A stretch of DNA of 64,000 nucleotides from Salinirubellus salinus. Its GTDB lineage: Archaea; Halobacteriota; Halobacteria; Halobacteriales; Haloarculaceae. Shown piece after piece: positions 1 to 64,000 of this stretch. The notes under the pieces are model-generated. The model was not told the origin of the DNA. It was given only the letters and a program-made list of their open reading frames with translations, and searched no databases. Position numbers and translations under genes: made by a program. Each line of letters starts with the position of its first letter. The first letter of the stretch is position 1. The stretch spans positions 1,860,001 through 1,924,000 of the forward strand of contig NZ_CP104003.1 of NCBI RefSeq assembly GCF_025231485.1, written 5' to 3'.

Positions 1-54
1 GTCACCGACAATCTCGTTTTGGTATTCTGAGCGTGTGAGGTACGGGTTGGTCAT
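1..54 (-). CDS. Start of an unidentified gene, cut by the left edge of the window
   Basis: The minus strand reads an open frame of 18 codons from an ATG at 54-52 to the window edge, beginning MTNPYLTRSEYQNEI. An A/T-rich box (minus strand GTTTTA, about 79-88) lies about 29 bases before the start, the spacing of a haloarchaeal leaderless promoter. Too little is visible to assign a function. It diverges from the coiled-coil gene that follows. Confidence 0.4.
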   Translation of the reverse strand, partial: MTNPYLTRSEYQNEIVGD

Positions 55-165
55 GCGTTAATCGTGGTGTGATTGTACGGTAAAACTGTGGATTTCGTGG
101 GTGGCTGAACGGTGGGGGAGTATTGTGACGGGTTTGAGTTTGAGGTTGGGCCGGGTGATGAGGAG

Positions 166-324
166 ATGAGTGTGCAGGAGCGGGTGACAAGGTTGGAGCA
201 ACAGGTGGAACGTATATGGGAGAACATTGCGAGGATGCGTGGGGACTTGCGGACGGTAAGGGACTTGGAGGAGCAGGTGGAAGTGTTGGAGGAAGAGTTG
301 GAGGGCCGGGCGGGGGCCGTGTGA
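166..324 (+). CDS. Small coiled-coil protein
   Basis: A 52-residue acidic protein beginning MSVQERVTRLEQQ, made almost entirely of heptad-like repeats (leucine, valine and isoleucine every three to four residues), so it probably forms a helical coiled-coil oligomer. The frame is open further upstream to a GTG at 112, which would give 70 residues; I prefer the ATG because the extension is low-complexity, but neither start has a clear promoter. It resembles small coiled-coil proteins common in haloarchaeal plasmids and viruses. No specific function can be given. Confidence 0.5.
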   Translation: MSVQERVTRLEQQVERIWENIARMRGDLRTVRDLEEQVEVLEEELEGRAGAV

Positions 325-382
325 AGAGGATTTTATCCGGTGTGACTACCGGGGGTTGAGTCGGTTATTCGCGTGATGTTAG

Positions 383-409
383 CCTTGCGTGCTCGAACAA
401 GGTTTAAAT
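383..409 (+). promoter_or_regulatory. Operator A copy 1 with TATA box
   Basis: CCTTGCGTGCTCGAACAAGG (383-402) runs straight into a TATA-like TTTAAAT (403-409) ahead of the ATG at 427. The same 20-bp inverted repeat abuts TATA boxes at 22,044, 31,122 and 32,053. The operator covers the BRE position, so a bound protein would be expected to exclude TFB/TBP. Confidence 0.7.
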
Positions 410-426
410 GGGTACGGTGTTAAGTT

Positions 427-819
427 ATGACAACGACAATAACAATGTCTAGTAAAAACCAAGCATCACTATCCGACTGGAATCAGCCAGATTCAGGAGG
501 TGACACAGACGAACAGCAGAATGAACAACCAGTCGCGTTCACCGACTACTCAGAAACCGGTGACACCGACGTGGAAACAGTTTGTCGTCATTGTGGGCGT
601 GAGGCCATGCACGACTCAGCACGGATTCTGACGCCTGACACGGGACGTTACGCTGGTGAATTACACGGGTGCTACGCTTGCAGGACGCAAGAGGAGATCG
701 ACTCTTACGCCGGGATGCCCGGCCCGCACTCAGGCGCAAATTCGGAGAACGCTCGCGCAGACACTTATGAAGGCAGTCGGATGCACAAAGGAGCCACGGA
801 GGTGGCGGGTGATGATTAA
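427..819 (+). CDS. Zinc-finger protein, 130 residues
   Basis: Acidic protein with a Ser/Thr/Gln-rich N-terminal half and one probable zinc site: CRHC at about residues 54-57 and CYAC at about 82-85. The TAATG junction at 817-821 overlaps its stop with the start of the next gene, so the two are translationally coupled. It is preceded by operator A and a TATA box about 21 bases before the ATG, so it probably belongs to the A regulon with the genes at 21,531, 30,126 and 31,156. The fold could be a DNA-binding or protein-binding zinc ribbon; the sequence does not decide. Confidence 0.7.
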   Translation: MTTTITMSSKNQASLSDWNQPDSGGDTDEQQNEQPVAFTDYSETGDTDVETVCRHCGREAMHDSARILTPDTGRYAGELHGCYACRTQEEIDSYAGMPGPHSGANSENARADTYEGSRMHKGATEVAGDD

Positions 820-1508
820 TGTCGTCTACGGAGTCTGGTGGCGAACCGTCAGTTCGGCCACTTTCTGAGGTGCTGGATTCCCGGGTGCCGCTTGACGTTT
901 ACTGTCCAGAAGTCGAACTGACTGAAGGTGAACTCGACGCAATCGAGAAACTTGCTTACGGGCGAAACGATACCGGCTACAACCAACGAGGGGGTGGTAC
1001 GGTGTACGGCTCGCAGGAGATGGGTAACCGTTCGCGTGGGATTCATCAAACCGGACTACTCGGGGAAGCGTTGGTAGCGAAGTATTACAACGGCAACATC
1101 GATGGAATCGACAAGACTCTCACTTGGACCGGTGACGATGGCGTGGATATAGTGTTTGAGCGCGAAGACCGTGACATAGCCGTAGATGTGAAAACCGTGG
1201 ACTGGGGCTTCGAGAAGGGTAGTGTCCCGTATCTCAAGGTTAAGGCCTCCAAGTTTAACGCTCAAGAAGTTGACCTGTATATTCTCGTCGAAAAGACGGG
1301 TAAGCAGTCGGGCCGAATCATTGGCCACATCGAGCCGGAAGACCTCGTGGAGCAGGGGTACAAGTTGGAGCGCGGGGAGGACATCGAGGACCACCCTGAC
1401 TTTGACGCTGAGCAGTACGAGGGACGCACGTCGTTTGCTGGGTACGTGACTAATCTGGTTGCTGATCCGGCGCTTCTGACGCTTGCGAAGCCCGCTGACG
1501 AGTTGTAG
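819..1508 (+). CDS. PD-(D/E)XK superfamily nuclease-like protein
   Basis: A 229-residue protein with the layout of a restriction/Holliday-resolvase-type nuclease: a helix with GLLGEALVAKYY (about 74-85; the Glu is the conserved first acidic residue), then GDDGVDIVFE (about 106-115; the Asp is the metal ligand), then IAVDVKTVDW (about 121-130; the D-V-K matching the (D/E)XK lysine motif). It overlaps the upstream zinc-finger gene by one base. Likely roles are processing of element DNA (resolution, repair) or a restriction-like activity. The assignment rests on motif order only; family membership needs profile searching. Confidence 0.65.
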   Translation: MSSTESGGEPSVRPLSEVLDSRVPLDVYCPEVELTEGELDAIEKLAYGRNDTGYNQRGGGTVYGSQEMGNRSRGIHQTGLLGEALVAKYYNGNIDGIDKTLTWTGDDGVDIVFEREDRDIAVDVKTVDWGFEKGSVPYLKVKASKFNAQEVDLYILVEKTGKQSGRIIGHIEPEDLVEQGYKLERGEDIEDHPDFDAEQYEGRTSFAGYVTNLVADPALLTLAKPADEL

Positions 1509-1559
1509 AGCGGTTTGGGGTTCTTTCGGATTTTTCTAATTCCGCATAAGGGAGAGTCA

Positions 1560-1590
1560 TTTAAACCGGCTGATACCTGATATTTTGGTA
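1560..1590 (+). promoter_or_regulatory. Promoter of the structural operon with operator B copy 1
   Basis: TTTAAA at 1560-1565 is followed by TGATACCTGATATTTTGGTA (1571-1590), whose TACC/GGTA ends are inverted. The stretch GGAGAGTC-TTTAAA-GGC-TGATACCTGAT is nearly identical, in opposite orientation, to the promoter at 20,753-20,786, so the two divergently placed operons probably share a regulator. Expected transcription start is near 1590, leaving a leader of about 95 bases before the ATG at 1686. Confidence 0.7.
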
Positions 1591-1622
1591 AGGACAAGTA
1601 GTCCATAGAAGCCTCCCTAACC

Positions 1623-1655
1623 GTCGCGGACGAGTTGACTCGTTGACTCCGCGAC
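1623..1655 (+). other. Long hairpin in the 5' leader of the structural operon
   Basis: GTCGCGGA (1623-1630) pairs with TCCGCGAC (1648-1655), and inside it CGAG pairs with CTCG, giving a nested stem in the leader between promoter B1 and the ATG at 1686. A smaller hairpin GGAC-AAGTA-GTCC lies just upstream. It could be an RNA element or a DNA-binding palindrome. Confidence 0.5.
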
Positions 1656-1685
1656 TGCCCCCTCTGACGAGTCACATCTGCAACT

Positions 1686-2306
1686 ATGCACTCAACAGCA
1701 GCCGCTCAAACCGATGGTGAACTGACTCATGACTGCGAAGACTGCGAAGAATGCCATCTATGTGATTGGGATTCTCGGTGTCAATCCTGTACGACTTGCG
1801 AGTCGTGTGAGTGTCCGTCTGAAGACGCTAACACGGTGTTACAATGGTTTGAGCGTAGGCGTGAGATATGTATCAACTGCTTCAGGATACAACGGTACGG
1901 GCAGACTGAGCGCGGTCACGTCGAAGACGAAACCGGGCACTTGTATTCGGATTTGTTCCACAGTGAGTGTGGTGTTGGAAGTCAAAGCCCGGCCACCGTT
2001 CACCGTGGGTGGGGGCCGGGAGAAGACCCGCTACCACTCTCCGGGAGTGGTTCAGAAAAGGGTCTCACGGATGTGTTGAACGCGCTTCTTCGACTTCTTG
2101 AGTTGCTGTATATTCCTCACAATCGGGAGACCGCGTTCGACGAATTGCGTGAGCGGAAGTCTTCTGATTCGTGGTCTCGTCGGGATCGGGATTGTCTGCT
2201 TCACGCTTTGGATGCGGGAGTGGACGTGGATTGGTTCACGACACAAGTCGAGGATTTTGATTGGTTGGAGAAGGTGGCGTCGTTGTCGTTCGCTCGTTCG
2301 GAGTAG
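1686..2306 (+). CDS. Cysteine-rich protein, first gene of the structural operon
   Basis: A 206-residue protein with about ten cysteines in its first 45 residues, arranged as repeated CxxC pairs (for example CEDCEECHLC, CQSCTTCESCEC), and another CINC at about 62-65. This points to two or more zinc sites in tandem. The C-terminal half is a soluble, helical, acidic domain with no signal peptide or membrane segment. Its last codons and stop form the 5' strand of tRNA-like element (a). A regulator or assembly factor for the downstream surface proteins is conceivable, but no family is recognised. Confidence 0.65.
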   Translation: MHSTAAAQTDGELTHDCEDCEECHLCDWDSRCQSCTTCESCECPSEDANTVLQWFERRREICINCFRIQRYGQTERGHVEDETGHLYSDLFHSECGVGSQSPATVHRGWGPGEDPLPLSGSGSEKGLTDVLNALLRLLELLYIPHNRETAFDELRERKSSDSWSRRDRDCLLHALDAGVDVDWFTTQVEDFDWLEKVASLSFARSE

Positions 2307-2331
2307 CCCGAGTTCGACTCTCGGGACGAGC
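2292..2331 (+). ncRNA. tRNA-like minihelix (a): acceptor-like stem plus T-arm
   Basis: GCTCGTT (2292-2298) pairs with GACGAGC (2325-2331; six Watson-Crick pairs and one G-T). Between them CCGAG-TTCGACT-CTCGG (2308-2324) is a perfect T-arm. The 5' strand lies in the last codons of the upstream gene. The bases after it, TTGG, do not encode CCA. One of six such elements in this operon. Confidence 0.6.
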
Positions 2332-2333
2332 TT

Positions 2334-2349
2334 GGGGCCACAAGGCCCC
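2334..2349 (+). other. Hairpin next to minihelix (a)
   Basis: GGGGCC-ACAA-GGCCCC, a perfect 6-bp stem with a 4-base loop, three bases after the minihelix. No T-rich tract follows, so it is not a classical terminator. Comparable GGCC-type hairpins accompany minihelices (d) and (e). Confidence 0.55.
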
Positions 2350-2517
2350 GTTGGTTGTATAGTCTGATGGCATTCGGTTCTGTCTGTTCGACAGAGAGGG
2401 TAATACAGAATCTGCGTGTTTGCGGGGGTTCTGGGCGACGCTTGTCTACTTTGTCGCCTCTACTCATTCGGTTTCATTGGTTTGTTTTGAGCATCCCGGG
2501 TTTGGGGTGCTCATTCT
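2350..2517 (+). other. Non-coding, structured stretch ahead of the large surface-protein gene
   Basis: No convincing gene. TCTGT-CTGTTCG-ACAGA (2379-2395) is a 5-bp stem with a 7-base loop reminiscent of an anticodon arm. GAGCATCCC/GGGGTGCTC (about 2490-2513, loop GGGTTT) is a 9-bp hairpin including one G-T pair, directly before minihelix (b). Probably part of the operon transcript. Confidence 0.45.
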
Positions 2518-2561
2518 ACCCGTTTCTGGTTGTGTTCTCGGGTTCGATTCCCGGGGCGGGT
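2518..2561 (+). ncRNA. tRNA-like minihelix (b)
   Basis: ACCCGTT (2518-2524) pairs with GGCGGGT (2555-2561) with two G-T pairs. A 13-base linker is followed by the T-arm TCGGG-TTCGATT-CCCGG (2538-2554). The next bases are ATCC, not CCA. The 7/13/5-7-5/7 layout is identical to element (d). The surface-protein ATG is 73 bases downstream. Confidence 0.65.
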
Positions 2562-2593
2562 ATCCCACATCTTAGTGGGTCACATGTGGCCCC

Positions 2594-2621
2594 TGTCACC
2601 GGGTCTGCGGTTCAGGTGACA
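2594..2621 (+). other. Hairpin before the surface-protein gene
   Basis: TGTCACC (2594-2600) pairs with GGTGACA (2615-2621) around a 14-base loop, 13 bases before the ATG at 2635. A smaller stem CCCAC/GTGGG (2564-2579) lies between it and minihelix (b). Either could influence translation start. Confidence 0.45.
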
Positions 2622-2634
2622 CACACACATAATC

Positions 2635-5600
2635 ATGATTGACAAAATCACATCGAAACTGGAGTCGAATCCCCGGCTCCAACTCGTGCTCATCATGCTT
2701 TTCGTCTTCACCGGAAAGCTGATGGACACGGCCACGACATACCTGTTCTGGGGTGCTGAAACCCCTACTGGGCAAGTCATGGAGGAGCAGTCCTCCATCG
2801 TCGTTTCCCGTGTCGCTGAGTACGGATTACAGACAGGGATTGGAGTATGGACACTAGAACAACTTACAATCGGTATCGGAGCCACGCTGCTCGCGTACGC
2901 GCTCATCCGTGTAGCCACTCAGCGTAGTGACTACGCCGTTCTTGGAGCAGGAGTCGTTGGCGGCGTCATGGGTGGAATTTCGGCTTATGCCGCGATGTCG
3001 AACATCGGTTACTACACCGGTGCCGATCTCGTCCCAGTCAGTATTTACGGGACAGTCAACCCGTCAGTAGCCGCTGTATGGGCATTTGGTCTCGGTGTTC
3101 TCGGGTTGATCCTGATTCGTCCAGACCCACGCCCGTACGTGCGTATGATTCCACGTCCGTCGCAACAGACTGTGAGCGCGGTGTTCGCAGTCATGATGGT
3201 CACATCTGGGTTCGTCGGAATGGTTAACTTCGGTGGTGATTATAGTCCCGTTGAAAAGGTTGCAGCTGCCCCTACCATAGTGGATGATTTCGAGGAGGGG
3301 AATGGGCACTTCCTTGAAAGTAGTAGTGCGACTGATGTGCAGCAAAACAAAGTTTATCAAGGAGACTACGCACTCGAAACAAGTGGTGGGACCGGGACTG
3401 TGTTCGACGACTCCGTGAGCGCGTCATACTCACAGTTTTCGGGGTCTTTTCGCGCAAGCACACAACCCGTGAACGGCTATTACTCAGGCCTCACGATAGA
3501 AGGGGGTAGCGGGATGATTGGGCGGGTCATCATACATCCGGATACTGGAAAGTGGGCGTACCCCGATCCTAACTCGGCTCAGTACATCAACATGAGTGAC
3601 GCGCAGGCTGAAATCGGTGCATGGCATCGAATCAAGTTCGTGAACATCGATTACACGGCTGAAACGTACGATATTGTCGTCGAGGATAAAACCGGTGCTG
3701 TTGTAGCGTCCGCGTCAAGTGTTGGATTCGAAACATCAGCGAGTCAAATCACACAAGTCAATTATGGACGTGACGCCGCGGGACCAATGTATTATGACTC
3801 AATAACCGCCGATGGGTACACATTCACCGAGTCTGTCAGCGGGACGGTCAGGGATCAGTCTGGTGCTCCTGTCGCTAATGCGACGGTGCAGGTGACTGGT
3901 GTCAGTTCTGCGGTGTCGAACCAGCAGTCGGAGATTGATTCGATTACGAACCCGGTCCCGTCGAGTTGGGATGCGTCTCGTGCGTTGACGGGTGATGGTG
4001 GCGTCCTCTCGACTGGTGCTTCTGATGGGGCTGCCGTCCCATTGATGTATTCTCCTGAAGAAGTCGGTGAAGGAATCTGGGTCACATCGACACCGGACCT
4101 TAGCGATCCTGACCTGAAATCTGAGGACGGGGAGACGAAGGTTGCGCTTTTGGCCGTTGACCCGACAGCGGGTGACGGCATATTCGAGAATGAGCACAAC
4201 CAGCAAGTGCCGGGTAAAGTAATCGATGACGCGAACATCACGCTAACGAAACTCACTCCGTCCGGTGAAGCAGCAAGTAGTCAGACGTATGAAGTCAAGG
4301 AACACGGTGACGACGGTGGGTTCGGTGACCCAAGCAAACTGCCTTACGCGGTTGCTACGGTGACCCCGGGTTACTACCAGATGGACGTGTCCAGCGAGGA
4401 CAAGTCCATCACGTACACCGTTCGTATTGGTGAGCGTGGACAAATCGTGTCCGCTGTATTGACCGACCTTCAGACGCAGTCTGGTCAGGTCAGTCAACGC
4501 GCACAAGACGTGCGCTCTAAGGTGTCTGGTGGTACGCTGTCCACGGTCACCGTTCAGACTGACGCCAATGGTCAGTTCACGGCTGACGTGGGTCAAGACT
4601 TCACGTTCGTGTCGGTTCAAGCCTACAAGTACGGTGGATTGCTGAACGGAAACTACGAGAATGTGAGCGCGACAAGCGTTGATAACCGCTCGATTCAGGA
4701 GGCGGAAGAACTGATGCGTCAGCAGGATTACAAGGGTAGTGTTGCGCTCCCGGCTGGTGTCACGACGACTCAGCCGCCAGCCAGCAACGTCGATGTCAGG
4801 GTCATCTCGGCTCCGTCGCCGTATCAGAACCTCAGCGACTTCCAAGGTAATTACGAGGACTGGCAGGGCTTCTTGAACAATTGGACTGACAGCGAGTTGC
4901 CCGGTGTCATCCAAGACGAGATCGGGGCGTACAACAGCACCGAGTTGCAGGAAATCCGTGGAGAACTGAAGAAGTCGGTTGAAAGTAATGAGGAACTGCG
5001 GCAAGAGTACCGTGACGCGCTCGCAGAAATTCGCAACCAAGACCCACGTCAAATCGATGTTGACCTTGGCGATGAGACGAACGGGTCTGACGCAGAACTC
5101 CGTGAGGAGATCACGGCGCTTCAGCGTTCGATCCAGTCACTCCAATCGCAGGTTGACGCGGAAGACTCTGCTGGTCAGGTCAGCGACGGGCTGGCCGACT
5201 ACTCGGTGACTCTCCCGGCGCTGACTGATGTGAGTAAAGATGATGTTACAGTCCTTGCACACTACTCGGATGGTACGACAGAGATTGTCGGTGAGGAGTA
5301 CGTCAGCGTGGAGGACACGCAACTCTCATCGGGTGAACTTGGTGACACCATTCGAGTCACGGATTACGAGATTAAGCAAGACCCCGCCAATGTGCGGTTT
5401 GAGGTCATTGCTGACACCGACGATGGACTGGTGAAGGAGACTGAAGGAATCAATAATCCGGCGTTTGCTGGTAGCAGGCCCGGTGTCGATTCCATCAGCA
5501 TCAGTAATCTGCATCCTCAGACTGGTTCCAACGTTGTCGTCGGGATGAGTCCTGACGATAGTGCGGTGTTCGGGTCTGTTGACAGCGTGAACGTGATTGC

Positions 5601-6312
5601 TCCTGACGGGTCTACTGTCAGCACGACGGCTGACGGGAACGAGTACACGATTCCTGTTGAGCAGACTGGCACACACCGCGTCGAGATTGTTTACAGCAAC
5701 TCGAACGGTGACCAGTTCCGCGAAGTGTTCCGGTTCGATAGCCGTGATTCCTCGTTCGAGAACTCTCCTTCCGTGCGGCTGAAGGAAGGTAACTCCGGGC
5801 AATATGCTCTGGTGAGCAACATGGACGGCGCAAACGTGGAACGGGAAGCAGGTCAGACAACGGTGTACGCACAATTCGCACGGGGCGATGTGCCGAACCG
5901 AGTCCACCTGTACCCGTCACAAGCGACTGACTCGAACGGCCAAGTCAACGTCGAAATCGTTGAAGGGGCCAGTCAGCAGTCGATTAACAAGCGTGTGGTG
6001 ACTGAAATCCACATGTCACAGTTGTCTGAGGACGCGACTGTGTATCGTTCCAACGGCCAGCCCATCACCACGGAAGGTGTTGGGTATGGTACGATTGAAA
6101 CGTCAGAGAATGGTACTGTCATCACGACGTACACGGACGCTGACGGCACAATATCGCTGGACGTGAACAATGACCCCGGGTTCGTTGAGCGCACACAGTA
6201 CCGTGTGGACTCGTTCATTCAGGGGTTGCCGGTTGACATTCCCGGGCTTAGCATCGGAGGCGTCGCGCTTCTGATTCCGTTCGGGTTGTTCTTCGGGCGA
6301 CGACTCGCATAG
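2635..6312 (+). CDS. Giant membrane-anchored surface (spike/adhesin-like) protein, 1,225 residues
   Basis: About five hydrophobic segments lie in the first 205 residues (near 15-38, 78-95, 100-120, 145-162, 182-202). A concanavalin/LamG-like beta domain follows from about 215 to 398 (starting VDDFEEG). A carboxypeptidase-regulatory-like beta-sandwich begins near 400 (SGTVRDQSGAPVANATVQV). Later parts contain two coiled-coil patches (about 765-800 and 820-850), more beta-rich acidic repeats, many N-x-S/T sites, and a single C-terminal membrane anchor (about 1,203-1,222) ending FFGRRLA. The layout is that of an extracellular stalk protein held at both ends, suitable for a virion spike, vesicle protein or mating adhesin. 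It is followed by an exported subtilisin that might process it. It shows no close match to any halovirus spike that I recognise. Confidence 0.75.
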   Translation: MIDKITSKLESNPRLQLVLIMLFVFTGKLMDTATTYLFWGAETPTGQVMEEQSSIVVSRVAEYGLQTGIGVWTLEQLTIGIGATLLAYALIRVATQRSDYAVLGAGVVGGVMGGISAYAAMSNIGYYTGADLVPVSIYGTVNPSVAAVWAFGLGVLGLILIRPDPRPYVRMIPRPSQQTVSAVFAVMMVTSGFVGMVNFGGDYSPVEKVAAAPTIVDDFEEGNGHFLESSSATDVQQNKVYQGDYALETSGGTGTVFDDSVSASYSQFSGSFRASTQPVNGYYSGLTIEGGSGMIGRVIIHPDTGKWAYPDPNSAQYINMSDAQAEIGAWHRIKFVNIDYTAETYDIVVEDKTGAVVASASSVGFETSASQITQVNYGRDAAGPMYYDSITADGYTFTESVSGTVRDQSGAPVANATVQVTGVSSAVSNQQSEIDSITNPVPSSWDASRALTGDGGVLSTGASDGAAVPLMYSPEEVGEGIWVTSTPDLSDPDLKSEDGETKVALLAVDPTAGDGIFENEHNQQVPGKVIDDANITLTKLTPSGEAASSQTYEVKEHGDDGGFGDPSKLPYAVATVTPGYYQMDVSSEDKSITYTVRIGERGQIVSAVLTDLQTQSGQVSQRAQDVRSKVSGGTLSTVTVQTDANGQFTADVGQDFTFVSVQAYKYGGLLNGNYENVSATSVDNRSIQEAEELMRQQDYKGSVALPAGVTTTQPPASNVDVRVISAPSPYQNLSDFQGNYEDWQGFLNNWTDSELPGVIQDEIGAYNSTELQEIRGELKKSVESNEELRQEYRDALAEIRNQDPRQIDVDLGDETNGSDAELREEITALQRSIQSLQSQVDAEDSAGQVSDGLADYSVTLPALTDVSKDDVTVLAHYSDGTTEIVGEEYVSVEDTQLSSGELGDTIRVTDYEIKQDPANVRFEVIADTDDGLVKETEGINNPAFAGSRPGVDSISISNLHPQTGSNVVVGMSPDDSAVFGSVDSVNVIAPDGSTVSTTADGNEYTIPVEQTGTHRVEIVYSNSNGDQFREVFRFDSRDSSFENSPSVRLKEGNSGQYALVSNMDGANVEREAGQTTVYAQFARGDVPNRVHLYPSQATDSNGQVNVEIVEGASQQSINKRVVTEIHMSQLSEDATVYRSNGQPITTEGVGYGTIETSENGTVITTYTDADGTISLDVNNDPGFVERTQYRVDSFIQGLPVDIPGLSIGGVALLIPFGLFFGRRLA

Positions 6313-6349
6313 ACTACTAACTAACCTTACCGTTATCTGGTGATTCTTA

Positions 6350-6374
6350 CGGTGGTTCGATTCCACCGAGCGGC
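6350..6374 (+). ncRNA. T-arm-like hairpin (c)
   Basis: CGGTGG-TTCGATT-CCACCG (6350-6368) is a perfect 6-bp stem around the T-loop sequence, in the 97-base gap between the surface protein and the subtilisin. The next bases, to 6374, have no clear 5' partner, so an acceptor-like stem is not visible here; CCGT (6330-6333) can pair alternatively with ACGG (6349-6352). A further hairpin AGCAG/CTGCT (6381-6397) precedes the ATG at 6410. Confidence 0.5.
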
Positions 6375-6409
6375 CTTAGAAGCAGAAATAATCTGCTCAA
6401 ACTACAAGC

Positions 6410-7996
6410 ATGACTGACAAGCAAAAACAGAACAACGAGAAGACCGTCTCACGCCGAGACGTACTCAAAGGGGGTGCAGCCCTCGGTGTCGCGGCAACAG
6501 CCGGGACCGGTGTTGTAGCCGCTGACGGCGCGACAGAACTCATCGGTGTCGACGGGTATGTCGGGTACGATGTCCCGGACGAAGTAATCCGGTACAGCGG
6601 TAACCCCGGTATCGGTGTAAAGTACGCGGAAGGCGAATACAGCACGATCAGCGACTGGATTAACGGTTCTGATGACCGGCGAGAAGTGAAGCATCTGTCA
6701 TCGTACCGTATCGTGACGCTGAGCGCCCCAATCAATCACGTCACACACGCGGGTGTTGACCGTGTAATTGGTGACGATCCACTTGAGGCTAAGTCGTACG
6801 TTGAGGGTATCTGGTTCGACGTTCGGATGTCGTTGACAGACCCTATCAGTACGTTGAAAGCCAAGTCAGAGGCTTCTACTCCCCGGTCTCTACTGTATTC
6901 CGGGGCGTTTGACCAGACCGGGGTGGCGTACCGTGACGACGTGCAGCAGAAGACGATGACTGATGCGGTGGCGGCTGTCGGGGCTGACAACGTGACTGCT
7001 GACGGTTCTGGTGTCACGGTGGCCGTGATTGATGACGGTGTGTCGTACACGAGCAACCTGTTCGGCTCACGAGTCACGGCTGCACGGAACTTTATTTCTG
7101 ACACCGAAGTTGACCCATCGGCAACGTCGCCAGCATGGTCAGCAGTTGCGAGCGGTAGTGACCACGGGACGTGGGTTGCGTCAGCAATTCTTGGAAACCC
7201 CACAGACACGACGTACACCGGTGTTGCACCGGCGGCGAACCTGATTATTTGCAAGGCGCTGGACTCGGATGGCGGCTCAACCACCGATATTGCGGAAGCA
7301 ATCCGGTACTCCGCGGATAACGGTGCTGATGTAATAAACATGAGTCTCGGGTCACGGGTTTACAGTCCGGGCATGACTGACGCCATCGAGTACGCCGAAC
7401 AGAACGGTGTCACGGTGGTTAACGTAGCAAGCGGGAACGCACGACAGCAAGGTGTTGGCCGGTTCGTTAACACTCCCGCCGACGTGCCTCTTGACTCCGT
7501 GATGGCTGTCGGAGCCACGAGCGTCTCGACGAATGCTGATGAAGTCAAGTCGGCTTACTTCTCATCGGTTGGTCCTGACCCGTCCGTGGCAGACCTCTCG
7601 GGAGCAGAATCAGCGGGTGAAACCGTTGACATCGCCGCTCCCGGTATGGAGATTGAGGCGCAGATCGATGGTTCGACGAAGACATACAGCGGTACGTCGA
7701 TGGCGACACCGCTCGTGTCTGGTGTTCATGCGCTCGCTCTGAGCGATTCAGCACTATCGACTGAGGAACTGGTGTCCCGTACAGCCGCGACTGCGACACG
7801 TGTCCAGAACGTCGGTGTCACGGAGTGTGGGGCTGGTGTAATCGATGCGGCAGACCTCATCAGTAACACCGAGTCGAGTGACGCCCAAGAAGACGTGCTG
7901 ACGCCTGAAGCGTTGGCTCGTGACGAAGCAAACCGTAGCATGGGCGGGCGATTCGGCTCGCAAATCCGACGGCTTGAACTTCAATTCGGAATCTAA
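6410..7996 (+). CDS. Tat-exported subtilisin-family (S8) serine protease
   Basis: Twin-arginine signal near residues 14-40 (SRRDVLKGGAALGVAA). The catalytic triad is clear: Asp208 in VAVIDDG, His252 in DHGTWVAS, Ser430 in SGTSMATP, with the oxyanion Asn343 in ASGN. The stretch between signal and catalytic domain (about 40-190) fits an inhibitory propeptide. The protein has 528 residues, within the halolysin size range, but no C-terminal anchor is evident. It lies two bases before the next Tat protein and downstream of the giant surface protein, so a role in maturing surface proteins outside the cell is a reasonable guess. Degradation of host envelope proteins is the main alternative. Confidence 0.9.
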   Translation: MTDKQKQNNEKTVSRRDVLKGGAALGVAATAGTGVVAADGATELIGVDGYVGYDVPDEVIRYSGNPGIGVKYAEGEYSTISDWINGSDDRREVKHLSSYRIVTLSAPINHVTHAGVDRVIGDDPLEAKSYVEGIWFDVRMSLTDPISTLKAKSEASTPRSLLYSGAFDQTGVAYRDDVQQKTMTDAVAAVGADNVTADGSGVTVAVIDDGVSYTSNLFGSRVTAARNFISDTEVDPSATSPAWSAVASGSDHGTWVASAILGNPTDTTYTGVAPAANLIICKALDSDGGSTTDIAEAIRYSADNGADVINMSLGSRVYSPGMTDAIEYAEQNGVTVVNVASGNARQQGVGRFVNTPADVPLDSVMAVGATSVSTNADEVKSAYFSSVGPDPSVADLSGAESAGETVDIAAPGMEIEAQIDGSTKTYSGTSMATPLVSGVHALALSDSALSTEELVSRTAATATRVQNVGVTECGAGVIDAADLISNTESSDAQEDVLTPEALARDEANRSMGGRFGSQIRRLELQFGI

Positions 7997-7998
7997 AA

Positions 7999-8739
7999 AT
8001 GAAGGACGATGCCAGTACCCGACGAGACTTTTTGCGGGGTGTGGGAGCGGCAACAGCCCTGTATGCAGGGACTGGTGTCGTTTCCGCTGACCACACCGCT
8101 GACCCTGACGGGGACGCTGACGACGAATACTGGAACGCCAAACCGTCCGGTGTCACCATCTCGTACGACGAAGCACTCCTCAGCGAGTATCAGCCGTACC
8201 TTCGCGTCTCGCATCTCAACGAACAACCCGTCGGAATGTATGCGTGGGTAGTTGATTCAACGGATAGAGACACGCAAGCATTGGTTTACTGGACGTATTA
8301 CGCGCTACAAACCGGGTTATCGTCCGCTGATTCACACGTCCAAGACCGGGAACCGATCTATGTGTTCCGCGACACAGACACCGGTCAGATCGAAGAAGTC
8401 GTGTATAGCGGCTACCATTGGCTGGCGGCCCGTACACCGACACCCCAAACATCGGGGAATCATCCTATGATGTACGTGGTCAAGCCGTGGCATCATTACG
8501 TGGGTGCGAGTGATTCAGGGCGGCAAATCGACTTACAGCCATTGCATGACGTGTTCGGCAGTTGGCTGGTGAATGGGTGGGCGGAACATCTCGCACCGGG
8601 CACAGTCACGAATCCGTGGGGTATGCGGTCTCGTGAGTCATGGTGGCGGAGGAGTTCGTTCGACTTCAGTTTTGCAGAAACGTTCGCTCAAGTAAACCTC
8701 TTGTTGGGGCGTAAAGGCGCTGACACAACCGATCTCTAA
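7999..8739 (+). CDS. Tat-exported protein of unknown function
   Basis: A 246-residue protein whose Tat signal (TRRDFLRGVGAATALYAGTG, residues about 6-25) closely resembles that of the subtilisin two bases upstream, so both travel folded across the membrane. The mature part is rich in Trp, Tyr and His (for example YHWLAARTP, KPWHHYVG, NPWGMRSRESWWRRSSFDFSF) and contains no membrane segment. No catalytic signature is recognised. Operon position suggests a partner or inhibitor of the protease, or a minor structural protein. Confidence 0.75.
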   Translation: MKDDASTRRDFLRGVGAATALYAGTGVVSADHTADPDGDADDEYWNAKPSGVTISYDEALLSEYQPYLRVSHLNEQPVGMYAWVVDSTDRDTQALVYWTYYALQTGLSSADSHVQDREPIYVFRDTDTGQIEEVVYSGYHWLAARTPTPQTSGNHPMMYVVKPWHHYVGASDSGRQIDLQPLHDVFGSWLVNGWAEHLAPGTVTNPWGMRSRESWWRRSSFDFSFAETFAQVNLLLGRKGADTTDL

Positions 8740-8813
8740 ACACGACTTGGTGTGCCGATGACCCCTGTTTTGTGGGCGAGGCAACTTGTGTCGGTGTTTG
8801 AGAAGCACCCCCT

Positions 8814-8833
8814 AAGAGGCCGTCAGGCCTCTT
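8814..8833 (+). other. Hairpin before minihelix (d)
   Basis: AAGAGGCC (8814-8821) pairs perfectly with GGCCTCTT (8826-8833) around GTCA. It ends two bases before minihelix (d). There is no downstream T tract, so it is more likely an RNA-stability or processing structure than a terminator. Confidence 0.55.
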
Positions 8834-8835
8834 CC

Positions 8836-8879
8836 ACTCATCTTGGTAGTTCCTACTCGGTTCGATTCCGAGTGTGAGT
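8836..8879 (+). ncRNA. tRNA-like minihelix (d)
   Basis: ACTCATC (8836-8842) pairs with TGTGAGT (8873-8879): five Watson-Crick pairs, one G-T, one mismatch. A 13-base linker is followed by the perfect T-arm CTCGG-TTCGATT-CCGAG (8856-8872). Same layout as (b), with completely different stem sequence. Followed by CTAA, not CCA. The next ATG is at 8963. Confidence 0.65.
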
Positions 8880-8962
8880 CTAAATCCCAGTACCATCCCG
8901 GGATGGGTCAGTCACGAGCGACACACGTGACTGTCAAAACAAAACTGTGTCAACTTGAAACA

Positions 8963-9973
8963 ATGTTGAATTTCAACAAGAAGACTGGTCTCAGCGTTCT
9001 CGCGGCGCTCATGCTTGTCATGTCCGTATTCTCGGGCGTGGGCATGGCCGCGATTGACAACGAGACCACAACGACAACAAGTACCTCTGACATCGTTCAG
9101 GGGACAGCAGTATCGATTAACAGCACATCAAGCGGCTCCTACACGCTTCAAGCAGACTCGCTGACCGCTGACGGTCAGTTTGAGATTCGGGACGCTAACG
9201 GGAACGTCCTGATCGTCGCTGACAACCTCACAGTAGTTGACAGCGCATCTGGGACGTACTCAGCGAGTATCAGCGACTCTGACCTGCGCCAGAACGTCAA
9301 CCTTGACGACGGCACAGCAGCCAATCTGACGCTGGTGGCCATCGACGACACGACGCTGGACGACGCAAATCAGACTGAATCCAGCGTGACGTTCGACGTG
9401 ACGGCTGACGACTTCAGCAGCCGCTCTGTGGACGCTAACTCCACGGGCGTCGATCTCGGTGACGAACCGACGGAAGTCCTCGGTCTCTCCTTTGGGGAGC
9501 AGGACGCAGAAGTGGACATCAACGGCGTTGCTGTTGACGGTAACACCAGCGAGGTTGTTATCGACACGTCTGACGCCGAACTCACGGACGCGCTTGCGCT
9601 TGAGGGCCTCGACAGCGAGAACCCGGTCATTGAGCAGTCTGCTAGTGTTGGCGGGGAGCACGTCCCGCTTTACTACGGGGCCGCTCCCGCTGACGAGGAT
9701 GGCGCTCACGTCGTCGCTGACGGCGACGATTACGTGTTCGTCCCCGCTAGCGGTGCGAACTACACGTCTGGCGACACCGTTGACATCACGATCAGCAGCG
9801 AGGGCTTCGGTGTTCTCGACGCTGGTGACGTTGTTGACCTGTACGAGTCCGCTGACTACGGTTACACCGGATTCTTCAGCGATTACACGAGTAGCATGAT
9901 CCCCGGCTTCGTCGGCGGATTCAGCCTCATCGGTGGCGCGTTCGTTCTCGTTCGCCGTCGCAACGTAGCGTAA
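8963..9973 (+). CDS. Secreted surface protein with PGF-CTERM-like sorting signal
   Basis: I start at the ATG at 8963, giving 336 residues, because MLNFNKKTGLSVLAALMLVM begins a typical Sec signal (cleavage near GMAA); the frame is open to 8843 but that part overlaps minihelix (d). The mature part is very acidic, rich in Thr, Ser and Asp with several N-x-S/T sites, as in S-layer-type glycoproteins. The C-terminus reads IPGFVGGFSLIGGAFVLVRRR: Pro-Gly-Phe, a hydrophobic helix and an Arg cluster, matching the tripartite archaeosortase (PGF-CTERM) signal. If processed by host archaeosortase A it would be lipid-anchored. It is the best candidate for an abundant envelope protein of the element. Confidence 0.8.
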   Translation: MLNFNKKTGLSVLAALMLVMSVFSGVGMAAIDNETTTTTSTSDIVQGTAVSINSTSSGSYTLQADSLTADGQFEIRDANGNVLIVADNLTVVDSASGTYSASISDSDLRQNVNLDDGTAANLTLVAIDDTTLDDANQTESSVTFDVTADDFSSRSVDANSTGVDLGDEPTEVLGLSFGEQDAEVDINGVAVDGNTSEVVIDTSDAELTDALALEGLDSENPVIEQSASVGGEHVPLYYGAAPADEDGAHVVADGDDYVFVPASGANYTSGDTVDITISSEGFGVLDAGDVVDLYESADYGYTGFFSDYTSSMIPGFVGGFSLIGGAFVLVRRRNVA

Positions 9974-10000
9974 AACCACACACTTCAAAATTATTAAACT

Positions 10001-10285
10001 ATGTTAAGTGATACACTCGGAAGCAATCGCAGTAACGCACTATATCGTCTCACATTCTTCATCGGAAACGTCGCAACGGGATTCGTCCCGCTCGCAGCAG
10101 TGACCGCGCTCGGTTTTATCGCCGGGATCGTGTTCATGCTCGGTGACGTTCTCAAAGGCCTTGTAACGGACTCTGACGCCAGTCTGGGCGAGTCACAGTC
10201 CATGGGGCTGTGGATGTGGGGGATCGACATGACCGCGTGGATGCTGTTCGGGGATCGTGACTTCCCGTTCCTCCCCGACTTCTGA
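10001..10285 (+). CDS. Small membrane protein, 94 residues
   Basis: Two hydrophobic segments are visible (about 19-45, TFFIGNVATGFVPLAAVTAL onward, and about 66-85, MGLWMWGIDMTAWMLFG). The C-terminus FGDRDFPFLPDF is aromatic. It begins 27 bases after the PGF-CTERM-like protein with no tRNA-like element between, so the two are probably kept on one mRNA. Small membrane proteins next to an envelope glycoprotein are typical of pleomorphic haloviruses, but no homology is asserted. Confidence 0.65.
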   Translation: MLSDTLGSNRSNALYRLTFFIGNVATGFVPLAAVTALGFIAGIVFMLGDVLKGLVTDSDASLGESQSMGLWMWGIDMTAWMLFGDRDFPFLPDF

Positions 10286-10333
10286 GACCGGCTCAGAAGC
10301 ATTCCAGTCAGTATGTGACTCCGTAATCGTATA

Positions 10334-10354
10334 GGCACACAAACAACCTGTGCC
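10334..10354 (+). other. Hairpin before minihelix (e)
   Basis: GGCACA (10334-10339) pairs with TGTGCC (10349-10354) around a 9-base A/C-rich loop, about 50 bases after the preceding stop codon and 23 bases before minihelix (e). Confidence 0.5.
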
Positions 10355-10377
10355 GTCCTCTGGGCGGCCTCATTCTT

Positions 10378-10437
10378 GCTCCTCGTGGATTAGCACGTCA
10401 TCACGTGCGCGTGTTGGGTTCGACTCCCAACAGGAGC
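10378..10437 (+). ncRNA. tRNA-like element (e): acceptor stem, central hairpin and T-arm
   Basis: GCTCCTC (10378-10384) pairs with CAGGAGC (10431-10437) over six bases with only the last position mismatched. GCACGT-CATC-ACGTGC (10393-10408) forms a central 6-bp hairpin. TTGGG-TTCGACT-CCCAA (10414-10430) is a perfect T-arm. At 60 bases it lacks the four-arm plan of a tRNA. The 3' flank CTCA matches that of element (f). Cleavage after base 10438 would leave a 22-base leader before the next ATG (10461). Confidence 0.65.
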
Positions 10438-10460
10438 CTCAGCGGCAAACCAATATTACA

Positions 10461-10625
10461 ATGATTTCGCCGTACCCTGAGCCCGAGCAGGTCCGGTGTG
10501 GACGCATTGAATGTGAGGGTGAGACAGGTGAGTTCAGCAACCACCTCGACTCTCTCTGCATCCGATGCCCCGCCTGTGACCGTATTCTCTGGCTCGACTA
10601 CAACACAACTCAATTAGAACAATGA
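10461..10625 (+). CDS. Zinc-ribbon miniprotein, 54 residues
   Basis: Begins MISPYPEPEQVRCGRIECEG. Cysteines at about 13, 18, 34 and 37 (C-x4-C and CPAC) form a plausible zinc ribbon. The longer frame from 10350 crosses element (e) and is unlikely to be translated. Its end overlaps the start of the next gene by four bases (ATGA), so expression is coupled. Confidence 0.65.
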   Translation: MISPYPEPEQVRCGRIECEGETGEFSNHLDSLCIRCPACDRILWLDYNTTQLEQ

Positions 10626-11239
10626 ATAGTAAACTCACAGCAGTCCTCTTCGCGGTCCTCATCGCTACAAGCGGTGTCGGTGTCGTGTCAGCGGACCACA
10701 CCACCTCAGTCTTCGATGATCTTACCGAAGGCGACGGTGTGGTGGCGCAGACAGTCGCCGGTGTAGACGGTGTTAAAGACCGTCTCGTCCGCTCAGCCAT
10801 GGACCGATTCGGGGACGACGACACAACAGTGACAGACTCGGCTTCAGCATTGAAGTCAGAAATAAACCAGAACTCAGACCTGTACCAGCAGCGTTTGAAC
10901 ACGAATATTGACGCCTCAACGACTCGTGACACCATTGAGGTCACGCATTGTCAGGATGGTAACAAGCAGGTGCAGTACGTTACCGCTGACGTTGTTGACG
11001 GATCGTACACCAATCTGAGCGTCGTTGACTCGACGAATCGAACCGCTGACGAATGGGTGTACCTTGAGGAGCCAGCCAGCGAGAACGTTGCTGACGAACT
11101 CCAGTCACTCCGCCAGTCCTACATTGGTAGCGGTGACGCTATCCCCCGGTCTGCGGCTGTCGGTCTCGGAGCCGAGTACAAGGGATCAGCGTCTACGAGT
11201 CTGATGGAGCACGACAAGCCAACGTGCGGTGAGAACTGA
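10622..11239 (+). CDS. Secreted protein of unknown function, 205 residues
   Basis: A clean Sec signal peptide (MNSKLTAVLFAVLIATSGVG, cleavage near VSA-DH) precedes an acidic extracellular domain with a few N-x-S/T sites. There is no C-terminal anchor. One cysteine lies mid-protein and one near the C-terminus, which could form a disulfide. Start overlaps the zinc-ribbon stop (ATGA) and its own stop overlaps the next start by one base, so the genes at 10,461, 10,622 and 11,239 form a tightly coupled group. Confidence 0.7.
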   Translation: MNSKLTAVLFAVLIATSGVGVVSADHTTSVFDDLTEGDGVVAQTVAGVDGVKDRLVRSAMDRFGDDDTTVTDSASALKSEINQNSDLYQQRLNTNIDASTTRDTIEVTHCQDGNKQVQYVTADVVDGSYTNLSVVDSTNRTADEWVYLEEPASENVADELQSLRQSYIGSGDAIPRSAAVGLGAEYKGSASTSLMEHDKPTCGEN

Positions 11240-11529
11240 TGGGTGTTCTCGACTACCTTGGTGACTCCTTTGGAACCGTCAAGGATTGGACCGTGGACGC
11301 CATCACGGACACGGCTGACCTCATCGTTGATGAAGCGGAAAACAGCATTAATTACGGGTCTGTGACGCCGTTGGAGCAGATGCGTGGGTCCGTTGTGATT
11401 GCGTCCCTTGCGATTGCGTCGTCGTTCGTGACGTTCGGCGCGACATTAGCCATCGCGGGAGTGATGGGCCTCACATTCTTGTGGGGATTAGGCCGATGGT
11501 TCTGGGGTCTCGGCGGCGAACTCAGGTGA
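11239..11529 (+). CDS. Small membrane protein, 96 residues
   Basis: The N-terminal half is soluble and acidic (DYLGDSFGTVKDWTVDAIT). The C-terminal half holds two closely spaced hydrophobic segments (about 52-70 and 72-90) ending in WGLGRWFWGLGGELR, a Trp/Gly-rich amphipathic tail of the kind found next to membranes. Its ATG overlaps the stop of the upstream secreted protein by one base. No family is recognised. Confidence 0.65.
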   Translation: MGVLDYLGDSFGTVKDWTVDAITDTADLIVDEAENSINYGSVTPLEQMRGSVVIASLAIASSFVTFGATLAIAGVMGLTFLWGLGRWFWGLGGELR

Positions 11530-11536
11530 TTAATTG

Positions 11537-12463
11537 ATGCGTTTCACACCGACACTCGTGGTTCTCATGCTTCTCATCTCTGGGTTAGCAGCCGTGGCTC
11601 CAGCCACCGCCGCCCCGGAACGCATCGACTTGGGTAGTGACCCACTCGGCGCAGACGACGCAATCACGCAGTATGAGGAAGACGGCTCCGTGAAGCAGAA
11701 TCTGACCCGTTACGACATGAGTATCGGGTACATGGACGACGCCGAGACGCTGGACTGGTACGAACCAAGCACAGCGTCAGAACTCGGGAATGAATGGCTG
11801 ACAGTGTGCTACAATGAGGACATTCCCCGTGAATACACGTTCATAGTTGACGATTCGTACTTCAACCCGGTAACTGAAGAAGCCGTAGAATCGCGTACAG
11901 GAGATGTGACGGCTGAATACGAGCCGACAGAAGGCCGGAACGGGACACGGGTCACAATGACGTTCAACGGGGCTGGATGTCACGCATTCCCGGTGTCGAA
12001 CGCTGACTCGTTCGTATTCGGATACAGCGGTGACTTGAAGGAACGGGTTGAGAACTCGACTGGTTGGAGTCCAACCATCCCGGGCATCTCTGGTAGCCCT
12101 GACTGGAACCTGATTAAAGGCTCAACGCTTGATGACCGCACGAGCGTCGCCATCCCGATTACGCAGGAGAACGCAACAGTTCAGTATCGCGTGTATTCGG
12201 ATGGTGAAACCCGGTGGCGGCCTGTTCCTGAGTCCAGTCAGGAATCGCATCCCGTCTACACGATGACTAAGGACGGGGACCCCGACACAACCTACGTTGT
12301 GAGCCGTACGTCGGAAGCACCTCAAGTCAGATGGATAGAGGGCACGCCCGGGGCTGGTTCATCCATCTCTTCGGCTATCGATGATATTCTGAGCGGTCTG
12401 CAGGACTTCATCGATGACTTGACACCAAATACACCCGGTTCGATGGTGATAGTTCATGCTTGA
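11537..12463 (+). CDS. Secreted protein of unknown function, 308 residues
   Basis: The ATG at 11537 gives MRFTPTLVVLMLLISGLAAV, a Sec signal with cleavage near ATAA. A TTG three bases earlier could also be used. The mature part is beta-rich and acidic with several N-x-T/S sites and two cysteines about 48 residues apart that could form a disulfide (CYNEDIP and GAGCHAF). Near the C-terminus is a short linker (SSISSAIDDILSGLQDFIDDL) and no anchor. The last eight bases overlap the next ORF. Its place among envelope genes suggests a structural or adhesion role. Confidence 0.7.
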   Translation: MRFTPTLVVLMLLISGLAAVAPATAAPERIDLGSDPLGADDAITQYEEDGSVKQNLTRYDMSIGYMDDAETLDWYEPSTASELGNEWLTVCYNEDIPREYTFIVDDSYFNPVTEEAVESRTGDVTAEYEPTEGRNGTRVTMTFNGAGCHAFPVSNADSFVFGYSGDLKERVENSTGWSPTIPGISGSPDWNLIKGSTLDDRTSVAIPITQENATVQYRVYSDGETRWRPVPESSQESHPVYTMTKDGDPDTTYVVSRTSEAPQVRWIEGTPGAGSSISSAIDDILSGLQDFIDDLTPNTPGSMVIVHA

Positions 12464-12668
12464 AATTGATGTTAATCCCACGACAATCCTGTTGGTATTG
12501 GTTCTCGGGGGTGCGGTGTTTTTTGCATTCGCATACCTCGCAGCAGCACTTTCACAGTTCATTTTCTTGTTCGGTGTCCTGATTATATTGGCCATCTCGT
12601 ACGGTATCATCGTACGAATCAAGAAGCGACTCAGGGGGGATAGCCGCAACGGCGGCGGTGGTCTGTAA
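12456..12668 (+). CDS. Small two-helix membrane protein, 70 residues
   Basis: Two hydrophobic segments (about 10-32 and 35-53) are followed by a basic cytoplasmic tail (RIKKRLRGDSRNGGGG). It overlaps the upstream gene by eight bases and the downstream gene by one (TAATG), so it is translationally coupled on both sides. Size and plan resemble small virion or vesicle membrane proteins. No homologue is recognised. Confidence 0.65.
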   Translation: MLEIDVNPTTILLVLVLGGAVFFAFAYLAAALSQFIFLFGVLIILAISYGIIVRIKKRLRGDSRNGGGGL

Positions 12669-12952
12669 TGGCGCTTGGACTTGGCGCATCGCTGGGGATC
12701 GCGTTGGTGGCCACGATTGGCATCATCGCTTTGTCCGTGATGTTCAACGACTCCATGAAATCGTTATATGATGTGCTCCGAACCGCCCGGGGTCTCGCGT
12801 ATCTGGTTCTCGGTTCGTTGTCTGCTATCGTGTTTATCTCGACGGGGAACATGGCGCTCATGGTTCTCGGATTGATTCTCGTGTTCTTTCTTGTGACGTA
12901 CTTCTTATTCGACTATTATTCGCCGTGGAGTGCGGCTTCACGGCGCTTCTAA
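12668..12952 (+). CDS. Small three-helix membrane protein, 94 residues
   Basis: Hydrophobic segments near residues 5-25, 38-58 and 60-83 leave only short loops. The C-terminus FDYYSPWSAASRRF is positively charged and probably cytoplasmic. Its last codons and stop form the 5' strand of tRNA-like element (f), so coding sequence and RNA structure overlap here. Confidence 0.65.
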   Translation: MALGLGASLGIALVATIGIIALSVMFNDSMKSLYDVLRTARGLAYLVLGSLSAIVFISTGNMALMVLGLILVFFLVTYFLFDYYSPWSAASRRF

Positions 12953-12998
12953 CACTTCTGACTGGTGTCTTCGGTGGGGTTCGATTCCCCGCAGAAGC
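12945..12998 (+). ncRNA. tRNA-like element (f), ending four bases before a start codon
   Basis: GCTTCTA (12945-12951) pairs with CAGAAGC (12992-12998) over six bases, last position mismatched as in (e). ACAC (12952-12955) pairs with GTGT (12965-12968). TGGGG-TTCGATT-CCCCG (12975-12991) is the T-arm. Counting C12999 as the discriminator, cleavage there would give an mRNA beginning TCA-ATG, that is an almost leaderless message for the gene at 13003. Confidence 0.65.
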
Positions 12999-13002
12999 CT
13001 CA

Positions 13003-13512
13003 ATGAATACAAAATCAATCGAGGAGCAACTGCAACGAGCCTACGATATTTTGGCTCGTGCAGACGTTCCAGACGGTCTTGAATCGGACGCGAATGAAAC
13101 GCTGAACGTTGTCGTGGCCGAGTTAGCGCGACGACGCTCGGAACGATCATACACACGTCACGTGTCAGCCGTTATTGCACGTGAGCACAGCCTGAAGCGA
13201 CGGGGAAAACGTGACCAACCCCTGTGCAGGTGTCACGACAGCCTGTGCCCGCTCAGTCGTGGCCGCCTACCCCCACAGTTGCGCCCATCATCCTCATCGA
13301 ATTTCGGGAAGAGCGACGCTGAAGACCTGATCGAATCCTATGAGGAAACCCATCCAGAAGCAGTCGTATTGCGCGAAGCACGTGAGGAATGGCAGGACGA
13401 TCTCGCTGACATGGAACGACGACTCCGCGAAACAATCGCCCGCATCAAGTCACATCGAACACAGACAGGAGGTTCGGACAAGTATACAGCAGTTAACGGT
13501 GGTGCAGAATGA
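13003..13512 (+). CDS. Hypothetical helical protein, 169 residues
   Basis: Begins MNTKSIEEQLQRAYDILAR directly after element (f). The first 60 residues and the last 60 (EEWQDDLADMERRLRETIARI) are charged amphipathic helices that could pair as coiled coils. The centre carries C-x-C-x4-C and His residues (CRCHDSLCPLSRG), a possible metal site. No signal or membrane segment. The last four bases overlap the ATPase start (ATGA), which suggests that the product works with the ATPase. Confidence 0.65.
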   Translation: MNTKSIEEQLQRAYDILARADVPDGLESDANETLNVVVAELARRRSERSYTRHVSAVIAREHSLKRRGKRDQPLCRCHDSLCPLSRGRLPPQLRPSSSSNFGKSDAEDLIESYEETHPEAVVLREAREEWQDDLADMERRLRETIARIKSHRTQTGGSDKYTAVNGGAE

Positions 13513-15689
13513 CTGAAGAAACACCTGACCACGTTATCGGTGACGAGACACGAGCGGTTAGTGACAACGTTGCTTCGAACACCGAATCCGAGCAAGAGCA
13601 AAAGCGACGCATAGTAGTGAAGCGCGGTGTGAAAACCGTGTACGAATACCTGACGCTTGGACGGTATCGGTCTGCTGGTGTTATTTTGCGTGACCGGTTA
13701 CTGCCCGCATTAGACATCGATGACGTGACGATTGAAGGCGCTGACGACGTGATTCGAGGATCAGAATTGGACTGGTATTACGATTCGGTGAAAGCGTTCC
13801 TCAGAGCACCAAACCAATACATTAGAGCAGCACCAGAACGTGGGGACACAATTCGTGAGAACGCGCTGGAGAACGCTGTGAACTCGGCACACGGATACGA
13901 GTCACCGAGTCGTAGAGCGCAGACAGTTGTAAAAGAAACCGCTCAGTCGGCCCACTCGGCTGCTATCGGGCAGGGGATTATTCCGCGAACTCTGGACCGT
14001 AGCAGTCGGGTAATGGGTCTCAGCGTCCAGATGGGTCTTCAACACACGAGTTGGACAATGGACATGCCTGACCCGGTGTCGATGTTCCGGGGTGAGAAGG
14101 ACATGCCGTTCGTGCTTGCCGTCGGCGACACGAGTTCAGGTAAGTCTACGTTTGTCGCGAGAGCCGTTGAAGACCGCTACGAGGCCGGTCACAAAGTCCT
14201 CGACATTCATGACCGGAAGAAGCTTGAGAACGGTGTGTACGACATCGCACAACAACAGCAGACACTCCGGGAAGTCCGTCGGAAACTCGGCCTCCAGCCG
14301 GGGCTCGACGAACAAGACGACGAAGATGACCGGGAACTCGAAATATACGTGCCTATCTCGTCGAATCTGAAAGAGAAGAAGGTACTATACTACGAGGACG
14401 GAACGTGCCGTATCAAGCCGTTCGCTGTCGATGTCAGTAGCCTTCCCGACACACTTCTGAGCGCGTTCGCAGGCAACCTGACACAGAACCAGTCGGCTGA
14501 ATGGAACAATCAACTCGAATTGATCGAAGGTGACTGGACGCTCGCCGATCTGGTGGAACGGATTGCTGAGGGAGACGCTGACGACACCGTTAAACAGGTT
14601 CTCATCACCCGGCTCAAGACGATGCAGTCGAACGGGTGGCTACGGGACGCTGACTCCGATTACTTGCTCGATTGGGAGAACATTTTCCGTGACACAGACA
14701 CCATCACGTGCTTCAGCACGAGTTTGATGAAGGATGACCGGTCAAAGTACCGAGTCTTCCTATACCTGTTGAGCACGATTTACTCGGAGCGTGAGCAGAA
14801 GCAGGACGGCGCGTACGCCCCTGCTACCATCGTAATGAGAGAACTATCCCATATCGCACCATCCCGGACTAATCGGTCAAGTGACCCTGTTGAACAAGGA
14901 CTCCAAGACCGAATCTCAGATAAAATGCGTAAGGTAGCGTCCGAATCCGGTCACGAACAAATGGAACTCGTGAGCGACACGCAGCATTGGAAACAAGTCG
15001 CTAAACGTGTTCGTGAACACTTGAACGTCGTTGTGATGTATCGGCTGGACTACACAGCCGCTGAAGACCCGTTCTCGGATAAGTTGGGGCGAGTCAAGCA
15101 CAAATACATTCGGACAGTCACGCAACAAGAGACCGGCGAGGCAACTGTTATTGCCGACAATCAACGGATTCAGGGCGAAGGGAAGTCGTACCGGTTCGTG
15201 CAACCCGTGCAGATGGTGCCCCCGGCGTGTCATCACGTGGATCGAAAAGCGCAATACAATACTGGATGGCTCTGCCGTGACGCGTACACCGACGAATACT
15301 TGGACGAGATACCGTCTGATTGGCCGGTTGACGTTCCCCCACGGCTCCGTGTTGACGCTCCTGACATCGACGAACAGAATCAGCACGAAGGCATTGTCGC
15401 GTTCTTACGTGATTGTACGTCAATGGACGACAACGAGCGAGCCCCGAAAGAAGACATGCGTAAAGCGTATAGCGCGTTCGCTGAAGAGCACGGGTACGAT
15501 CTGCACGAGTCATCTGACTCGTTCGGCCAATGGGTGGCTGAACTCGTCGACGTTGAAACTGGTTCTGGTGTCCGTGCCCGGCAGTCAGACCTGAATCGTT
15601 CACAAGACGACTATGACTCACAGCGTCCGTATGCCTATGGTGGCATCCGCTTGAATCAGAAAGGTCTGGATTACCTGAATCAGCAGTAG
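13509..15689 (+). CDS. P-loop ATPase (HerA/VirB4-like) with D5/primase-type C-terminal domain
   Basis: A 726-residue cytoplasmic protein. Residues about 200-460 are a motor ATPase: Walker A GDTSSGKS at 206-213, and a Walker-B-like strand ATIVMRELSHI at about 439-449 with a catalytic Glu but Arg instead of the usual Asp. An acidic insert (about 268-282) separates them. The last 110 residues (FLRDCTSMDDNERAPKEDMR, then FGQWVAEL, then YGGIRL) have the plan of the winged helix that ends viral D5-type primase-helicases. A packaging or DNA-transfer motor with its own DNA-binding tail fits best. It closes the structural operon, where genome-packaging or vesicle-loading ATPases are often found. Confidence 0.7.
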   Translation: MTEETPDHVIGDETRAVSDNVASNTESEQEQKRRIVVKRGVKTVYEYLTLGRYRSAGVILRDRLLPALDIDDVTIEGADDVIRGSELDWYYDSVKAFLRAPNQYIRAAPERGDTIRENALENAVNSAHGYESPSRRAQTVVKETAQSAHSAAIGQGIIPRTLDRSSRVMGLSVQMGLQHTSWTMDMPDPVSMFRGEKDMPFVLAVGDTSSGKSTFVARAVEDRYEAGHKVLDIHDRKKLENGVYDIAQQQQTLREVRRKLGLQPGLDEQDDEDDRELEIYVPISSNLKEKKVLYYEDGTCRIKPFAVDVSSLPDTLLSAFAGNLTQNQSAEWNNQLELIEGDWTLADLVERIAEGDADDTVKQVLITRLKTMQSNGWLRDADSDYLLDWENIFRDTDTITCFSTSLMKDDRSKYRVFLYLLSTIYSEREQKQDGAYAPATIVMRELSHIAPSRTNRSSDPVEQGLQDRISDKMRKVASESGHEQMELVSDTQHWKQVAKRVREHLNVVVMYRLDYTAAEDPFSDKLGRVKHKYIRTVTQQETGEATVIADNQRIQGEGKSYRFVQPVQMVPPACHHVDRKAQYNTGWLCRDAYTDEYLDEIPSDWPVDVPPRLRVDAPDIDEQNQHEGIVAFLRDCTSMDDNERAPKEDMRKAYSAFAEEHGYDLHESSDSFGQWVAELVDVETGSGVRARQSDLNRSQDDYDSQRPYAYGGIRLNQKGLDYLNQQ

Positions 15690-16048
15690 ACTCCTTCTCA
15701 CCGCGTTTTATTCGTTCTGCACCGGTGTTTTTCGGTGTTGACCCCTACACTTCACCCGATTATTCTGTCGCTTAGCTACGGTGCTGCCGTTCTTGTGTAA
15801 CCAAGAGCTTCTGCAGGGTGATTACACAAGATTCTCAGAACTCGTGTTTCGCTCTTCGCGTACGCGCAGGCAGCCGGGCGTGTGTCTGTGGGTGGGTGTG
15901 CTCGAAGAAATATATCTAGAAGCTTGATTCGGGCGCACACTCCCCCGTGCGCGTGTATAGTTGGGTAGGTTACCTTACAGCCTTCATAGACTCATAGACA
16001 ACCCGACGCCATCACGTGATTATTCGGGTAGACAAAGACACAGACAAA
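15690..16048. other. Convergent intergenic region with large inverted repeats
   Basis: No gene. CTTGTGTAA (15792-15800) and TTACACAAG (15822-15830) form a perfect 9-bp inverted repeat with a 21-base spacer. GCGCAC/GTGCGC (15933-15952) forms a second hairpin. An A/T-rich patch AAATATATC lies at about 15909. It separates the plus-strand ATPase from the minus-strand membrane operon, so it probably ends transcription from both sides. Confidence 0.5.
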
Positions 16049-17539
16049 TTAGACGAGTCGGTACTCGTCTCCAGCCGGTTCGATGACGCCCTCATCGTAC
16101 ACCAACTTCTTCAACACTCGGTCTCCGAATGGTTGCGGGTACTCCGCGCTCAGGTACTCGTGAACCCGTTTTCGTGGCGCTCCACCGTCGACACCATCGC
16201 GTAGATCGGAGCGGATTGTCTGCCTGAGTTCTTTCATTGCTTCTTCGCGGCTGACTGTTCCTTCTGTCGCGGCCTGATAGTGATACCGTGACAGCGTTGG
16301 GCGGCGCGTTCCCTCACGGAGCAACTCGCCTGTGGTGTTAGCGGCGTCGACTGCTACTTCATCCAAGTCGTCGGACATCAATCGCTCGCCCTGCACCGAC
16401 ACAACCCAAAGCGTCTCACCGTCAGCGTCCTCGATTTTCCCGGCTTCCACAACGACGCTTGACCGGGGACGACTCCGGTCTTCGCTTGAACGTGCTTGAC
16501 GGAACCTCACCCGTGAGTATAGCCCGTACACGACACGGTACACCAGCGCCAGAACGACACCAGCACCGACACCGTACACGAGCGGGAACCCAATGATTGC
16601 GCCCACACCAGCAACTGACGCGATGATGACGACAGTCGCAACTGGTTTCACACCAGCACGAGCAAGTGCCGTAATCGATGCACGGGCACCGTACTCACTC
16701 ACACGGGCTTGAACGTCGGGGACGCTACGGATGCCACGAACAATGACGACACCGACAATGACACCGACAGCGAGTAGTGCGACTACTTGACGAACCGTGG
16801 TGGCCGTCACGACATCGAGCAGTTTCTGGAGTGCGTCCAGAGACCCGATGACGTACACGAGAATGAACGGGATGGGAACAACCGCTATGAGTTTCAACAC
16901 GAGCTGCTCCCGCTCGCTCAATTCCTCCTCGTATTCGTACAGCATGACTGCTGCGGCAACCAACACGAGCGCGATTAGCCACCAAAGGCCGTAAATCCAT
17001 GATGCCACCGACACGTACACGGCCAGTACGAGTGCGAACACAGTGTCCACAAACGGGATACTCGTCGCTATCGAGAGAACGGTGTCCAGCACCTGACCGA
17101 GTGTGACACCTGTATCGGTGTTGAAGCCGATGTCGAACGTGACGACACCGACAACAGCGAGGTAACCGAACACAGCCGTCAGGATGGCCTCAAGTGCGAA
17201 CTTACGCGACAGCCCCGAAAGTGATGGGATACCGGCGCCGATAGTCTGCTTGATGCCCCGGACCGCTGACGGTGACTCAACTTCTTCCTCACCGCGAGCC
17301 AGTCGCTTAATCCGTTCAGGACTGGCTTCATCCGGCGTGTAAACGACGGTCTTCCAACCACTCCAACTGACCAGTTGACTGTTGACAACGGCCTCCTGCA
17401 GTCTGCGTTCGGTGTCCAACACTTTCCGAGGGATACCCACGCTCATGAGAAGCACGAGAAGCATCCCGACAAGGCCGAGAACCAGCGCAAACACTTCAGA
17501 GTATTCAAGCCCGAGAACGGACTGAAGAGGCGGCATCAT
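16049..17539 (-). CDS. Polytopic membrane protein with cytoplasmic winged-helix-like tail
   Basis: A 496-residue protein with about ten hydrophobic segments between residues 15 and 350 (for example LVLGLVGMLLVLLMSVG, VVALLAVGVIVGVVIV, GVGAGVVLALVYRVVYG). The last 120 residues are soluble and end in a small helical domain (VHEYLSAEYPQPFGDRVLKK) with the outline of a winged helix. Two adjacent ATGs exist; the first overlaps the upstream stop (ATGA). Last gene of the minus-strand operon that starts at 20,739. A channel or membrane-remodelling role is possible, but no family is recognised. Confidence 0.7.
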   Translation of the reverse strand: MMPPLQSVLGLEYSEVFALVLGLVGMLLVLLMSVGIPRKVLDTERRLQEAVVNSQLVSWSGWKTVVYTPDEASPERIKRLARGEEEVESPSAVRGIKQTIGAGIPSLSGLSRKFALEAILTAVFGYLAVVGVVTFDIGFNTDTGVTLGQVLDTVLSIATSIPFVDTVFALVLAVYVSVASWIYGLWWLIALVLVAAAVMLYEYEEELSEREQLVLKLIAVVPIPFILVYVIGSLDALQKLLDVVTATTVRQVVALLAVGVIVGVVIVRGIRSVPDVQARVSEYGARASITALARAGVKPVATVVIIASVAGVGAIIGFPLVYGVGAGVVLALVYRVVYGLYSRVRFRQARSSEDRSRPRSSVVVEAGKIEDADGETLWVVSVQGERLMSDDLDEVAVDAANTTGELLREGTRRPTLSRYHYQAATEGTVSREEAMKELRQTIRSDLRDGVDGGAPRKRVHEYLSAEYPQPFGDRVLKKLVYDEGVIEPAGDEYRLV

Positions 17540-19383
17540 TCGGAATCACCGCCATCATCAGCGTAATCCCAGTCAGCCCGCTGGGTGGACGTGTTGATAC
17601 CATCCTGCTTAACGCGCTTCATTTTTCTACCGAGACCATCTTCCGGCTTCAGGGACTCTGAAGCGTACAGCATCGCATCCTTGTACGCAGACAGGTACTG
17701 AGCCTCGAACTGCTCACTCGACGCGGCCAGCATCCCGTACAACGCGTTCAGAAGGAAACGGGACGGGTTAGCCGAACCATCTTCACGAGCGTAATCTGAC
17801 GACGCCACGTACTCCAGAACGTCAGCAATCGCGTCAGCGTACAGGCTGATATCTTCATCGTACACGTGTTGCACGTCGACACCAGTCTCGTCAGCATGGT
17901 CTTGCACCATCTGCGAGAGTGACTCGTATTCGGCCCCGGGAACAGACGGCAGTTTGTGCGCTCGCACACCTTCACGCATCGGTTTCCGGGGAATGTCGTC
18001 AAGATTGAGTGCGCCGTACGCTTCGGATGGCGCATCCTTCACCCGTACACGTGTGTGGTCAGGGTCAGGGTCTTGAGCGGTGGCTTCGTCCTGAATGTCA
18101 GCGGTCAGCACGTCACCGGTGTCGTCCGTGACGTAATCCATGACGTAATCACCGGACTGGATGACTGGTGCCAGCATAATCTGCTTCAGACTGGCTGGTG
18201 TCATCGCCGCTCCGAGAGTGTCGGTGACGGTGAACAAGTTGTCTCCGAGGTTCTGACGAACGGGGGCGGCCATCCGCTCCGTAAGCCCCGGTCCTTCGGT
18301 TAAGCCCTCTTGGCGAAGCATCTGACGGGCCAACTCTTGGCGCACGACAGAACGTGCTTCTTCAATCGAGTCGGCTTCACCGAGTTTCTCCCTAAGTTCC
18401 TTGTTGCGGACGAGCGCAACCATGAGCAGAGTCACAGGAACACCGGCCATGACCGCTAACACGGCGAGGCCACCCGGCGTGAAAAACAGGGTCACGAGAA
18501 GCGTGAGAATCGTGCCTGTAAGCGCCGACAACGGACTGATGATGAACTTAATCCATGCGACACCGCGCTCAATCCACGTGTCCACAATCTCTTGCTCTGT
18601 CGCGTAATCAGACAGGGGTTGGACGACAAGAGTCTCCCAATGCTGACTGGCGTTCGTTGTCTCCTCGTACTCAGACGCCGGGACGTGTGCGAGGTCAGCA
18701 CCCGATACGCGGACTCTGCCGACGTATGTGGTGGTTTGTGGGCCACCATCCACTTGCACGTTGGCGGGCTTTTCCACGACACCAACCGGGGACGTGCTAT
18801 TATTCTGCGTCCACGGCGGTGACTCGCCCACTAATGCCCATTCTTGCCATTCAGCGAGTTGCCGGGCTTCGGTGTCAGTCATGTTATTGACGTTGCTGGA
18901 CTGCCGCCCCCAGTTATTGACCGCATCAATCTGTTCATCACTCAGCGTGTCTGGAGACTGCTGAGTAGCCCACAGAATCCATTTCTTGTTGGGTTCACTC
19001 GTGACGTTGACATCGCCGACGGATTGGCGGACCGTCCACCGGATCGTGTACGTCCCAGACTGACCGCTGCTGTCGAGAACGTACTGACCGATGTCAGGGT
19101 CATAACGGACGCTGGCACCGTCTTGTTCAACTTGAACACCGAGTACGCGACTGGAGTCGAAATTAGTCGGTTCTATGTATTGCACCGGACCACGAACCTC
19201 GTATATTGTCCCGTTCTGGGATTGCGTGGTTTGGACTTGGCTACTGACGTAGTGCGGCTGCCGGATGTCCAGTTGCGCCGCTTGTGTTTGATTTGCTTGC
19301 TGTGCGACTGCCATCCCCATCGGCATTGACACCGCTGAGAAGACGAGAATAAAAGCGAGAAATGCTTTTGCTACATGATTCAT
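17536..19383 (-). CDS. Signal-peptide membrane protein, 615 residues
   Basis: An N-terminal Sec signal (MNHVAKAFLAFILVFSAV, cleavage near AVA-QQ) leads into an extracellular beta-rich domain of about 240 residues with many N-x-T/S sites. Two membrane segments follow (about 275-300 and 305-330), then a cytoplasmic helical domain of about 280 residues. The topology (outside domain, helical hairpin, large inner domain) suits a protein linking surface and cytoplasmic parts of a secretion, conjugation or budding machine. It overlaps both neighbours by four bases (ATGA). Confidence 0.7.
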   Translation of the reverse strand: MNHVAKAFLAFILVFSAVSMPMGMAVAQQANQTQAAQLDIRQPHYVSSQVQTTQSQNGTIYEVRGPVQYIEPTNFDSSRVLGVQVEQDGASVRYDPDIGQYVLDSSGQSGTYTIRWTVRQSVGDVNVTSEPNKKWILWATQQSPDTLSDEQIDAVNNWGRQSSNVNNMTDTEARQLAEWQEWALVGESPPWTQNNSTSPVGVVEKPANVQVDGGPQTTTYVGRVRVSGADLAHVPASEYEETTNASQHWETLVVQPLSDYATEQEIVDTWIERGVAWIKFIISPLSALTGTILTLLVTLFFTPGGLAVLAVMAGVPVTLLMVALVRNKELREKLGEADSIEEARSVVRQELARQMLRQEGLTEGPGLTERMAAPVRQNLGDNLFTVTDTLGAAMTPASLKQIMLAPVIQSGDYVMDYVTDDTGDVLTADIQDEATAQDPDPDHTRVRVKDAPSEAYGALNLDDIPRKPMREGVRAHKLPSVPGAEYESLSQMVQDHADETGVDVQHVYDEDISLYADAIADVLEYVASSDYAREDGSANPSRFLLNALYGMLAASSEQFEAQYLSAYKDAMLYASESLKPEDGLGRKMKRVKQDGINTSTQRADWDYADDGGDSE

Positions 19384-20372
19384 GATTTATCACCTGTTTG
19401 TTCATCGAACTGTTCTGAAACCTCTTCGTCGAACGACTCCACCGTATCTGACGGCATCGAACCGGGGCGTTCCCCGTCGACGCGGGCCGCTTGCTGAACC
19501 GCCTGCTCACGGCTCAGTCCCGCTGACTGCATCAAGCGGAGAGCCACGTCCAAGCGCCGGTACATCTGCTCATCAACGTCCTTCGCAAGCTCTTCCGAAC
19601 GAGCCTGCTGCTTCTGATACTTCCGCATCAACTCAGGCATCTGCACATCGGTCATCACCGAGTAATCGGCCCGGATGTTACCCACCATTTTACGCGGGAT
19701 TAGGGACGGGTACGTGGCTTCACGGTCTATGTCACGGCTTGTAGGCCGCGTTTCCAGACCGTCAGTTAATGTGACGTACAGGTCACCAAGCGTGTCTGTC
19801 CGCACAACAGCGGTGCGGCCACCCGGGAGGTAGTCACGAGCCGGGGCATCACCAGAGTCACCACTTCGATGCAGTTTGGCTCTGATGTCCCGCTTACTCC
19901 CGAACACGTCACGGATACGTAACTTGTCGAGTTCACCGCGAACATTGACGCTCGTACCCGGTTCAAACACGAACCCGTCTTCGTCAGGGCCGTCAGCGTT
20001 CACCTCTACCTCAGCGGCAGAGTCGGCTTCACCGTACCTGACGCTTGCAGTTTCACCCGTGAACAAGATACTCCAATCCAACTCACGGATTCGGTTGAAC
20101 GCGCTTTCCCGGCCTTTCTGGAACGCCATAATCACCGCCGCAATCCCGAACGTAACCGCCAAGAGCGGTGTCGTCGGAAAGAGTTGGGACGTGTACAGCC
20201 CGAATCCGAGAACGAGCGTGATGAGGACCCCTGTAATCGCGGCTCTGCGTGGCGTTGACGGTTTCAGACGCTCAATCAGCCCGGGTTTTGATGGGTCATC
20301 CCACGAGTGCGGATCGGTGTCAGACCCGTCACCACTCCCGAACGTGACCGGTAGTTTATCAAGCAGACTCAT
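19380..20372 (-). CDS. Membrane protein with two helices and soluble tail, 330 residues
   Basis: A short acidic N-terminus precedes two hydrophobic segments (about 43-60 and 65-83), then a beta-rich acidic domain (about 95-210) and a C-terminal helical region with Gln/Arg-rich stretches (YQKQQARSEELAKDVDEQMY). Overlaps by four bases upstream and downstream. Possibly a scaffold for the 615-residue partner. Unknown family. Confidence 0.65.
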   Translation of the reverse strand: MSLLDKLPVTFGSGDGSDTDPHSWDDPSKPGLIERLKPSTPRRAAITGVLITLVLGFGLYTSQLFPTTPLLAVTFGIAAVIMAFQKGRESAFNRIRELDWSILFTGETASVRYGEADSAAEVEVNADGPDEDGFVFEPGTSVNVRGELDKLRIRDVFGSKRDIRAKLHRSGDSGDAPARDYLPGGRTAVVRTDTLGDLYVTLTDGLETRPTSRDIDREATYPSLIPRKMVGNIRADYSVMTDVQMPELMRKYQKQQARSEELAKDVDEQMYRRLDVALRLMQSAGLSREQAVQQAARVDGERPGSMPSDTVESFDEEVSEQFDEQTGDKS

Positions 20373-20527
20373 TCCGAATCACCCGTTCGTTTGTGGTGGC
20401 GGCGATGATCCGAATACTCGGCCAGCATCGCAAACCCGACAAGAGCGATGAACACTCCCACGCTCATGACGACGAACCCGGCCAGTAACCCGCTAATTGT
20501 GAGACCAGTCACTACCGCGCTCATCAT
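20369..20527 (-). CDS. Single-helix membrane miniprotein, 52 residues
   Basis: Reads MMSAVVTGLTISGLL, one long hydrophobic helix (about 5-36) and a His/Arg-rich cytoplasmic tail (YSDHRRHHKR). Both ends overlap neighbours by ATGA/TGATG junctions, so it is certainly positioned as a coupled gene. Easily missed because of its size. Confidence 0.7.
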   Translation of the reverse strand: MMSAVVTGLTISGLLAGFVVMSVGVFIALVGFAMLAEYSDHRRHHKRTGDSE

Positions 20528-20739
20528 TCAGAATCACCCCGAAGACGGGACCCACATTTCTGACAGACTTGTGCCTGTTGTTTCTCGTGTTCGATACGAT
20601 CTTCAAGGCCGTGAGCGTCCGCACTCGCCGCTGTAAGCGGCTCAGTACGAACTGTGTAGCACTCATCGCAAACAATATCGTAGCGTCCTAATCCATGATA
20701 CAGGACGTGTTTGCTGCGGCTATTCACTCTTTGAGACAT
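20524..20739 (-). CDS. Zinc-ribbon miniprotein, first gene of the membrane operon
   Basis: A 71-residue protein with CDEC (about 24-27) and CQKC (about 59-62), the spacing of a treble-clef or ribbon zinc site, separated by a helix. Promoter B2 (TATA centre about 36 bases upstream of the ATG) implies a short leader. As the first gene of the minus-strand operon it could be a regulator, but that is inference from position only. Confidence 0.65.
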   Translation of the reverse strand: MSQRVNSRSKHVLYHGLGRYDIVCDECYTVRTEPLTAASADAHGLEDRIEHEKQQAQVCQKCGSRLRGDSE

Positions 20740-20752
20740 ACTAATACAGTTG

Positions 20753-20777
20753 AAAATCAGGTATCAGGCCGTTTAAA
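20753..20777 (-). promoter_or_regulatory. Operator B copy 2 with TTTAAA box
   Basis: On the minus strand TTTAAA (20777-20772) is followed by GATACCTGATTTTC (20766-20753). With flanking bases, this repeats the promoter at 1,551-1,584 almost exactly. It drives the operon of genes 20,739 to 16,049. Confidence 0.7.
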
Positions 20778-20797
20778 CGACTCTCCGATAAACTGAA

Positions 20798-21115
20798 TCA
20801 ATACACGGGCGCATCATCGATTCCGTCAAACCCACGGTGAGACACGTACAACGCTAACGCGTACATCAGCATCTGAACCTCGGATTCTGTCGCGCCTTCC
20901 CTCAATCCAGAAGACGCGTACCCTGAGAATAGAAGCACGAGTTCATCAGGCAGTTCCGACGGCGGTGTTCTTTCATGACCAACGTAGTCACCAATCGCGG
21001 TAGCCGTTCGGGCAACTGTGTCGGGTTCATAGTCTTCTGCTCGTTCCTGAACTGCATCCACGACTGCGCGTTCAAGCGCGAAGGCAGCCCGGCTTGGGAC
21101 ATCAATCTGTTGCAT
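20798..21115 (-). CDS. Hypothetical helical protein, 105 residues
   Basis: I start at the ATG at 21115 (MQQIDVPSRAAFALERAV) because a TTATC box lies about 28 bases upstream, fitting a leaderless message; the frame extends to 21139 without promoter support. The protein is alpha-helical throughout, with alternating acidic and hydrophobic residues and no cysteines or membrane segments. Function unknown. Its stop is close to promoter B2 of the neighbouring operon, with which it is co-directional. Confidence 0.6.
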   Translation of the reverse strand: MQQIDVPSRAAFALERAVVDAVQERAEDYEPDTVARTATAIGDYVGHERTPPSELPDELVLLFSGYASSGLREGATESEVQMLMYALALYVSHRGFDGIDDAPVY

Positions 21116-21184
21116 AGTCGTAACTACGGTGTCAAACAAGATAAGAAGCTGGAAAAACGGAAGTAAAGCGCCTACTGAACCGGA

Positions 21185-21469
21185 TTAGAGTCTGTGGAGA
21201 ATGAGGTGACGCGCCGACATCAACGCGATTACCTCGGACGAATAATGCAGATGAACTTGCTCACCCGCACCCCAGTCGTCTAAATACACCATCGCCGCCG
21301 AACCATCAGTTCGCACGCTCACAAACACGTGAATTTTGGTTTCCGGGTTAGTGTACATCATACCAATCGATGAGTCATAAACCGTCACTTCGTCTTTCGC
21401 GTACGAGCCGATCTCGTCGTCGAACGCTTCCATAGTCGTCTTGACTTTCTGCTGAATTTGAGTCGTCAT
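21185..21469 (-). CDS. Hypothetical protein, 94 residues
   Basis: Starts MTTQIQQKVKTTMEAFDDE at 21469, with a strong TATA-like TATATTTTA (21508-21500) upstream; the longer frame to 21583 would run into the next gene. An alpha helix, then four or five beta strands (TVYDSSIGMMY, KIHVFVSVRTDGSAAMVYLD) and a final helix suggest a compact alpha/beta fold. No motif is recognised. Confidence 0.6.
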   Translation of the reverse strand: MTTQIQQKVKTTMEAFDDEIGSYAKDEVTVYDSSIGMMYTNPETKIHVFVSVRTDGSAAMVYLDDWGAGEQVHLHYSSEVIALMSARHLILHRL

Positions 21470-21530
21470 AGTTGTGTTGTGGGCCATTCCGGCCCGAGCT
21501 AAAATATAGATAGAACACCTGAAACCGGGT

Positions 21531-22010
21531 TTATTCGTCGTCCACGTACTCGAAGCGGATTTCGTCGCACGTAGGCCATCCACGCGGAGTCGTCACGAGA
21601 TTCTGCTTAATCGTGTACCATGCTTCGTCTCGTGCCATCTCCATACCCTCACGAACAACGGCTTCAAAATCGTCGTCTTCAGGGTCTTCAGAACCGTGTT
21701 CAAGAGTCGCTTGACGGGCTTCGTCCCAGCGAACACCGTGCGAAAAGTGAGTTGGGAGTTTACGCGTCTGGACTAAGTTATCGATACGAATCCGAGTCCA
21801 GCCACGCGTGTGAAGACCGGTTTCTTGTGTGGTGAGTTTAACCGTCTCTGCCGGGTTGTCGTCGCACCACGTCACGTACTTCGCCAAGTCCTCGTAGCGC
21901 CCGTACTTGTGTGGGTTATCCCATTTTTGTCGGAACGCTTCACGGAGCGCGGAGAGTGAGATTTCAATTGTTTGCGGTTCTTCGTCTTTGGAGTTTGTCT
22001 TTTGACTCAT
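21531..22010 (-). CDS. Hypothetical protein under operator A
   Basis: The ATG at 22010 gives 159 residues beginning MSQKTNSKDEEPQTIEISL. A TATA box centred 27 bases upstream and operator A beside it make this start convincing for a leaderless message. The sequence alternates short helices with conserved-looking Trp (KWDNPHKYGRYEDLAKYVTW, RGWTRIRIDNL) and ends acidic. A small DNA-binding fold is possible but not demonstrated. Confidence 0.65.
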   Translation of the reverse strand: MSQKTNSKDEEPQTIEISLSALREAFRQKWDNPHKYGRYEDLAKYVTWCDDNPAETVKLTTQETGLHTRGWTRIRIDNLVQTRKLPTHFSHGVRWDEARQATLEHGSEDPEDDDFEAVVREGMEMARDEAWYTIKQNLVTTPRGWPTCDEIRFEYVDDE

Positions 22011-22030
22011 CCTATCATAATATAGATGTT

Positions 22031-22063
22031 TGATTAACTTATACCTTGCCCGCTTACGCAAGG
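22031..22063 (-). promoter_or_regulatory. Operator A copy 2 with TATA box
   Basis: Minus strand: CCTTGCGTAAGCGGGCAAGG (22063-22044), a perfect 6-bp inverted repeat CCTTGC/GCAAGG with an 8-base spacer, running into TATAAGTTAA. The TATA centre is 27 bases before the ATG at 22010. Confidence 0.75.
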
Positions 22064-22331
22064 CCGTTGTAACCGGGTTCCCAACATCTGCAGGCAGCCC
22101 GAGCAGCCCCGGACCGGCCGTTAAGTATCAACCACGAGTATGTTAGGATGCGTCCGGGAGTCACCGGATGCCACCCTACAAGTTCACCCTACGGAGAAGG
22201 AATCCCAATCACAAGCTCAAACCCGAACCGGCGGTGCAAATGCAAACCGCCACCAAGCTCACCAGAATAGGATTGTTGTTGTGGTTTTTGCGGCGCCGGG
22301 GATCATTACCCCGGCATCGGTCTTCTCGGAA
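22064..22331. other. Non-coding gap
   Basis: No gene I can support. It contains CCGGGG/CCCCGG (about 22291-22309) as a hairpin, and CTCAGAG/CTCTGAG (about 22335-22356) lies just beyond it; together they may end transcription of the zinc-finger gene that converges on it from the right. Plus-strand frames here lack a promoter and look non-coding. Confidence 0.4.
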
Positions 22332-22541
22332 CTACCTCAGAGAGACTTTACTCTGAGAAATGTACGTAACCGAGATACTGTGACAGATGCCGAGAGAGTC
22401 CATACTGTTCTCCGTGACGGATTCAGAAGCACACTCCACGGAACAAAACGCATCCCGTGATACTGGTCTGTTCGACGCAGAGCGCCGCGTTACAGCGTAA
22501 ATCATCAACGGTAGTTCCTTCTCACAAAACGAACACCTCAC
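22332..22541 (-). CDS. TRASH/MYM-like zinc-finger miniprotein
   Basis: A 69-residue protein starting at GTG 22541, which overlaps the recombinase stop by four bases (GTGA). CSFC at 3-6 and FCSVEC at about 32-37 have the spacing of small treble-clef (TRASH-type) zinc fingers. Translational coupling to the serine recombinase suggests it could be a directionality factor or regulator of the recombinase, which is inference. Confidence 0.6.
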   Translation of the reverse strand: MRCSFCEKELPLMIYAVTRRSASNRPVSRDAFCSVECASESVTENSMDSLGICHSISVTYISQSKVSLR

Positions 22542-23293
22542 TCCCCATCACCCACGGTCACTTCTTCGAGTGCTTCCGATACACGGCCATCATCGGCTTC
22601 ACGGTCCAGATACCAGTCACGGCGCTCATCGTCTTTCCAGATGTTCATCAACGTCTGCCGAGTGACGTTTCGCGTGTCACGAGCAACAGACCGATACGAA
22701 TCCCCATCATCGATACGTTCGATGGCATCACACATATCGACGAACCCTGTCTCTCCATCGTCGTAATCCGGGGACATGTTCGGTGCGAGATAACCTTCGA
22801 CTCGAACGAATCCAGCAGGAACTTGCCCAAGCCACTTCCCCTCTTTTCGGGCGCGACGAAGCCCTGCGCGGGTACGGCGAATTAGTGAGCGACGTTCTTC
22901 AGCGGCGACTGCCGCGATGATGTCCGCGATGAGTCTTCCGTGACCATCGGGTTCAATCGTACGCACAGACCCATTAACGACGTGGATAGTCACGGCGTGG
23001 TCTTCACACACGTCGAAGAACTGTTGTGCGAGCAGTCCGCGTCGGGCAATCCGACTAATTTCCCAGACGATTACGTCGGTGTAGTCGTCGTTCTCGATCT
23101 CGTCGATGAGTTGCTGGAAGTCTGAGCGACTGGCCGACGCGCCGGAGGCTTGGTCTGCGTAAATGGCCACGTCACCGAAGTCGAGTTCGCGTTGGTTGAG
23201 CCATTCTTCGATGTCGTCTCGTTGGTGTTGTTCTTCTTGTTCTGCTGTTGAGCGGCGAATGTATGTCGCGTATTCTTTGGTGTCTTCTGTCAT
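22538..23293 (-). CDS. Serine recombinase (resolvase/invertase family)
   Basis: The ATG at 23293 gives 251 residues. The N-terminal catalytic domain shows YIRRSTAEQEEQ (Ser at about 15, the nucleophile), the SGASASRSDFQQLIDEI helix and VIVWEISRIARRG, which are the expected motifs and arginines. A long helix with RRSLIRRTRAGLRRAR leads to a C-terminal helix-turn-helix (SYRSVARDTRNVTRQTLMNIW). This is resolvase/invertase size, not the large serine integrase type. A 53-bp exact direct repeat lies 184 bp upstream of its start and again 2,162 bp further, a candidate target. The start codon has no strong TATA box; operator B3 lies 118-134 bases upstream. Confidence 0.85.
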   Translation of the reverse strand: MTEDTKEYATYIRRSTAEQEEQHQRDDIEEWLNQRELDFGDVAIYADQASGASASRSDFQQLIDEIENDDYTDVIVWEISRIARRGLLAQQFFDVCEDHAVTIHVVNGSVRTIEPDGHGRLIADIIAAVAAEERRSLIRRTRAGLRRARKEGKWLGQVPAGFVRVEGYLAPNMSPDYDDGETGFVDMCDAIERIDDGDSYRSVARDTRNVTRQTLMNIWKDDERRDWYLDREADDGRVSEALEEVTVGDGE

Positions 23294-23410
23294 GATTTTC
23301 GAGTTCAGGAGTGAGTTTGAGTCGGGTAGCTTACCACCAGAGACTGTAATAAACCACGGTAGTCGTTTGCAGTTCTGTAAGCTGTTGCCCAATCGCTCAC
23401 ACCCCCTTAC

Positions 23411-23427
23411 TGGAAAATCAGGTATCC
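23411..23427 (-). promoter_or_regulatory. Operator B copy 3
   Basis: Minus strand: GGATACCTGATTTTCCA (23427-23411), with TACCTG and CAGTA half-sites. It lies about 120 bases upstream of the recombinase ATG. Unlike the other copies it has no clear TATA box beside it. Confidence 0.5.
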
Positions 23428-23476
23428 TATCGGAAAAGCAACGTTTACCGAACACGGAACAGGTGGAGCTGTAACC

Positions 23477-23529
23477 CGTGTTTGGTAAGAATCTCAGAAC
23501 TCCGACTTCCACCCCCGGAACTCGTGAAT
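23477..23529. repeat. 53-bp exact direct repeat, copy 1
   Basis: Identical over 53 bases to 25639-25691. It ends within one base of the ATG of the zinc-ribbon gene at 23528: copy 1 reads GTGAATGAAG, copy 2 GTGAATAAAG, so copy 2 has lost that start codon. It lies 184 bp from the serine recombinase gene. Confidence 0.85.
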
Positions 23530-23791
23530 GAAGGAGATCGAGAACGACACCGAACACATGGTTCTGACCTGCCCCAAATGTGACGGCCAACTCAACGAAC
23601 TAAGCGTCGACGGCCCACCCGGAACAACCGTGTTCAATGAAGTCATGAAACTGACTGCTTCCAAAACACTACGAATACAAGCAGTCTGTGAGGCATGTGA
23701 CGAAGTAGTCGAACGTGAAGTCACCATAGACCCCTACCGCGAAATCAAGAACTGGACCGACAATCAGGACCGCCACTCCGGCTCCTCATAA
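23528..23791 (+). CDS. Zinc-ribbon protein, 87 residues
   Basis: CPKC at about 15-18 and CEAC at about 54-57 form a classic four-cysteine zinc ribbon around beta strands. It is the only plus-strand gene inside the segment bounded by the 53-bp repeats, and its start codon overlaps copy 1 of the repeat. It converges on the next gene, overlapping it by 28 bases at the 3' ends. No clear TATA box is seen upstream. Confidence 0.6.
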   Translation: MKEIENDTEHMVLTCPKCDGQLNELSVDGPPGTTVFNEVMKLTASKTLRIQAVCEACDEVVEREVTIDPYREIKNWTDNQDRHSGSS

Positions 23792-24051
23792 AGCGCCAAC
23801 GAGCGCACAATGTCACCAATACGTCCAGCGTCGTCCGCCCGCAAGAACGCATCACGCTTGTCTTCACACCGTGAGCGCGGGCACACCCACGTACTATCCA
23901 CGTCGTCGCCGAAGAACTGCCAATCCGCCACATCCCGCTCAACAGCACGGCCACACACCGCACACCGCACCGCTTTCTCCGTCGGGTCTGAGAACACGTT
24001 CCGATTAGGTTGTTCACCAAAATGCTTCTCCCACACCGTCCGCTCACTCAT
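23764..24051 (-). CDS. Zinc-binding protein, 95 residues
   Basis: MSERTVWEKHFGEQ starts at 24051, overlapping the upstream stop. CAVC (about 30-33) and C-x4-C (about 57-62, CPRSRC) make a probable zinc site, followed by a helical tail. Probably co-transcribed with the gene at 24,460 under operator B4. Function unknown. Confidence 0.6.
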   Translation of the reverse strand: MSERTVWEKHFGEQPNRNVFSDPTEKAVRCAVCGRAVERDVADWQFFGDDVDSTWVCPRSRCEDKRDAFLRADDAGRIGDIVRSLALYEEPEWRS

Positions 24052-24460
24052 CTGAATCACCCACGGAAAGATGCTCATCCTGCTCCTGAATATTCTCCAT
24101 CACCTCCTCAGAATATTCACGGTACTCAACCAACGGGTCAAACACTTCGAATCCGAGATACGTGTAGTGATCGATGCGCTCGTACTCATCGGCTTTAATC
24201 GCATCATCCACCAATAACCGCCAGTTCAACATCTCATACAGAACCGAGTGTGAGAGTGACACCAATCCGGCCACAGACAACACAATCTCGGACGCGGTAT
24301 CCCGGTCATACATGCTGTTCTCAGCGATCTCGTCAACCATCTCCTCATACTTCAGCGGCATCTCGTCCAGCACCTCATGGTAATTCCCATCCCCATCATC
24401 CTCCCACAGACGCACGTGACTGGTATCCAAGGCCTCAACCCATTCTCTAAAATCGCTCAT
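24044..24460 (-). CDS. Hypothetical acidic helical protein, 138 residues
   Basis: All-alpha, strongly acidic, without cysteines. A moderately hydrophobic central helix (EIVLSVAGLVSLSHSVLYEML) is too interrupted to be a membrane segment. A TATA-like GTAAAAG about 30 bases upstream with the perfect palindrome of operator B4 in between shows a repressible, nearly leaderless gene. No family is recognised. Confidence 0.6.
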   Translation of the reverse strand: MSDFREWVEALDTSHVRLWEDDGDGNYHEVLDEMPLKYEEMVDEIAENSMYDRDTASEIVLSVAGLVSLSHSVLYEMLNWRLLVDDAIKADEYERIDHYTYLGFEVFDPLVEYREYSEEVMENIQEQDEHLSVGDSDE

Positions 24461-24461
24461 A

Positions 24462-24490
24462 TCACCTGTAAATCAGGTGTCAACCCTTTT
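24462..24490 (-). promoter_or_regulatory. Operator B copy 4, perfect palindrome
   Basis: Minus strand: CACCTG-ATTTA-CAGGTG, a perfect 6+5+6 palindrome between a TATA-like GTAAAAG (about 24487-24493) and the ATG at 24460, so it lies over the expected transcription start. It reveals the symmetry that is only partial in the other B sites. Confidence 0.7.
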
Positions 24491-24493
24491 ACG

Positions 24494-25270
24494 TCACTCC
24501 CCGTCCTGCGGAATCCCTGCCGCTTCGAGTGACTCAGCCAAACTACCAAACTTCCGAATGAACGTCTCAACTTCCGCGTTCGTCAATCTATCCGGTCCCT
24601 TCAAATCCGCTGTTTTCGGTACTGGGTCATCCATCCCGTAATCCCGTTTAAGTTCATACACACGCCACAATTCCGAGATAAGTTCCTGCTCAGAATACCC
24701 CTCACCCGGGTAATCTGTTGACTGCTCCAACCCCGCCTCATCAAGAACCCCACCCCACGACGACACCCCAAGAACACTTTCTGCCGTACCCACCGCATAC
24801 GCTCCGTACTCGATATACTCAGGTGTGCTCACCGTACCACCACCAACAACCCGGTTCACACGCCTGACATCGGTAACGATCTCATTCCCGTCCACATCCG
24901 GCTCACGCTTCGACGTTATCCCGGCAGCGTCCAATGACCCAAACCACGAACCGTAACGATGAACAAACGCTTCACCAACACGATCCAACTGCTCCTCAGA
25001 CCCGTTCAAAGCACCCAAAAGCTCGTTAAGAGTTGGTGTTGAGTTTTCCCGTTCAACGTAGTCAATGATGAAGAAGATCAGGTCTGACGAATCAACACCA
25101 TTCGCTCGTTCAGCGTCGAGAACTTCAGCTTCCACAAGGTATTCGTCCCAACCGGTCAGTATGTCGTCGTCGAGAAGGTCCCCGTGAGCGTGCTCGTAAT
25201 CGACTGAGCTTGGTAACCGTCCTTTCTCAACAACAAACCCACGTATCCACTTGACGATAGAATCGTCCAT
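24494..25270 (-). CDS. Protein with homing-endonuclease-associated (HNH) repeats
   Basis: A 258-residue protein built of about three to four helical repeats ending in a W-F-G-S-L-D-A-A-G-I type signature: YGSWFGSLDAAGI (about 106-118), a weaker SWGGVLDEAGL (about 174-184) and FGSLAESLEAAGI (about 241-253). This is the repeat that accompanies HNH homing endonucleases and binds DNA. No HNH catalytic domain is present, so it is probably a DNA-binding protein only, perhaps a regulator of the neighbouring genes. Confidence 0.65.
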   Translation of the reverse strand: MDDSIVKWIRGFVVEKGRLPSSVDYEHAHGDLLDDDILTGWDEYLVEAEVLDAERANGVDSSDLIFFIIDYVERENSTPTLNELLGALNGSEEQLDRVGEAFVHRYGSWFGSLDAAGITSKREPDVDGNEIVTDVRRVNRVVGGGTVSTPEYIEYGAYAVGTAESVLGVSSWGGVLDEAGLEQSTDYPGEGYSEQELISELWRVYELKRDYGMDDPVPKTADLKGPDRLTNAEVETFIRKFGSLAESLEAAGIPQDGE

Positions 25271-25474
25271 ACTACTGCTGTTAGTCCCACCTGCTTGACT
25301 CTCTGGGTCTCTACAAGAGAAAATACACGCTTCAACCCCCGGTAGTCAACCCGAATAATTCCCGGCACAGAACACCTTCTTACCCGGTTTTAGAAAAACA
25401 CGAAAGAACAAACACCCGATTTCGAGCGCGAGACCCACCCCAAGACCGCAGCCGTGAACCCACGGTTCACAGGC

Positions 25475-25579
25475 TTACGCGACACACACGACTTCGAACT
25501 TGGAGTCGAAGTCGTTCCAGTTCAAACGGTGGCAATCCTCATCCTCCAGCGGACGGCCACACGACGGACAAACTTCCAT
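25475..25579 (-). CDS. 34-residue zinc miniprotein
   Basis: The minus strand encodes MEVCPSCGRPLEDEDCHRL and 15 more residues, ending at TAA (25477-25475). CPSC, then C-H, then a late Cys could bind one zinc. A TATA-like GTTAATAAG centred about 30 bases upstream with operator B5 between it and the ATG makes this more than a chance ORF. Confidence 0.55.
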   Translation of the reverse strand: MEVCPSCGRPLEDEDCHRLNWNDFDSKFEVVCVA

Positions 25580-25583
25580 ACTG

Positions 25584-25614
25584 TACTAATAAATCAGGTA
25601 TCAGACTTATTAAC
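25584..25614 (-). promoter_or_regulatory. Operator B copy 5 with TATA box
   Basis: Minus strand: TTAATAAG followed by CTGATACCTGATTTATTAGT. The TAC/GTA ends are inverted. It precedes the 34-residue zinc miniprotein at 25,579. Confidence 0.65.
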
Positions 25615-25638
25615 ACCCACGCTGTTGTGCGGTTCCCA

Positions 25639-25691
25639 CGTGTTTGGTAAGAATCTCAGAACTCCGACTTCCACCCCCGGAACTCGTGAAT
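25639..25691. repeat. 53-bp exact direct repeat, copy 2
   Basis: Identical to 23477-23529. It is followed by the gene at 25,726 instead of the zinc-ribbon gene. The two copies bound a 2.2-kb segment with five small genes. Confidence 0.85.
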
Positions 25692-25725
25692 AAAGTAACC
25701 ACACACCGACTTGTTTGATAAGACT

Positions 25726-26373
25726 ATGCCACACCCACACACCTCCGTAGAAACCGAACGCATCAACCCCGAGTCGAACTGGACCTCTTACACCGAATCC
25801 CAAGCCGCCAAACCCACCAACCGTTACGTCTACACCGACTGGCTCGATACCCACCACAAATACGTTCTTCAACAGTACCAACGTCACCCGGACACCCTCC
25901 AAGTAGAACGCAGCGACGGAGAAGAAGCACCGAGCGGGCGGCCCGGAATCGATCTCGAATACTACGGCAGAATCATCTACAACCTACGCAAGCAGAACAC
26001 ACGCTTCCACGACTCAGTAACAGCCGGTGATCTCGTAGACGTAGAACAGAAAGCCGCAAAAGACCCTCACGGAACCTACGAACTATACAAGCATCAGCAC
26101 GACTCCCTGCGACTCTTCAACGGATACTACTTGTTCACGATGTACCGACAACCCCAACCCGGCGTCTATGTTGTTCCATGGCATCGCCCCATATCCGCCC
26201 ACCGTCTCGACGAACTACTAGAGCTGAACTGGAACCGGACAACTCACCCAACCTTTGGCCGGTGTAAAAGAGCATCCCTCACGGCCACCAAGCTCAGACG
26301 ACGACTCTCTCGTACACCTTTATCATGCTCCCGCAACCAGTCCAGATTAATCCGAGGCTCATCATATGTCTGA
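25726..26373 (+). CDS. Hypothetical protein with abnormal C-terminus
   Basis: The ATG at 25726 gives 215 residues beginning MPHPHTSVETER (an in-frame TTG lies at 25711). It is rich in Tyr, His and Gln, unlike its neighbours. From about residue 168 the composition changes to Arg/Ser-rich (KRASLTATKLRRRLSR), unusual for an acidic halophile proteome. The +1 frame there reads LEPDNSPNLWPV and stops, which looks like the natural end, so a frameshift or sequence error is possible. It lies just upstream of the restriction-modification gene and overlaps it by eight bases. Confidence 0.5.
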   Translation: MPHPHTSVETERINPESNWTSYTESQAAKPTNRYVYTDWLDTHHKYVLQQYQRHPDTLQVERSDGEEAPSGRPGIDLEYYGRIIYNLRKQNTRFHDSVTAGDLVDVEQKAAKDPHGTYELYKHQHDSLRLFNGYYLFTMYRQPQPGVYVVPWHRPISAHRLDELLELNWNRTTHPTFGRCKRASLTATKLRRRLSRTPLSCSRNQSRLIRGSSYV

Positions 26374-29300
26374 AACAGACTCACTCTCCCCACTTGGCGA
26401 AGAGGTCAAAGAAATACTCACCGACTGTGTTGACGGACTGAACGAACAACTCTCCCTCCGAGACCTTGAAGCCGTCCTGAGCGGTGATAAAGACGACTTA
26501 CAATCCAGCGATCTCGGGAGCAAACCCGAAACCTACGCTGAAAACAACCTAATCTATCCTCTACTCGAAATCATGGGGTTAGCGTACACCGAACAACCCT
26601 ACGGTGGCGGAAGTCACGCCGAAGACGAACGGGACATCGTATGGCCCGACTTCGAACTCGACACCATTGACGAGTACACAATCGGTGAGAACAAACCGTT
26701 CAACAACATCCAGAACGCGCACAAGGAAACCCTCCAATATCTTGACCGGCGTTCCATCGGCGCGGATTACGCTATCGCTACGGACGGATTCACGTGGTGG
26801 CTCTACAAAGTTGAGCAATCCGGTGACCGGACAAGCTTCCCACGCATCAAAACAGTCGAACTGAGAGAGTTGCTTCGGCAGATAGCCCTGAACAAACGGT
26901 ACATTGAGACCAGTACGCTCACGGAACCAGACATCGACGGAACCATCGAAGAGTTCGTCGAATTATTCGAGCACGACGCCTTCCAACACTACACCTCTCA
27001 GACCGCACCCATCGAACTCCGAGACAGTCGAGAGGCCGACGTTGAAGAGTTCTACCAACTCTACATTGAGTACCTGTTCGGCGAATCCGATGAGCACGAC
27101 GAACCCACTTGCCTAATGGACGACATTCGCTCCCCACGAGGAGCGAACGAGCACGATGAACGGAAGTTCGCGATCACTCTTATGAACCGCCTCCTGTTCA
27201 TCAAATTCCTCGAAAAGAAGGAAGTCATACCACCAGAAACCCTTATCGGGAGAGTTCGCTCATACGAGTCTGAGGACTTCACCGGTAACTTCTACGACAC
27301 CCAAATCAAACCGCTGTTTTACGATCTGTTCAACAAGGAAGTCCCAGAACGCGAATCAAAGCATCAGAGCGGATGGTTCGAACAAATACCGTACTTGAAC
27401 GGTGGTCTGTTTCGTCCAAATATAGACGATGAGGAACGCTACCAACTGGAAGACAGAACACTCCCTGACATCATCCGCAACTTAATCGAAGGCCACAGAC
27501 TGAGTGACCCAGACGGAACCATTGACCCCAGTATTCTCGGGTCTGTATTCGAGCGAACAATCAACCATATCGGGGGTGAGTTCGGGACACAGAAAGACAT
27601 CGGCGCATACTACACGCCGGGTGACGTAACCGAGCTAATCACTCAACAAGTCGTAGACCCGAAAGCCCGCGATGTAATCATTGACTCGTACGCCGAAGAC
27701 TATGACGACACCGTTCGCGGACGAATGGAAGACCTCGAACTCGGTGAAATACTCCGCCGTGTAGAAGACGGAGAAGGATGGTTCGGTGACGCAGACGGAA
27801 CTCGTCGTGCCTATGACCGGCTCGGAGACCTCCGAGTCGTAGACCCTGCCTGCGGGTCTGGTCACTTCCTCACCACCGTCATGGAAGAGATACAGCGCAT
27901 CAGACGCGGCCTGCTGCGCGGCCTGAACCGTGGCGAAGACCCGGACCCAGAAACCGAGTACGAATCCAAGCGCGAACTCGCACTTAACAGCATCTTCGGC
28001 GTCGACGTGGACCCCATCGGTGTCGAGATCGCCCGCCTGCGCGTGTGGCTCAAAATAGTTGAGGACGACTGGGACGAATCCTTTGGACGCCTTCCAAACA
28101 TCGAACTCAACGTCGTGTCTGGGAACAGCCTAATCGGCTTACCCACAGAACAGACCGGTCAGACTTCGGTATCAGTCTGGGATGATAGACTCGACGAACT
28201 CGTAGAGGTCAGAAAGCAGTACAAGCAAGAAAACCCTGATGTAGAGAAGCAAGACGTTCTCAACCGGTTAGAAGAGCTAAGAGACGAGCTTGATGAAGAG
28301 TATCTACAACGACTCACCCAAACCGTAGACACCTCAGTCGAGACCGCGAACGAGTGGGCAGAATTACTCAACGGTGTGAACGGAAGCACTCTCCACCCAA
28401 CAATCACCTCTGTGAAACTGAAGCGTGACGACGAAGAAGCATTTTCTGACTCGGAAAAAGAACGACTGAGCAGTCTCGGATTCAGCGCACACACCTACTC
28501 TGCACGACTCAACATCGAACGCCGTCACGACAACTTACGGGACGGGAAAGCAACACAGTCACACGCCGAAATCACCGAACAAATCACCGACGAACTCACC
28601 GAACTCATTGAAGGGAACTACTGGTTCGAAGAAGTCGAACGCCAACCCCTACAGTATGACCTCGACAACATTCTCGGTGACCCCTTTCATTGGATCGTCG
28701 AATTCCCCGAAGTCGCCAAAGAACAAGAAGACGGGAACGGCCACACAATCGAGTTCGACATCGTACTCGGAAATCCCCCGTACGGCGACATTATGCGAGA
28801 CTCCGAGAAGACACTTGCCTCCCATTACACCACCGGTGACATCAACGACGTATCAGCCCCGTTCGTTGAACGACAAATACGCTTACTCGGCGACGGCGGT
28901 CACTTCGGAAACATCACAACCTTAGGTCTCGTCTACTCCAGCAACCTCCAAGACCTCCACGACTTCGTGCGCGAGAACATCGAACAAATGGACATCGCCT
29001 GCTTCGCTCACCGCCCGCAACAAGTATTCCCGAACGCCATCGTCCGCGTCGCCATCATGACCGGACAAAAAACAACCCCTGAAAACGGTGGCACAATCCA
29101 GACCTCAAAATTCCTCCAGTTCGACGTTGAGAACCGGAAAGAAGTGTTCGAGGGCATTACCTACCTCCCCGTTGAAGGACTCGAACTCCGCGAACGAATC
29201 GGTGGCTCAGACCGCAGCTACGAAGTCCTCCCGAAAGTCGGAGACGAAGAAGTGAAAGGAATGCTCGAATCTCTGGAGTCACACTCCGATCTCATCATCG

Positions 29301-29809
29301 GAGAGACCGAGTCCGACACCGAAACCGACTACCCGGTGTACCGACGCCGTGGTGGCGGCTACTGGCTCAACGCCGTTCCCGAAAACATTCACGGTGACGT
29401 GACCACAATCGAAGAACTCTACTTCGACACCGAGCTTGAGCAGCAGACCGTGTTCCTCATCGTGAACTCGTCCCTGTTCTACGTCTACTGGATCGCGTAC
29501 GCAGACTTCCGACACCTCAACACCGGCCACATTCGACGCTTCCCAATCCCACCCGTCGAAGAATTACGCGAGTACGAAGACGAAATACTGGACGTAGCTG
29601 ACCGTGTCTGGACCCGAATGGAAGACGTTCACGCTGGTGGCACCCGTGACCAGTTCGACATGCCTGCGGTCAAACCCCTTATCGATGAGGCCGACGAGCT
29701 TCTGAGCCAAATCTACGATACCACCGAAGACCAACTCGAATACGTGCAAAACTACAACTCTCAGTACGGGCGTCGCTCCACCGGCTCCACCGAACTCAGC
29801 GAATACTAA
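26366..29809 (+). CDS. Type IIG restriction-modification enzyme (Eco57I/MmeI-like), 1,147 residues
   Basis: A single chain combining DNA cleavage and N6-adenine methylation. The N-terminal nuclease part shows DIVWPDFELD (about 89-98) and YTIGENKP (about 101-110), a PD-(D/E)XK arrangement with E-x-K. A helical linker follows. The gamma-class methylase carries motif I DPACGSGHFL (about 493-502) and motif IV GNPPYGD (about 801-807, the NPPY catalytic loop). The C-terminal region would hold target recognition. A single protein with both activities needs no separate methylase. It protects the element and acts as an addiction or anti-phage system. BREX PglX is the closest alternative family, but no other BREX genes are nearby. 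Confidence 0.85.
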   Translation: MSETDSLSPLGEEVKEILTDCVDGLNEQLSLRDLEAVLSGDKDDLQSSDLGSKPETYAENNLIYPLLEIMGLAYTEQPYGGGSHAEDERDIVWPDFELDTIDEYTIGENKPFNNIQNAHKETLQYLDRRSIGADYAIATDGFTWWLYKVEQSGDRTSFPRIKTVELRELLRQIALNKRYIETSTLTEPDIDGTIEEFVELFEHDAFQHYTSQTAPIELRDSREADVEEFYQLYIEYLFGESDEHDEPTCLMDDIRSPRGANEHDERKFAITLMNRLLFIKFLEKKEVIPPETLIGRVRSYESEDFTGNFYDTQIKPLFYDLFNKEVPERESKHQSGWFEQIPYLNGGLFRPNIDDEERYQLEDRTLPDIIRNLIEGHRLSDPDGTIDPSILGSVFERTINHIGGEFGTQKDIGAYYTPGDVTELITQQVVDPKARDVIIDSYAEDYDDTVRGRMEDLELGEILRRVEDGEGWFGDADGTRRAYDRLGDLRVVDPACGSGHFLTTVMEEIQRIRRGLLRGLNRGEDPDPETEYESKRELALNSIFGVDVDPIGVEIARLRVWLKIVEDDWDESFGRLPNIELNVVSGNSLIGLPTEQTGQTSVSVWDDRLDELVEVRKQYKQENPDVEKQDVLNRLEELRDELDEEYLQRLTQTVDTSVETANEWAELLNGVNGSTLHPTITSVKLKRDDEEAFSDSEKERLSSLGFSAHTYSARLNIERRHDNLRDGKATQSHAEITEQITDELTELIEGNYWFEEVERQPLQYDLDNILGDPFHWIVEFPEVAKEQEDGNGHTIEFDIVLGNPPYGDIMRDSEKTLASHYTTGDINDVSAPFVERQIRLLGDGGHFGNITTLGLVYSSNLQDLHDFVRENIEQMDIACFAHRPQQVFPNAIVRVAIMTGQKTTPENGGTIQTSKFLQFDVENRKEVFEGITYLPVEGLELRERIGGSDRSYEVLPKVGDEEVKGMLESLESHSDLIIGETESDTETDYPVYRRRGGGYWLNAVPENIHGDVTTIEELYFDTELEQQTVFLIVNSSLFYVYWIAYADFRHLNTGHIRRFPIPPVEELREYEDEILDVADRVWTRMEDVHAGGTRDQFDMPAVKPLIDEADELLSQIYDTTEDQLEYVQNYNSQYGRRSTGSTELSEY

Positions 29810-30125
29810 ACCCTTCTTTACTCACTCAGCGTACACTTTCTCACCCATCAAATACTGACCGTCAAAATTTGAACTTCAAACCTGAGCCTCAAACAACACT
29901 TCAAAAACCCTATAAATTTGAAGTCAAACCCGGGAACGTCAATAAATACAGTCTTACACCCCGTTAGAAAACCCTGTAAGAACACAGAAGCGAGGAACAC
30001 CACTCCTCACACACTCCTCAAATAACTTAAGTATCGGAGCACCCCGAAAAGGGGAACTCCTCGTTCACCGTGAACACCCCGAAAACAGCAGAAGAAGAAA
30101 AAGAAACCCTACCGAATCAGAAGAC
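29810..30125. other. Convergent non-coding region with repeats and hairpins
   Basis: No gene. About 29,865-29,935 carries several versions of TTTGAAnTTCAAA-type palindromes (TCAAAATTTGA, TTGAACTTCAA, TTTGAAGTCAAA). CCCC-GAAAA-GGGG within GGAG/CTCC (about 30,037-30,060) is a compact hairpin. GTTCAC-C-GTGAAC (30,063-30,075) is a perfect palindrome. Probably transcription end for the R-M gene and the minus-strand gene, or a protein-binding site cluster. Confidence 0.45.
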
Positions 30126-31091
30126 TCAGATCATCGAAGTGAAAGAGTCCCACTCAGAAGTGAACAACCACTCAAACCCCTCAATACCTCCCCGGACAGA
30201 ATAATCAGCCCCGGGGAAGCACTCAACATCGACGGAATCAACAGCATCCCGAAGCACCTGAAGCCGAGTCAGAAGCACCCGATCAGCATCAAACCGATAC
30301 GAAGTATTAGTCTCATAATCAGCGAGTCGGAACAGACTGGAATCCCGCTTATCAATATCCAAGGAACCCCAATCCATACCGACGTGAGTCACAGTCTCAT
30401 CAACAACGATCTCGTCACCCGTGTGCTCAACGTCGTCGCTACTGACGACGAACCACTCGTTCTCCACCTGAAGAAACACCATCTCCACGTCAGGACCAAC
30501 ACCAGCACCGAACGAATCCCGCATATCAGCGAGCGTCCGCGTACACGGCGTATCAACAACGTACGACGGAACACTCACACCAGTCACCAACTCCACGTCA
30601 GGACCATCAGAGACGCTCTCCAACAGACTCAGCCGCCGGTCACACACCGTCCCAGTCGGCACGTCAACGAACTCGACTTGTGACTTCGGAAGCGACGCAC
30701 TCGTGAGCTTGCCGTTAAAGGACGCGCTCACTAACTGGGACCCGTTGCTGAGTCGGCGAACCTCTTCTACGATGATTGCTTTCCCTGTCTCGTGCTTGAG
30801 TTCACCAACCACCCACATGTCCTCGTTGTTGCGGCTGAATCCACGGTCTTGGACAAGCCACGCAGGCACACTAACGGCCACCGCATCATCCCCGTACATG
30901 TCGTACACGGAAGCAGTAGCGGCTAACTGCTGGTCTCTGTGCAGACGCATTCCTTCCAACGCATCCTGCCAGTCCGTGGGTAGCACGTCGTCAGGATTCA
31001 GCACAGTCTGTTCATTCTCTTCCTTGTCAGACTCCGACTCACGGGTGTCACCCCCATTCTCGTCGAAGTCGTTGAGTGTAAACTGACTCAT
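30126..31091 (-). CDS. Hypothetical acidic protein under operator A
   Basis: The ATG at 31091 (MSQFTLNDFDENGGDTRESE) is favoured over one at 31112 because the TATA box lies 26 bases before it. 321 residues: an acidic disordered N-terminus (about 1-40) and then a beta-rich soluble body with two long repeats of similar predicted strands. No catalytic motif, cysteine pair or membrane segment. It shares its promoter design with the Dam methylase next door, so the two are probably expressed together early. Function unknown. Confidence 0.65.
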   Translation of the reverse strand: MSQFTLNDFDENGGDTRESESDKEENEQTVLNPDDVLPTDWQDALEGMRLHRDQQLAATASVYDMYGDDAVAVSVPAWLVQDRGFSRNNEDMWVVGELKHETGKAIIVEEVRRLSNGSQLVSASFNGKLTSASLPKSQVEFVDVPTGTVCDRRLSLLESVSDGPDVELVTGVSVPSYVVDTPCTRTLADMRDSFGAGVGPDVEMVFLQVENEWFVVSSDDVEHTGDEIVVDETVTHVGMDWGSLDIDKRDSSLFRLADYETNTSYRFDADRVLLTRLQVLRDAVDSVDVECFPGADYSVRGGIEGFEWLFTSEWDSFTSMI

Positions 31092-31112
31092 ACCTACACG
31101 TAGCAGCCCCAC

Positions 31113-31141
31113 CTTTTAATACCTTACCCGCGCACGCAAGG
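31113..31141 (-). promoter_or_regulatory. Operator A copy 3 with TATA box
   Basis: Minus strand: CCTTGCGTGCGCGGGTAAGG (31141-31122) followed by TATTAAAAG. Identical 20-mer to copy 4. TATA centre is 26 bases before the ATG at 31091. Confidence 0.75.
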
Positions 31142-31155
31142 CTACTGTCTAACGG

Positions 31156-32022
31156 TTACGCCCAAGAAGAAAGCCCCGACTGAGAAACGTCACCAGAAGC
31201 CGGAACATCGTAATTACACCACAAAACCTCCGTACGCTCCGAACCAGACTGACCAGCCTGAGCACGAGTCCCACGCTCAACCCGAGACCACCCAGACAAC
31301 ATCCCCTCGTACAAATCAGACGTGTACCCGCTTATCGCCACGTCACCCTCCACATCAGACAACACCTCCAACAGTTCGCGGTGATCTTCTACACCCATCT
31401 CATTCTCACCATACTCACCACCCGTCGAACGCGTCTCCGCCATATAAGGCGGGTCAAGATAAAACACGGTGTCAGGACTATCGTACTCCTCAATCACCGC
31501 AACAGCGTCCCGAGACTCAATCCTGACACCGTCTAAGCGTTCAGCCGCCGAATCAAGTTTGCTAATGTGGTTCCGCCACCGCGAAATCGAACCGGCCATA
31601 TCACTATACGATTCTCGCCGAACAAACGAGAACTGTGACTCCACGGCAGACAACGCCAACCCTGCGCGTGCCTGATTACACACGGTGAAGAATAACCGCG
31701 CTTTCTCAACTTCATCAAGTCCGGGATCGTCGTGATGGTTGAGCGCGTACTCATACTCTTCACGAGAGTATGGGGTTAGTTGTAGCGCCCGAATCAGGTT
31801 GTCCGGGTTGTCACGCAGAACACGGTAGAAGTCTGTCAGAGACTCGCTCAAGTCGTTGTATACGTCTACGTTTGATGGTTCTCGATGCAGTAGTATCGAT
31901 CCCGAACCCCCGAACGGTTCGACGTAGGTGTCAGACGTTGGGAGCAGTGGAAGAATCCATTTTCTATGGCTTGTCTTTCCACCGTACCATGATATTGGTG
32001 TAATGTTGTTTGGTTGACTCAT
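31156..32022 (-). CDS. Dam-type (D12 class) DNA N6-adenine methyltransferase
   Basis: 288 residues from the ATG at 32022 (MSQPNNITPISWYGGK). FGGSGS near 46 is the SAM-binding motif I, preceded by WYGGK (about 12-16), the usual D12 opening; FYLDPPYM near 190 is the DPPY catalytic motif IV; the alpha order (I before IV, with the target domain between) fits Dam. No cognate restriction gene is adjacent: it lies 1.3 kb from the type IIG enzyme, which has its own methylase. It is probably an orphan methylase marking element DNA, perhaps shielding it from host restriction. TATA 27 bases upstream and operator A make it an A-regulon gene. Confidence 0.9.
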   Translation of the reverse strand: MSQPNNITPISWYGGKTSHRKWILPLLPTSDTYVEPFGGSGSILLHREPSNVDVYNDLSESLTDFYRVLRDNPDNLIRALQLTPYSREEYEYALNHHDDPGLDEVEKARLFFTVCNQARAGLALSAVESQFSFVRRESYSDMAGSISRWRNHISKLDSAAERLDGVRIESRDAVAVIEEYDSPDTVFYLDPPYMAETRSTGGEYGENEMGVEDHRELLEVLSDVEGDVAISGYTSDLYEGMLSGWSRVERGTRAQAGQSGSERTEVLWCNYDVPASGDVSQSGLSSWA

Positions 32023-32045
32023 ATCACATATTAGCAGCCTCATCC

Positions 32046-32072
32046 TTTAGTACCTTACCCGCGCACGCAAGG
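32046..32072 (-). promoter_or_regulatory. Operator A copy 4 with TATA box
   Basis: Minus strand: CCTTGCGTGCGCGGGTAAGG (32072-32053) followed by TACTAAAG. It sits between the methylase and the divergent winged-helix gene (32,112), the usual arrangement for a self-regulated repressor. Confidence 0.75.
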
Positions 32073-32111
32073 CTCAAGTGACTTCACACCCTACTCTTAC
32101 ACAGGATTACA

Positions 32112-32447
32112 ATGACGAGTAAGAACACAGAAGAACGCACACGAGACACGGAAAGCGGGAGGTTCGAGAGTGAGATCAGTAAAGAGCAGGTTCGGATGGC
32201 CGTCATGGCTCACGCAGACGAACCCATGACCACCAGCGACGTACACGACACCGTTGGAGGTAGCCGTCGAACCGTTCTCCACTACCTGCAACAACTCGCG
32301 GAGAACGACGAGATCAGCGTGAGGAAACCCAGCGAAAACTACGCGCTCTGGTCACGTCCCAAGCACGTCGAACAGGAGAACGACGTTGAAACCGATGGCG
32401 GAACCCACCGTGTTGACGCAGTAAGCGCGGACGAGTTCCAGTTCTGA
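32112..32447 (+). CDS. Winged-helix transcription regulator, candidate operator A repressor
   Basis: 111 residues. Residues about 35-85 are a helix-turn-helix (TTSDVHDTVGGSRRTVLHYLQQL) with a wing (DEISVRKPSENYALWS), as in ArsR/MarR-type regulators. A charged N-terminal tail (TSKNTEERTRDTESGRFESE) precedes it. It is transcribed divergently from the methylase across operator A copy 4. This suggests, but does not prove, that its product binds the four A sites. No strong TATA box is visible for the gene itself. Confidence 0.75.
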   Translation: MTSKNTEERTRDTESGRFESEISKEQVRMAVMAHADEPMTTSDVHDTVGGSRRTVLHYLQQLAENDEISVRKPSENYALWSRPKHVEQENDVETDGGTHRVDAVSADEFQF

Positions 32448-32824
32448 ACCCGGTAGAACAACATCTTCACACAAAACCCCGTAAATCCCTATGTCAAATA
32501 GGCGTATCCCTATGTCTCACAAGATTCTCAAGTGATAATGTTGTTGTGACCCCCGAACGGCGAAAAACGATGGGGGGACGGGGGGAGGCGTCAAACACGA
32601 AACCCACGGTAGAGGCCGTGAGGCCGCCGTTCCGTCTCTCGCCAACACGTCAGGCACCCTAACGTGTCAACTCGTTGGGAACAACTTTGCCCCCCATATT
32701 ATTATATAACTATTTATTTCATAGATGTATGTATGTATGTAAGTGAAGAGAGTATATTACGGATGAAAACCTATGTAAGAAATAGGGATGTTTATGTGGA
32801 TAGCGTGTTTTTGTTCAAACGCAT
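32448..32824. other. Candidate replication origin or control region
   Basis: ATCCCTATGTC occurs twice 21 bases apart (32485 and 32506), and a third, inverted partner CCTATGTAAGAAATAGG lies at about 32770-32786. ACACGT/ACGTGT (32645-32667) is an inverted repeat, and a strongly A/T-rich tract spans about 32697-32760 with GTATGTATGTATGTA. Repeats plus an A/T-rich stretch in front of a plausible replication/partition gene resemble an origin; an autoregulatory region is the alternative. Confidence 0.5.
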
Positions 32825-34033
32825 ATGAGTCAGCGACGAAAGGCACGAGGAATCGTGCAAAGCGACGACGTGTATCAGCAAGCAAAAGAATGGTGCGACA
32901 ACCACGGCTACCAGATTGGTGATTTCTATGAGAACGCGGCGCTAATCGCCCTCGGGCGGCGTGATTCCGTCCCCGGAGAGTTCTTAGATTTGGTGGACGA
33001 GAACGGCGTAGAAAAGAAACTTGACGCCCTTCTGGACCATCACGGTATCAGCGGTGACGGCGACACCCCCACCCCGGGGGAGGGGGACTCTTTTTCGCCG
33101 GTAGAGGGTCACAACAACATTTCTGACGACGACGTTGAAGACGACGAAGTTGTTCAAGGAGAAGAGCAGGAGGACGACGAGACTGAAGACGTGGGAGAAA
33201 CTGAGGAGATCAGCGACTTGGTTGAGGCCGCGAAAGAGTCGGGCGAAGCGTTCAGTTGGGACGAGATGAAGGAGTGGGCGGCTACCGTGCAGTCTATGGA
33301 CGACTCCGAGCGTCGGAGTGTTCGGCTGCACCCTGACCGCGTTGGCGAACTTAAGAAGTCACGGGACGCGCTGATGCCCGTGTTCTACGGCCTTATCGCG
33401 CACGAGCAGAACGAGAAGAACATGCCGTGGTATCCTGTTGAGCGGGTGAAGGACCTGATGCGGGAGTATTACCCGGACGAGAACCCGTCCGAGAATACGT
33501 TGTTCCGGCGGTCTGATGCGTCCGGGAATTACTATGATAATCTGTGCTCGGAAGGGTGGTTTGTGACGAATCCGCGTAACAACGTGATTTCGACGAGCAC
33601 GGAGAGTATCCGTAAAAAGATGGATGAGTTGCTGGAGACAGGTATTAAGGATTATGTGGATGAGGTTCAGCACGACGATTCGATGGGGCGGAAGAAAGAG
33701 TGGGCTGAATCCAAGCCTGAGTCTTACGGTGGGCAGAACCCGGATTATTATCGGACGACGGCTGGCCGTATGTGGGCTGAGTGGTTCGAGATCGCCGCTA
33801 AGGTGCTGGATGATGAGGAGGTGAAGGAGAACCGGAATTCGTCTGTGGAGACGTATGAGGCGGTTCACGAGCATGTGCGGTGGGCGGCGTACACCGCTCT
33901 GAGCGACAACGTGGAACAGCGTGAGTATGACGTGACGAAGCGCCCTGAGACGCGTGAGGAGAAGGAGCAGCGTGAGGAGAAAGACAACCGGAGTGATAAG
34001 TCGCGTCAGAAGTCGAATCTGATTACGATGTAA
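32825..34033 (+). CDS. Hypothetical protein, candidate replication or partition factor
   Basis: 402 residues. About 1-80 is a small helical domain starting MSQRRKARGIVQSDDVYQQA, possibly DNA-binding. About 85-150 is an extremely acidic, disordered linker (DDDVEDDEVVQGEEQEDDE). About 150-330 is a helical domain with several Trp and Tyr (WDEMKEWAATVQS, MWAEWFEIAAK). The tail is Lys/Arg/Glu-rich (TREEKEQREEKDNRSDK). It is preceded by repeats and an A/T-rich region, the usual setting for a Rep or Par gene in haloarchaeal plasmids, but no Rep motif is recognised. Confidence 0.55.
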   Translation: MSQRRKARGIVQSDDVYQQAKEWCDNHGYQIGDFYENAALIALGRRDSVPGEFLDLVDENGVEKKLDALLDHHGISGDGDTPTPGEGDSFSPVEGHNNISDDDVEDDEVVQGEEQEDDETEDVGETEEISDLVEAAKESGEAFSWDEMKEWAATVQSMDDSERRSVRLHPDRVGELKKSRDALMPVFYGLIAHEQNEKNMPWYPVERVKDLMREYYPDENPSENTLFRRSDASGNYYDNLCSEGWFVTNPRNNVISTSTESIRKKMDELLETGIKDYVDEVQHDDSMGRKKEWAESKPESYGGQNPDYYRTTAGRMWAEWFEIAAKVLDDEEVKENRNSSVETYEAVHEHVRWAAYTALSDNVEQREYDVTKRPETREEKEQREEKDNRSDKSRQKSNLITM

Positions 34034-34105
34034 CTGGTTTTGGTGGTTGGCGTTCGACAGGACTTCTCGGTTTTGTAGCGGTTATATTTCTATGATTTGG
34101 TGCAG

Positions 34106-34133
34106 CGAGCAGCCGCAGCCGTGGGGCTGCTCG
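34106..34133 (+). terminator. Hairpin after the 402-residue gene
   Basis: CGAGCAGCC (34106-34114) pairs perfectly with GGCTGCTCG (34125-34133) around a 10-base loop. It lies 73 bases after the stop codon. No poly-T tract follows directly, so termination is probable by position only. Confidence 0.5.
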
Positions 34134-34187
34134 TGATATTGGTGATGCCTGCGTTTTTCTGCTTTGGGAACGAACACCGTGGGTAGG

Positions 34188-34415
34188 ATGTGGCCGCTTG
34201 ACTGGTCTGAGCTAAAATCGAAGACCGTTAGACGTGATGAAGGCCGATGCCGTGAGTGTGAGGAACCAGTCGAGTACGTGGCGTACGAGAAGTGACCCCC
34301 GGAGTACGGTTGGGGGACGAGTAATCTTGTGAGTCTGTGCGGGGTGTGCGCCGAAAAAAGTGCAGTTCGAAGCGGCCCGTGTCACCGATGCGGCAAAGAT
34401 TGCCTAATCGGGTGA
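34188..34415 (+). pseudogene. HNH-endonuclease-like zinc protein broken by a stop codon
   Basis: Reads MWPLDWSELKSKTVRRDEG, then RCREC (cysteines about 21 and 24), meets TGA at 34293-34295, and then continues in the same frame with SNLVSLCGVCAEK and CHRC, ending at TGA 34413. The C-x2-C, later SNLVSLC-x2-C order is that of the HNH family, but the His residues of the catalytic centre are not visible. It ends eight bases from the secY stop. Probably a decayed element gene; a sequencing error or stop read-through are alternatives. Confidence 0.55.
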
Positions 34416-34422
34416 CATTGGC

Positions 34423-35895
34423 TCAATCGTTCGAAAACATCTGGCGCATCATCGGGTGCATCTCCATGAGCTGCTCCTCGGCGATCTCCTCGTACAACTT
34501 GTACGTGATAGAGACCGTCAGCAGCAGGCCCGTACCGGAGACCTGCCCGATGGTGCCGAGCATGTTCGCCCCGACGGCGAGCAGGCCCACGAGAGCACCG
34601 CCGATGACGGTGACCTGCGGGATGTACCGCTCCAGCACCTTCTCGATGACGCCGGGCGACTGGCGGAACCCCGGAATCTGCATCCCGGAGTTCTGGATCT
34701 GCCGGGCGGTCGCCTCGGGACCCATGTCGGTGGTCTCCACCCAGAAGATGGCGAAGATGGCGCCACCGATGACCATGAACGTCAGGTCCACGCCGATGCG
34801 GACGAGGATGTCAAGGGTCCGGGGCCCGAGCGCCGGGATCCAGTCCTGCGGCGAGTAGATGGGCGCGAGGTAGTAGAACAGCCCACCGGTCGGCTCGGCG
34901 ATGCCGCCGGCCGTCGTGTAGGTGCCCAGCCACGCGGGCATCCCCTGCCACTGACTGTTGAGGATGCGCCCGAGGAACTGGACGTTGGCCTGCAGCGCCC
35001 GGACAAGGATCATCGGCAGGACGCTAGCGTAGATGAGCTTCACCGGGAAGCGGCCACGGGCGCCCTTCACGCGGGCGTGGCTCAGCGGGATCTCCACGCG
35101 GACCGACTCGGCGTAGACGACGATGCCGAAGATGGCCAGCGTCGTGAACAGCGCGATGATCTGGCCCTGCTGGAGGAAGATGTCGTTGAGACCACCGGGC
35201 GTGAGCGGGCTCCGGACCTGCACCGCGCCGGTCAGGATGCCGACCCACGTCGGGAAGAAGCCGTTGTAGTTCGTGCCGAGCGCCTCCCACGCGAACAGCC
35301 CACCGATGAGCCGCTGGGAGACGCCGGCGATGATGAACAGCCCGATACCGGACCCGACGCCCCACTTCGAGATGACCTCGTCCATGAACAGGATGAGGAG
35401 CCCGCCGACGAAGATCTGGGCGAACATCAGCCACTTGACCGTGGCGACGCCGTACTGCTGGGCGAGCGCGGGGCTCACCGGAAGGAAGTTCCCGGCGAAC
35501 ACCATCGGCAGCCCGGTCAGCACGACCATCACCACGACCAGGAGCTTCTGGAGCCCCTGGTAGAGCGCCTGGTCACGCGGGTTCTGCGTGTCGAGGCCGA
35601 GCAGGTCGGCACCGCCGAGCAGTTGCAGGACGATGGACGCCGTGACGATGGGTCCGATACCCAGCTGCAGGATGGTTCCCTGTCCTCCCGCGAGGATGGT
35701 GCGGAACTGCCCGAACGCGTCGCTCCCGGCACCGCCCGACGGCAGGCCGTAGAGGAACACGTTCGTCAGGAAAAAGTACAGCACGAGCACGCCGGCCGTC
35801 CAGCCGAGCTTTCGGCGGAACGGCACGTGACCCTCGGGACGGGCCACTGCGGGCATGCGCGTGAGTACCGGTTCGGCGGTCTCCTTCCAGCCCAT
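34423..35895 (-). CDS. secY: Preprotein translocase subunit SecY
   Basis: 490 residues, full length for archaeal SecY, with ten membrane helices forming the protein-conducting channel with SecE and SecG (Sec61 beta). The N-terminus (MGWKETAEPVLTRMPAVARP) and the C-terminus (LMEMHPMMRQMF) are typical of haloarchaea. It follows rpl15 by 5 bases at the end of the ribosomal operon. In many archaea adk follows secY; here the next DNA is the low-GC element, so the operon appears interrupted after secY. Confidence 0.97.
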   Translation of the reverse strand: MGWKETAEPVLTRMPAVARPEGHVPFRRKLGWTAGVLVLYFFLTNVFLYGLPSGGAGSDAFGQFRTILAGGQGTILQLGIGPIVTASIVLQLLGGADLLGLDTQNPRDQALYQGLQKLLVVVMVVLTGLPMVFAGNFLPVSPALAQQYGVATVKWLMFAQIFVGGLLILFMDEVISKWGVGSGIGLFIIAGVSQRLIGGLFAWEALGTNYNGFFPTWVGILTGAVQVRSPLTPGGLNDIFLQQGQIIALFTTLAIFGIVVYAESVRVEIPLSHARVKGARGRFPVKLIYASVLPMILVRALQANVQFLGRILNSQWQGMPAWLGTYTTAGGIAEPTGGLFYYLAPIYSPQDWIPALGPRTLDILVRIGVDLTFMVIGGAIFAIFWVETTDMGPEATARQIQNSGMQIPGFRQSPGVIEKVLERYIPQVTVIGGALVGLLAVGANMLGTIGQVSGTGLLLTVSITYKLYEEIAEEQLMEMHPMMRQMFSND

Positions 35896-35900
35896 GATAT

Positions 35901-36407
35901 CTACTCGTTGTCCTCGTCTGCCGTAGGTTCTTCGGCCGCCTCGTCCTCGGATTCGGCGCGCTCGGCACCGCGCTCGGAGAGCACGGCCTCGCCGCCCGCG
36001 GCCTCGAGGGCCGCCTCGGCGTCGGCCGAGAAGGCGTCCGCGGTGACCGTCAGGGCACCGTGGACCTGCCCGGCACCGAGCACCTTCACCACGTCCGCCT
36101 CGTGGCCGTCCTCGACCACGTCGCGGGCGTCGATGGCGTAGCCGTCACCGTCCGCCTCGGCGAGCCCACGTTCGGCGAGGACGATGGCGTCCTCGTCCAG
36201 TTCGCGGACGTTGATGGTCTCGACCACCTCGTCGGTCTTCTGGGGGCGCTTGAACCCACTCTTGCCACGCGGCGGGTAGAGCGCCTTCTCGTGCTTGTCG
36301 CGGCCGGCACGGCCACGGCCACCGCGGTGACCGGCACCGCGTCGCTTCTTGTGCGAGCCGCCGCCGTGGGTCCGCGAACCGCGCTGTCGTCGTTTCTTGG
36401 ACGTCAT
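35901..36407 (-). CDS. rpl15: 50S ribosomal protein L15 (uL15)
   Basis: 168 residues from the ATG at 36407 (MTSKKRRQRGSRTHGGG), which overlaps the L30 stop; the frame is open further upstream but the longer version is not supported. The Gly/Arg/His-rich N-terminus (RRGAGHRGGRGRAGR) threads into 23S rRNA. The C-terminus is an acidic haloarchaeal tail (SEDEAAEEPTADEDNE). Confidence 0.95.
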   Translation of the reverse strand: MTSKKRRQRGSRTHGGGSHKKRRGAGHRGGRGRAGRDKHEKALYPPRGKSGFKRPQKTDEVVETINVRELDEDAIVLAERGLAEADGDGYAIDARDVVEDGHEADVVKVLGAGQVHGALTVTADAFSADAEAALEAAGGEAVLSERGAERAESEDEAAEEPTADEDNE

Positions 36408-36871
36408 TATCGCATCGCCTCCAGCAGTTCGCTGATGTCCTCGGTCTCGTGCTTGCCGAGCTGGCCACCCTCCTTCGTCGGGTGCTTGATGCCGTCGTGG
36501 CCACCACGCGGCGGGTGCAGCCGGAGCGTCGGGGAGAGCCCCTGCTCGCGCAGGGTCGTCTCCTCGGCCAGCAGCGCCTCGGCCAGCGCGTCGAAGTCGT
36601 CGTAGTCGGTGTGCTCGGCGAGCCACGCCTCGTCGACCTCGGCGTCGCCCTCGGCGGGCTCGGCCCGCTTTCGCAGCACCGTCGCGACGGCCTCCTGGGT
36701 GGGCGTCCCGTGCGCCACCCAGTCGTTGACCTTCGTGATCATCCCACGGTAGGTGGGCGTCTCGGGCACGAGCACGCAGTGGTTCACCTTGTGCAGGTTC
36801 AGCATCCCCAGCGTGTCTCGGACCGCCTGACTCTGGTTGACCTCACCGCGGAGCTGGACGAGCGCCTGCAT
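36407..36871 (-). CDS. rpl30: 50S ribosomal protein L30 (uL30)
   Basis: 154 residues starting [21 protein letters not shown]. The first 60 residues are the universal L30 fold; the rest is the archaeal extension ending in PTLRLHPPRGGHDGIKHP. Start overlaps the rps5 stop by one base, which fixes the start against the longer open frame. Confidence 0.95.
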   Translation of the reverse strand: MQALVQLRGEVNQSQAVRDTLGMLNLHKVNHCVLVPETPTYRGMITKVNDWVAHGTPTQEAVATVLRKRAEPAEGDAEVDEAWLAEHTDYDDFDALAEALLAEETTLREQGLSPTLRLHPPRGGHDGIKHPTKEGGQLGKHETEDISELLEAMR

Positions 36872-37500
36872 CACTCCGACACCTCCTGCGTGCGGAGCGA
36901 GCGCGGGCCACGGGCCTGCGAGGCGTTCTCCAGCGCCGTGTAGGTGGCCTTCGCGAGGTTGAGCGTCGTCCGGGTGTTGCCGAACGACTTCGTCCACGCG
37001 TTCTCGACGCCGGCGAGTTCCAGCACCTTCCGGACGGTCTCGCTCGCGGCGAGTCCGAGTCCGAGCGGGGCCGGGATGAGCTCGACCGTCACCGAGCCGG
37101 CCTTGCCCTTCGTGCGGCGGGCCAGCGAGTGGGGCTGGTCGGAACGGTCCTCCCAGGAGCCCGAGCCACGCTCGACCTTGATCATGTTCAGTTTCGCGAT
37201 GCCGATGGCCTTCTGGATGGCGCCGCCGACCTGGTCGTCACGCCCCTCGGCGTAGCCGACGAAGCCGTCGCGGTTGCCGATGGCGACGACACACCGGAAC
37301 TTCACCCGGCGGCCGGAGTCGGTCATCCGCTGGACCATGTTGATGTCGAGCACCTCGTCCTCCAGCCCCGGGAGGAGCTGGTCGACGATCTCGGGCTCCT
37401 TCAGCGGGAGGCCCGAGTTCAGTGCCGTCTCCATGTCGCTTATCTCTCCCTCCGCGACCTTGCGGCCGAGGCGGGTCTGCGGTTCCCAGCCGTGACTCAT
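36871..37500 (-). CDS. rps5: 30S ribosomal protein S5 (uS5)
   Basis: 209 residues. The KH-like dsRBD region is followed by the S5 C-terminal domain ([19 protein letters not shown]). S5 helps decoding accuracy at the mRNA entry channel. Overlaps rpl18 by four bases and rpl30 by one. Confidence 0.96.
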
Positions 37501-38051
37501 GCTGTCTCCTCCATGATTCGCTCTCGTACCTCGTCGAAGTGCTCGGGGAGCGTGGCCGCGTCGAAGTCGCCGCTGTACAGGCCGTCCTGCATCTCGGCGT
37601 ACTCGGCGATGTGCTCACCGCGCGTGCGTTCCCACTCCGCGAACACGTCGTCGTTGTGCGGGACCTCGAGCCCCGCGTCGATGGCACCCTCCTGCACCGC
37701 GAACACCTGATTGCCGGGGGTGGCCGTGTTCAGTCCGATGTCGAGGACCGCCTCCTCGAGACCGGCCTCGACGGCACGCACACCGGCGAGCAGTCCCGTC
37801 AGGTACGCCGCCGGGAGGTTCGAGGTCGGTGCCTCCCAGCCGTACTCCGACAGGTCCTCGCTGGACGCGGCCGCCACCGTCTCGTCACCCTGCGGGCCCG
37901 CGAGTATCAGCTGCGCCCTGACGTGCCGGTTGCTCTTTCGAGCGACCAGGCGGGGTTTGCCGGATTTCAGCAGGCGCAACCGCTGGTGGTAGTTGGTCCG
38001 GGCCTCGCGCCGACGCCGCATCGGCACCTTGTACCGGGGTCCGGTCGCCAT
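37497..38051 (-). CDS. rpl18: 50S ribosomal protein L18 (uL18)
   Basis: 184 residues starting [25 protein letters not shown], the archaeal/eukaryotic L18 opening. It binds 5S rRNA together with L5 in the central protuberance. The C-terminal extension is acidic. Overlaps rpl19e by one base and rps5 by four. Confidence 0.96.
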
Positions 38052-38524
38052 CAGTTCTCACCTCCCAGTGCGTCGACGTCGTAGTCGTAGTTGTTCCGCA
38101 TGTATCGTTCCAGGTCCGCGACGGAGTCGAACTCGCCACCCGAGGCCATGTTGTACAGCTCGCGGTAGGCCGAGCGGTCGAGGCCGCCCTCGTCGCGGTG
38201 GGACTTCAGGGCCTTCCGCTGCGCGCGGATGCGGCTCTGCCAGTCCTGCTTCTTGTTCTGCCGACCACCGGCCTTCCCCTTGCGGGAGCCGGCACCCTTG
38301 CGGTGGCCGTACGCTCGCTTCTGCTGTCGCTCGCGGGCCCGTCCACGGGAGTTGCCGCGGGCCGTCTCGGCCCGGATGGCACCCTCGTCGACGAGTTCGC
38401 GGATGTCCTCACGCGTGATGGCGTCCGCGATGTCCGCCTGCGCGTCGTCGTCGAACCGGACGCGGTTCTTCCCGACACCCAGGACGTCCGCGGCCAGTCG
38501 CCGCTGTGCTCGCAGGTCAGTCAT
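38051..38524 (-). CDS. rpl19e: 50S ribosomal protein L19e (eL19)
   Basis: 157 residues starting [22 protein letters not shown], specific to archaea and eukaryotes. The basic mid-section ([18 protein letters not shown]) contacts rRNA, and the C-terminal helix ends in LERYMRNNY. Overlaps rpl32e by four bases. Confidence 0.96.
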
Positions 38525-39243
38525 TGTTCAACCTCCGTCTCGTGGTAGGTGGGGTTCAGCACCCGGATACCGGCCTCGTCGGCCTCCTCCTCGAGGGTCG
38601 CGCGCTTGCGACCACCGACGGTGCTGGCGATGCGGGCCGCCTGCGTCTCCGGGTCGATCGCCTCCAGGTCGTCGAGGTTGTGCACGAGCACGTCCTCGAA
38701 CCCGGAGGGGTGCAGGCCCCGGACCGCCTTCGGCGTCCGGAAGCCGGCCTCGACCTTCGGGCCACGCGATTTGAGGCCCTTGCGCTGCTTCGAGAGACCA
38801 CCACGCGGGCGGCGCCACGACGTCGGCGTCCGCTTCTTCTTGTGGTAGTCCTGCCGGAAGAACTGCGGCTTGCCGATGGTCCGACGCTCGGTCAGCAGGC
38901 GCTGCTCGCGCTCGCTGAGGTCCGGCGTCTTCTCCGTCAGCTCGGCGGAGACGTACTTCGGGACGTGTTCGGTCTCGACGTCCTCGTCGAGTTCCTCGTC
39001 CTCGACCTCCGGCTCCTCGTCCTCGACCTCTGCCTCGGTCTCCTCGGAGACCTCGAGGCCACCGACGTCGGCCTTGATACGCGCGGCGAGCGCGTTGCCG
39101 ATGCCGGAGACCTCCGCGAGGTCGGACTGGGAGGCACGCTTGACGTCCTCAACGGTCTCGTAGCCCGCCTCCTCCAGCGCCTCGGCCTTCGCCGGGCCGA
39201 CGCCGCTGATGTCGGTCAGTTCCTGCGGCTCGTCGTCCGCCAT
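38521..39243 (-). CDS. rpl32e: 50S ribosomal protein L32e (eL32) with helix-hairpin-helix extension
   Basis: 240 residues. The C-terminal 130 residues are L32e ([17 protein letters not shown]). The N-terminal 60 residues ([20 protein letters not shown]) form a helix-hairpin-helix extension found in haloarchaeal L32e, followed by an acidic linker ([16 protein letters not shown]). Start overlaps the rpl6 stop by one base. Confidence 0.95.
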
Positions 39244-39782
39244 CAGGCCTCACCTCGCTGGGGCTTCTCCGTGATGTAGACGCCGTCCTGGAACACGCGG
39301 GTGTCCTTGTCGTTCACGCGGGTCATCTGCTCGATGCTCGCGGCCGTCTGGCCCACGTCCTCGATGGACGGGCCCGAGATGGTGAGTTCCTCGCCGTCGA
39401 CGTCCACCTGCGTGTCACCACGGATGGTGACACGACGGGGGTGGCGCTCGCCGAGGAAGTTCTCGATGACGACCTCGCCGTCCTCGGCGCGGACCTGCAT
39501 CGGGAAGTGTGAGTAGAAGACCTCCATCTTGTACTCCCAGCCCTCGGTCACACCGTGGATCATGTTGCGCACGTGGCTCTCGAACGTTCCGACTGTGGCG
39601 TTCGTCTTCGCGTCGGTGGCTCCGGCCGTGATGACGACCGCGTCGCCCTCGACGTCGACCGTCACGTCCGGGAACCAGAGGCGGCGGGTGACGCTGCCTT
39701 CCGGTCCGGAGACGGTCACGTCGAGGTGGTCGACGCTCGCGTCCACGTCGTCCGGAACCTCGATTCGTGTTTCTTCACTCAT
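39243..39782 (-). CDS. rpl6: 50S ribosomal protein L6 (uL6)
   Basis: 179 residues starting [20 protein letters not shown] at 39782. The frame is open upstream to 39965 but that part overlaps rps8. Two related domains bind 23S rRNA near the sarcin-ricin loop. Two bases separate it from the rps8 stop. Confidence 0.95.
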
Positions 39783-39784
39783 TG

Positions 39785-40177
39785 TCAGTATACGTAGGCG
39801 AGCACCTGGCCACCGATGCCCTGTTCGCGGGCCTCGTAGTGGCTCATGATGCCCGAGGAGGTGGTCACGACGAGCGTCCCGTAGTCGCGGGCGGGGAGGA
39901 ACCGCTTCTCCCACTTCTCGTACTCGTCGGCGCCCGCGGAGTACCGGGGCTTGACCGCGCCACACTGGTTGATGGCGCCTTTCAGTTCGACCTCGAACTT
40001 GCCGGCCTTGCCGTCCTCGACGCGGGTGAACCCGTCGATGTACCCGCGGTCGTAGAAGACCTCGAGGATGGAGCCGATGACGTTCGAGGCGGGCTCAACG
40101 GTCTGGGTCAGGTGGCCGACGCGCTCCGCGTTGTCGATACCCGAGAGCGCGCTGGCCAGTGGGTCGTTGTCCGCCAT
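39785..40177 (-). CDS. rps8: 30S ribosomal protein S8 (uS8)
   Basis: 130 residues starting MADNDPLASALSGIDNAERVG at 40177; the longer open frame would overlap rps14. The C-terminal TSSGIMSHYEAREQGIGGQVLAYVY is the conserved rRNA-binding end of archaeal S8. It helps fold the 16S central domain and can autoregulate the operon in other organisms. Confidence 0.96.
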   Translation of the reverse strand: MADNDPLASALSGIDNAERVGHLTQTVEPASNVIGSILEVFYDRGYIDGFTRVEDGKAGKFEVELKGAINQCGAVKPRYSAGADEYEKWEKRFLPARDYGTLVVTTSSGIMSHYEAREQGIGGQVLAYVY

Positions 40178-40179
40178 TG

Positions 40180-40359
40180 TTAGCTGTACTTCTTGAAGCC
40201 CATCCCGCGAGCGATCTCGCGGAAGCACTGTCGGCAGAGCCAGATGTCGTACTTGCCGACGAGTCCCTGCTCGCGCCCGCAGCGCTGGCACTCCTGGACG
40301 TCGCCGGTTCGCTTGGCCACCTGCTCTCCGGTCTCGGTTTCTGTCTCGCTCTCGCTCAT
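40180..40359 (-). CDS. rps14: 30S ribosomal protein S14 (uS14), zinc form
   Basis: 59 residues starting [20 protein letters not shown]. The zinc site is C24-x2-C27 and C42-x2-C45 (CQRCG and CRQCF); the end [14 protein letters not shown] is diagnostic. The gene lies between rpl5 (overlap of four bases) and rps8 (two-base gap). The acidic first ten residues are a halophile feature. Confidence 0.97.
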
Positions 40360-40877
40360 TCTGACACCTCCACGTCGTACTCGGCCTCGAGGTACGCGAC
40401 GGCGTCCTCGGCGTTCAGGCGGTGGGCCTTCGGGATGCTCCGAGCGACCTTGTCCCGCTTGCGAACGCGGTAGCCGGGGCGGACGAGGTTGACCGTCACG
40501 TCCAGCCCGTAGATCCCGATGTTGGGGTCGTACTCCTGACTCGGGAAGTCGGTGTGTTCCTCGACACCGAACGAGAAGTTGCCGACCTGGTCGAACTGCG
40601 AGGCCGAGAGCTCGACGAGCGGCAGCGTCGTCTCGAGGAACTCGTGGGCCTCCTCGCCGCGAAGGGTCACCTTCGCGCCGATCGGGTCGCCCTCGCGGAC
40701 GCCGAACTCGCCGACGGTGTTCTTCGCGACGGTCCGGACCGGCTGCTGGCCCGCGACCTCCTCGAGGATCTCCTCGGCGTTCGCCAGCTCGCGACCGCCC
40801 TCACCGACGCCCATGTGGACGACGACCTTCTCGACGCGCGGTTGGCGCATCTCGTGGAACTCGGCGCTCTCGCTCAT
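40356..40877 (-). CDS. rpl5: 50S ribosomal protein L5 (uL5)
   Basis: 173 residues starting [23 protein letters not shown]. Binds 5S rRNA and the P-site tRNA. Typical stretches are [21 protein letters not shown] and the GYRVRKRD loop. Overlaps rps4e and rps14 by four bases each. Confidence 0.97.
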
Positions 40878-41629
40878 TCCTCGGTCACCTCCTCACTCTC
40901 GTCGGAGAGGTCCTCGGTCTCGACGGTCTCGCCGTCCTCGTCGGACGTGAAGTTCTCGTCGATGACGACGACGTAGTCCTCGACCGTCTCGAACCAGCCG
41001 TCGTCGGTCTCCACCCGAACGTTGTTCGGGGAGGAGGAGGCCGTGACGGTGATCTCCTCGATCTCGCCGATCTCGCCGGCGTGCGTGCCGGCGACGGCGG
41101 TCACCAGCGCACCCTCCTCGTAGGGGAAGTGCGCGACGACCTCGGCGGTCTCGTTGTCGACGACGATCGAGTCCTTCGGGCTGTAGGCGCCCTCCTCGGT
41201 CGTCAGCGTCTGGCCGTCGTGGAGCGTGAGCTGGTAGACGCCGTCGCCCACCTGCTGTTTGCCCACGACCTTGCCGAGCTTCGACCCCGCGCTGTCCTCG
41301 TCGATGGGGGACAGCGCCAGCCGTCCGCCCTCGTCGGGGAACACGCGGTAGAACTCCTCGCGCGCTGCGAACGCGACGATGTCGAACATCCCGATGGGAC
41401 GCTCCTCGTCGCTCACGGCCTTGCCGTTGACCAGCACCGAGTCCTGGCCGAGCGCGTAACGCGCCTCCTTGCGCGTGTCCACGTAGCCGAGGACGTCGCG
41501 CAGCAGGATGAGCAGGGGAACCCCTGCCTCACCGTGTGGGCCGGCGTCGGCCTTGACGGTGAACGTGTTCGTCTTGCGCTCGATGGGCCACGACTTCGGC
41601 ACCGAGAGTCGCTTCTGGTGTCGGGTCAT
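40874..41629 (-). CDS. rps4e: 30S ribosomal protein S4e (eS4)
   Basis: 251 residues starting [23 protein letters not shown]. An S4-like RNA-binding domain ([15 protein letters not shown]) is followed by the central S4e domain and a KOW-type C-terminal region ([15 protein letters not shown]), with an acidic haloarchaeal tail of about 25 residues. Overlaps rpl24 by four bases. Confidence 0.96.
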
Positions 41630-41991
41630 TCGTCGTCACCTCCGAGTGCCTCGAGCCGCTCCTCGCGGCGGTCGTCATCGAGGTCGAGCTTCGTGACGAG
41701 CAGGTTCGAGGCGTCCAGCGGACGCGGCACCTCCTCGCCGTCTGCCTTCTCCAGCGTCACGCCCTCGACGTGGACGACCGCCTTCTTCAGGTCGACCGTG
41801 GCGACCTCGCCGGTCTCGCCGGCGAAGTCACCGCGCTGGACCTCGACGGTGTCGCCCACGTTGACGCGGACGCTTCGCGTGCCGTACTTCTCCCGGAGGT
41901 CCTCCGAGAGGTGCGCGCGGACCTGGTCCTGCTTCTCGTGGAGCGGGGCCCGGCGCTGTCGGGTTCGCTGTTTGGATGGTTGTCGTGTCAT
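41626..41991 (-). CDS. rpl24: 50S ribosomal protein L24 (uL24)
   Basis: 121 residues starting [21 protein letters not shown], with the KOW motif [19 protein letters not shown] near 45-63. An assembly-initiator protein that binds 23S rRNA domain I. Overlaps rpl14 and rps4e. Confidence 0.96.
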
Positions 41992-42386
41992 ACTATCATC
42001 GTCGCGGTGGACGCGATGCTGCCGAACCGCTCGGCCACCTCCCGCGCGATGGGACCTTTCATCTCGGTCCCGCGGGGGTTCTGGTCTTCGTCGACCACGA
42101 CCGCGGCGTTGTCCTCGAACTTCACGCGGGTCCCGTCCGGCCGGCGGAACGGCTTCCGCTGGCGGATGATGACCGCCGGCAGCACCTGCCGGCGCATCTC
42201 CGGGGTCCCCTTCGTGACGGAGACGGTCACCAGGTCACCGAGCCCCGCTCGGGGGTGTCGGTTCTTCGTGCCGGAGTAGCCGGCGACGGAGATGACCTTC
42301 AGCTCGCGGGCACCGGTGTTGTCCGCACACACGATGCGCGAGCCCTTCTCCAGTCCGGGGGTGACGTCGGCGTTGAGTGCCTCCAT
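41988..42386 (-). CDS. rpl14: 50S ribosomal protein L14 (uL14)
   Basis: 132 residues: beta-barrel with [20 protein letters not shown] at about 18-37 and the conserved [11 protein letters not shown] end. It contacts the sarcin-ricin loop and 16S rRNA at the subunit interface. Overlaps rps17 by one base. Confidence 0.97.
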
Positions 42387-42721
42387 CAGTCGTCACCTCC
42401 CTCCTCTGAGACGCGTTCGATGACCACGTGGCTCTTCGTCTTCGAGAGCGGTCGTGTCTCGCCTATACGGACCGTGTCGCCGACCTCCAGTTCGAGGCAG
42501 GGCGGGTGGTGCGCGGATACCCGCGACCGACGCTTCATGTATCGGTCGTACTTGGGTACCTTGACGTCGTACTCCCGCTCGACGACGACGGTCTTGTCCA
42601 TGTCTGTGGAGGCGACCCGGCCCTCGATGGTCTGTCCCCGCACGCCGAGCGTGCCGTGGAACGGACAGTTGGGGTCCGTGCAGGTCTCCTCCGGTTCTGG
42701 TACGTTCAGTCCTATCGCCAT
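42386..42721 (-). CDS. rps17: 30S ribosomal protein S17 (uS17)
   Basis: 111 residues starting [23 protein letters not shown]; the C-x4-C-x2-H stretch is typical of archaeal S17, followed by the OB-fold ([20 protein letters not shown]). Overlaps the Rnp1 gene by ten bases. Confidence 0.96.
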
Positions 42722-42990
42722 TTCGAATCACCTGTGACTTCGGTCCGTCGGGCCGGGTCTGCCACGAGTCGAGCGCCCTCGACGGTGACGTACGTGCCAT
42801 CGTCGAGTTCGAACTCGAACGTGCAGTCGGCCTTCGGTACCTGCATCCGAGACGCCCCGATGAGCAGGGTGTTGCGGGTCTCGTCGACCACGTCGCCGGC
42901 AACGCCGACGTACCCCTCGTGCCGGGCCTCGACCACGCGGACCCGGAGGCCCGCGAGTTCGTGCCGGGGGAGCGTCTCGGCGGTCAGCAC
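42712..42990 (-). CDS. rnp1: Ribonuclease P protein component 1 (Rpp29/Pop4 homologue)
   Basis: 92 residues starting [22 protein letters not shown]; a small beta-barrel (Sm-like) with [20 protein letters not shown]. With other RNase P proteins and RNA it removes tRNA 5' leaders. Its place between rpl29 and rps17 is conserved in archaea. It is relevant to the tRNA-like elements found elsewhere in this window, which would be potential substrates. Confidence 0.93.
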
Positions 42991-43217
42991 TACGACGACA
43001 CCTCCTCGGCGTCGTCGAAGTCGCCCTCCTCGTTCTGGATCGTCTTGATTCGGGCGATCGCTTTCCGCAGCTCGCCGACGCGGCCCGGGTTGTCCGGGGC
43101 GCCACCGGCGGCCTGCACCGCGTTCGCGTTGAGCAGCTCGGTCTCGAGCTCCTCCAGTTCGGCCTCTCGCTCGGCCGGCGTCATGTCGCGGATCTCCGCA
43201 GCGTGGAGCACGGTCAT
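42990..43217 (-). CDS. rpl29: 50S ribosomal protein L29 (uL29)
   Basis: 75 residues, two antiparallel helices, starting [20 protein letters not shown], with the core [15 protein letters not shown] near 45-59. It lies next to the polypeptide exit tunnel and helps bind signal recognition particle. Overlaps rps3 and rnp1. Confidence 0.96.
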
Positions 43218-44164
43218 TCTTCCTCGTCCTCCTCGTCAGCGGCGTCTGCGTCCTCGGCCTCGTCCATCTCCTCCATCAGGTCGGCGGCCTCCTCGTCGGC
43301 CTCCTCGCTGACCTCGGACTCGATGGCCTCGTCGACGGCGTCGAGGTCGTCGCCCTCCTCCTCGGCCTCGGACGCCTCGTCCTCACCGGGCAGGTCGGGC
43401 TCCTCGATGACCTCCTCGTCGTCGAACTCGGGGACCTCCTCGTCGTCGAACTCCGCCTCGACGTCCGGAGCGTCCTCGACGTCCACGTCGCCCTCGGCGG
43501 CCGCCTCGGCCTCCGCGAGCAGCGCGTCCACGTCGCCCTCGGGCTCCTCGATGAACTCCTCGACGTCGACGTCCTCGTAGACCTCGAAGTCGTCCGGGAG
43601 CTTCGCGTTCGGCGGGATGATGCGGACCTGCACGCCGATGGTACCGAGCTTCATCACCGCGACACCGGTGCCCCGGTCGACGATCTCGTCGGCCGGCTCG
43701 CCGTTGTGCTTGATGTAGCCGCGGTTGAACTTCTCGACGCGCGAGCGCGCACCCGTCACCTTCCCGCTCAGGATGATCTCGGCGCCCAGCGCGCCCGAGT
43801 CCATGATGCGGTCGATGGTGGTGTGGCCCGCCTTCCGGAAGTACCAGCCACGCTCGAGCGCGTTGGCCAGTCGGTCCGCGACGATCTGTGCGTTCAGGTC
43901 GGGTTCGTCGACCTCCTGCACGTCGATCTGCGGGTCGTCCAGGTCGAAGCGCTCCTCGAGCTGGGTCGTGATCTTCCGGATGTTCTTCCCGCCCTTGCCG
44001 ATGACCATCCCGGGCTTCTCGGCCTTGAGCTGGATCTGCGTGCCCATCGGCGTCTTGGCGACGTCCATGCCACCGTAGCCGGCGCGGCTCAGTTCCTCGT
44101 GGAAGAACTCGTCTATCTTCGTCCGCTGGATACCGTCGTGGATGAACTGCTGTTCGTCTGCCAT
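43214..44164 (-). CDS. rps3: 30S ribosomal protein S3 (uS3) with long acidic tail
   Basis: 316 residues. The KH domain contains [20 protein letters not shown] (about 53-72), and the S3 C-terminal domain has [18 protein letters not shown]. The last 110 residues are almost entirely Glu, Asp and Ala, a low-complexity acidic extension characteristic of haloarchaeal S3. Overlaps rpl22 by one base and rpl29 by four. Confidence 0.96.
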
Positions 44165-44625
44165 TATTCGGTCACCTCTTCGAGGACGAGTTCGACGTCG
44201 ACCTGCGGGGTGTTCCAGGCGCTCGCGCGCCCGAAGGCACGCGGCTTGCGGCCGGGGGACTCCCCGACCTTGTGGGCGGCGACGTGCGCGATGCGCATCG
44301 CCTCGCCCTCGAACCCCTGGTGGTCGGCGTTGTTGACGGCGTTCTCGAGCAGGTCGAGGAACGCCTTCGAGGCCTTCTCCGGGTAGCGCCCGGCGTCCCA
44401 GCCCTCGATGTCCGAACGGTGGCCCACGCCCGTGTTGTGGGACCGGAACGGCACCGAGCGCTCGCCCTCGACGACCGCCTCGAGGTACTCGACGGCCTCG
44501 CTGGCCGTCTTGCCCTTGATCTCGCGGGCGATGGCCTTGCTGTGCTTGTGGGACATGTGCTTCTCCCGGAGCATCGCTTTCGCGGTGGTCTCGGGGTCGG
44601 CGTCCACTGAGTAGTTGATTCCCAT
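44164..44625 (-). CDS. rpl22: 50S ribosomal protein L22 (uL22)
   Basis: 153 residues starting [21 protein letters not shown]. Its long beta hairpin lines the exit tunnel. [19 protein letters not shown] near the C-terminus is the conserved tip and its basic flank. Confidence 0.96.
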
Positions 44626-44632
44626 CGTTATA

Positions 44633-45061
44633 TCACTTCAGTGGCACGAACTTCGAGGAGCGGGTCGCGCCGATGCCGGCCTGTCCGTGTTCGACCGACG
44701 ACCGCGTGAGCTGGAACTCGCCCAGGTAGTGCCCGATCATCTCCGGCTCCACCTTGACGCGCTCGAACTCCTGTCCCGTGTAGACGGCGAACGTGAGCCC
44801 CACGAACTCCGGGAGCACGATCATGTTCCGCAGGTGCGTCCGGATGGGGTCGTTGGCCGTCTCCTCCTCGGTCCTGGCTCGGGCCGTCTCGAGCAACTTC
44901 TCCTGCTCGACGGTGAGCCCGCGCGTGATGGTTCGCCGCTGTCGTGCGGGGAGCAGTTCTGCGACCTCGTCGAGCTCCATCTCCTGCAACTCGTCGAGCG
45001 TGTGACCGCGGTACGTGAACTCCTCGTCCTTCTCGCGGCCGATCTGGTACTCGCTGCTCAT
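44633..45061 (-). CDS. rps19: 30S ribosomal protein S19 (uS19)
   Basis: 142 residues starting [19 protein letters not shown], with the archaeal N-terminal extension and the core [23 protein letters not shown]. It lies in the head of the small subunit near the A and P sites. Overlaps rpl2 by four bases. Confidence 0.96.
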
Positions 45062-45795
45062 GATTTGTCTCGACCCCCTTTGCCGCCGCGACCGGTGCGC
45101 TTGCTCGCGATGTCACCGACCTTGCGGCCCGGCGGGGCGTTCCGGGAGATGCTCTTGGGCTTGCCGGGGTGCTGGCGGCCACCGCCACCGAACGGGTGGT
45201 CGACGGCGTTCATCGCCACACCACGGACGCGCGGGTACTTCGTCCCGCGAGCCCGCATCTTGTGGTGCTTGTTCCCGGCCTTGACGAACGGCTTCTCCGT
45301 CCGGCCACCGCCGGCGACCACGCCGATGGTCGCCCGGCAGTCGGGCGACAGCCGGCGCATCTCGCCGGACGGCAGCTGGACGACCGCCACGCGCCGGTCG
45401 TGCGTGAGCAGCGTCGCGCTCACGCCCGAGGAGCGGGCGAACTTCCCGCCGTCACCGGGCTGTCGCTCCACGTTACAGACCGGGATCCCTTCCGGGATCT
45501 CGGCCAGCGGGAGCGTGTTCCCGGGCTTGATCTCGGCCGTGACGCCGACCTGGATCTCGTCGCCCACGGTGATACCCTCGGGGGCGAGGACCAGTCGGCG
45601 GTCCCCGTCGTCGAACTGCACGTCCGCGACCGGGGCCGACCGGGCGGGGTCGTGCTCGATGCCGACGATCTCACCGCGGATCAGGTCGCCGTCCTCGGCC
45701 TTGCGGTGCGACAGTTCGGCCTTGTAGCGGTGCGAGGGCGCACGGAACGTGGGCCCACCGCGGCCGCGTCGTTGTCCCTGGATTCTGCGTCCCAT
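45058..45795 (-). CDS. rpl2: 50S ribosomal protein L2 (uL2)
   Basis: 245 residues starting [20 protein letters not shown]. The conserved [22 protein letters not shown] (about 195-216) contains the His needed for peptidyl transfer and subunit joining. Two bases separate it from rpl23. Confidence 0.97.
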
Positions 45796-45796
45796 C

Positions 45797-46048
45797 TTAG
45801 AACACCCCGATACGCGAGGCCACTTCCTGGGCGTCGTCGTCCTCGTGGAGGGTGACGGTCGCCTTCTTCGTGCCCTGCATCGTGTTCTGCGTGTTCACGT
45901 TCGTGACGCGGACCTCGAAGCGCTCCTCGACCTCCGCGGCGATCTCGGGCTTGGTGCCCGAGGAGTCACAGATGAACTCGAGCTTGTTCTCGAAGTCCAT
46001 CTTGTTCATCGCCTTCTCGGTCACGAGCGGGTGCTTGACGAGGCTCAT
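45797..46048 (-). CDS. rpl23: 50S ribosomal protein L23 (uL23)
   Basis: 83 residues starting MSLVKHPLVTEKAMNKMDFE. It lies at the tunnel exit as the docking site for SRP and nascent-chain factors. Overlaps rpl4 by four bases. Confidence 0.97.
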   Translation of the reverse strand: MSLVKHPLVTEKAMNKMDFENKLEFICDSSGTKPEIAAEVEERFEVRVTNVNTQNTMQGTKKATVTLHEDDDAQEVASRIGVF

Positions 46049-46791
46049 CGGTCCGCCACCTCCTCGAGCGCGCTCTCGGTCCAGACCGTCAGTCGACCCG
46101 GCGCCGTCCCCGGCGCGAGGTCCTCGGCGGAGACGTTCGCCGCGGTGGCGACGTCGACACCCGCGAGGTTGCGAGCGGCCTTCGACGGTTCGGTGCTGGT
46201 CACGAACAGGATGGACTTGGGCTCCTTGTACTTGCGGCCGCGGGAGGTCCCGCGCCCGGCACGTACCGTCTTGCCCTCGTCCGCGCGTTCGACGTCCCCG
46301 TGGGCGCCGACGGCTTCGAGGAAGGACACCACGTCCTTCGTCTTCACGAGGTCCTCGAACTCGTCGCTCACCACGAGCGGGAGTTCGAGGTCCTCGTCGA
46401 AGCGGTGGCCGCGCTCGGCCACGAGGTCGGCGTCCGTGGTGGCCGCGATGGCCGAGCGGACGGCGAGCTTTCGCTCCTTGTCGTTCATGTCCAGCGAGCG
46501 GTCCTTCTCGGCCTTCGGCGGGTGGGCCACGCGGCCCTTCACCGCCTGCGGCACGCGCCGGCCCTGCCCGTTCTGTCGCGGGACGTGGGCCATACCGCGG
46601 CCCGAACCCATCGACTCCGCGGGCGTGCGGAGGCCGGCGAACTCGTCGGTGCCGTAGGCCTGTCGTCGGTTGGCCCGTGCGGCGGTGACCGCGCGCTTGA
46701 TGAGATCCGGCCGGAACTGCGTCGTGAAGACGTCCGGCAGGTCCACCTCGCCCGCGTCGCCGCCGTCCAGGTCTCGTACTGTGGCTTTCAT
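46045..46791 (-). CDS. rpl4: 50S ribosomal protein L4 (uL4)
   Basis: 248 residues starting MKATVRDLDGGDAGEVDLPD. The basic loop with GMAHVPRQNGQGRRVPQAVKG reaches the exit tunnel. The start overlaps the L3 stop (ATGA). Confidence 0.96.
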   Translation of the reverse strand: MKATVRDLDGGDAGEVDLPDVFTTQFRPDLIKRAVTAARANRRQAYGTDEFAGLRTPAESMGSGRGMAHVPRQNGQGRRVPQAVKGRVAHPPKAEKDRSLDMNDKERKLAVRSAIAATTDADLVAERGHRFDEDLELPLVVSDEFEDLVKTKDVVSFLEAVGAHGDVERADEGKTVRAGRGTSRGRKYKEPKSILFVTSTEPSKAARNLAGVDVATAANVSAEDLAPGTAPGRLTVWTESALEEVADR

Positions 46792-47795
46792 CCTTGGTTA
46801 GAGGCGGTGGAGACGTAGCGCACCTCGGGGTCGAGGCGCGGCTGGTCGGTCGGTCGGACGGCGGGACGGAAGCGCAGCAGGCGCTTGTTCGGTCCCGGCA
46901 GCGACCCCTTGACGAGCGCGTACTCGCCGCCGACCTCGCCGTAGTTGACGAAGCCGCCGTCGGGGGTCACGTCCTCGTCGCCCAGCGCGACGAGCCGCTT
47001 GTTCAGTTCGGTCCGCTGGTGGTAGCCGGTCTGCCCCTGCTGCGGGACGGTCGACCGGACACGCGAGGGGTTCCACGGGCCGAGGTTGCCGATGCGTCGG
47101 CGCCACCCCTGCCGGGCGTGTTTGCCCTTGCGCTTCTGGACGCCCCAGCGCTTGACCGGACCCTGGGTGCCCTTGCCCTTCGTGATACCCACGAAGTCGG
47201 CGTACTCGCCGGCGCGGAACACGTCGGTCACGGAGTGGGCCCCGCCCTCGGCGAGCAGGTCCATCCCGAACTCGACGCGGTCCTCGACGGAGCCGCCGCC
47301 GACGCGGGTCTCCATCACGTCGGGCTTGCGCTTCGGGACGCTCGTCTCGGCGGGCACGGTGTGGGTGATGACTCGGACGTCGGCCACCTCACCGGCCTCG
47401 AGCGCGTCGCGTACCTCGCTGTCGTCCATGCTGTACTCCCCGTTCGGGACCGAACGGGCGCGGGCGAGGTCCTCGTGGAGGTCCTCGGCCCAGACTTCGG
47501 TGATCGGTCGCGTCCCGTACGGCGTGTCCTCGTAGACTCGAAGGGCCGCCGCCCGCATGGGCGGGGTCTCCACGACGGTCACAGGGACCGTCTCCTCCAT
47601 CCCCTCGCGGGGGGAGTTGGGTTCGTCGTTGATCATCACGACGTGGGTCATACCGGCTTTGTACCCGGCGAACCCCTGGAGCCCCGGCTGTCCGTCGGCG
47701 TCCGGCCAGGTCGAGATGGTGGGCACCTCGCTGGTCGCACGCTTGCGGGGGCTGAACCCCATCGAGCCTTTTCGTGGTCTGCTCGGTTGTGGCAT
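46788..47795 (-). CDS. rpl3: 50S ribosomal protein L3 (uL3)
   Basis: 335 residues starting MPQPSRPRKGSMGFSPRKRA at 47795; the open frame extends to 48323 but overlaps the methyltransferase gene and is not L3. The conserved GITKGKGTQGPVKRWG (about 224-239) and the W-finger region near the peptidyl transferase centre are present. Twenty-three bases separate it from the upstream gene. Confidence 0.96.
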   Translation of the reverse strand: MPQPSRPRKGSMGFSPRKRATSEVPTISTWPDADGQPGLQGFAGYKAGMTHVVMINDEPNSPREGMEETVPVTVVETPPMRAAALRVYEDTPYGTRPITEVWAEDLHEDLARARSVPNGEYSMDDSEVRDALEAGEVADVRVITHTVPAETSVPKRKPDVMETRVGGGSVEDRVEFGMDLLAEGGAHSVTDVFRAGEYADFVGITKGKGTQGPVKRWGVQKRKGKHARQGWRRRIGNLGPWNPSRVRSTVPQQGQTGYHQRTELNKRLVALGDEDVTPDGGFVNYGEVGGEYALVKGSLPGPNKRLLRFRPAVRPTDQPRLDPEVRYVSTASNQG

Positions 47796-47818
47796 TGGTC
47801 TGTGTGGTTCTGTCTGGA

Positions 47819-48694
47819 CTATCGCTCCAGATTCAGGGGCGCGAGCGTCGCGAACATCGCCTCCTCCGTCCGGACGACGTCGCTCCCCTGTCGCGGAACC
47901 GTATTGAGCCAGAGGTCGAACCGGGCTAGCGGTTCGTTTCCGTCGGATTCGTCGCTCGTCTCCACGGTGGAGACGGTCTCCTCGTTCGGCCCACCGCCGA
48001 AGATCTCCGGTAGCCCCCGGTCGGGGGCGCCGAAGACCACGGTGAGTCCACCCTCGGTGTCGACGCGCTGGACGAGACTGTCCAGCCGCGACACCGTGAG
48101 TTCCTCGCCGTGGCGGGACGCGGCGATGCGGAGCCCAGCGTCCGAACGCTGGAGCGCCGTCTCGACCGCTTCCCGTTCGACTGTGAACCCTGGGAGGGGT
48201 TCGTCCACGAGCTTTGCGCGGAGTGGCCGTCGCGAAGAGACCCTGATGGTCACGCGTGCTCCCTCGCTCGGTGACGCCATCGACGGCGGCACCGGGAGGG
48301 AGACCGGGTGTTGCAGTCCGCAATTGACCCGAACGCGCCCGTCAGGTCCGACCTCGGTCACGATTCCCTGTCTTAACGACCCCGAACCCTTCGATCCGGA
48401 GCCGGTCTGTGAGCCGACGCGGAGCGGCGGCAACACGCCGACGTGCTCCAGTTCGTCGCGCACGTCCCACGCCTCCTTTCGGAGGTAGGGGGGTGTGGCC
48501 GCGTAGGCCAGCACCGTGGCGACGAACCCGCCACCGTACCGCCCGTCCTCGCCCCCGGAATCGGGGTAGACGACGAGTCGGTCGACCCGGAACACCGCCG
48601 CCGCACGGGCGACGTAGCCGAGTTTGCGAGTCGCCTCGCGTTTGTCCTCGGCCTCCCGGACCAGCGATGACGGCACGAGCACGGTTCGTGTCAT
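47819..48694 (-). CDS. SPOUT-class RNA methyltransferase, first gene of the ribosomal operon
   Basis: 291 residues starting MTRTVLVPSSLVREAEDKREAT. The N- and C-terminal parts form a knotted SAM-binding SPOUT fold (VFGAPDRGLPEIFGG near 230-244 in the knot), with an OB-fold inserted in the middle (about 95-180). This family (putative RNA uridine-N3 methyltransferase; related to eukaryotic SPOUT1/C9orf114) regularly precedes rpl3 in haloarchaea, so it probably modifies rRNA during ribosome assembly. A promoter-like CTTTTACGG lies about 55 bases upstream. Confidence 0.88.
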   Translation of the reverse strand: MTRTVLVPSSLVREAEDKREATRKLGYVARAAAVFRVDRLVVYPDSGGEDGRYGGGFVATVLAYAATPPYLRKEAWDVRDELEHVGVLPPLRVGSQTGSGSKGSGSLRQGIVTEVGPDGRVRVNCGLQHPVSLPVPPSMASPSEGARVTIRVSSRRPLRAKLVDEPLPGFTVEREAVETALQRSDAGLRIAASRHGEELTVSRLDSLVQRVDTEGGLTVVFGAPDRGLPEIFGGGPNEETVSTVETSDESDGNEPLARFDLWLNTVPRQGSDVVRTEEAMFATLAPLNLER

Positions 48695-48944
48695 GCCGTG
48701 ACGCTTCCGCGTCCGTCCACTAGACGGTAGCGATATGGTACCGGAAGCACCCGTAAAAGGGTAGCGCTTTGCCGGGTCCTAGAGAGGGCCTATCACGCGT
48801 GAGTCGCTCGCAGACGGGAGTTTCGTGCCGAGCGATCTGTCCCCTCACACGACCCTCGCGTCGGGGTCGATGGTCGGCGTCGAGACCGGGGTCGGAGCCA
48901 CCCCTGCGGGTCCCCCTCCGACCGGACCTGCCGCCATGCTGTCG

Positions 48945-49259
48945 CTACTCCCGGTCCTTCTTCGCCGCTCGACCCAGTTCCCGCTCGACGCTCTCCACCT
49001 TCTCGCGTGCGCGCTGCTCGCGCGTGCGCTTGTCGTCTATCTTCAGGAACGTCGAGACCCGGTCGCCGTCGACCGCCCGGTGGGCCGCCTCGCAGGCGTC
49101 GAACAGCGTCCCGACGTCGTCGGCCTCGATCACCGTCCCCATCGGGTTCGTCTCGTAGGCCACGTCGAACGCGTCGAGCGCCGCGACGGCTTTGGCCACC
49201 TCGCTCGCCATGCTCCCCTCGCGGACCGGTGCGACCGACAGGAGTGCCACGACTGCCAT
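48945..49259 (-). CDS. MTH1187/YkoF-type thiamine-binding protein
   Basis: 104 residues starting MAVVALLSVAPVREGSMASE at 49259. The family (DUF77) forms a small ferredoxin-like dimer or tetramer that binds thiamine-related ligands; ETNPMGTVIEAD and KIDDKRTREQ are its hallmarks. Whether it binds thiamine here is inferred from family. Gene spacing gives no operon partner: it diverges from the hydrolase gene at 49,311. Confidence 0.85.
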   Translation of the reverse strand: MAVVALLSVAPVREGSMASEVAKAVAALDAFDVAYETNPMGTVIEADDVGTLFDACEAAHRAVDGDRVSTFLKIDDKRTREQRAREKVESVERELGRAAKKDRE

Positions 49260-49310
49260 ACACTGCCGTCGACGTGCACCACTAAAACGGTGGCCCGCGA
49301 CCCACCCGGT

Positions 49311-50198
49311 ATGAGATCCACACGCGTCGAGGCCAACGGCCTCACCTTCGAGTGTCTCGTCGAGGGCGACGGCGACCGACTCGCGCTCTGCCTCCACGGC
49401 TTCCCGGACGACGCCGGGTCGATGGCCCCCCTGCAGGAGCGCCTCGCGGACGCCGGCTTCACCGCCGTCGCGCCCTACATGCGGGGGTACGCCCCCACCG
49501 ACCCCGCTCCGGACGGGGTGTACACCGCGAGTGAACTCGGCCGCGACGCGGTCGCACTGGCGGAGCGCCTCTGTGCAGAACACGACCTCACGGAACCGGT
49601 GCTGGTGGGCCACGACTGGGGAGCCGTCGCCTCGTACGTCGCGAGCGTCTCCTCGCCCGAGACCTTCGAGCGGATGGTGACCCTCGCGGTCCCACCCCGG
49701 TTCGACGCGCTCCTCCGGGCGCACCCGGGGCAGTTCGTCCGTTCCTGGTACATGTGGTTCTTCCAGCTCCCGGACGTACCCGAGCGGGCGCTGCGGTGGA
49801 ACGACTACGCGCTCGTCGAGTTCCTCTGGGGCGTCTGGTCGCCGACGTGGCAGCACCCGCCCGAACGCTTCGAGGCGGTTCGCGAGACCTTCGACACCGA
49901 CGAGACACTCGAGAACGCGCTCGAGTACTACCGGCAGATATCCGGTGGGCTGTTCGAGCGTGCCGTGACCGACCGGACACCCGCCGTCGACGACGAGCCC
50001 CACATCGAGGTTCCGACGCTCGTCCTCCACGGCGACGAGGACAGCTGCATGGCGCCCGCGCTCTTCGAGGACATCGGTGGCGTCTTCGCCGCGGGAACCC
50101 CACACCGTGTGGTCCGTGTCGCCGGCGCGGGTCACTTCCTCCACCAGGAGCGTCCAGACGTGGTGGGCGAGGAGGTCGTCGAGTTCCTGACCGCCTGA
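49311..50198 (+). CDS. Alpha/beta hydrolase, epoxide-hydrolase-like
   Basis: 295 residues from the ATG at 49311 (MRSTRVEANGLTFECLVEGD); a TATA-like CTAAAAC about 25 bases upstream supports it over the longer open frame. HGFPDD (about 34-39) is the oxyanion loop; GHDWGA (about 99-104) carries an Asp nucleophile, as in epoxide hydrolases and haloalkane dehalogenases; LHGDEDSCM supplies the acid and GHFLHQE the catalytic His. A nucleophilic Asp excludes ordinary esterases. Substrate unknown. Confidence 0.85.
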   Translation: MRSTRVEANGLTFECLVEGDGDRLALCLHGFPDDAGSMAPLQERLADAGFTAVAPYMRGYAPTDPAPDGVYTASELGRDAVALAERLCAEHDLTEPVLVGHDWGAVASYVASVSSPETFERMVTLAVPPRFDALLRAHPGQFVRSWYMWFFQLPDVPERALRWNDYALVEFLWGVWSPTWQHPPERFEAVRETFDTDETLENALEYYRQISGGLFERAVTDRTPAVDDEPHIEVPTLVLHGDEDSCMAPALFEDIGGVFAAGTPHRVVRVAGAGHFLHQERPDVVGEEVVEFLTA

Positions 50199-50246
50199 CC
50201 GCGGGGGAGCGGGCGACTTTTTCCCCGCCCGCAGCGTCCGTTCGAT

Positions 50247-51314
50247 ATGAACTTCCGTCAGGGAGCGGGCCGGGCACGAGCGGTGCTGCACGCCGTGTTC
50301 CGCGAGGTGCGGAGCGAGAACGTCACGTTCATGGCCGGCAGCATCGCGTACCACGCGTTCCTCTCGCTCCTGCCGTTCCTCCTGCTCGTCCTGTTCGTCG
50401 TCTCCCGCCTGGGCGACGAGGAACTCGCGCGGACGCTCGTGAACGCGATGGCGGGCTACCTCTCACCCGAGACGGTGGACGTGCTCGTCGACGCCGCGCT
50501 GAACGCCACCGGCGACGGCCGACTCTCCGTGGTCGGCGTCGTCGTCCTCGTCTGGGGGGCGCTCCGCATCTTCCGCGGGCTCGATACCGCGTTCTCCGAC
50601 ATCTACGAGTCCGAACACGAGAACACGTTCCTCGACCAGGTGCGCGACGGCGTCGTCGTCTTCGGCGCCATCGGCCTCGCGCTGTTCCTCGTTTCGCTGG
50701 CCGACGCGCTGGTCGCGGTCCCCTCGTTCGGGCCCGCGGACGCCGTCGTCCGGCCGTCCCTCTCCATGCTCACGCTCACCGTCGCGTTCCTCCCGATGTA
50801 CTACATCTTCCCCGACGAGGTGGTCTCCGTCCGCGAGGTGGTGCCGGGTGCCCTCGTCGCCGCCACCGGGTGGACGGCGCTCAGCCTCGGCTTCCAGTTC
50901 TACGTCGGCGCCACCTCGACCGCCTCCTACGGCATCGTCGGCGCCGTCATCCTGCTCATCACCTGGCTCTACTTCGGCGGCCTCGTCCTCCTCGTCGGCG
51001 CCGCCGTCAACGCCGTCCTCGCCGGGCGCTCCGAGGACGTCGCCGGGATCGCGTGGGACGCCGCCCCCGAGCCGAGCGGCGAGGGCGACCCGACGGCCGA
51101 CGACGCGGCGTTCGTCGCGGGCGTCGAGGAACTGCAGGCGGCGTTCGACACGAAGCCGGGGACGGTCCGGTTCGTCGTCGGCGACACGGACGTGACCGTG
51201 GAGGCCCCCGACGAGGTGGCGTTCGACGTGGACACCATCGACCGTCCGGACCTCCTGGGCGGCGACCGCGAGACAGCGACCGTGACGATGCGCTGGGACT
51301 CGTGGAAAGACTGA
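50247..51314 (+). CDS. YihY/BrkB family inner-membrane protein
   Basis: 355 residues with six membrane helices between about 30 and 275 (for example YHAFLSLLPFLLLVLFVVSRLG and LITWLYFGGLVLLVGAAVNAVL) and a soluble C-terminal tail of about 85 residues. The motif ASYGIVGAVILLITWLYFGGLVLL with AAVNA is typical of the family (formerly called ribonuclease BN in error). Function is uncertain; probably envelope or transport related. Confidence 0.9.
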   Translation: MNFRQGAGRARAVLHAVFREVRSENVTFMAGSIAYHAFLSLLPFLLLVLFVVSRLGDEELARTLVNAMAGYLSPETVDVLVDAALNATGDGRLSVVGVVVLVWGALRIFRGLDTAFSDIYESEHENTFLDQVRDGVVVFGAIGLALFLVSLADALVAVPSFGPADAVVRPSLSMLTLTVAFLPMYYIFPDEVVSVREVVPGALVAATGWTALSLGFQFYVGATSTASYGIVGAVILLITWLYFGGLVLLVGAAVNAVLAGRSEDVAGIAWDAAPEPSGEGDPTADDAAFVAGVEELQAAFDTKPGTVRFVVGDTDVTVEAPDEVAFDVDTIDRPDLLGGDRETATVTMRWDSWKD

Positions 51315-51342
51315 GGACGCGAGGACCGCGGACAGGGCGGCC

Positions 51343-52056
51343 TCAGGAGACGAACGTGACCCCGGCGAACTCGAAGCGGGCGCCCCCGTCGGCCGCCCGC
51401 GTCACCCGTGCCGACCAGCCGTGGTCGGCCGCGAACCGACGGACGATGGCCAGCCCGTAGCCCGTGCCGCCGCCGGTGGAGACGCCGGCGTCGAACACAC
51501 CGGTCCGCTCTCCCTGCGGGACGCCCGGCCCGTCGTCGGCGACGTAGAACCCCAGCGGTTCGGCGTCCGGCCCCGCCTCCGCCGCACGGAACGTCCCGAG
51601 GCGGACGGTCACGTCCGGCCCGGCGTGGGTCAGGGCGTTCTGCAGGACGTTCTCGAACAGTTGGCGCAGGATGGCCGGGTCCGCGAGCACCTCCCCGTCG
51701 GACTCGACGACGAGTTCGGCGTCGGGACTCGCGATGTCGGTCCACACCAGGCTGGCGACGCCCTCGAGCGACACGGACTCCTGCTCCCCCATCCGATAGC
51801 CGTTCTCCGCGTACGTCTCCAGGTCGTCGATGATGCGGTCGGCCCGGTCGAGCGCGGCCCTCGCCGCCTCGACGTGCGACCGCGAACCGGTGTCGACGCC
51901 CGAGGCGTCGAGTAGTTCGAGGTTCCCACGCGCGACCAGCAACGGGTTCCGGAGGTCGTGCGAGACCGTGGCCGCGAACGTGGCGAGTTCGCCCCGCTCC
52001 GAAGCGGACGCTCGCTCGGTGCCACCTGCTGGGGGCGGCTCGTTACCGTCTATCAT
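51343..52056 (-). CDS. Sensor histidine kinase, soluble
   Basis: 237 residues from the ATG at 52056. ATVSHDLRNPLLVARGNLELL (about 30-50) is the HisKA dimerization helix with the phosphoacceptor His at about 34; ENVLQNALTHA is the N box; VADDGPGVPQGERTGVF the G1/F boxes; GGTGYGLAIVRRFAADHG the G2 box. There is no input domain or membrane segment in this frame. The longer open frame upstream has no recognisable domain and is not used. Divergent from the HTH_10 regulator at 52,156. Confidence 0.85.
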   Translation of the reverse strand: MIDGNEPPPAGGTERASASERGELATFAATVSHDLRNPLLVARGNLELLDASGVDTGSRSHVEAARAALDRADRIIDDLETYAENGYRMGEQESVSLEGVASLVWTDIASPDAELVVESDGEVLADPAILRQLFENVLQNALTHAGPDVTVRLGTFRAAEAGPDAEPLGFYVADDGPGVPQGERTGVFDAGVSTGGGTGYGLAIVRRFAADHGWSARVTRAADGGARFEFAGVTFVS

Positions 52057-52155
52057 ACACTCTCCCACCCCGTACTTCGCGCTCACCACACATCGGCCGT
52101 CTGCTTGTAGGATACGGGTGTTTAAGTCGGGGCGCTGGAGACGGCTCTCTGGCTG

Positions 52156-52854
52156 ATGATTTATGACCCAGTGGCTCTTGGTAGTCGAGAGAACACCACC
52201 GTGGCAATCGTCGCCGAACTGGAGATCCCCGCCGACACGTTCGACCTCGGTCGAGTGACGAGCGTCGGCGGCCCGATCCACCTCGAACTCGAGCGCGTCG
52301 TCCCCTCCGGTGGCGAGGTGATGCCGTTCTTCTGGGCGACGGACTGTCCCGACTTCGAGCGATTCGAGCGACGGGTCCGCGAGGAGCGGCTCGTCGAGGA
52401 GCTCACCGCAGTCGTCCAGTTCGACGACCAGGTGCTCTACCACGTCGTCTGGGGCGAGACGACCGCGAGCCTGACCCGCGCGCTCGTCGCCACCGACGCG
52501 ACCATCCTCGAGGCGCGAGGGAACGACCCGTGGGAGTTCCAGCTCCGCTTCCGAGACCGTGACGACCTCCGCGCGTTCGCCGACCACTGTCGAGAGACGG
52601 GCATCGAGGTCGACCTCCAGCGCGTCTACGAACTCTCGGGCCCCAGCCCACAGGAGAGTGTCGACGCGCTCACCGACGAACAGCGCGCGGCGCTCGTCGC
52701 CGCGGTGAGCGGGGGCTACTTCGAGGTCCCGCGACGGACCACGCTCGGGGCGGTGGCCGACGAACTCGGCATCAGCCAGCAGGCCACCTCCGAGCGCGTT
52801 CGACGGGCCGCCGACCGGGTGCTGCGCGGGGCGCTGTCGATCACGGAGGAGTGA
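52156..52854 (+). CDS. Bacterio-opsin-activator-type regulator with C-terminal HTH_10
   Basis: 232 residues. The N-terminal part (VAIVAELEIPADTFDLGRV) is the Bat-associated GAF/HTH_10-linked domain. The C-terminal HTH_10 domain reads LTDEQRAALVAAVSGGYFEVPRRTTLGAVADELGISQQATSERVRRAADRVLR (about 172-225). A TTTAAG box about 32 bases upstream supports the ATG at 52156; a GTG at 52201 is an alternative. Many haloarchaeal regulators have this plan; the target genes are not known. Confidence 0.88.
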   Translation: MIYDPVALGSRENTTVAIVAELEIPADTFDLGRVTSVGGPIHLELERVVPSGGEVMPFFWATDCPDFERFERRVREERLVEELTAVVQFDDQVLYHVVWGETTASLTRALVATDATILEARGNDPWEFQLRFRDRDDLRAFADHCRETGIEVDLQRVYELSGPSPQESVDALTDEQRAALVAAVSGGYFEVPRRTTLGAVADELGISQQATSERVRRAADRVLRGALSITEE

Positions 52855-52946
52855 GGAGGTGGGGATTCCGACGCGGTCGCACGGCGTCGGCCGGACGTAG
52901 CGCGCGACACGCGACGCGGTCGCTCGGGAGTCTGCCTCGGTAGAAG

Positions 52947-53017
52947 TGCGCTGGCGGGGATTTGAACCCCGGTTGTGACCATGGCAAGGTCACGTGATAC
53001 CACTACACTACCAGCGC
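52947..53017 (-). tRNA. tRNA-Gly (anticodon GCC)
   Basis: Minus strand reads GCGCTGGTAGTGTAGTGGTA onward, folding into a complete cloverleaf: acceptor GCGCTGG/CCAGCGC, anticodon loop with GCC within CCTTGCCATGG, and T-arm CGGGG-TTCAAAT-CCCCG. It has 71 bases including the discriminator A and no encoded CCA. It is intact with no att duplication beside it. Confidence 0.97.
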
Positions 53018-53131
53018 CTGTCTGCACTCCAATCTAACCCGGGTGGGAAGTATAAGGGTTCCGGAACCCCGCCACGGGAGCGCCACGGTCTCACGGACAA
53101 ACCCTAAGCGAGAACCCGCACAACCCCCGCC

Positions 53132-54064
53132 ATGGACGAACTCAACGTGATGGCCATCGAACTGGTCGACGAGGCCATCGACTTCGCGGACGAACTCGCC
53201 GTGGACGTCTGGGAACTCGACAACGGGGCCACAGTCCTCGACTTCGGCGTCGAGACGGTCGGCGCCGTCGAGGCCGGCCTCCTCCTCACCGAGATACAGA
53301 CCGCCGGACTGGCGACCGTCCGCTCCTCGATGGGCGAGGTGGCCGGCGCGCCGCTGACCCACGTCGAACTCTCGACGGACCACCCCGCGCTCTCGTTGCT
53401 CTGCTCGCAGAAGGCCGGCTGGGAACTGGAGACCGAGCAGTTCGCCGGTCTCGGGAGCGGCCCGGCGCGCGCGCTCGTCGCCGAGGAGGAGGAGTTCGCC
53501 CGCACCGGCTACGCCGAGGAGAGCGACTTCGCCGTCCTCGCCGTCGAGACGGACGTCCTCCCCGTCGCCCCCGTCGCCGAACAGGTCGCCGAGCGCGCGG
53601 GCGTCAACCCCGAAGCCACCTTCCTCCCCGTCTTCGCCACCGCCTCGATAACGGGGAGCGTCACGCTCGCCGCACGCGCGGCTGAACTCGCCGTCTACCG
53701 CCTCTCGGAACTCGGCTACGACCCGCTCGACGTGCTCTCGGTGACCGGGGAGGCGCCCATCGCACCCGTCGGCGCGGACGAGGAGACGGCCATCGCGCGC
53801 ACCAACGACGCGCTGGCCTACGGCGGCCGGGTCCACATGACCGTCGCCGAGCCGTTCGACCGGTTCGACGAGGTCGCCTCCACCGCACGCGACCAGCACG
53901 GCGTCCCCTTCGCCGACATCTTCGAGGCCGCGGACTGGGACTTCACCGAGGTGGACCGCGGCGTCTTCGCGCCCGCGCAGGTGACCGTGGACGTCCTCGG
54001 TGGCGACACTCACGTCGTCGGCGAGACGGACGAGGCGCTGCTGGCCGACTCCTTCGGGCTGTGA
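53132..54064 (+). CDS. mch: Methenyltetrahydromethanopterin cyclohydrolase
   Basis: 310 residues, full length for Mch. It interconverts N5,N10-methenyl-tetrahydromethanopterin and the N5-formyl form. Typical stretches are GVETVGAVEAGLLLTEIQTAG, LCSQKAGWEL and VTGEAPIAPVG. In haloarchaea, which do not make methane, the enzyme is taken to serve one-carbon metabolism with a pterin carrier. Its stop overlaps the next start (GTGA). Confidence 0.92.
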   Translation: MDELNVMAIELVDEAIDFADELAVDVWELDNGATVLDFGVETVGAVEAGLLLTEIQTAGLATVRSSMGEVAGAPLTHVELSTDHPALSLLCSQKAGWELETEQFAGLGSGPARALVAEEEEFARTGYAEESDFAVLAVETDVLPVAPVAEQVAERAGVNPEATFLPVFATASITGSVTLAARAAELAVYRLSELGYDPLDVLSVTGEAPIAPVGADEETAIARTNDALAYGGRVHMTVAEPFDRFDEVASTARDQHGVPFADIFEAADWDFTEVDRGVFAPAQVTVDVLGGDTHVVGETDEALLADSFGL

Positions 54065-54549
54065 GGGCGAAGGTCAAGGTCGTCCCGCCGGCCCCGGATT
54101 CGGTGGGGGCCGTCCGCGAGACGTGGCGGGCGGTCGCGCTCGTCCCCGAACCCGAGGAGTCCTGCTGTGCCCGCCTGATGGACCGGGCCGACGTCCCCGC
54201 ACAGGACGAGGCAAAGGAGTGGCTCACCTTCCTCCGCGGCCTCGGACTGGTCAGCGAGGGCGAACGGGGCTACCACCGTCTGCGCGAGGACCCCGGCGAG
54301 GTCGACCTCGCTCGCCGCTTCCGCGAGGGCGTCTACGGCGTCGAGACGCTCCTCGACCGACTCGACGCCGACCCGGTCGACGCCGACGCCGCGTTCGAGC
54401 GGTTCGCCGACCGGGTGCCGAACTGGGAGCGTCACCACAACGCCGACTGGGAGTCGGTCTGGCGCGAGCGCGTGGGGCGGCTGCTGGGGTGGGCAGTCCT
54501 GCTGGGGCTCGCCGACCGCGTCGAGGGCGGCTACGTCCGGGCCGACTGA
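54061..54549 (+). CDS. Conserved haloarchaeal hypothetical protein
   Basis: 162 residues starting at GTG 54061 within the mch stop (GTGA overlap), so translation is coupled to mch. A winged-helix-like outline is visible (EAKEWLTFLRGLGLVSEGERGYHRL, about 51-75), followed by a helical region with conserved Trp (NWERHHNADWESVW). No enzyme motif. A helper or regulator linked to mch is possible. Confidence 0.75.
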   Translation: MRAKVKVVPPAPDSVGAVRETWRAVALVPEPEESCCARLMDRADVPAQDEAKEWLTFLRGLGLVSEGERGYHRLREDPGEVDLARRFREGVYGVETLLDRLDADPVDADAAFERFADRVPNWERHHNADWESVWRERVGRLLGWAVLLGLADRVEGGYVRAD

Positions 54550-54600
54550 GCGTCGGTCGGCACCGCTACCCTCTTGCCCACCGACCACTCACACCGGGAC

Positions 54601-55287
54601 GTGACCGAACGCCGCGTCGACACCGTCCTGTTCGACCTCGACGACACGCTCTGTTCGTACCGCCGTGGCGGCGGCGAACTCATCGAACTGGCGTTCGAGC
54701 AGGTGGGCGTCGACCCGTTCTTCGACGTGGTCGACTACCACGCCCGCTACCCGGAGTTCGTCGACGACACCGAGACCGTCGAGGAACTCCGCAGCGACTG
54801 TTTCGCCGCCATCGCCGCCGACCGGGGGTACGACGCCGAGACGGGTCGGGCGCTCGCGGACGCCTTCGCCGCCGAGCGCGACCACCGGAACGTCGAGGCC
54901 ACCCCGGGCGCCCACGAGGCGCTCGAGCACCTCGCGGACGACCACCGCCTCGGCCTCGTCACGAACGGCGCGCCCGAGATGCAGGCGAAGAAACTGGACG
55001 GCATCGGCATCCGCGACGCGTTCGACGCCCTCGTGTTCGCGGGCTACGACACGCCCGGCAAGCCCGACCCGGCGCCGTTCGACCACGCGCTCTCCCGACT
55101 CGACGCGGCATCTGACCGGGCGGTCCACGTCGGCAACTCACTCGGGTCGGACGTGGCGGGCGCGCACGCGGCCGGCGTCGGCTCGGCGTGGCTCCCCGAC
55201 GGCACGCACGACGGCCCGCCGGAGCCGACGCCGGACTACACGCTGGACTCGCTGCACGACCTGCAGGCGCCGCCGTGGCGGGAGTGA
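54601..55287 (+). CDS. HAD-superfamily hydrolase (paralogue 1)
   Basis: 228 residues starting at GTG 54601 (TERRVDTVLFDLDDTLC). Motif I DLDDT (about 11-15) holds the nucleophile and general acid; motif II VTNGAPE (about 120-126, Thr); Lys of motif III in KKLDGIGI; motif IV GYDTPGKPDP and the later D in SLGSDVAGAHAAGV. A phosphatase of the Gph/pyrimidine-nucleotidase type with a small helical cap. About 45 percent of its residues look shared with the gene at 56,438 by eye. Substrate unknown. Confidence 0.88.
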   Translation: MTERRVDTVLFDLDDTLCSYRRGGGELIELAFEQVGVDPFFDVVDYHARYPEFVDDTETVEELRSDCFAAIAADRGYDAETGRALADAFAAERDHRNVEATPGAHEALEHLADDHRLGLVTNGAPEMQAKKLDGIGIRDAFDALVFAGYDTPGKPDPAPFDHALSRLDAASDRAVHVGNSLGSDVAGAHAAGVGSAWLPDGTHDGPPEPTPDYTLDSLHDLQAPPWRE

Positions 55288-55302
55288 TTCGTCACCAGCG
55301 GT

Positions 55303-56211
55303 CTACACCGGTTCGACCCACGAGTCGTCCGCCCTCAGGGTCTCGTCGAGTTCGAGGACGATACGCTCGGCACCGGCGGCGACGCTTCCACGCAGCCGCC
55401 AAGGATCCGTCGACTCCACCGTGACGGCGGTGTGACACTCCCAGATGAGGTCGGACTCGAGTGGGTCTAAACCACTCTCGAGGAGGAACGGAACGACGGT
55501 CGGGTGGCTCAACAACGACATCTCGAGGTTGCTGTGGAGGAACCAGTGGCAGTACTCACAGACGAGCGAGACGACCTGCCCGAGGTCTACGTTCTTTGGG
55601 TCGGGAAGGAGTTCACCGTCCTCGCTAATAGATACCGACGTCTCGCCGGCACAGTACGGGCAGAAGCCGACGAGCATCGAGAAGTGGTCGATCAACAGCC
55701 GTTCACGCAGGACTCTGTACGCGGCCTCCCCCTCGCCGGCGGCGATCGATTCTGCCGCCCGCCGTAGTCCGCCAGCGGGGACTGGATACCGCATATCGAC
55801 GAGTTCGCACTCTGGACACCCACGGTGAATCCGTCCGTCTTCTATCCACGTTTCCTTTGGAACTTCACAATCGGTACAGACTCGCTCGGTCGCCACACGT
55901 CGCCCCTCCATCTCCGCGACGAGACTATCCTCCTCCGTCTCGAAGATGCCCGCCCGCAACCCCCGGTAGACGTTGATTCCCTGCAGTGAGAGGCGGTACC
56001 CCTCGTCTGTCGAGAGGACGAACTGGTCGGTCAACTTCTGGAGGTGGTAGTTGAACGTCCCGCTGTCGGCCACGTCCGACGCTTCGTAGAGCCGCGAGAA
56101 CGAGATGGTGGAGAACTCGCCGGGGTCGCTCAGGTCACCCAGCGACTGGATGATCCTGAGACGTGTCTCGTTCCCGAGCAGGGAGAACGCCTCGGCCCCT
56201 CCGCCTGGCAT
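55303..56211 (-). CDS. Winged-helix regulator with zinc-ribbon C-terminal region
   Basis: 302 residues from the ATG at 56211 (MPGGGAEAFSLLGNETRLRI), supported by a TTTAA box 26 bases upstream. The N-terminal ArsR-like helix-turn-helix (about 8-80) contains LGNETRLRIIQSLGDL and FNYHLQKLTDQF. The C-terminal part has CTDCEVP, CPECE, FCPYC and EYCHWF, enough cysteines for two zinc sites. This plan recurs in haloarchaeal transcription regulators. It lies between the two HAD paralogues, though on the other strand. Confidence 0.88.
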   Translation of the reverse strand: MPGGGAEAFSLLGNETRLRIIQSLGDLSDPGEFSTISFSRLYEASDVADSGTFNYHLQKLTDQFVLSTDEGYRLSLQGINVYRGLRAGIFETEEDSLVAEMEGRRVATERVCTDCEVPKETWIEDGRIHRGCPECELVDMRYPVPAGGLRRAAESIAAGEGEAAYRVLRERLLIDHFSMLVGFCPYCAGETSVSISEDGELLPDPKNVDLGQVVSLVCEYCHWFLHSNLEMSLLSHPTVVPFLLESGLDPLESDLIWECHTAVTVESTDPWRLRGSVAAGAERIVLELDETLRADDSWVEPV

Positions 56212-56437
56212 GGATGTGCTGCGGCGCCTCACGGTTTAACTGTCACGGTCACAACGTATCATCCACGTTACTGGAGCGAGGTCCAGACTAGAATTTTGTC
56301 GCCACCGTACACACCTGTGCATGCCACGGCACAGCTGTGCCGTGTTGGCCGGTGTGGCGCTCGCCCGGGTGCCTCTGACATCACCGGCTTTCGGGACGGG
56401 CCGAACGTTCTTGCACCGACGAGCCGTAGCGTCGCGC

Positions 56438-57130
56438 ATGCCACACCAGGGGGTTCCGGGGACGGCGAGCGTCCGGGCCGTGACGCTCGACCTCGACGGA
56501 ACGCTCTGTCGCTACCGGGAGTCGGCCGAGACGCTCCTCGAGCGGGCGTTCGAGCGGACCGGCGTCGACCCCTTCTTCACCGCCGCGGCGTACCGCGAGC
56601 GAGCGGGGCGCTACCTCGACGGCACGGACACGAGGGCGGAACTCCGGGAGGCCTGTTTCGCCGACATCGCCGAGCGCCGGGGACGCGAGCGGGCCGTCGG
56701 CCGCCGCGTCGCTACGGTCTCCGCCGGGCTGCGCGACCACGGCGACGTCGAACCCCTGCCGGGGGCGCTGGGAGCCGTCGAACGCCTCGCGGGGAGCTAC
56801 CCGCTCGCGCTCGTGACCAACGGCGCGCCGGAGATACAGGCCCAGAAGCTCTCGACGCTCGCCCTCGAGGACGCCTTCGACGTCCGGGTCCACGCGGGCT
56901 ACGACACACTCGCCAAGCCCGACCCCGCGCCGTTCATCGACGCCGTCAGGCGACTGGAGGTGCCCCCGGCGAGCGCCGTCCACGTCGGCGACTCCGTCCG
57001 GGCGGACGTCTGGGGTGCCGACGCCGCCGGGATGCAGACCGCGCTCCTCGAGGGCCACGAGGACCGGCCGCCCCGGCCACACTACCGGCTGGCGTCGATG
57101 CGTGATCTCGCCGACCCGCCGTGGGGCTGA
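56438..57130 (+). CDS. HAD-superfamily hydrolase (paralogue 2)
   Basis: 230 residues from the ATG at 56438 (MPHQGVPGTASVRAVTLDLD). Motif I DLDGTLCRY; LVTNGAPEIQAQKLSTL supplies motifs II and III; AGYDTLAKPDPAPF and VGDSVRADVWGADAAG supply motif IV. The close match of motifs and flanks with the gene at 54,601 indicates a local duplication with the regulator between. Substrate unknown. Confidence 0.88.
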   Translation: MPHQGVPGTASVRAVTLDLDGTLCRYRESAETLLERAFERTGVDPFFTAAAYRERAGRYLDGTDTRAELREACFADIAERRGRERAVGRRVATVSAGLRDHGDVEPLPGALGAVERLAGSYPLALVTNGAPEIQAQKLSTLALEDAFDVRVHAGYDTLAKPDPAPFIDAVRRLEVPPASAVHVGDSVRADVWGADAAGMQTALLEGHEDRPPRPHYRLASMRDLADPPWG

Positions 57131-57146
57131 GCGGCCGGGGCCTCGT

Positions 57147-58151
57147 TCAGCGCACCTCGACGTGGAACGGCCGTTCGGCCTGCCCGCGCTCTTCGGCCAT
57201 CCGCACGAGTCGCTCGACGCGCTCGTCCATCGGGGGGTGCGTCGAGAGCAACCGCGTGAGCGGGTCGTCCTCCTCGGCGTGGACGTAGAGCGTCGCCAAC
57301 AGCCCGCTCGCGGGGTGGCTCGCCCGTTCGATCTTCCGGAGCGCGCGGGCAAGTGCCACCGGCCGACCGGTGAGTTCGGCCGCCCGACGGTCGGCCCGGA
57401 ACTCCCGGCGGCGCGAGTGGGCCCGTACCGCGAGCGTCAGCACGAACAGCACACCCATCACCGCGCGAGCGACGGCCGCCCGGAGGGAGTCGGCCACCCC
57501 CGGCCGCGAGGCGGTCCCGAGCGGGTCGCCTCGGATCCAGGCCCTCCCGCGCGAGAAGCCGCGGAGCAGCAGCGACAGCGGGAGGACGGCGAGCGCGACG
57601 AAGCCGACGACCGTCCGGACCAGCGAGAACGCGAGCGTCTGGACGAGGCTGTCGTGGGTCTCGAGGTGGGCGAGTTCGTGCGCGACGATGGCCTCCAGTT
57701 CCGGACCGTCAAGCAGGCGGAACAGGCGACCGTCGAGGACGACGGTCGCGGTGCCGACGACGCCACCGATGGCCAGCGCGTTCGGCATCTCCATGCGCGC
57801 CACCGCCACCGCGGGCGGGTCCACGCCCAATCGCTCGGCGTACGTCGCCACCCGCCGGTGGAGTTCCGGGGCCTGCGCGGGCTGGAGTTCCGTGGCGTCA
57901 AGGGCGGCCAGCAGCCGTGCCGTGCCGAACCGGTAGGAGCTCAGCCCGAACGCGACCGTGAACAGGACGACGAAGCCGGCGGTCCAGAGCAGGTCCGCGC
58001 GGGTCGCTCCCCGGACGAGCGCCGACAGGAGCAGGTAGCCACCGGCCGCGAGAAGCAGGTAGAAGCCGAGCAGCAGCACGCCGACCACCCCCATCAGGAG
58101 GCGGACGGTCGGCGAGCGGGCGGGGACGGGGACCGGACGCTCGGAGTCCAT
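57147..58151 (-). CDS. HtpX-like M48 zinc metalloprotease, membrane-bound
   Basis: 334 residues with two N-terminal membrane helices (about 15-60) and a further hydrophobic pair near 165-205. The active site is VAHELAHLETHD (HExxH, about 135-146), with a downstream Glu ligand in RREFRADRRAAELTGRP (E/D of the third motif). Family members degrade misfolded membrane proteins. Its end converges on the HAD gene. Confidence 0.9.
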   Translation of the reverse strand: MDSERPVPVPARSPTVRLLMGVVGVLLLGFYLLLAAGGYLLLSALVRGATRADLLWTAGFVVLFTVAFGLSSYRFGTARLLAALDATELQPAQAPELHRRVATYAERLGVDPPAVAVARMEMPNALAIGGVVGTATVVLDGRLFRLLDGPELEAIVAHELAHLETHDSLVQTLAFSLVRTVVGFVALAVLPLSLLLRGFSRGRAWIRGDPLGTASRPGVADSLRAAVARAVMGVLFVLTLAVRAHSRRREFRADRRAAELTGRPVALARALRKIERASHPASGLLATLYVHAEEDDPLTRLLSTHPPMDERVERLVRMAEERGQAERPFHVEVR

Positions 58152-58201
58152 ACCTACGGTAGGAGATGAGGGGACAAAACGGCCGCCCCGGCTCGCTCAG
58201 G

Positions 58202-59830
58202 TCACTCGGCGCCCGTGTCGACCGACCGGACCGTCCCGACGCCCTTCGAGCGGCCCTCGCGGAAGACGAACCGCTGCCCCTCCTCGACGAGGTAGGGGTG
58301 GAACTTGAACCGGACCGTCGCCCGGCCGGTGTCACCGGGGAGGAGCTGGCCACCCTCGGGGAAGAACGCGGCCGCCTCGCTCACCGTCTCGAGGTGGACG
58401 ACCGGTTCGTACCCCTCGCCGATACGGGTCGGGTGGTTGAGCACCATCACGTCCGCCTCGAACTCGCGGACCGCCGTCGGGTCGCTGTCACGTGGCAACA
58501 GCACCATCCCGCGGCGGATGTCGGGTTCGCGGACCCCCTTGAGCGCGATACCGACGATGCGGCCGGCGCGGGCCTCGTCGACCCGGTGGTAGTGCATCTC
58601 GATGGAGCGGACCTCGACCTCCCGGAAGGAGCCGTCGGCCATCGGCCCGAGCAGGAGTTCGTCGCCCGCCTCCACCGTGCCCGAGCGGATGGTGCCCGAC
58701 GCGACGGCACCGACGCCCGTCACCATGTACGAACGGTCGACGTACATCGAGAACTCGCCGTCCTCGTGGCTGGTCTTTGGCAGGCGCTCGAACAGTTCGT
58801 CGAGCACGGGCAGGCCGGCCATCGTCACCGCGCTCGTCTTCACGACGGGGACGACCTGCTCGCTGATCTCCTCGATGGCGGCCTCGACGCCGTGGCGTTC
58901 GACCGACAGGGGGGTCCGCTCTGCCCCGCGCAGGAGGCGCTCCACCTCGCGTTCGACCTCGTCGACCCGCTCGGGCTGGACCACGTCGGTCTTCGTGATG
59001 GCGACGATGGTCGGCAACTCGGTGGCGAGCAGGATGCCGAGGTGTTCGCGCGTGGTCTTGGTCGGCCCGTCGTCGGCCGCGACGACGAGCATCCCGTAGT
59101 CGAGCTTCTGGCCGACGAGGCCCCTGATGGTCGTTCGGAGCCACGGCTCGTGGCCCACGGTGTCGACGAACGAGACGAGACGATCAGCCTCGCGGACCAC
59201 AGCGGCCCGGTCGTCCTTCCGGTCGGGGTTGTCCATCCGGATGGGTTCGCCGTGCTCGTCGAAGCCGTAGACGCCGTACGAGAGGTCCGCCGAGAGGCCA
59301 CGCTCCATCTCGTGTGGCTGGACGTCGAGGAACGACCGGGTGCCACCCTCGCCGTCGTCCGGGTGGCCGGTCACGAGCGAGCCGACGAGCGTGGACTTGC
59401 CGTGGTCGACGTGACCGGCGGTCCCCACGACGATGTGTTCGTCGTCCGTGTCGAGGACGGCGCCCTCGCGGACGGTGGCGACGCCGACGATGCCGGTGTC
59501 GGCACCCTCGTCTCCCGCCTCGACGCCCCACGTCTGCACGTCCTCGATGTGCGCACCGGCCTCCTCGGCCAGCAGGGAGAGCACGTCCATCGACTCGGAG
59601 AACGCCTCCGGGCCGATGCCCGCGATACCGCCGTCGTCCGTGACGCCCACGACGTAGGTGGCCTCGCCGTCGCCCGAGAGGACCCGGTGTCGCAACTGGG
59701 CGGCGAGCGATTCCAGTCGGCCGTCCGCGAGGTGGACGTCCTTCGTGAGCCGTTCCTTGAACTCGACGCTGCCGCCCTCCTCCTCGCCGCGCGCGATGGC
59801 GCGTTCGAGGACGGCCCGGTCGGGACTCAT
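58202..59830 (-). CDS. GTPBP1-like translational GTPase
   Basis: 542 residues. An N-terminal domain of about 130 residues precedes the G domain: G1 GTAGHVDHGKSTLVGS (about 135-150), G3 DTVGHEPW, and G4 of the TKTD type (AITKTDVV). Beta-barrel domains II and III follow. This is the EF-Tu-like family with eukaryotic GTPBP1/GTPBP2, present in haloarchaea. Role in translation or ribosome rescue is inferred from family. Confidence 0.9.
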   Translation of the reverse strand: MSPDRAVLERAIARGEEEGGSVEFKERLTKDVHLADGRLESLAAQLRHRVLSGDGEATYVVGVTDDGGIAGIGPEAFSESMDVLSLLAEEAGAHIEDVQTWGVEAGDEGADTGIVGVATVREGAVLDTDDEHIVVGTAGHVDHGKSTLVGSLVTGHPDDGEGGTRSFLDVQPHEMERGLSADLSYGVYGFDEHGEPIRMDNPDRKDDRAAVVREADRLVSFVDTVGHEPWLRTTIRGLVGQKLDYGMLVVAADDGPTKTTREHLGILLATELPTIVAITKTDVVQPERVDEVEREVERLLRGAERTPLSVERHGVEAAIEEISEQVVPVVKTSAVTMAGLPVLDELFERLPKTSHEDGEFSMYVDRSYMVTGVGAVASGTIRSGTVEAGDELLLGPMADGSFREVEVRSIEMHYHRVDEARAGRIVGIALKGVREPDIRRGMVLLPRDSDPTAVREFEADVMVLNHPTRIGEGYEPVVHLETVSEAAAFFPEGGQLLPGDTGRATVRFKFHPYLVEEGQRFVFREGRSKGVGTVRSVDTGAE

Positions 59831-60031
59831 TTACGTGAGACGCTAGCAATCGCCTGCATAAAAACGTTCGCGCGTTCGACAACTGTTGTCAGGGGAGCGA
59901 CGGTGGCCGAGACGGGCTGACACCGCCGATCCGTCGACGCGGGCTGTGGCTCGACCGGACGGACGAGGGCCACGTGGCCGCTTGCCCGGCGGCAAACCAA
60001 GAGCCTCGTCGGGCGCAGTGTAACGGGATGT

Positions 60032-60502
60032 ATGGCCGACATCCACACGAGCATCGACATCGACGCACGGCCCGAGGCCGTCTGGGCCGTCCTGACCGAC
60101 ACCGCCACCTACCCCGAGTGGAACCCACACCTCGTCCGGGTCGAGGGGGAGCTCGCGGCGGGCGAACGGCTCTCGCTGACGGTCCGACAGAGCGGCCGCG
60201 AGAACACCCTGTCCGTCCGGGTCACCGAGTACGACGACCCCCGACGGCTCGAGTGGGTCGGCCGGGTCGTCGCACCGCTCGTGTTCGAGGGGACCCACGC
60301 GTTCGAACTCGAACCCCTCGACGGGGGCGAGCGGACGCGCCTCCACAACACGGAGGCATCCCGTGGGCTGCTCGTGCCGCTCGTCGTCAGGTCGGACGCC
60401 CGCGAGGCCTACGAGGCGATGAACGCGGCGTTGAAGCGACGGGGCGAACCCGGCCGGGGCGACTCGGCCGACGCCCGCCCGGCCATCGTCCGGGTCGACT
60501 GA
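60032..60502 (+). CDS. SRPBCC (START-like) ligand-binding protein
   Basis: 156 residues starting MADIHTSIDIDARPEAVWAVL; the opening helix after the first strand (PEAVWAVLTDTATYPEWNPHL) is the hallmark of the SRPBCC hot-dog-like cavity fold. Members bind hydrophobic ligands or act as cyclases. Converges on hisH with ten bases between. Confidence 0.85.
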   Translation: MADIHTSIDIDARPEAVWAVLTDTATYPEWNPHLVRVEGELAAGERLSLTVRQSGRENTLSVRVTEYDDPRRLEWVGRVVAPLVFEGTHAFELEPLDGGERTRLHNTEASRGLLVPLVVRSDAREAYEAMNAALKRRGEPGRGDSADARPAIVRVD

Positions 60503-60511
60503 CCGGCCCGC

Positions 60512-61150
60512 TCAGCCACAGAGGTCGACGAAGTTCCGCAGGATGCGCAGCCCCGTCTCCCCGCTCTTCTCCGGGTGGAACTGCGTCCCGAAGACGTTGC
60601 CCGCCTCGTTGGCGACGATGGACGGGAACTCGATGCCGTAGTCCGTGGTGGCGACGACGCTCGCCTCGTCGTCGGGGCGGGCGTAGTACGAGTGGACGAA
60701 GTAGGCGTACTCGCCATCGACGCCCTCGACGAGCGGGTGCTCGCGCTCCACGTCGAGTTCGTTCCAGCCCATGTGGGGCACCTTCTGTCCCTCGGCGAAG
60801 CGGACGTTGCGACCAGGGATGAGGTCGAGCCCCTCCGCGTCACCCTGTCCGACCTTGTCGGCCTCCTCGGAGGAGGTCAGGAGCATCTGCATCCCGAGAC
60901 AGATGCCGAACAGGGGCGTCCCGGAGTGGGCGGCGTCGACGAGCGCGTCGCGGACGGGCTCGGCGTTCTCCATCCCCTCGCTGAACGCGCCCACGCCGGG
61001 GAGGACGATGCCGTCGGCGTCGTCGAACGTCTCGGGGTCGTCGGTCAACGTGACGCGCGCGCCAGCCCGTTCCAGCCCGCGGGTGGCGCTGCGGAGGTTG
61101 CCCAGTCCGTAGTCGACGAGTGCGACGTCGGCGGTTACCTGCTGGCTCAC
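60512..61150 (-). CDS. hisH: Imidazole glycerol phosphate synthase glutaminase subunit
   Basis: 212 residues, standard for HisH. Class I glutamine amidotransferase: the Cys nucleophile in FGICLGMQML (about 80-89), and His and Glu in FHPEKSGE near the C-terminus. It hydrolyses glutamine and passes ammonia to HisF for histidine synthesis. No other his gene is nearby, as is usual in haloarchaea. Confidence 0.96.
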   Translation of the reverse strand: MSQQVTADVALVDYGLGNLRSATRGLERAGARVTLTDDPETFDDADGIVLPGVGAFSEGMENAEPVRDALVDAAHSGTPLFGICLGMQMLLTSSEEADKVGQGDAEGLDLIPGRNVRFAEGQKVPHMGWNELDVEREHPLVEGVDGEYAYFVHSYYARPDDEASVVATTDYGIEFPSIVANEAGNVFGTQFHPEKSGETGLRILRNFVDLCG

Positions 61151-61331
61151 GGGTGGTGGTTACCGGAGCGTGGACAAGGCGCTTTCCGTTGTGGCAGTCG
61201 GGTCGCCGCGCCACTCGGGCCACCCGTCGACGCGTGGGCGGAACGAGGTGCTACATCCAGGTATGTCCAGGTCTATAATCCGAATCGGAACCCTTAGTAG
61301 GTAAGTGTCGTACATCTATCGCGTACGCGTC

Positions 61332-62324
61332 ATGACCAAACGACGTAATTTCATCAAGACGGCCGGGGGACTGGGGGTCGCCGGGCTCCTCGCAGGGTGT
61401 ACCAGCGACAACAACGACAACAGTGGCGGCGGGGATGGTGACGGGACCCCGACGGCCACCGACGAACCGACGGCCACGCCGACGGAGGTGCCGTACAACG
61501 ACGGGCGCCTGACGTTCTACATGTCGCCGTCCGAGCCGCAGCAGCTCATGGAGTCGCAGTACGCGCCGGTCAAGTCGCACCTCGAGGAGGAGACGGGCGT
61601 CCAGACGCGGCTCAACTACGCTGCGGGCTACAGCGCCGTCCTCCAGAGCCTCGGTGGCGGGAGTGGCGACGTGGCAGAGACCGGCCCGTTCGCGGCCGCG
61701 CTGGGCGTCAAGGAGGACCGCTGTGACGTCGCCCTGCAGCGGTACGCCTACGGTTCCTGGGAGTACTCCTCGGTCATCGTGACACAGGAGGGCTCCGACA
61801 TCGAGTCGCTCTCTGACCTCGAGGGTGAGCGCGTGGCGTTCGCCGACCGGCTCTCGGCCTCGGGCGCGCTGTTCCCCCTGTACATGCTGAAGGAAGCCGG
61901 CCTGAACATCGGCGACCTGCCGACCGACTCGGCCGGTGCGAACTTCACGCCGCAGTTCTCCAGCCACGCCGAGGCGTTCGCCGCCCTCGAGCGCGGGCAG
62001 GTCGCCGCCGCCGGCGTCGGGAAGTTCATCACGCTCAACGACGCTCGCGAACTCAAGGACGGGTTCCGCTACGTCGAGACGTACGACGGCATCCCGCGTG
62101 CGCCGGTCATCGTCAGCCCCGAGCTGAGCGACGAGGAGAAGAGCGAGGTCACGCAGGCGTTCCTGGACGCCCCCGACTCGGTCTACTACGGCGAGGACGG
62201 CGAGGAGGGCACCGACGACGACCTGTGGTTCAGCGACGTCCGCGAGGCGAGCGTCGAGGACTACCAGCCCGTCGTCGACGTGGCCACGGAACTCGGCATC
62301 AGCGCGGAACTGCTGGACGGCTGA
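61332..62324 (+). CDS. phnD: PhnD-type substrate-binding lipoprotein
   Basis: 330 residues from the ATG at 61332 (MTKRRNFIKTAGGLGVAG). A Tat signal with lipobox (LLAGC, Cys at about 22) is followed by a Gly/Asp/Thr-rich linker and the binding-protein fold (YMSPSEPQQLMESQYAPVK, then FAALERGQVAAAGVG). The family captures phosphonates, phosphite or related oxyanions; with phnC and phnE it forms an importer. Confidence 0.88.
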   Translation: MTKRRNFIKTAGGLGVAGLLAGCTSDNNDNSGGGDGDGTPTATDEPTATPTEVPYNDGRLTFYMSPSEPQQLMESQYAPVKSHLEEETGVQTRLNYAAGYSAVLQSLGGGSGDVAETGPFAAALGVKEDRCDVALQRYAYGSWEYSSVIVTQEGSDIESLSDLEGERVAFADRLSASGALFPLYMLKEAGLNIGDLPTDSAGANFTPQFSSHAEAFAALERGQVAAAGVGKFITLNDARELKDGFRYVETYDGIPRAPVIVSPELSDEEKSEVTQAFLDAPDSVYYGEDGEEGTDDDLWFSDVREASVEDYQPVVDVATELGISAELLDG

Positions 62325-62378
62325 GACCCCACCCCCGGATAACCGGGTTTTAACACTCTTTCAGATTATCCATCAACA

Positions 62379-63179
62379 ATGCCAGCAGTATCGCTGCAGA
62401 ACGTCACCAAGGTGTACGGTGAGGACACCGTCGCTCTGGAGGACGTCACCTTCGACATCGAGCAGGGGGAGTTCGTCGTCGTGCTCGGTCCGTCGGGCGC
62501 CGGCAAGTCGACCCTCCTCCGCATCCTCAACGGCCTGACCAATCCGACCAGCGGGACGGTGGAGATAAACGACCGCCCGGTCGGGAACGCCGGCAGTGCG
62601 GTGGGGATGGTGTTCCAGATGCACTACCTCATCGAGTCGATGTCCGCCTACCGCAACGCGCTGACCGGTGCGCTCGGGCGGACTGGCTCGCTCGCGAGTG
62701 TCCTCACGCTCAACTCCAAGGGAGACAAGCGTGCCGCACTCGAGGCGCTCGACACCGTCGGCCTTCTCGAGGAGGCCGAACAGCGTGCCAGTTCGATGTC
62801 CGGCGGCCAGAAACAGCGCGTCGGCATCGCCCGGGCACTGGTGCAGGACCCCGACCTCCTGCTGGCGGACGAACCCGTCTCCAGTCTCGACCCGAAGGCC
62901 GCCCGTGACGTGATGGGCTACATGAAACGTGCCGCCGAGGACCGCAACCTCACCACACTCGCCAGCCTCCACCAGGTGAACATCGCCCGCGAGTTCGGCG
63001 ACCGGTTCATCGGCATCCGCGACGGCGAGGTGTTCTTCGACGGCGACCGCGACGACCTCTCGATGGAGATCGTCGACGACCTCTACTACGGCACCGACAC
63101 GGAGGGCGAACTCGCGTCGGACGCCGGCGAGGGGCAGCCGACCGCGACCGCCAGCACCGACGGCGGGGAGGAACGATGA
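62379..63179 (+). CDS. phnC: PhnC-type ABC transporter ATPase
   Basis: 266 residues. Walker A GPSGAGKST (about 33-41), Q-loop MVFQMHYL, signature MSGGQKQR (about 143-150), Walker B DLLLADEP (about 163-170) and the switch His in LASLHQVN. The last 20 residues are acidic. Its stop overlaps phnE (ATGA). Confidence 0.92.
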   Translation: MPAVSLQNVTKVYGEDTVALEDVTFDIEQGEFVVVLGPSGAGKSTLLRILNGLTNPTSGTVEINDRPVGNAGSAVGMVFQMHYLIESMSAYRNALTGALGRTGSLASVLTLNSKGDKRAALEALDTVGLLEEAEQRASSMSGGQKQRVGIARALVQDPDLLLADEPVSSLDPKAARDVMGYMKRAAEDRNLTTLASLHQVNIAREFGDRFIGIRDGEVFFDGDRDDLSMEIVDDLYYGTDTEGELASDAGEGQPTATASTDGGEER

Positions 63180-64000
63180 CCGAGGACGACCCACGTACCG
63201 ACGGTGGAACGCAGACCGCGAACCGCGTCGACGAACTCCTCGCCCGCATCGAGCGCAAGCGACTGGTCAGGCTGCTGTTCTCGCTCGGTGCCCTCGTGCT
63301 GGCGGCGGCCGTCGCCTACTTCGGGACCGGCTTCCTCGGTGACCGGCCGGTACCCGACATCCTCCGGTTCGCGCAGTACGAGTTCTTCGTCACGGAGTTC
63401 CTCAGACTCCTCCGCCCGACGTTCGTCGACCTGACCTTCTACACCCGCGAGGCGGGCATCGGCGGGCTCCGGGCCATCTGGGTGACGCTGACCAACCCCG
63501 CGACGGTCGTCGAGACGGCGACCAGCCTCCGGTCGGACCTGCTGGTCTCCGGGGTCGTCATCACCCTCTCCATCGGCATCATCGGGACCATCATCGGGTT
63601 CCCGTTCGCGCTGTTCTTCGGCGTCCTCGGCTCGGAACGGGTCATCCCGTTCCCGTTCAACTTCGCGTTCCGCGGCGTGATGTCCACCATCCGAGCCATC
63701 CCGGCGCTCGTCTGGGTGTTCATCTTCGCGGCGCTGGTGCCGCTCTCGCCGCTGACGGCGATGCTCGCGGTGGCGACCGACACCATCGGCAACCTCGGCC
63801 GTCTGTTCACCGACGAGCTGGAGGAGATACAGGAGGGACCGATAGAGGCCATCAAGTCGACCGGGGCGGACCGCTCGCAGGTCATCTCGTTCGGGATGCT
63901 CTCGCAGGTCTCCACCTCGTTCATCGCGTGGACGCTCTACATCCTCGAGATCAACACGCGTATCGCCGTCTCGCTCGGTGTCGTCGGGGCCGGCGGCCTC
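63176..64000 (+). CDS. phnE: PhnE-type ABC transporter permease, cut by window end
   Basis: The visible 275 residues start MTEDDPRTDGGTQTANRVDEL, then a helix at about 33-52, then the permease core from about 115 with helices SGVVITLSIGIIGTIIGFPF, PALVWVFIFAALVPL and the EAA-like loop EGPIEAIKSTGADRSQVISFG. The frame is open at 64000. Completes the importer with phnC and phnD. Confidence 0.9.
   Translation, partial: MTEDDPRTDGGTQTANRVDELLARIERKRLVRLLFSLGALVLAAAVAYFGTGFLGDRPVPDILRFAQYEFFVTEFLRLLRPTFVDLTFYTREAGIGGLRAIWVTLTNPATVVETATSLRSDLLVSGVVITLSIGIIGTIIGFPFALFFGVLGSERVIPFPFNFAFRGVMSTIRAIPALVWVFIFAALVPLSPLTAMLAVATDTIGNLGRLFTDELEEIQEGPIEAIKSTGADRSQVISFGMLSQVSTSFIAWTLYILEINTRIAVSLGVVGAGGL

Follow-up and report, generated by a model that had tools for sequence, protein, structure and literature searches.

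Six tRNA-like minihelices lacking a D-arm occupy non-coding gaps of a polycistronic operon (positions 1686–15689) in a 64-kb stretch of the Salinirubellus salinus genome (the window), and their sequence features indicate that they are probably cut by the tRNase Z of the host. These t-elements, designated a to f, share a common plan, consisting of a 6-bp acceptor stem and a 6-bp T-stem (12 bp in total), the loop TTCGAYT and a GG-containing linker. Recurrence of the element at gene junctions of other genetic elements points to a cutting mark, probably one read by the tRNA-trimming enzyme of the cell.

The operon and its six t-elements

Judged from its gene content, the operon is part of a pR1SE-like plasmid-vesicle element (apHPV). 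All of its genes are on the plus strand, starting with a Cys-rich ORF of 206 aa (1686–2306 in the ORF map) and followed by the apHPV core, which has the order ORF6-ORF7(S8)-ORF8-ORF9 and is syntenic with pR1SE. The core includes a surface protein of 1225 aa at the ORF6 position (2635–6312; homologues in relatives are ~24–31% identical), a subtilase with a Tat signal at the ORF7 position (6410–7996; Peptidase_S8, PF00082, 2.2e-38), a 246-aa homologue of the pR1SE protein adjoining the subtilase, ORF8 (7999–8739; 34.6% over 48%, E 7e-8), and a secreted protein of 336 aa with a C-terminal TM at the position of the S-layer-like ORF9 (8963–9973), for which the start codon is uncertain, being either 8903 or 8963. 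Small membrane and secreted proteins with starts at 10001, 10461, 10622, 11239, 11534, 12456, and 12668 fill the region 10001–12952, and near the end of the operon lie a 169-aa protein (13003–13512) and, last, a 726-aa P-loop protein (13509–15689), for which 12 syntenic relatives were found. Pfam and PHROG searches of the operon proteins named little except the subtilase, and the P-loop and ORF8-like proteins used as queries yielded no matches among phages and viral contigs.

The T-loops, TTCGACT or TTCGATT, begin at 2313, 2543, 6356, 8861, 10419, and 12980, all on the plus strand, confirming the six coding-strand hairpins with TTCGA(T/C)T loops described in an earlier note, with the loops starting 5 nt past the coordinates given there. 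The T-stem is at least 6 bp long in each, and T-arms of this kind (stem ≥6 bp) are expected by chance at 0.055 per 64-kb window on both strands under a dinucleotide Markov model, versus the 6 observed. The only other scan matches in the window with a stem of at least 5 bp were a genuine tRNA-Gly (52946–53017, minus strand) and a weak stem-5 match at 34017 (minus strand). ARAGORN and Rfam called a tRNA at none of the six t-elements, and their identity as tRNA genes was rejected, there being no cloverleaf with D-arm and anticodon arm, no tRNA-type loop and no 5-bp T-stem. In the ORF map, the gaps of at least 45 nt (2306–2635, 6312–6410, 8739–8963, 10285–10461, and 12952–13003) hold all of a to f, with one or two per gap, and gaps of up to 27 nt and overlapping junctions hold none, in agreement with the distribution that the note had described.

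Element a (2292–2332; 40.8 bits with the R1 model) overlaps the preceding ORF at its stop codon and comprises an acceptor (2292–2297/2326–2331, GCTCGT/ACGAGC), a GG linker, a T-stem (2307–2312/2320–2325), the loop TTCGACT (2313–2319), and a discriminator at 2332; the hairpin GGGGCC-ACAA-GGCCCC comes next. Element b (2518–2562; acceptor ACCCGT/GCGGGT, linker beginning TTCTGG, loop TTCGATT at 2543–2549, 43.7 bits) precedes the large surface protein gene, with the hairpin CCCAC-ATCTTA-GTGGG on its 3′ side. Element c (6329–6375; acceptor CCGTT/AGCGG, linker CTGG, loop TTCGATT at 6356–6362, 38.5 bits) lies at the junction between the surface protein and the subtilase and is followed by the hairpin AGCAGA..TCTGCT, and element d (8836–8880; acceptor ACTCAT/GTGAGT, linker TTGG, loop TTCGATT at 8861–8867, 44.6 bits) precedes the gene of the ORF9-like protein. 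Element e (10378–10438), upstream of a 54-aa CxxC ORF, pairs GCTCCT (10378–10383) with AGGAGC (10432–10437) in the acceptor, has its T-stem at 10413–10418/10426–10431 and the loop TTCGACT at 10419–10425, and contains an extra central hairpin (GCACGT 10393–10398/ACGTGC 10403–10408); a 96-nt stretch folds into this structure at −36.5 kcal. Element f (12955–12999; acceptor CTTCTG 12955–12960/CAGAAG 12992–12997, linker CTGG, loop TTCGATT at 12980–12986, 38.5 bits) has an alternative acceptor register (GCTTCT 12945–12950/AGAAGC 12993–12998), and the predicted cut would leave a 3-nt leader before the ATG at 13003. A central hairpin had been attributed to both e and f, and it is evident in e but not clear in f. 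Similarly, the minihelix is real, but the 7-nt acceptors ascribed to five of the six are better described as a 6-bp acceptor stacked on a 6-bp T-stem: a, b, d, and e form 6 acceptor pairs, f does so in one of its two registers, and c, previously credited with no acceptor, forms 5 of 6.

Covariation and relation to the 5S rRNA t-element

A covariance-model search across haloarchaeal elements, as had been suggested, recovered the same structure in relatives, in other elements and in 5S leaders. Among the 12 relatives, chosen via the P-loop protein (~30% identity), 10 have minihelices with a canonical T-arm on the coding strand and next to none on the opposite one, and homologous junctions bear unrelated stem sequences. 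The expectation of T-arms at the same junctions in homologues holds for relative L038, in which the b, c, and d junctions are likewise occupied (4470, 8524, and 10914) by copies with different stems, but it fails in L032 and L039, where a canonical T-loop copy is absent; because of these two, and because several other relatives have just one copy, conservation does not extend to which junctions are punctuated. When 71 distinct copies from haloarchaea are compared, 95.9% of the helix cells are paired and the helices contain 124 double changes versus 26.4 in shuffles (0 of 500 shuffles as high), bearing out the claim that the stems differ yet still pair, and GG is present in the linker of 70 of the 71. 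A gene-context tally covered the 132 best-scoring model matches, 28 of which fell “inside” ORFs by crude ORF calling; the junction counts from this tally are unclean because many of the called ORFs apparently begin too far upstream.

Mobile elements often carry tRNA 3′ ends, and the longest words common to the copies and host tRNAs measure 8–13 nt, as might be expected of tRNA-gene fragments or att sites left behind by such elements. This origin is scarcely credible, given that the 5′ and 3′ acceptor strands covary, that six different copies lie within one operon, and that the copies are found in the gaps of operons and not at the ends of elements. Their loop and stem signatures are also unlike those of host tRNAs, which have the T-loop TTCRAAT in 37 of 40 cases and a sixth T-stem pair in none of the 40. 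In a comparison with 40 of the 44 host tRNA genes, matches did not exceed 18 of 25 nt, with the longest exact match being 13 nt, and an att site or tRNA fragment was rejected.

The covariance model derived from the mobile-element copies recovers the t-element preceding 5S rRNA, including that of the host itself, and in all 16 5S matches the 3′ edge of the model is the base before mature 5S. The junction t-elements and the host 5S t-element have a common architecture and an ACTGGCG-type linker, and belong to the same sequence and structure family as the proven 5S t-element. In Haloferax, 5S 5′ maturation by tRNase Z has been reported, and 5S t-elements serve in vivo as artificial processing signals (PMC3296008, PMC4326828). 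The Haloferax volcanii 5S t-element (PMC4326828) and the junction copies are alike in the acceptor/T-arm minihelix, CTGG linker, T-loop, and a 3′ edge that matches a functional 5′ end, whereas the junction copies lie between protein genes of mRNA, often several per operon, and frequently have a 5′ hairpin or an AUG directly behind them. Haloferax t-elements have further been stated to be substrates for both RNase P and tRNase Z (PMC4326828), and release of the minihelix by both enzymes, the full version of the reading in the note, which would be compatible with tRNase Z cleavage and add a second cut, is a possibility that we entertain with some doubt: no 5′-side signature was found in a limited inspection, and in the best-known case, that of 5S, it is the 3′ cut that makes the functional product.

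Predicted cuts and the sequence behind them

Under cleavage by tRNase Z, the host enzyme would recognize the 12-bp acceptor/T-arm stack and the T-loop, with the linker GG probably aiding recognition by imitating G18-G19 of the tRNA elbow, and would cut one base (the discriminator) past the 3′ acceptor strand, that is, after 2332, 2562, 6375, 8880, 10438, and 12999. The upstream mRNA would be left with a compact tRNA-like 3′ end, perhaps shielding it from 3′ exonucleases, and the downstream mRNA would gain a defined 5′ end, either near-leaderless (AUG within 4 nt) or starting with a short stem-loop. We infer that a single long transcript could in this way be split into units, each with its own translation mode and stability.

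Among 116 distinct non-5S sites, 98 have a T at +1 relative to the predicted cut, and CCA, an anti-determinant of tRNase Z, directly follows the discriminator in none. An ATG occurs 0–4 nt past the predicted cut at 16 of the 116 sites versus 6 in shuffles, and in 74 of the remaining 100 a hairpin lies no more than 5 nt away from it, versus 14.3 ± 3.5 in dinucleotide shuffles. Within the operon, element e has no clear 5′ hairpin or close AUG downstream (d weakly so). The sequence behind the predicted cut is structured in a manner that fits a new 5′ end made at this position.

Alternatively, the minihelices might remain uncut and act as structural stabilizers or expression modulators, through 3′-end protection, spacing or a tRNA-binding protein. 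Their location just behind stop codons suits a 3′-protective fold, and the 2012 work of Hoelzle reportedly saw no in vitro cleavage of a selection of further Haloferax tRNA-like elements, so that a tRNA-like fold is not sufficient for cutting. Nevertheless, this role would not require an invariant T-loop, a fixed 12-bp length or, above all, the precise structuring behind the predicted cut, and the 5S homologues recovered by the same model are cut, which makes it unlikely. Being intergenic GC-rich hairpins, the copies could also be taken for transcription terminators or attenuators, but such a function is highly improbable: the helix is followed by T-C-C-C-C or TTATG, not by a T run, and a terminator would not hold the T-loop sequence invariant. 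Intrinsic and archaeal terminators were rejected on the base counts behind the helix.

Occurrence in other genomes and comparison with known systems

The notion that the signal is peculiar to this element proved too narrow, because it is widespread in haloarchaeal operons, viruses, plasmids, and some bacterial phages. The same element is found between genes of haloarchaeal fimbrial operons, HF2/HRTV-7-type viruses, lactobacillal prophages, and mycobacteriophage Fowlmouth. pR1SE itself, which has the same ORF6-ORF7(S8 peptidase)-ORF8-ORF9 gene order as the operon and an ORF8 homologous to its 246-aa protein, gives two covariance-model matches, one strong at 49708–49748 (42.8 bits), the other weak at 5981–6022; the available portion of the paper on pR1SE-like apHPVs (PMC10818511) does not mention the RNA element.

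Among HF1-group haloviruses, junction t-elements were found at 2905–2946 and 4375–4415, which are named neither in the record annotation nor in the accessible parts of 2 papers on these viruses (PMC7230728, PMC8707807). Those parts likewise describe non-coding tRNA-like features, but there “tRNA-like” denotes a truncated tRNA-Thr attP; they also report long transcripts (35 kb by RT-PCR) suspected to be processed to RNAs of 0.5–9 kb. The sole 5′ end mapped near a copy in HF2, T-4384 (PMC8707807), falls within the 5′ portion of that copy, off the predicted cut.

Fowlmouth contains more than 10 copies, all on the plus strand, with the T-loop 31–55 nt past a stop codon in nearly all, and 7 of them yield 30 double changes versus 9.3; these copies are an independent recurrence of the element. 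The distance behind the stop codon is 2–16 nt in bacterial phages and prophages and ~8 nt in Fowlmouth, and the phage copies matched no Rfam family at the gathering score. We see even chances that this tRNA mimic, with 6+6 bp and no D-arm, serves polycistronic mRNAs in general as a cutting mark between cistrons, in viruses, plasmid-vesicle elements and fimbrial operons alike; Archaea and Bacteria would have arrived at it independently or through transfer, and it would set leaderless or hairpin-capped downstream 5′ ends via host tRNase Z.

If cutting does occur at these sites, the tRNA machinery would break up many operons of haloarchaea and viruses post-transcriptionally, which would help to explain how long halovirus transcripts give rise to short RNAs, open a way to leaderless mRNAs within operons and provide a genome-wide searchable signal with base-exact predictions. 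Punctuation of transcripts by tRNAs is a hallmark of mitochondria, and mitochondrial tRNAs and plant mitochondrial t-elements are tRNA-like folds used as cutting marks between coding units. To our knowledge, the only accepted tRNA-like cutting mark in prokaryotes is that of 5S rRNA. The junction t-elements resemble these mitochondrial systems in that tRNA-like folds would mark cuts between coding units, but the marks there are real tRNAs or larger mimics, whereas here the candidate mark is a 6+6-bp mimic without a D-arm, residing in prokaryotic mobile elements and operons.

T-arm minihelices in the structural operon

A T-arm scan of the 64-kb window recovered all six hairpins claimed by the earlier note, each on the + strand of the operon at 1686-15689, with loops starting at 2313, 2543, 6356, 8861, 10419 and 12980 (copies a to f); about 0.06 such hairpins per window are expected by chance at stems of ≥6 bp. 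Beyond these, the scan gave a genuine tRNA-Gly and one weak antisense match, an isolated T-arm-like hairpin at 34017 (- strand, 5-bp stem) that is probably due to chance. Neither ARAGORN nor Rfam called a tRNA in a to f; elsewhere, Rfam matched the L4-Archaeoglobi leader (RF03135, 64.4 bits) at 48243-48345 on the - strand, preceding an apparent ribosomal protein L3 gene. The strand 5' of each T-arm pairs with the bases 3' of it over 6 bp (5 bp in c), so that acceptor and T-stem would stack to 12 bp, and the linker contains GG. The ORF map bore out the proposed placement: every wide operon gap holds one or two of these D-arm-less mini-tRNAs (t-elements), and narrow or overlapping junctions hold none.

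The operon's Tat subtilase (PF00082, 2.2e-38) is encoded together with a large surface protein, an S-layer-like protein and a protein of 246 aa, besides several small membrane proteins and one with a P-loop; the operon has syntenic relatives in 12 haloarchaeal genomes at ~30% identity. A match to the 246-aa protein is found in pR1SE from Halorubrum lacusprofundi, and the order ORF6-ORF7(S8)-ORF8-ORF9, given for pR1SE in PMC10818511, is also that of the window operon; on this match and shared order, we take the element, which sits within a 4.13-Mb contig of the host genome, to be a pR1SE-like plasmid-vesicle element. T-arm minihelices occur on the coding strand in 10 of the 12 relatives. The relative L038 carries them at the b, c and d junctions, with stems unrelated in sequence to those of the window, and in other relatives they precede either the 10622-type gene or one next to it. 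The T-arm scan found none in L039, L036 gave one antisense match without the canonical loop, and in L032 the stems are the same but the loop differs.

Covariation and distribution

The covariance-model search proposed earlier was run with a model (R1) built from 14 copies and then used to collect more. Among 71 distinct aligned copies the helices covary: 95.9% of cells pair in the 6+6 structure, and double changes number 124 versus 26.4 in shuffles (0/500); these counts lean towards structure because the copies were collected with the model. Pairing falls to 43-51% once partners slide one column, and the loop TTCGAYT and linker GG are nearly invariant among the collected copies.

At E ≤ 0.01, R1 had matches in 283 of the 392 haloarchaeal genomes searched, part of these matches being 5S copies. 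Many non-5S matches cluster between genes for SipW-type signal-peptide, camelysin/VWA or DUF1102 proteins, which resemble TafA/TafE fimbrial proteins; in chromosomal arrays of such SipW-signal/Taf-like fimbrial genes (L081-L100), t-elements split the array and are followed by a TTCCCC...GGGG hairpin. Of 148 genomes sampled from the phylum, a later model (R2), trained on archaeal copies only, matched 16 at E ≤ 0.001, every one within the haloarchaeal order. Among haloviruses, HF2 has t-elements at gene junctions (2905-2946 and 4375-4415), HRTV-7 has one at 54584-54625 of its record (55.9 bits), and the HSTV-2 and HCTV-6 copies carry an extra hairpin. An intergenic hammerhead ribozyme is also annotated in the HF2 record (AF222060, 10292-10359), possibly a second RNA-cutting device in a virus with t-elements.

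Bacterial sites came from pattern scans. Mycobacterium phage Fowlmouth has at least 10 minihelices, unannotated in MH834613.1, at 33793-41080 on the + strand, with AACGGTTTTC-like linkers and none on the opposite strand; they occupy a row of junctions, nearly all beginning shortly past a stop codon and followed by an ACGAA-type sequence. Seven of these copies, aligned without any model, also covary (30 double changes versus 9.3). In Lactobacillales prophages and uncultivated bacterial phages (L101, L103, L109, L122-L142), the same GG-linker minihelix, matched by no Rfam family, lies 2-16 nt past a stop codon, in several cases as copy pairs spaced 0.4-1.3 kb.

The 5S link and the predicted cut

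In the host genome, R1 scored highest on window copies a to d and f; it missed e, which carries a long insert, and gave a weak match (linker ACTGGCG) immediately before the only 5S gene. The 5S copies of other haloarchaea score well, and in 16/16 5S matches the 5S 5' end directly follows the model's last base. In Haloferax, tRNase Z matures 5S rRNA, and 5S t-elements serve as artificial cutting sites (PMC3296008, PMC4326828). Together, the model edge and this published processing allow the cut in the mRNA copies to be predicted independently and to the base. The simplest reading is that t-elements are cut by tRNase Z after the discriminator, which would leave the upstream RNA with a protected 3' end and the downstream RNA with a defined 5' end. 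Hoelzle 2012 reportedly found other tRNA-like elements of Haloferax uncut, a real warning against this reading.

Among 116 distinct non-5S flanks, the first base past the predicted cut is T in 98, CCA follows directly in none, and an ATG lies at 0-4 nt in 16. In 74 of the other 100, a stem-loop begins within 5 nt (at the first base in 48), versus 14.3 ± 3.5 in shuffled flanks. Window copies a, b and c have such a hairpin and d a weak one, f has a nearly leaderless downstream ATG, and e has neither. An ATG lies 2-3 nt past the discriminator in f and at loci L029, L030, L033, L034, L035 (twice) and L144. For HF2, PMC8707807 describes transcripts of up to 35 kb, yet RNAs of 0.5-9 kb, with processing suspected; the sole mapped 5' end near a copy, T-4384, falls inside the element, off the predicted cut.

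Comparison with tRNAs

A literature search covering few subscription papers returned no account of t-elements separating protein-coding genes in mobile elements of archaea or bacteria. That the copies are tRNA fragments or att sites was ruled out by comparison with 40 of the 44 host tRNA genes, in which the T-loop is TTCAAAT or TTCGAAT in 37 and a sixth T-stem pair occurs in none, whereas t-elements have TTCGAYT and six pairs. The t-elements are a class of their own. A tRNA likewise has a 12-bp acceptor/T stack, but splits it 7+5, and the window t-elements split it 6+6.
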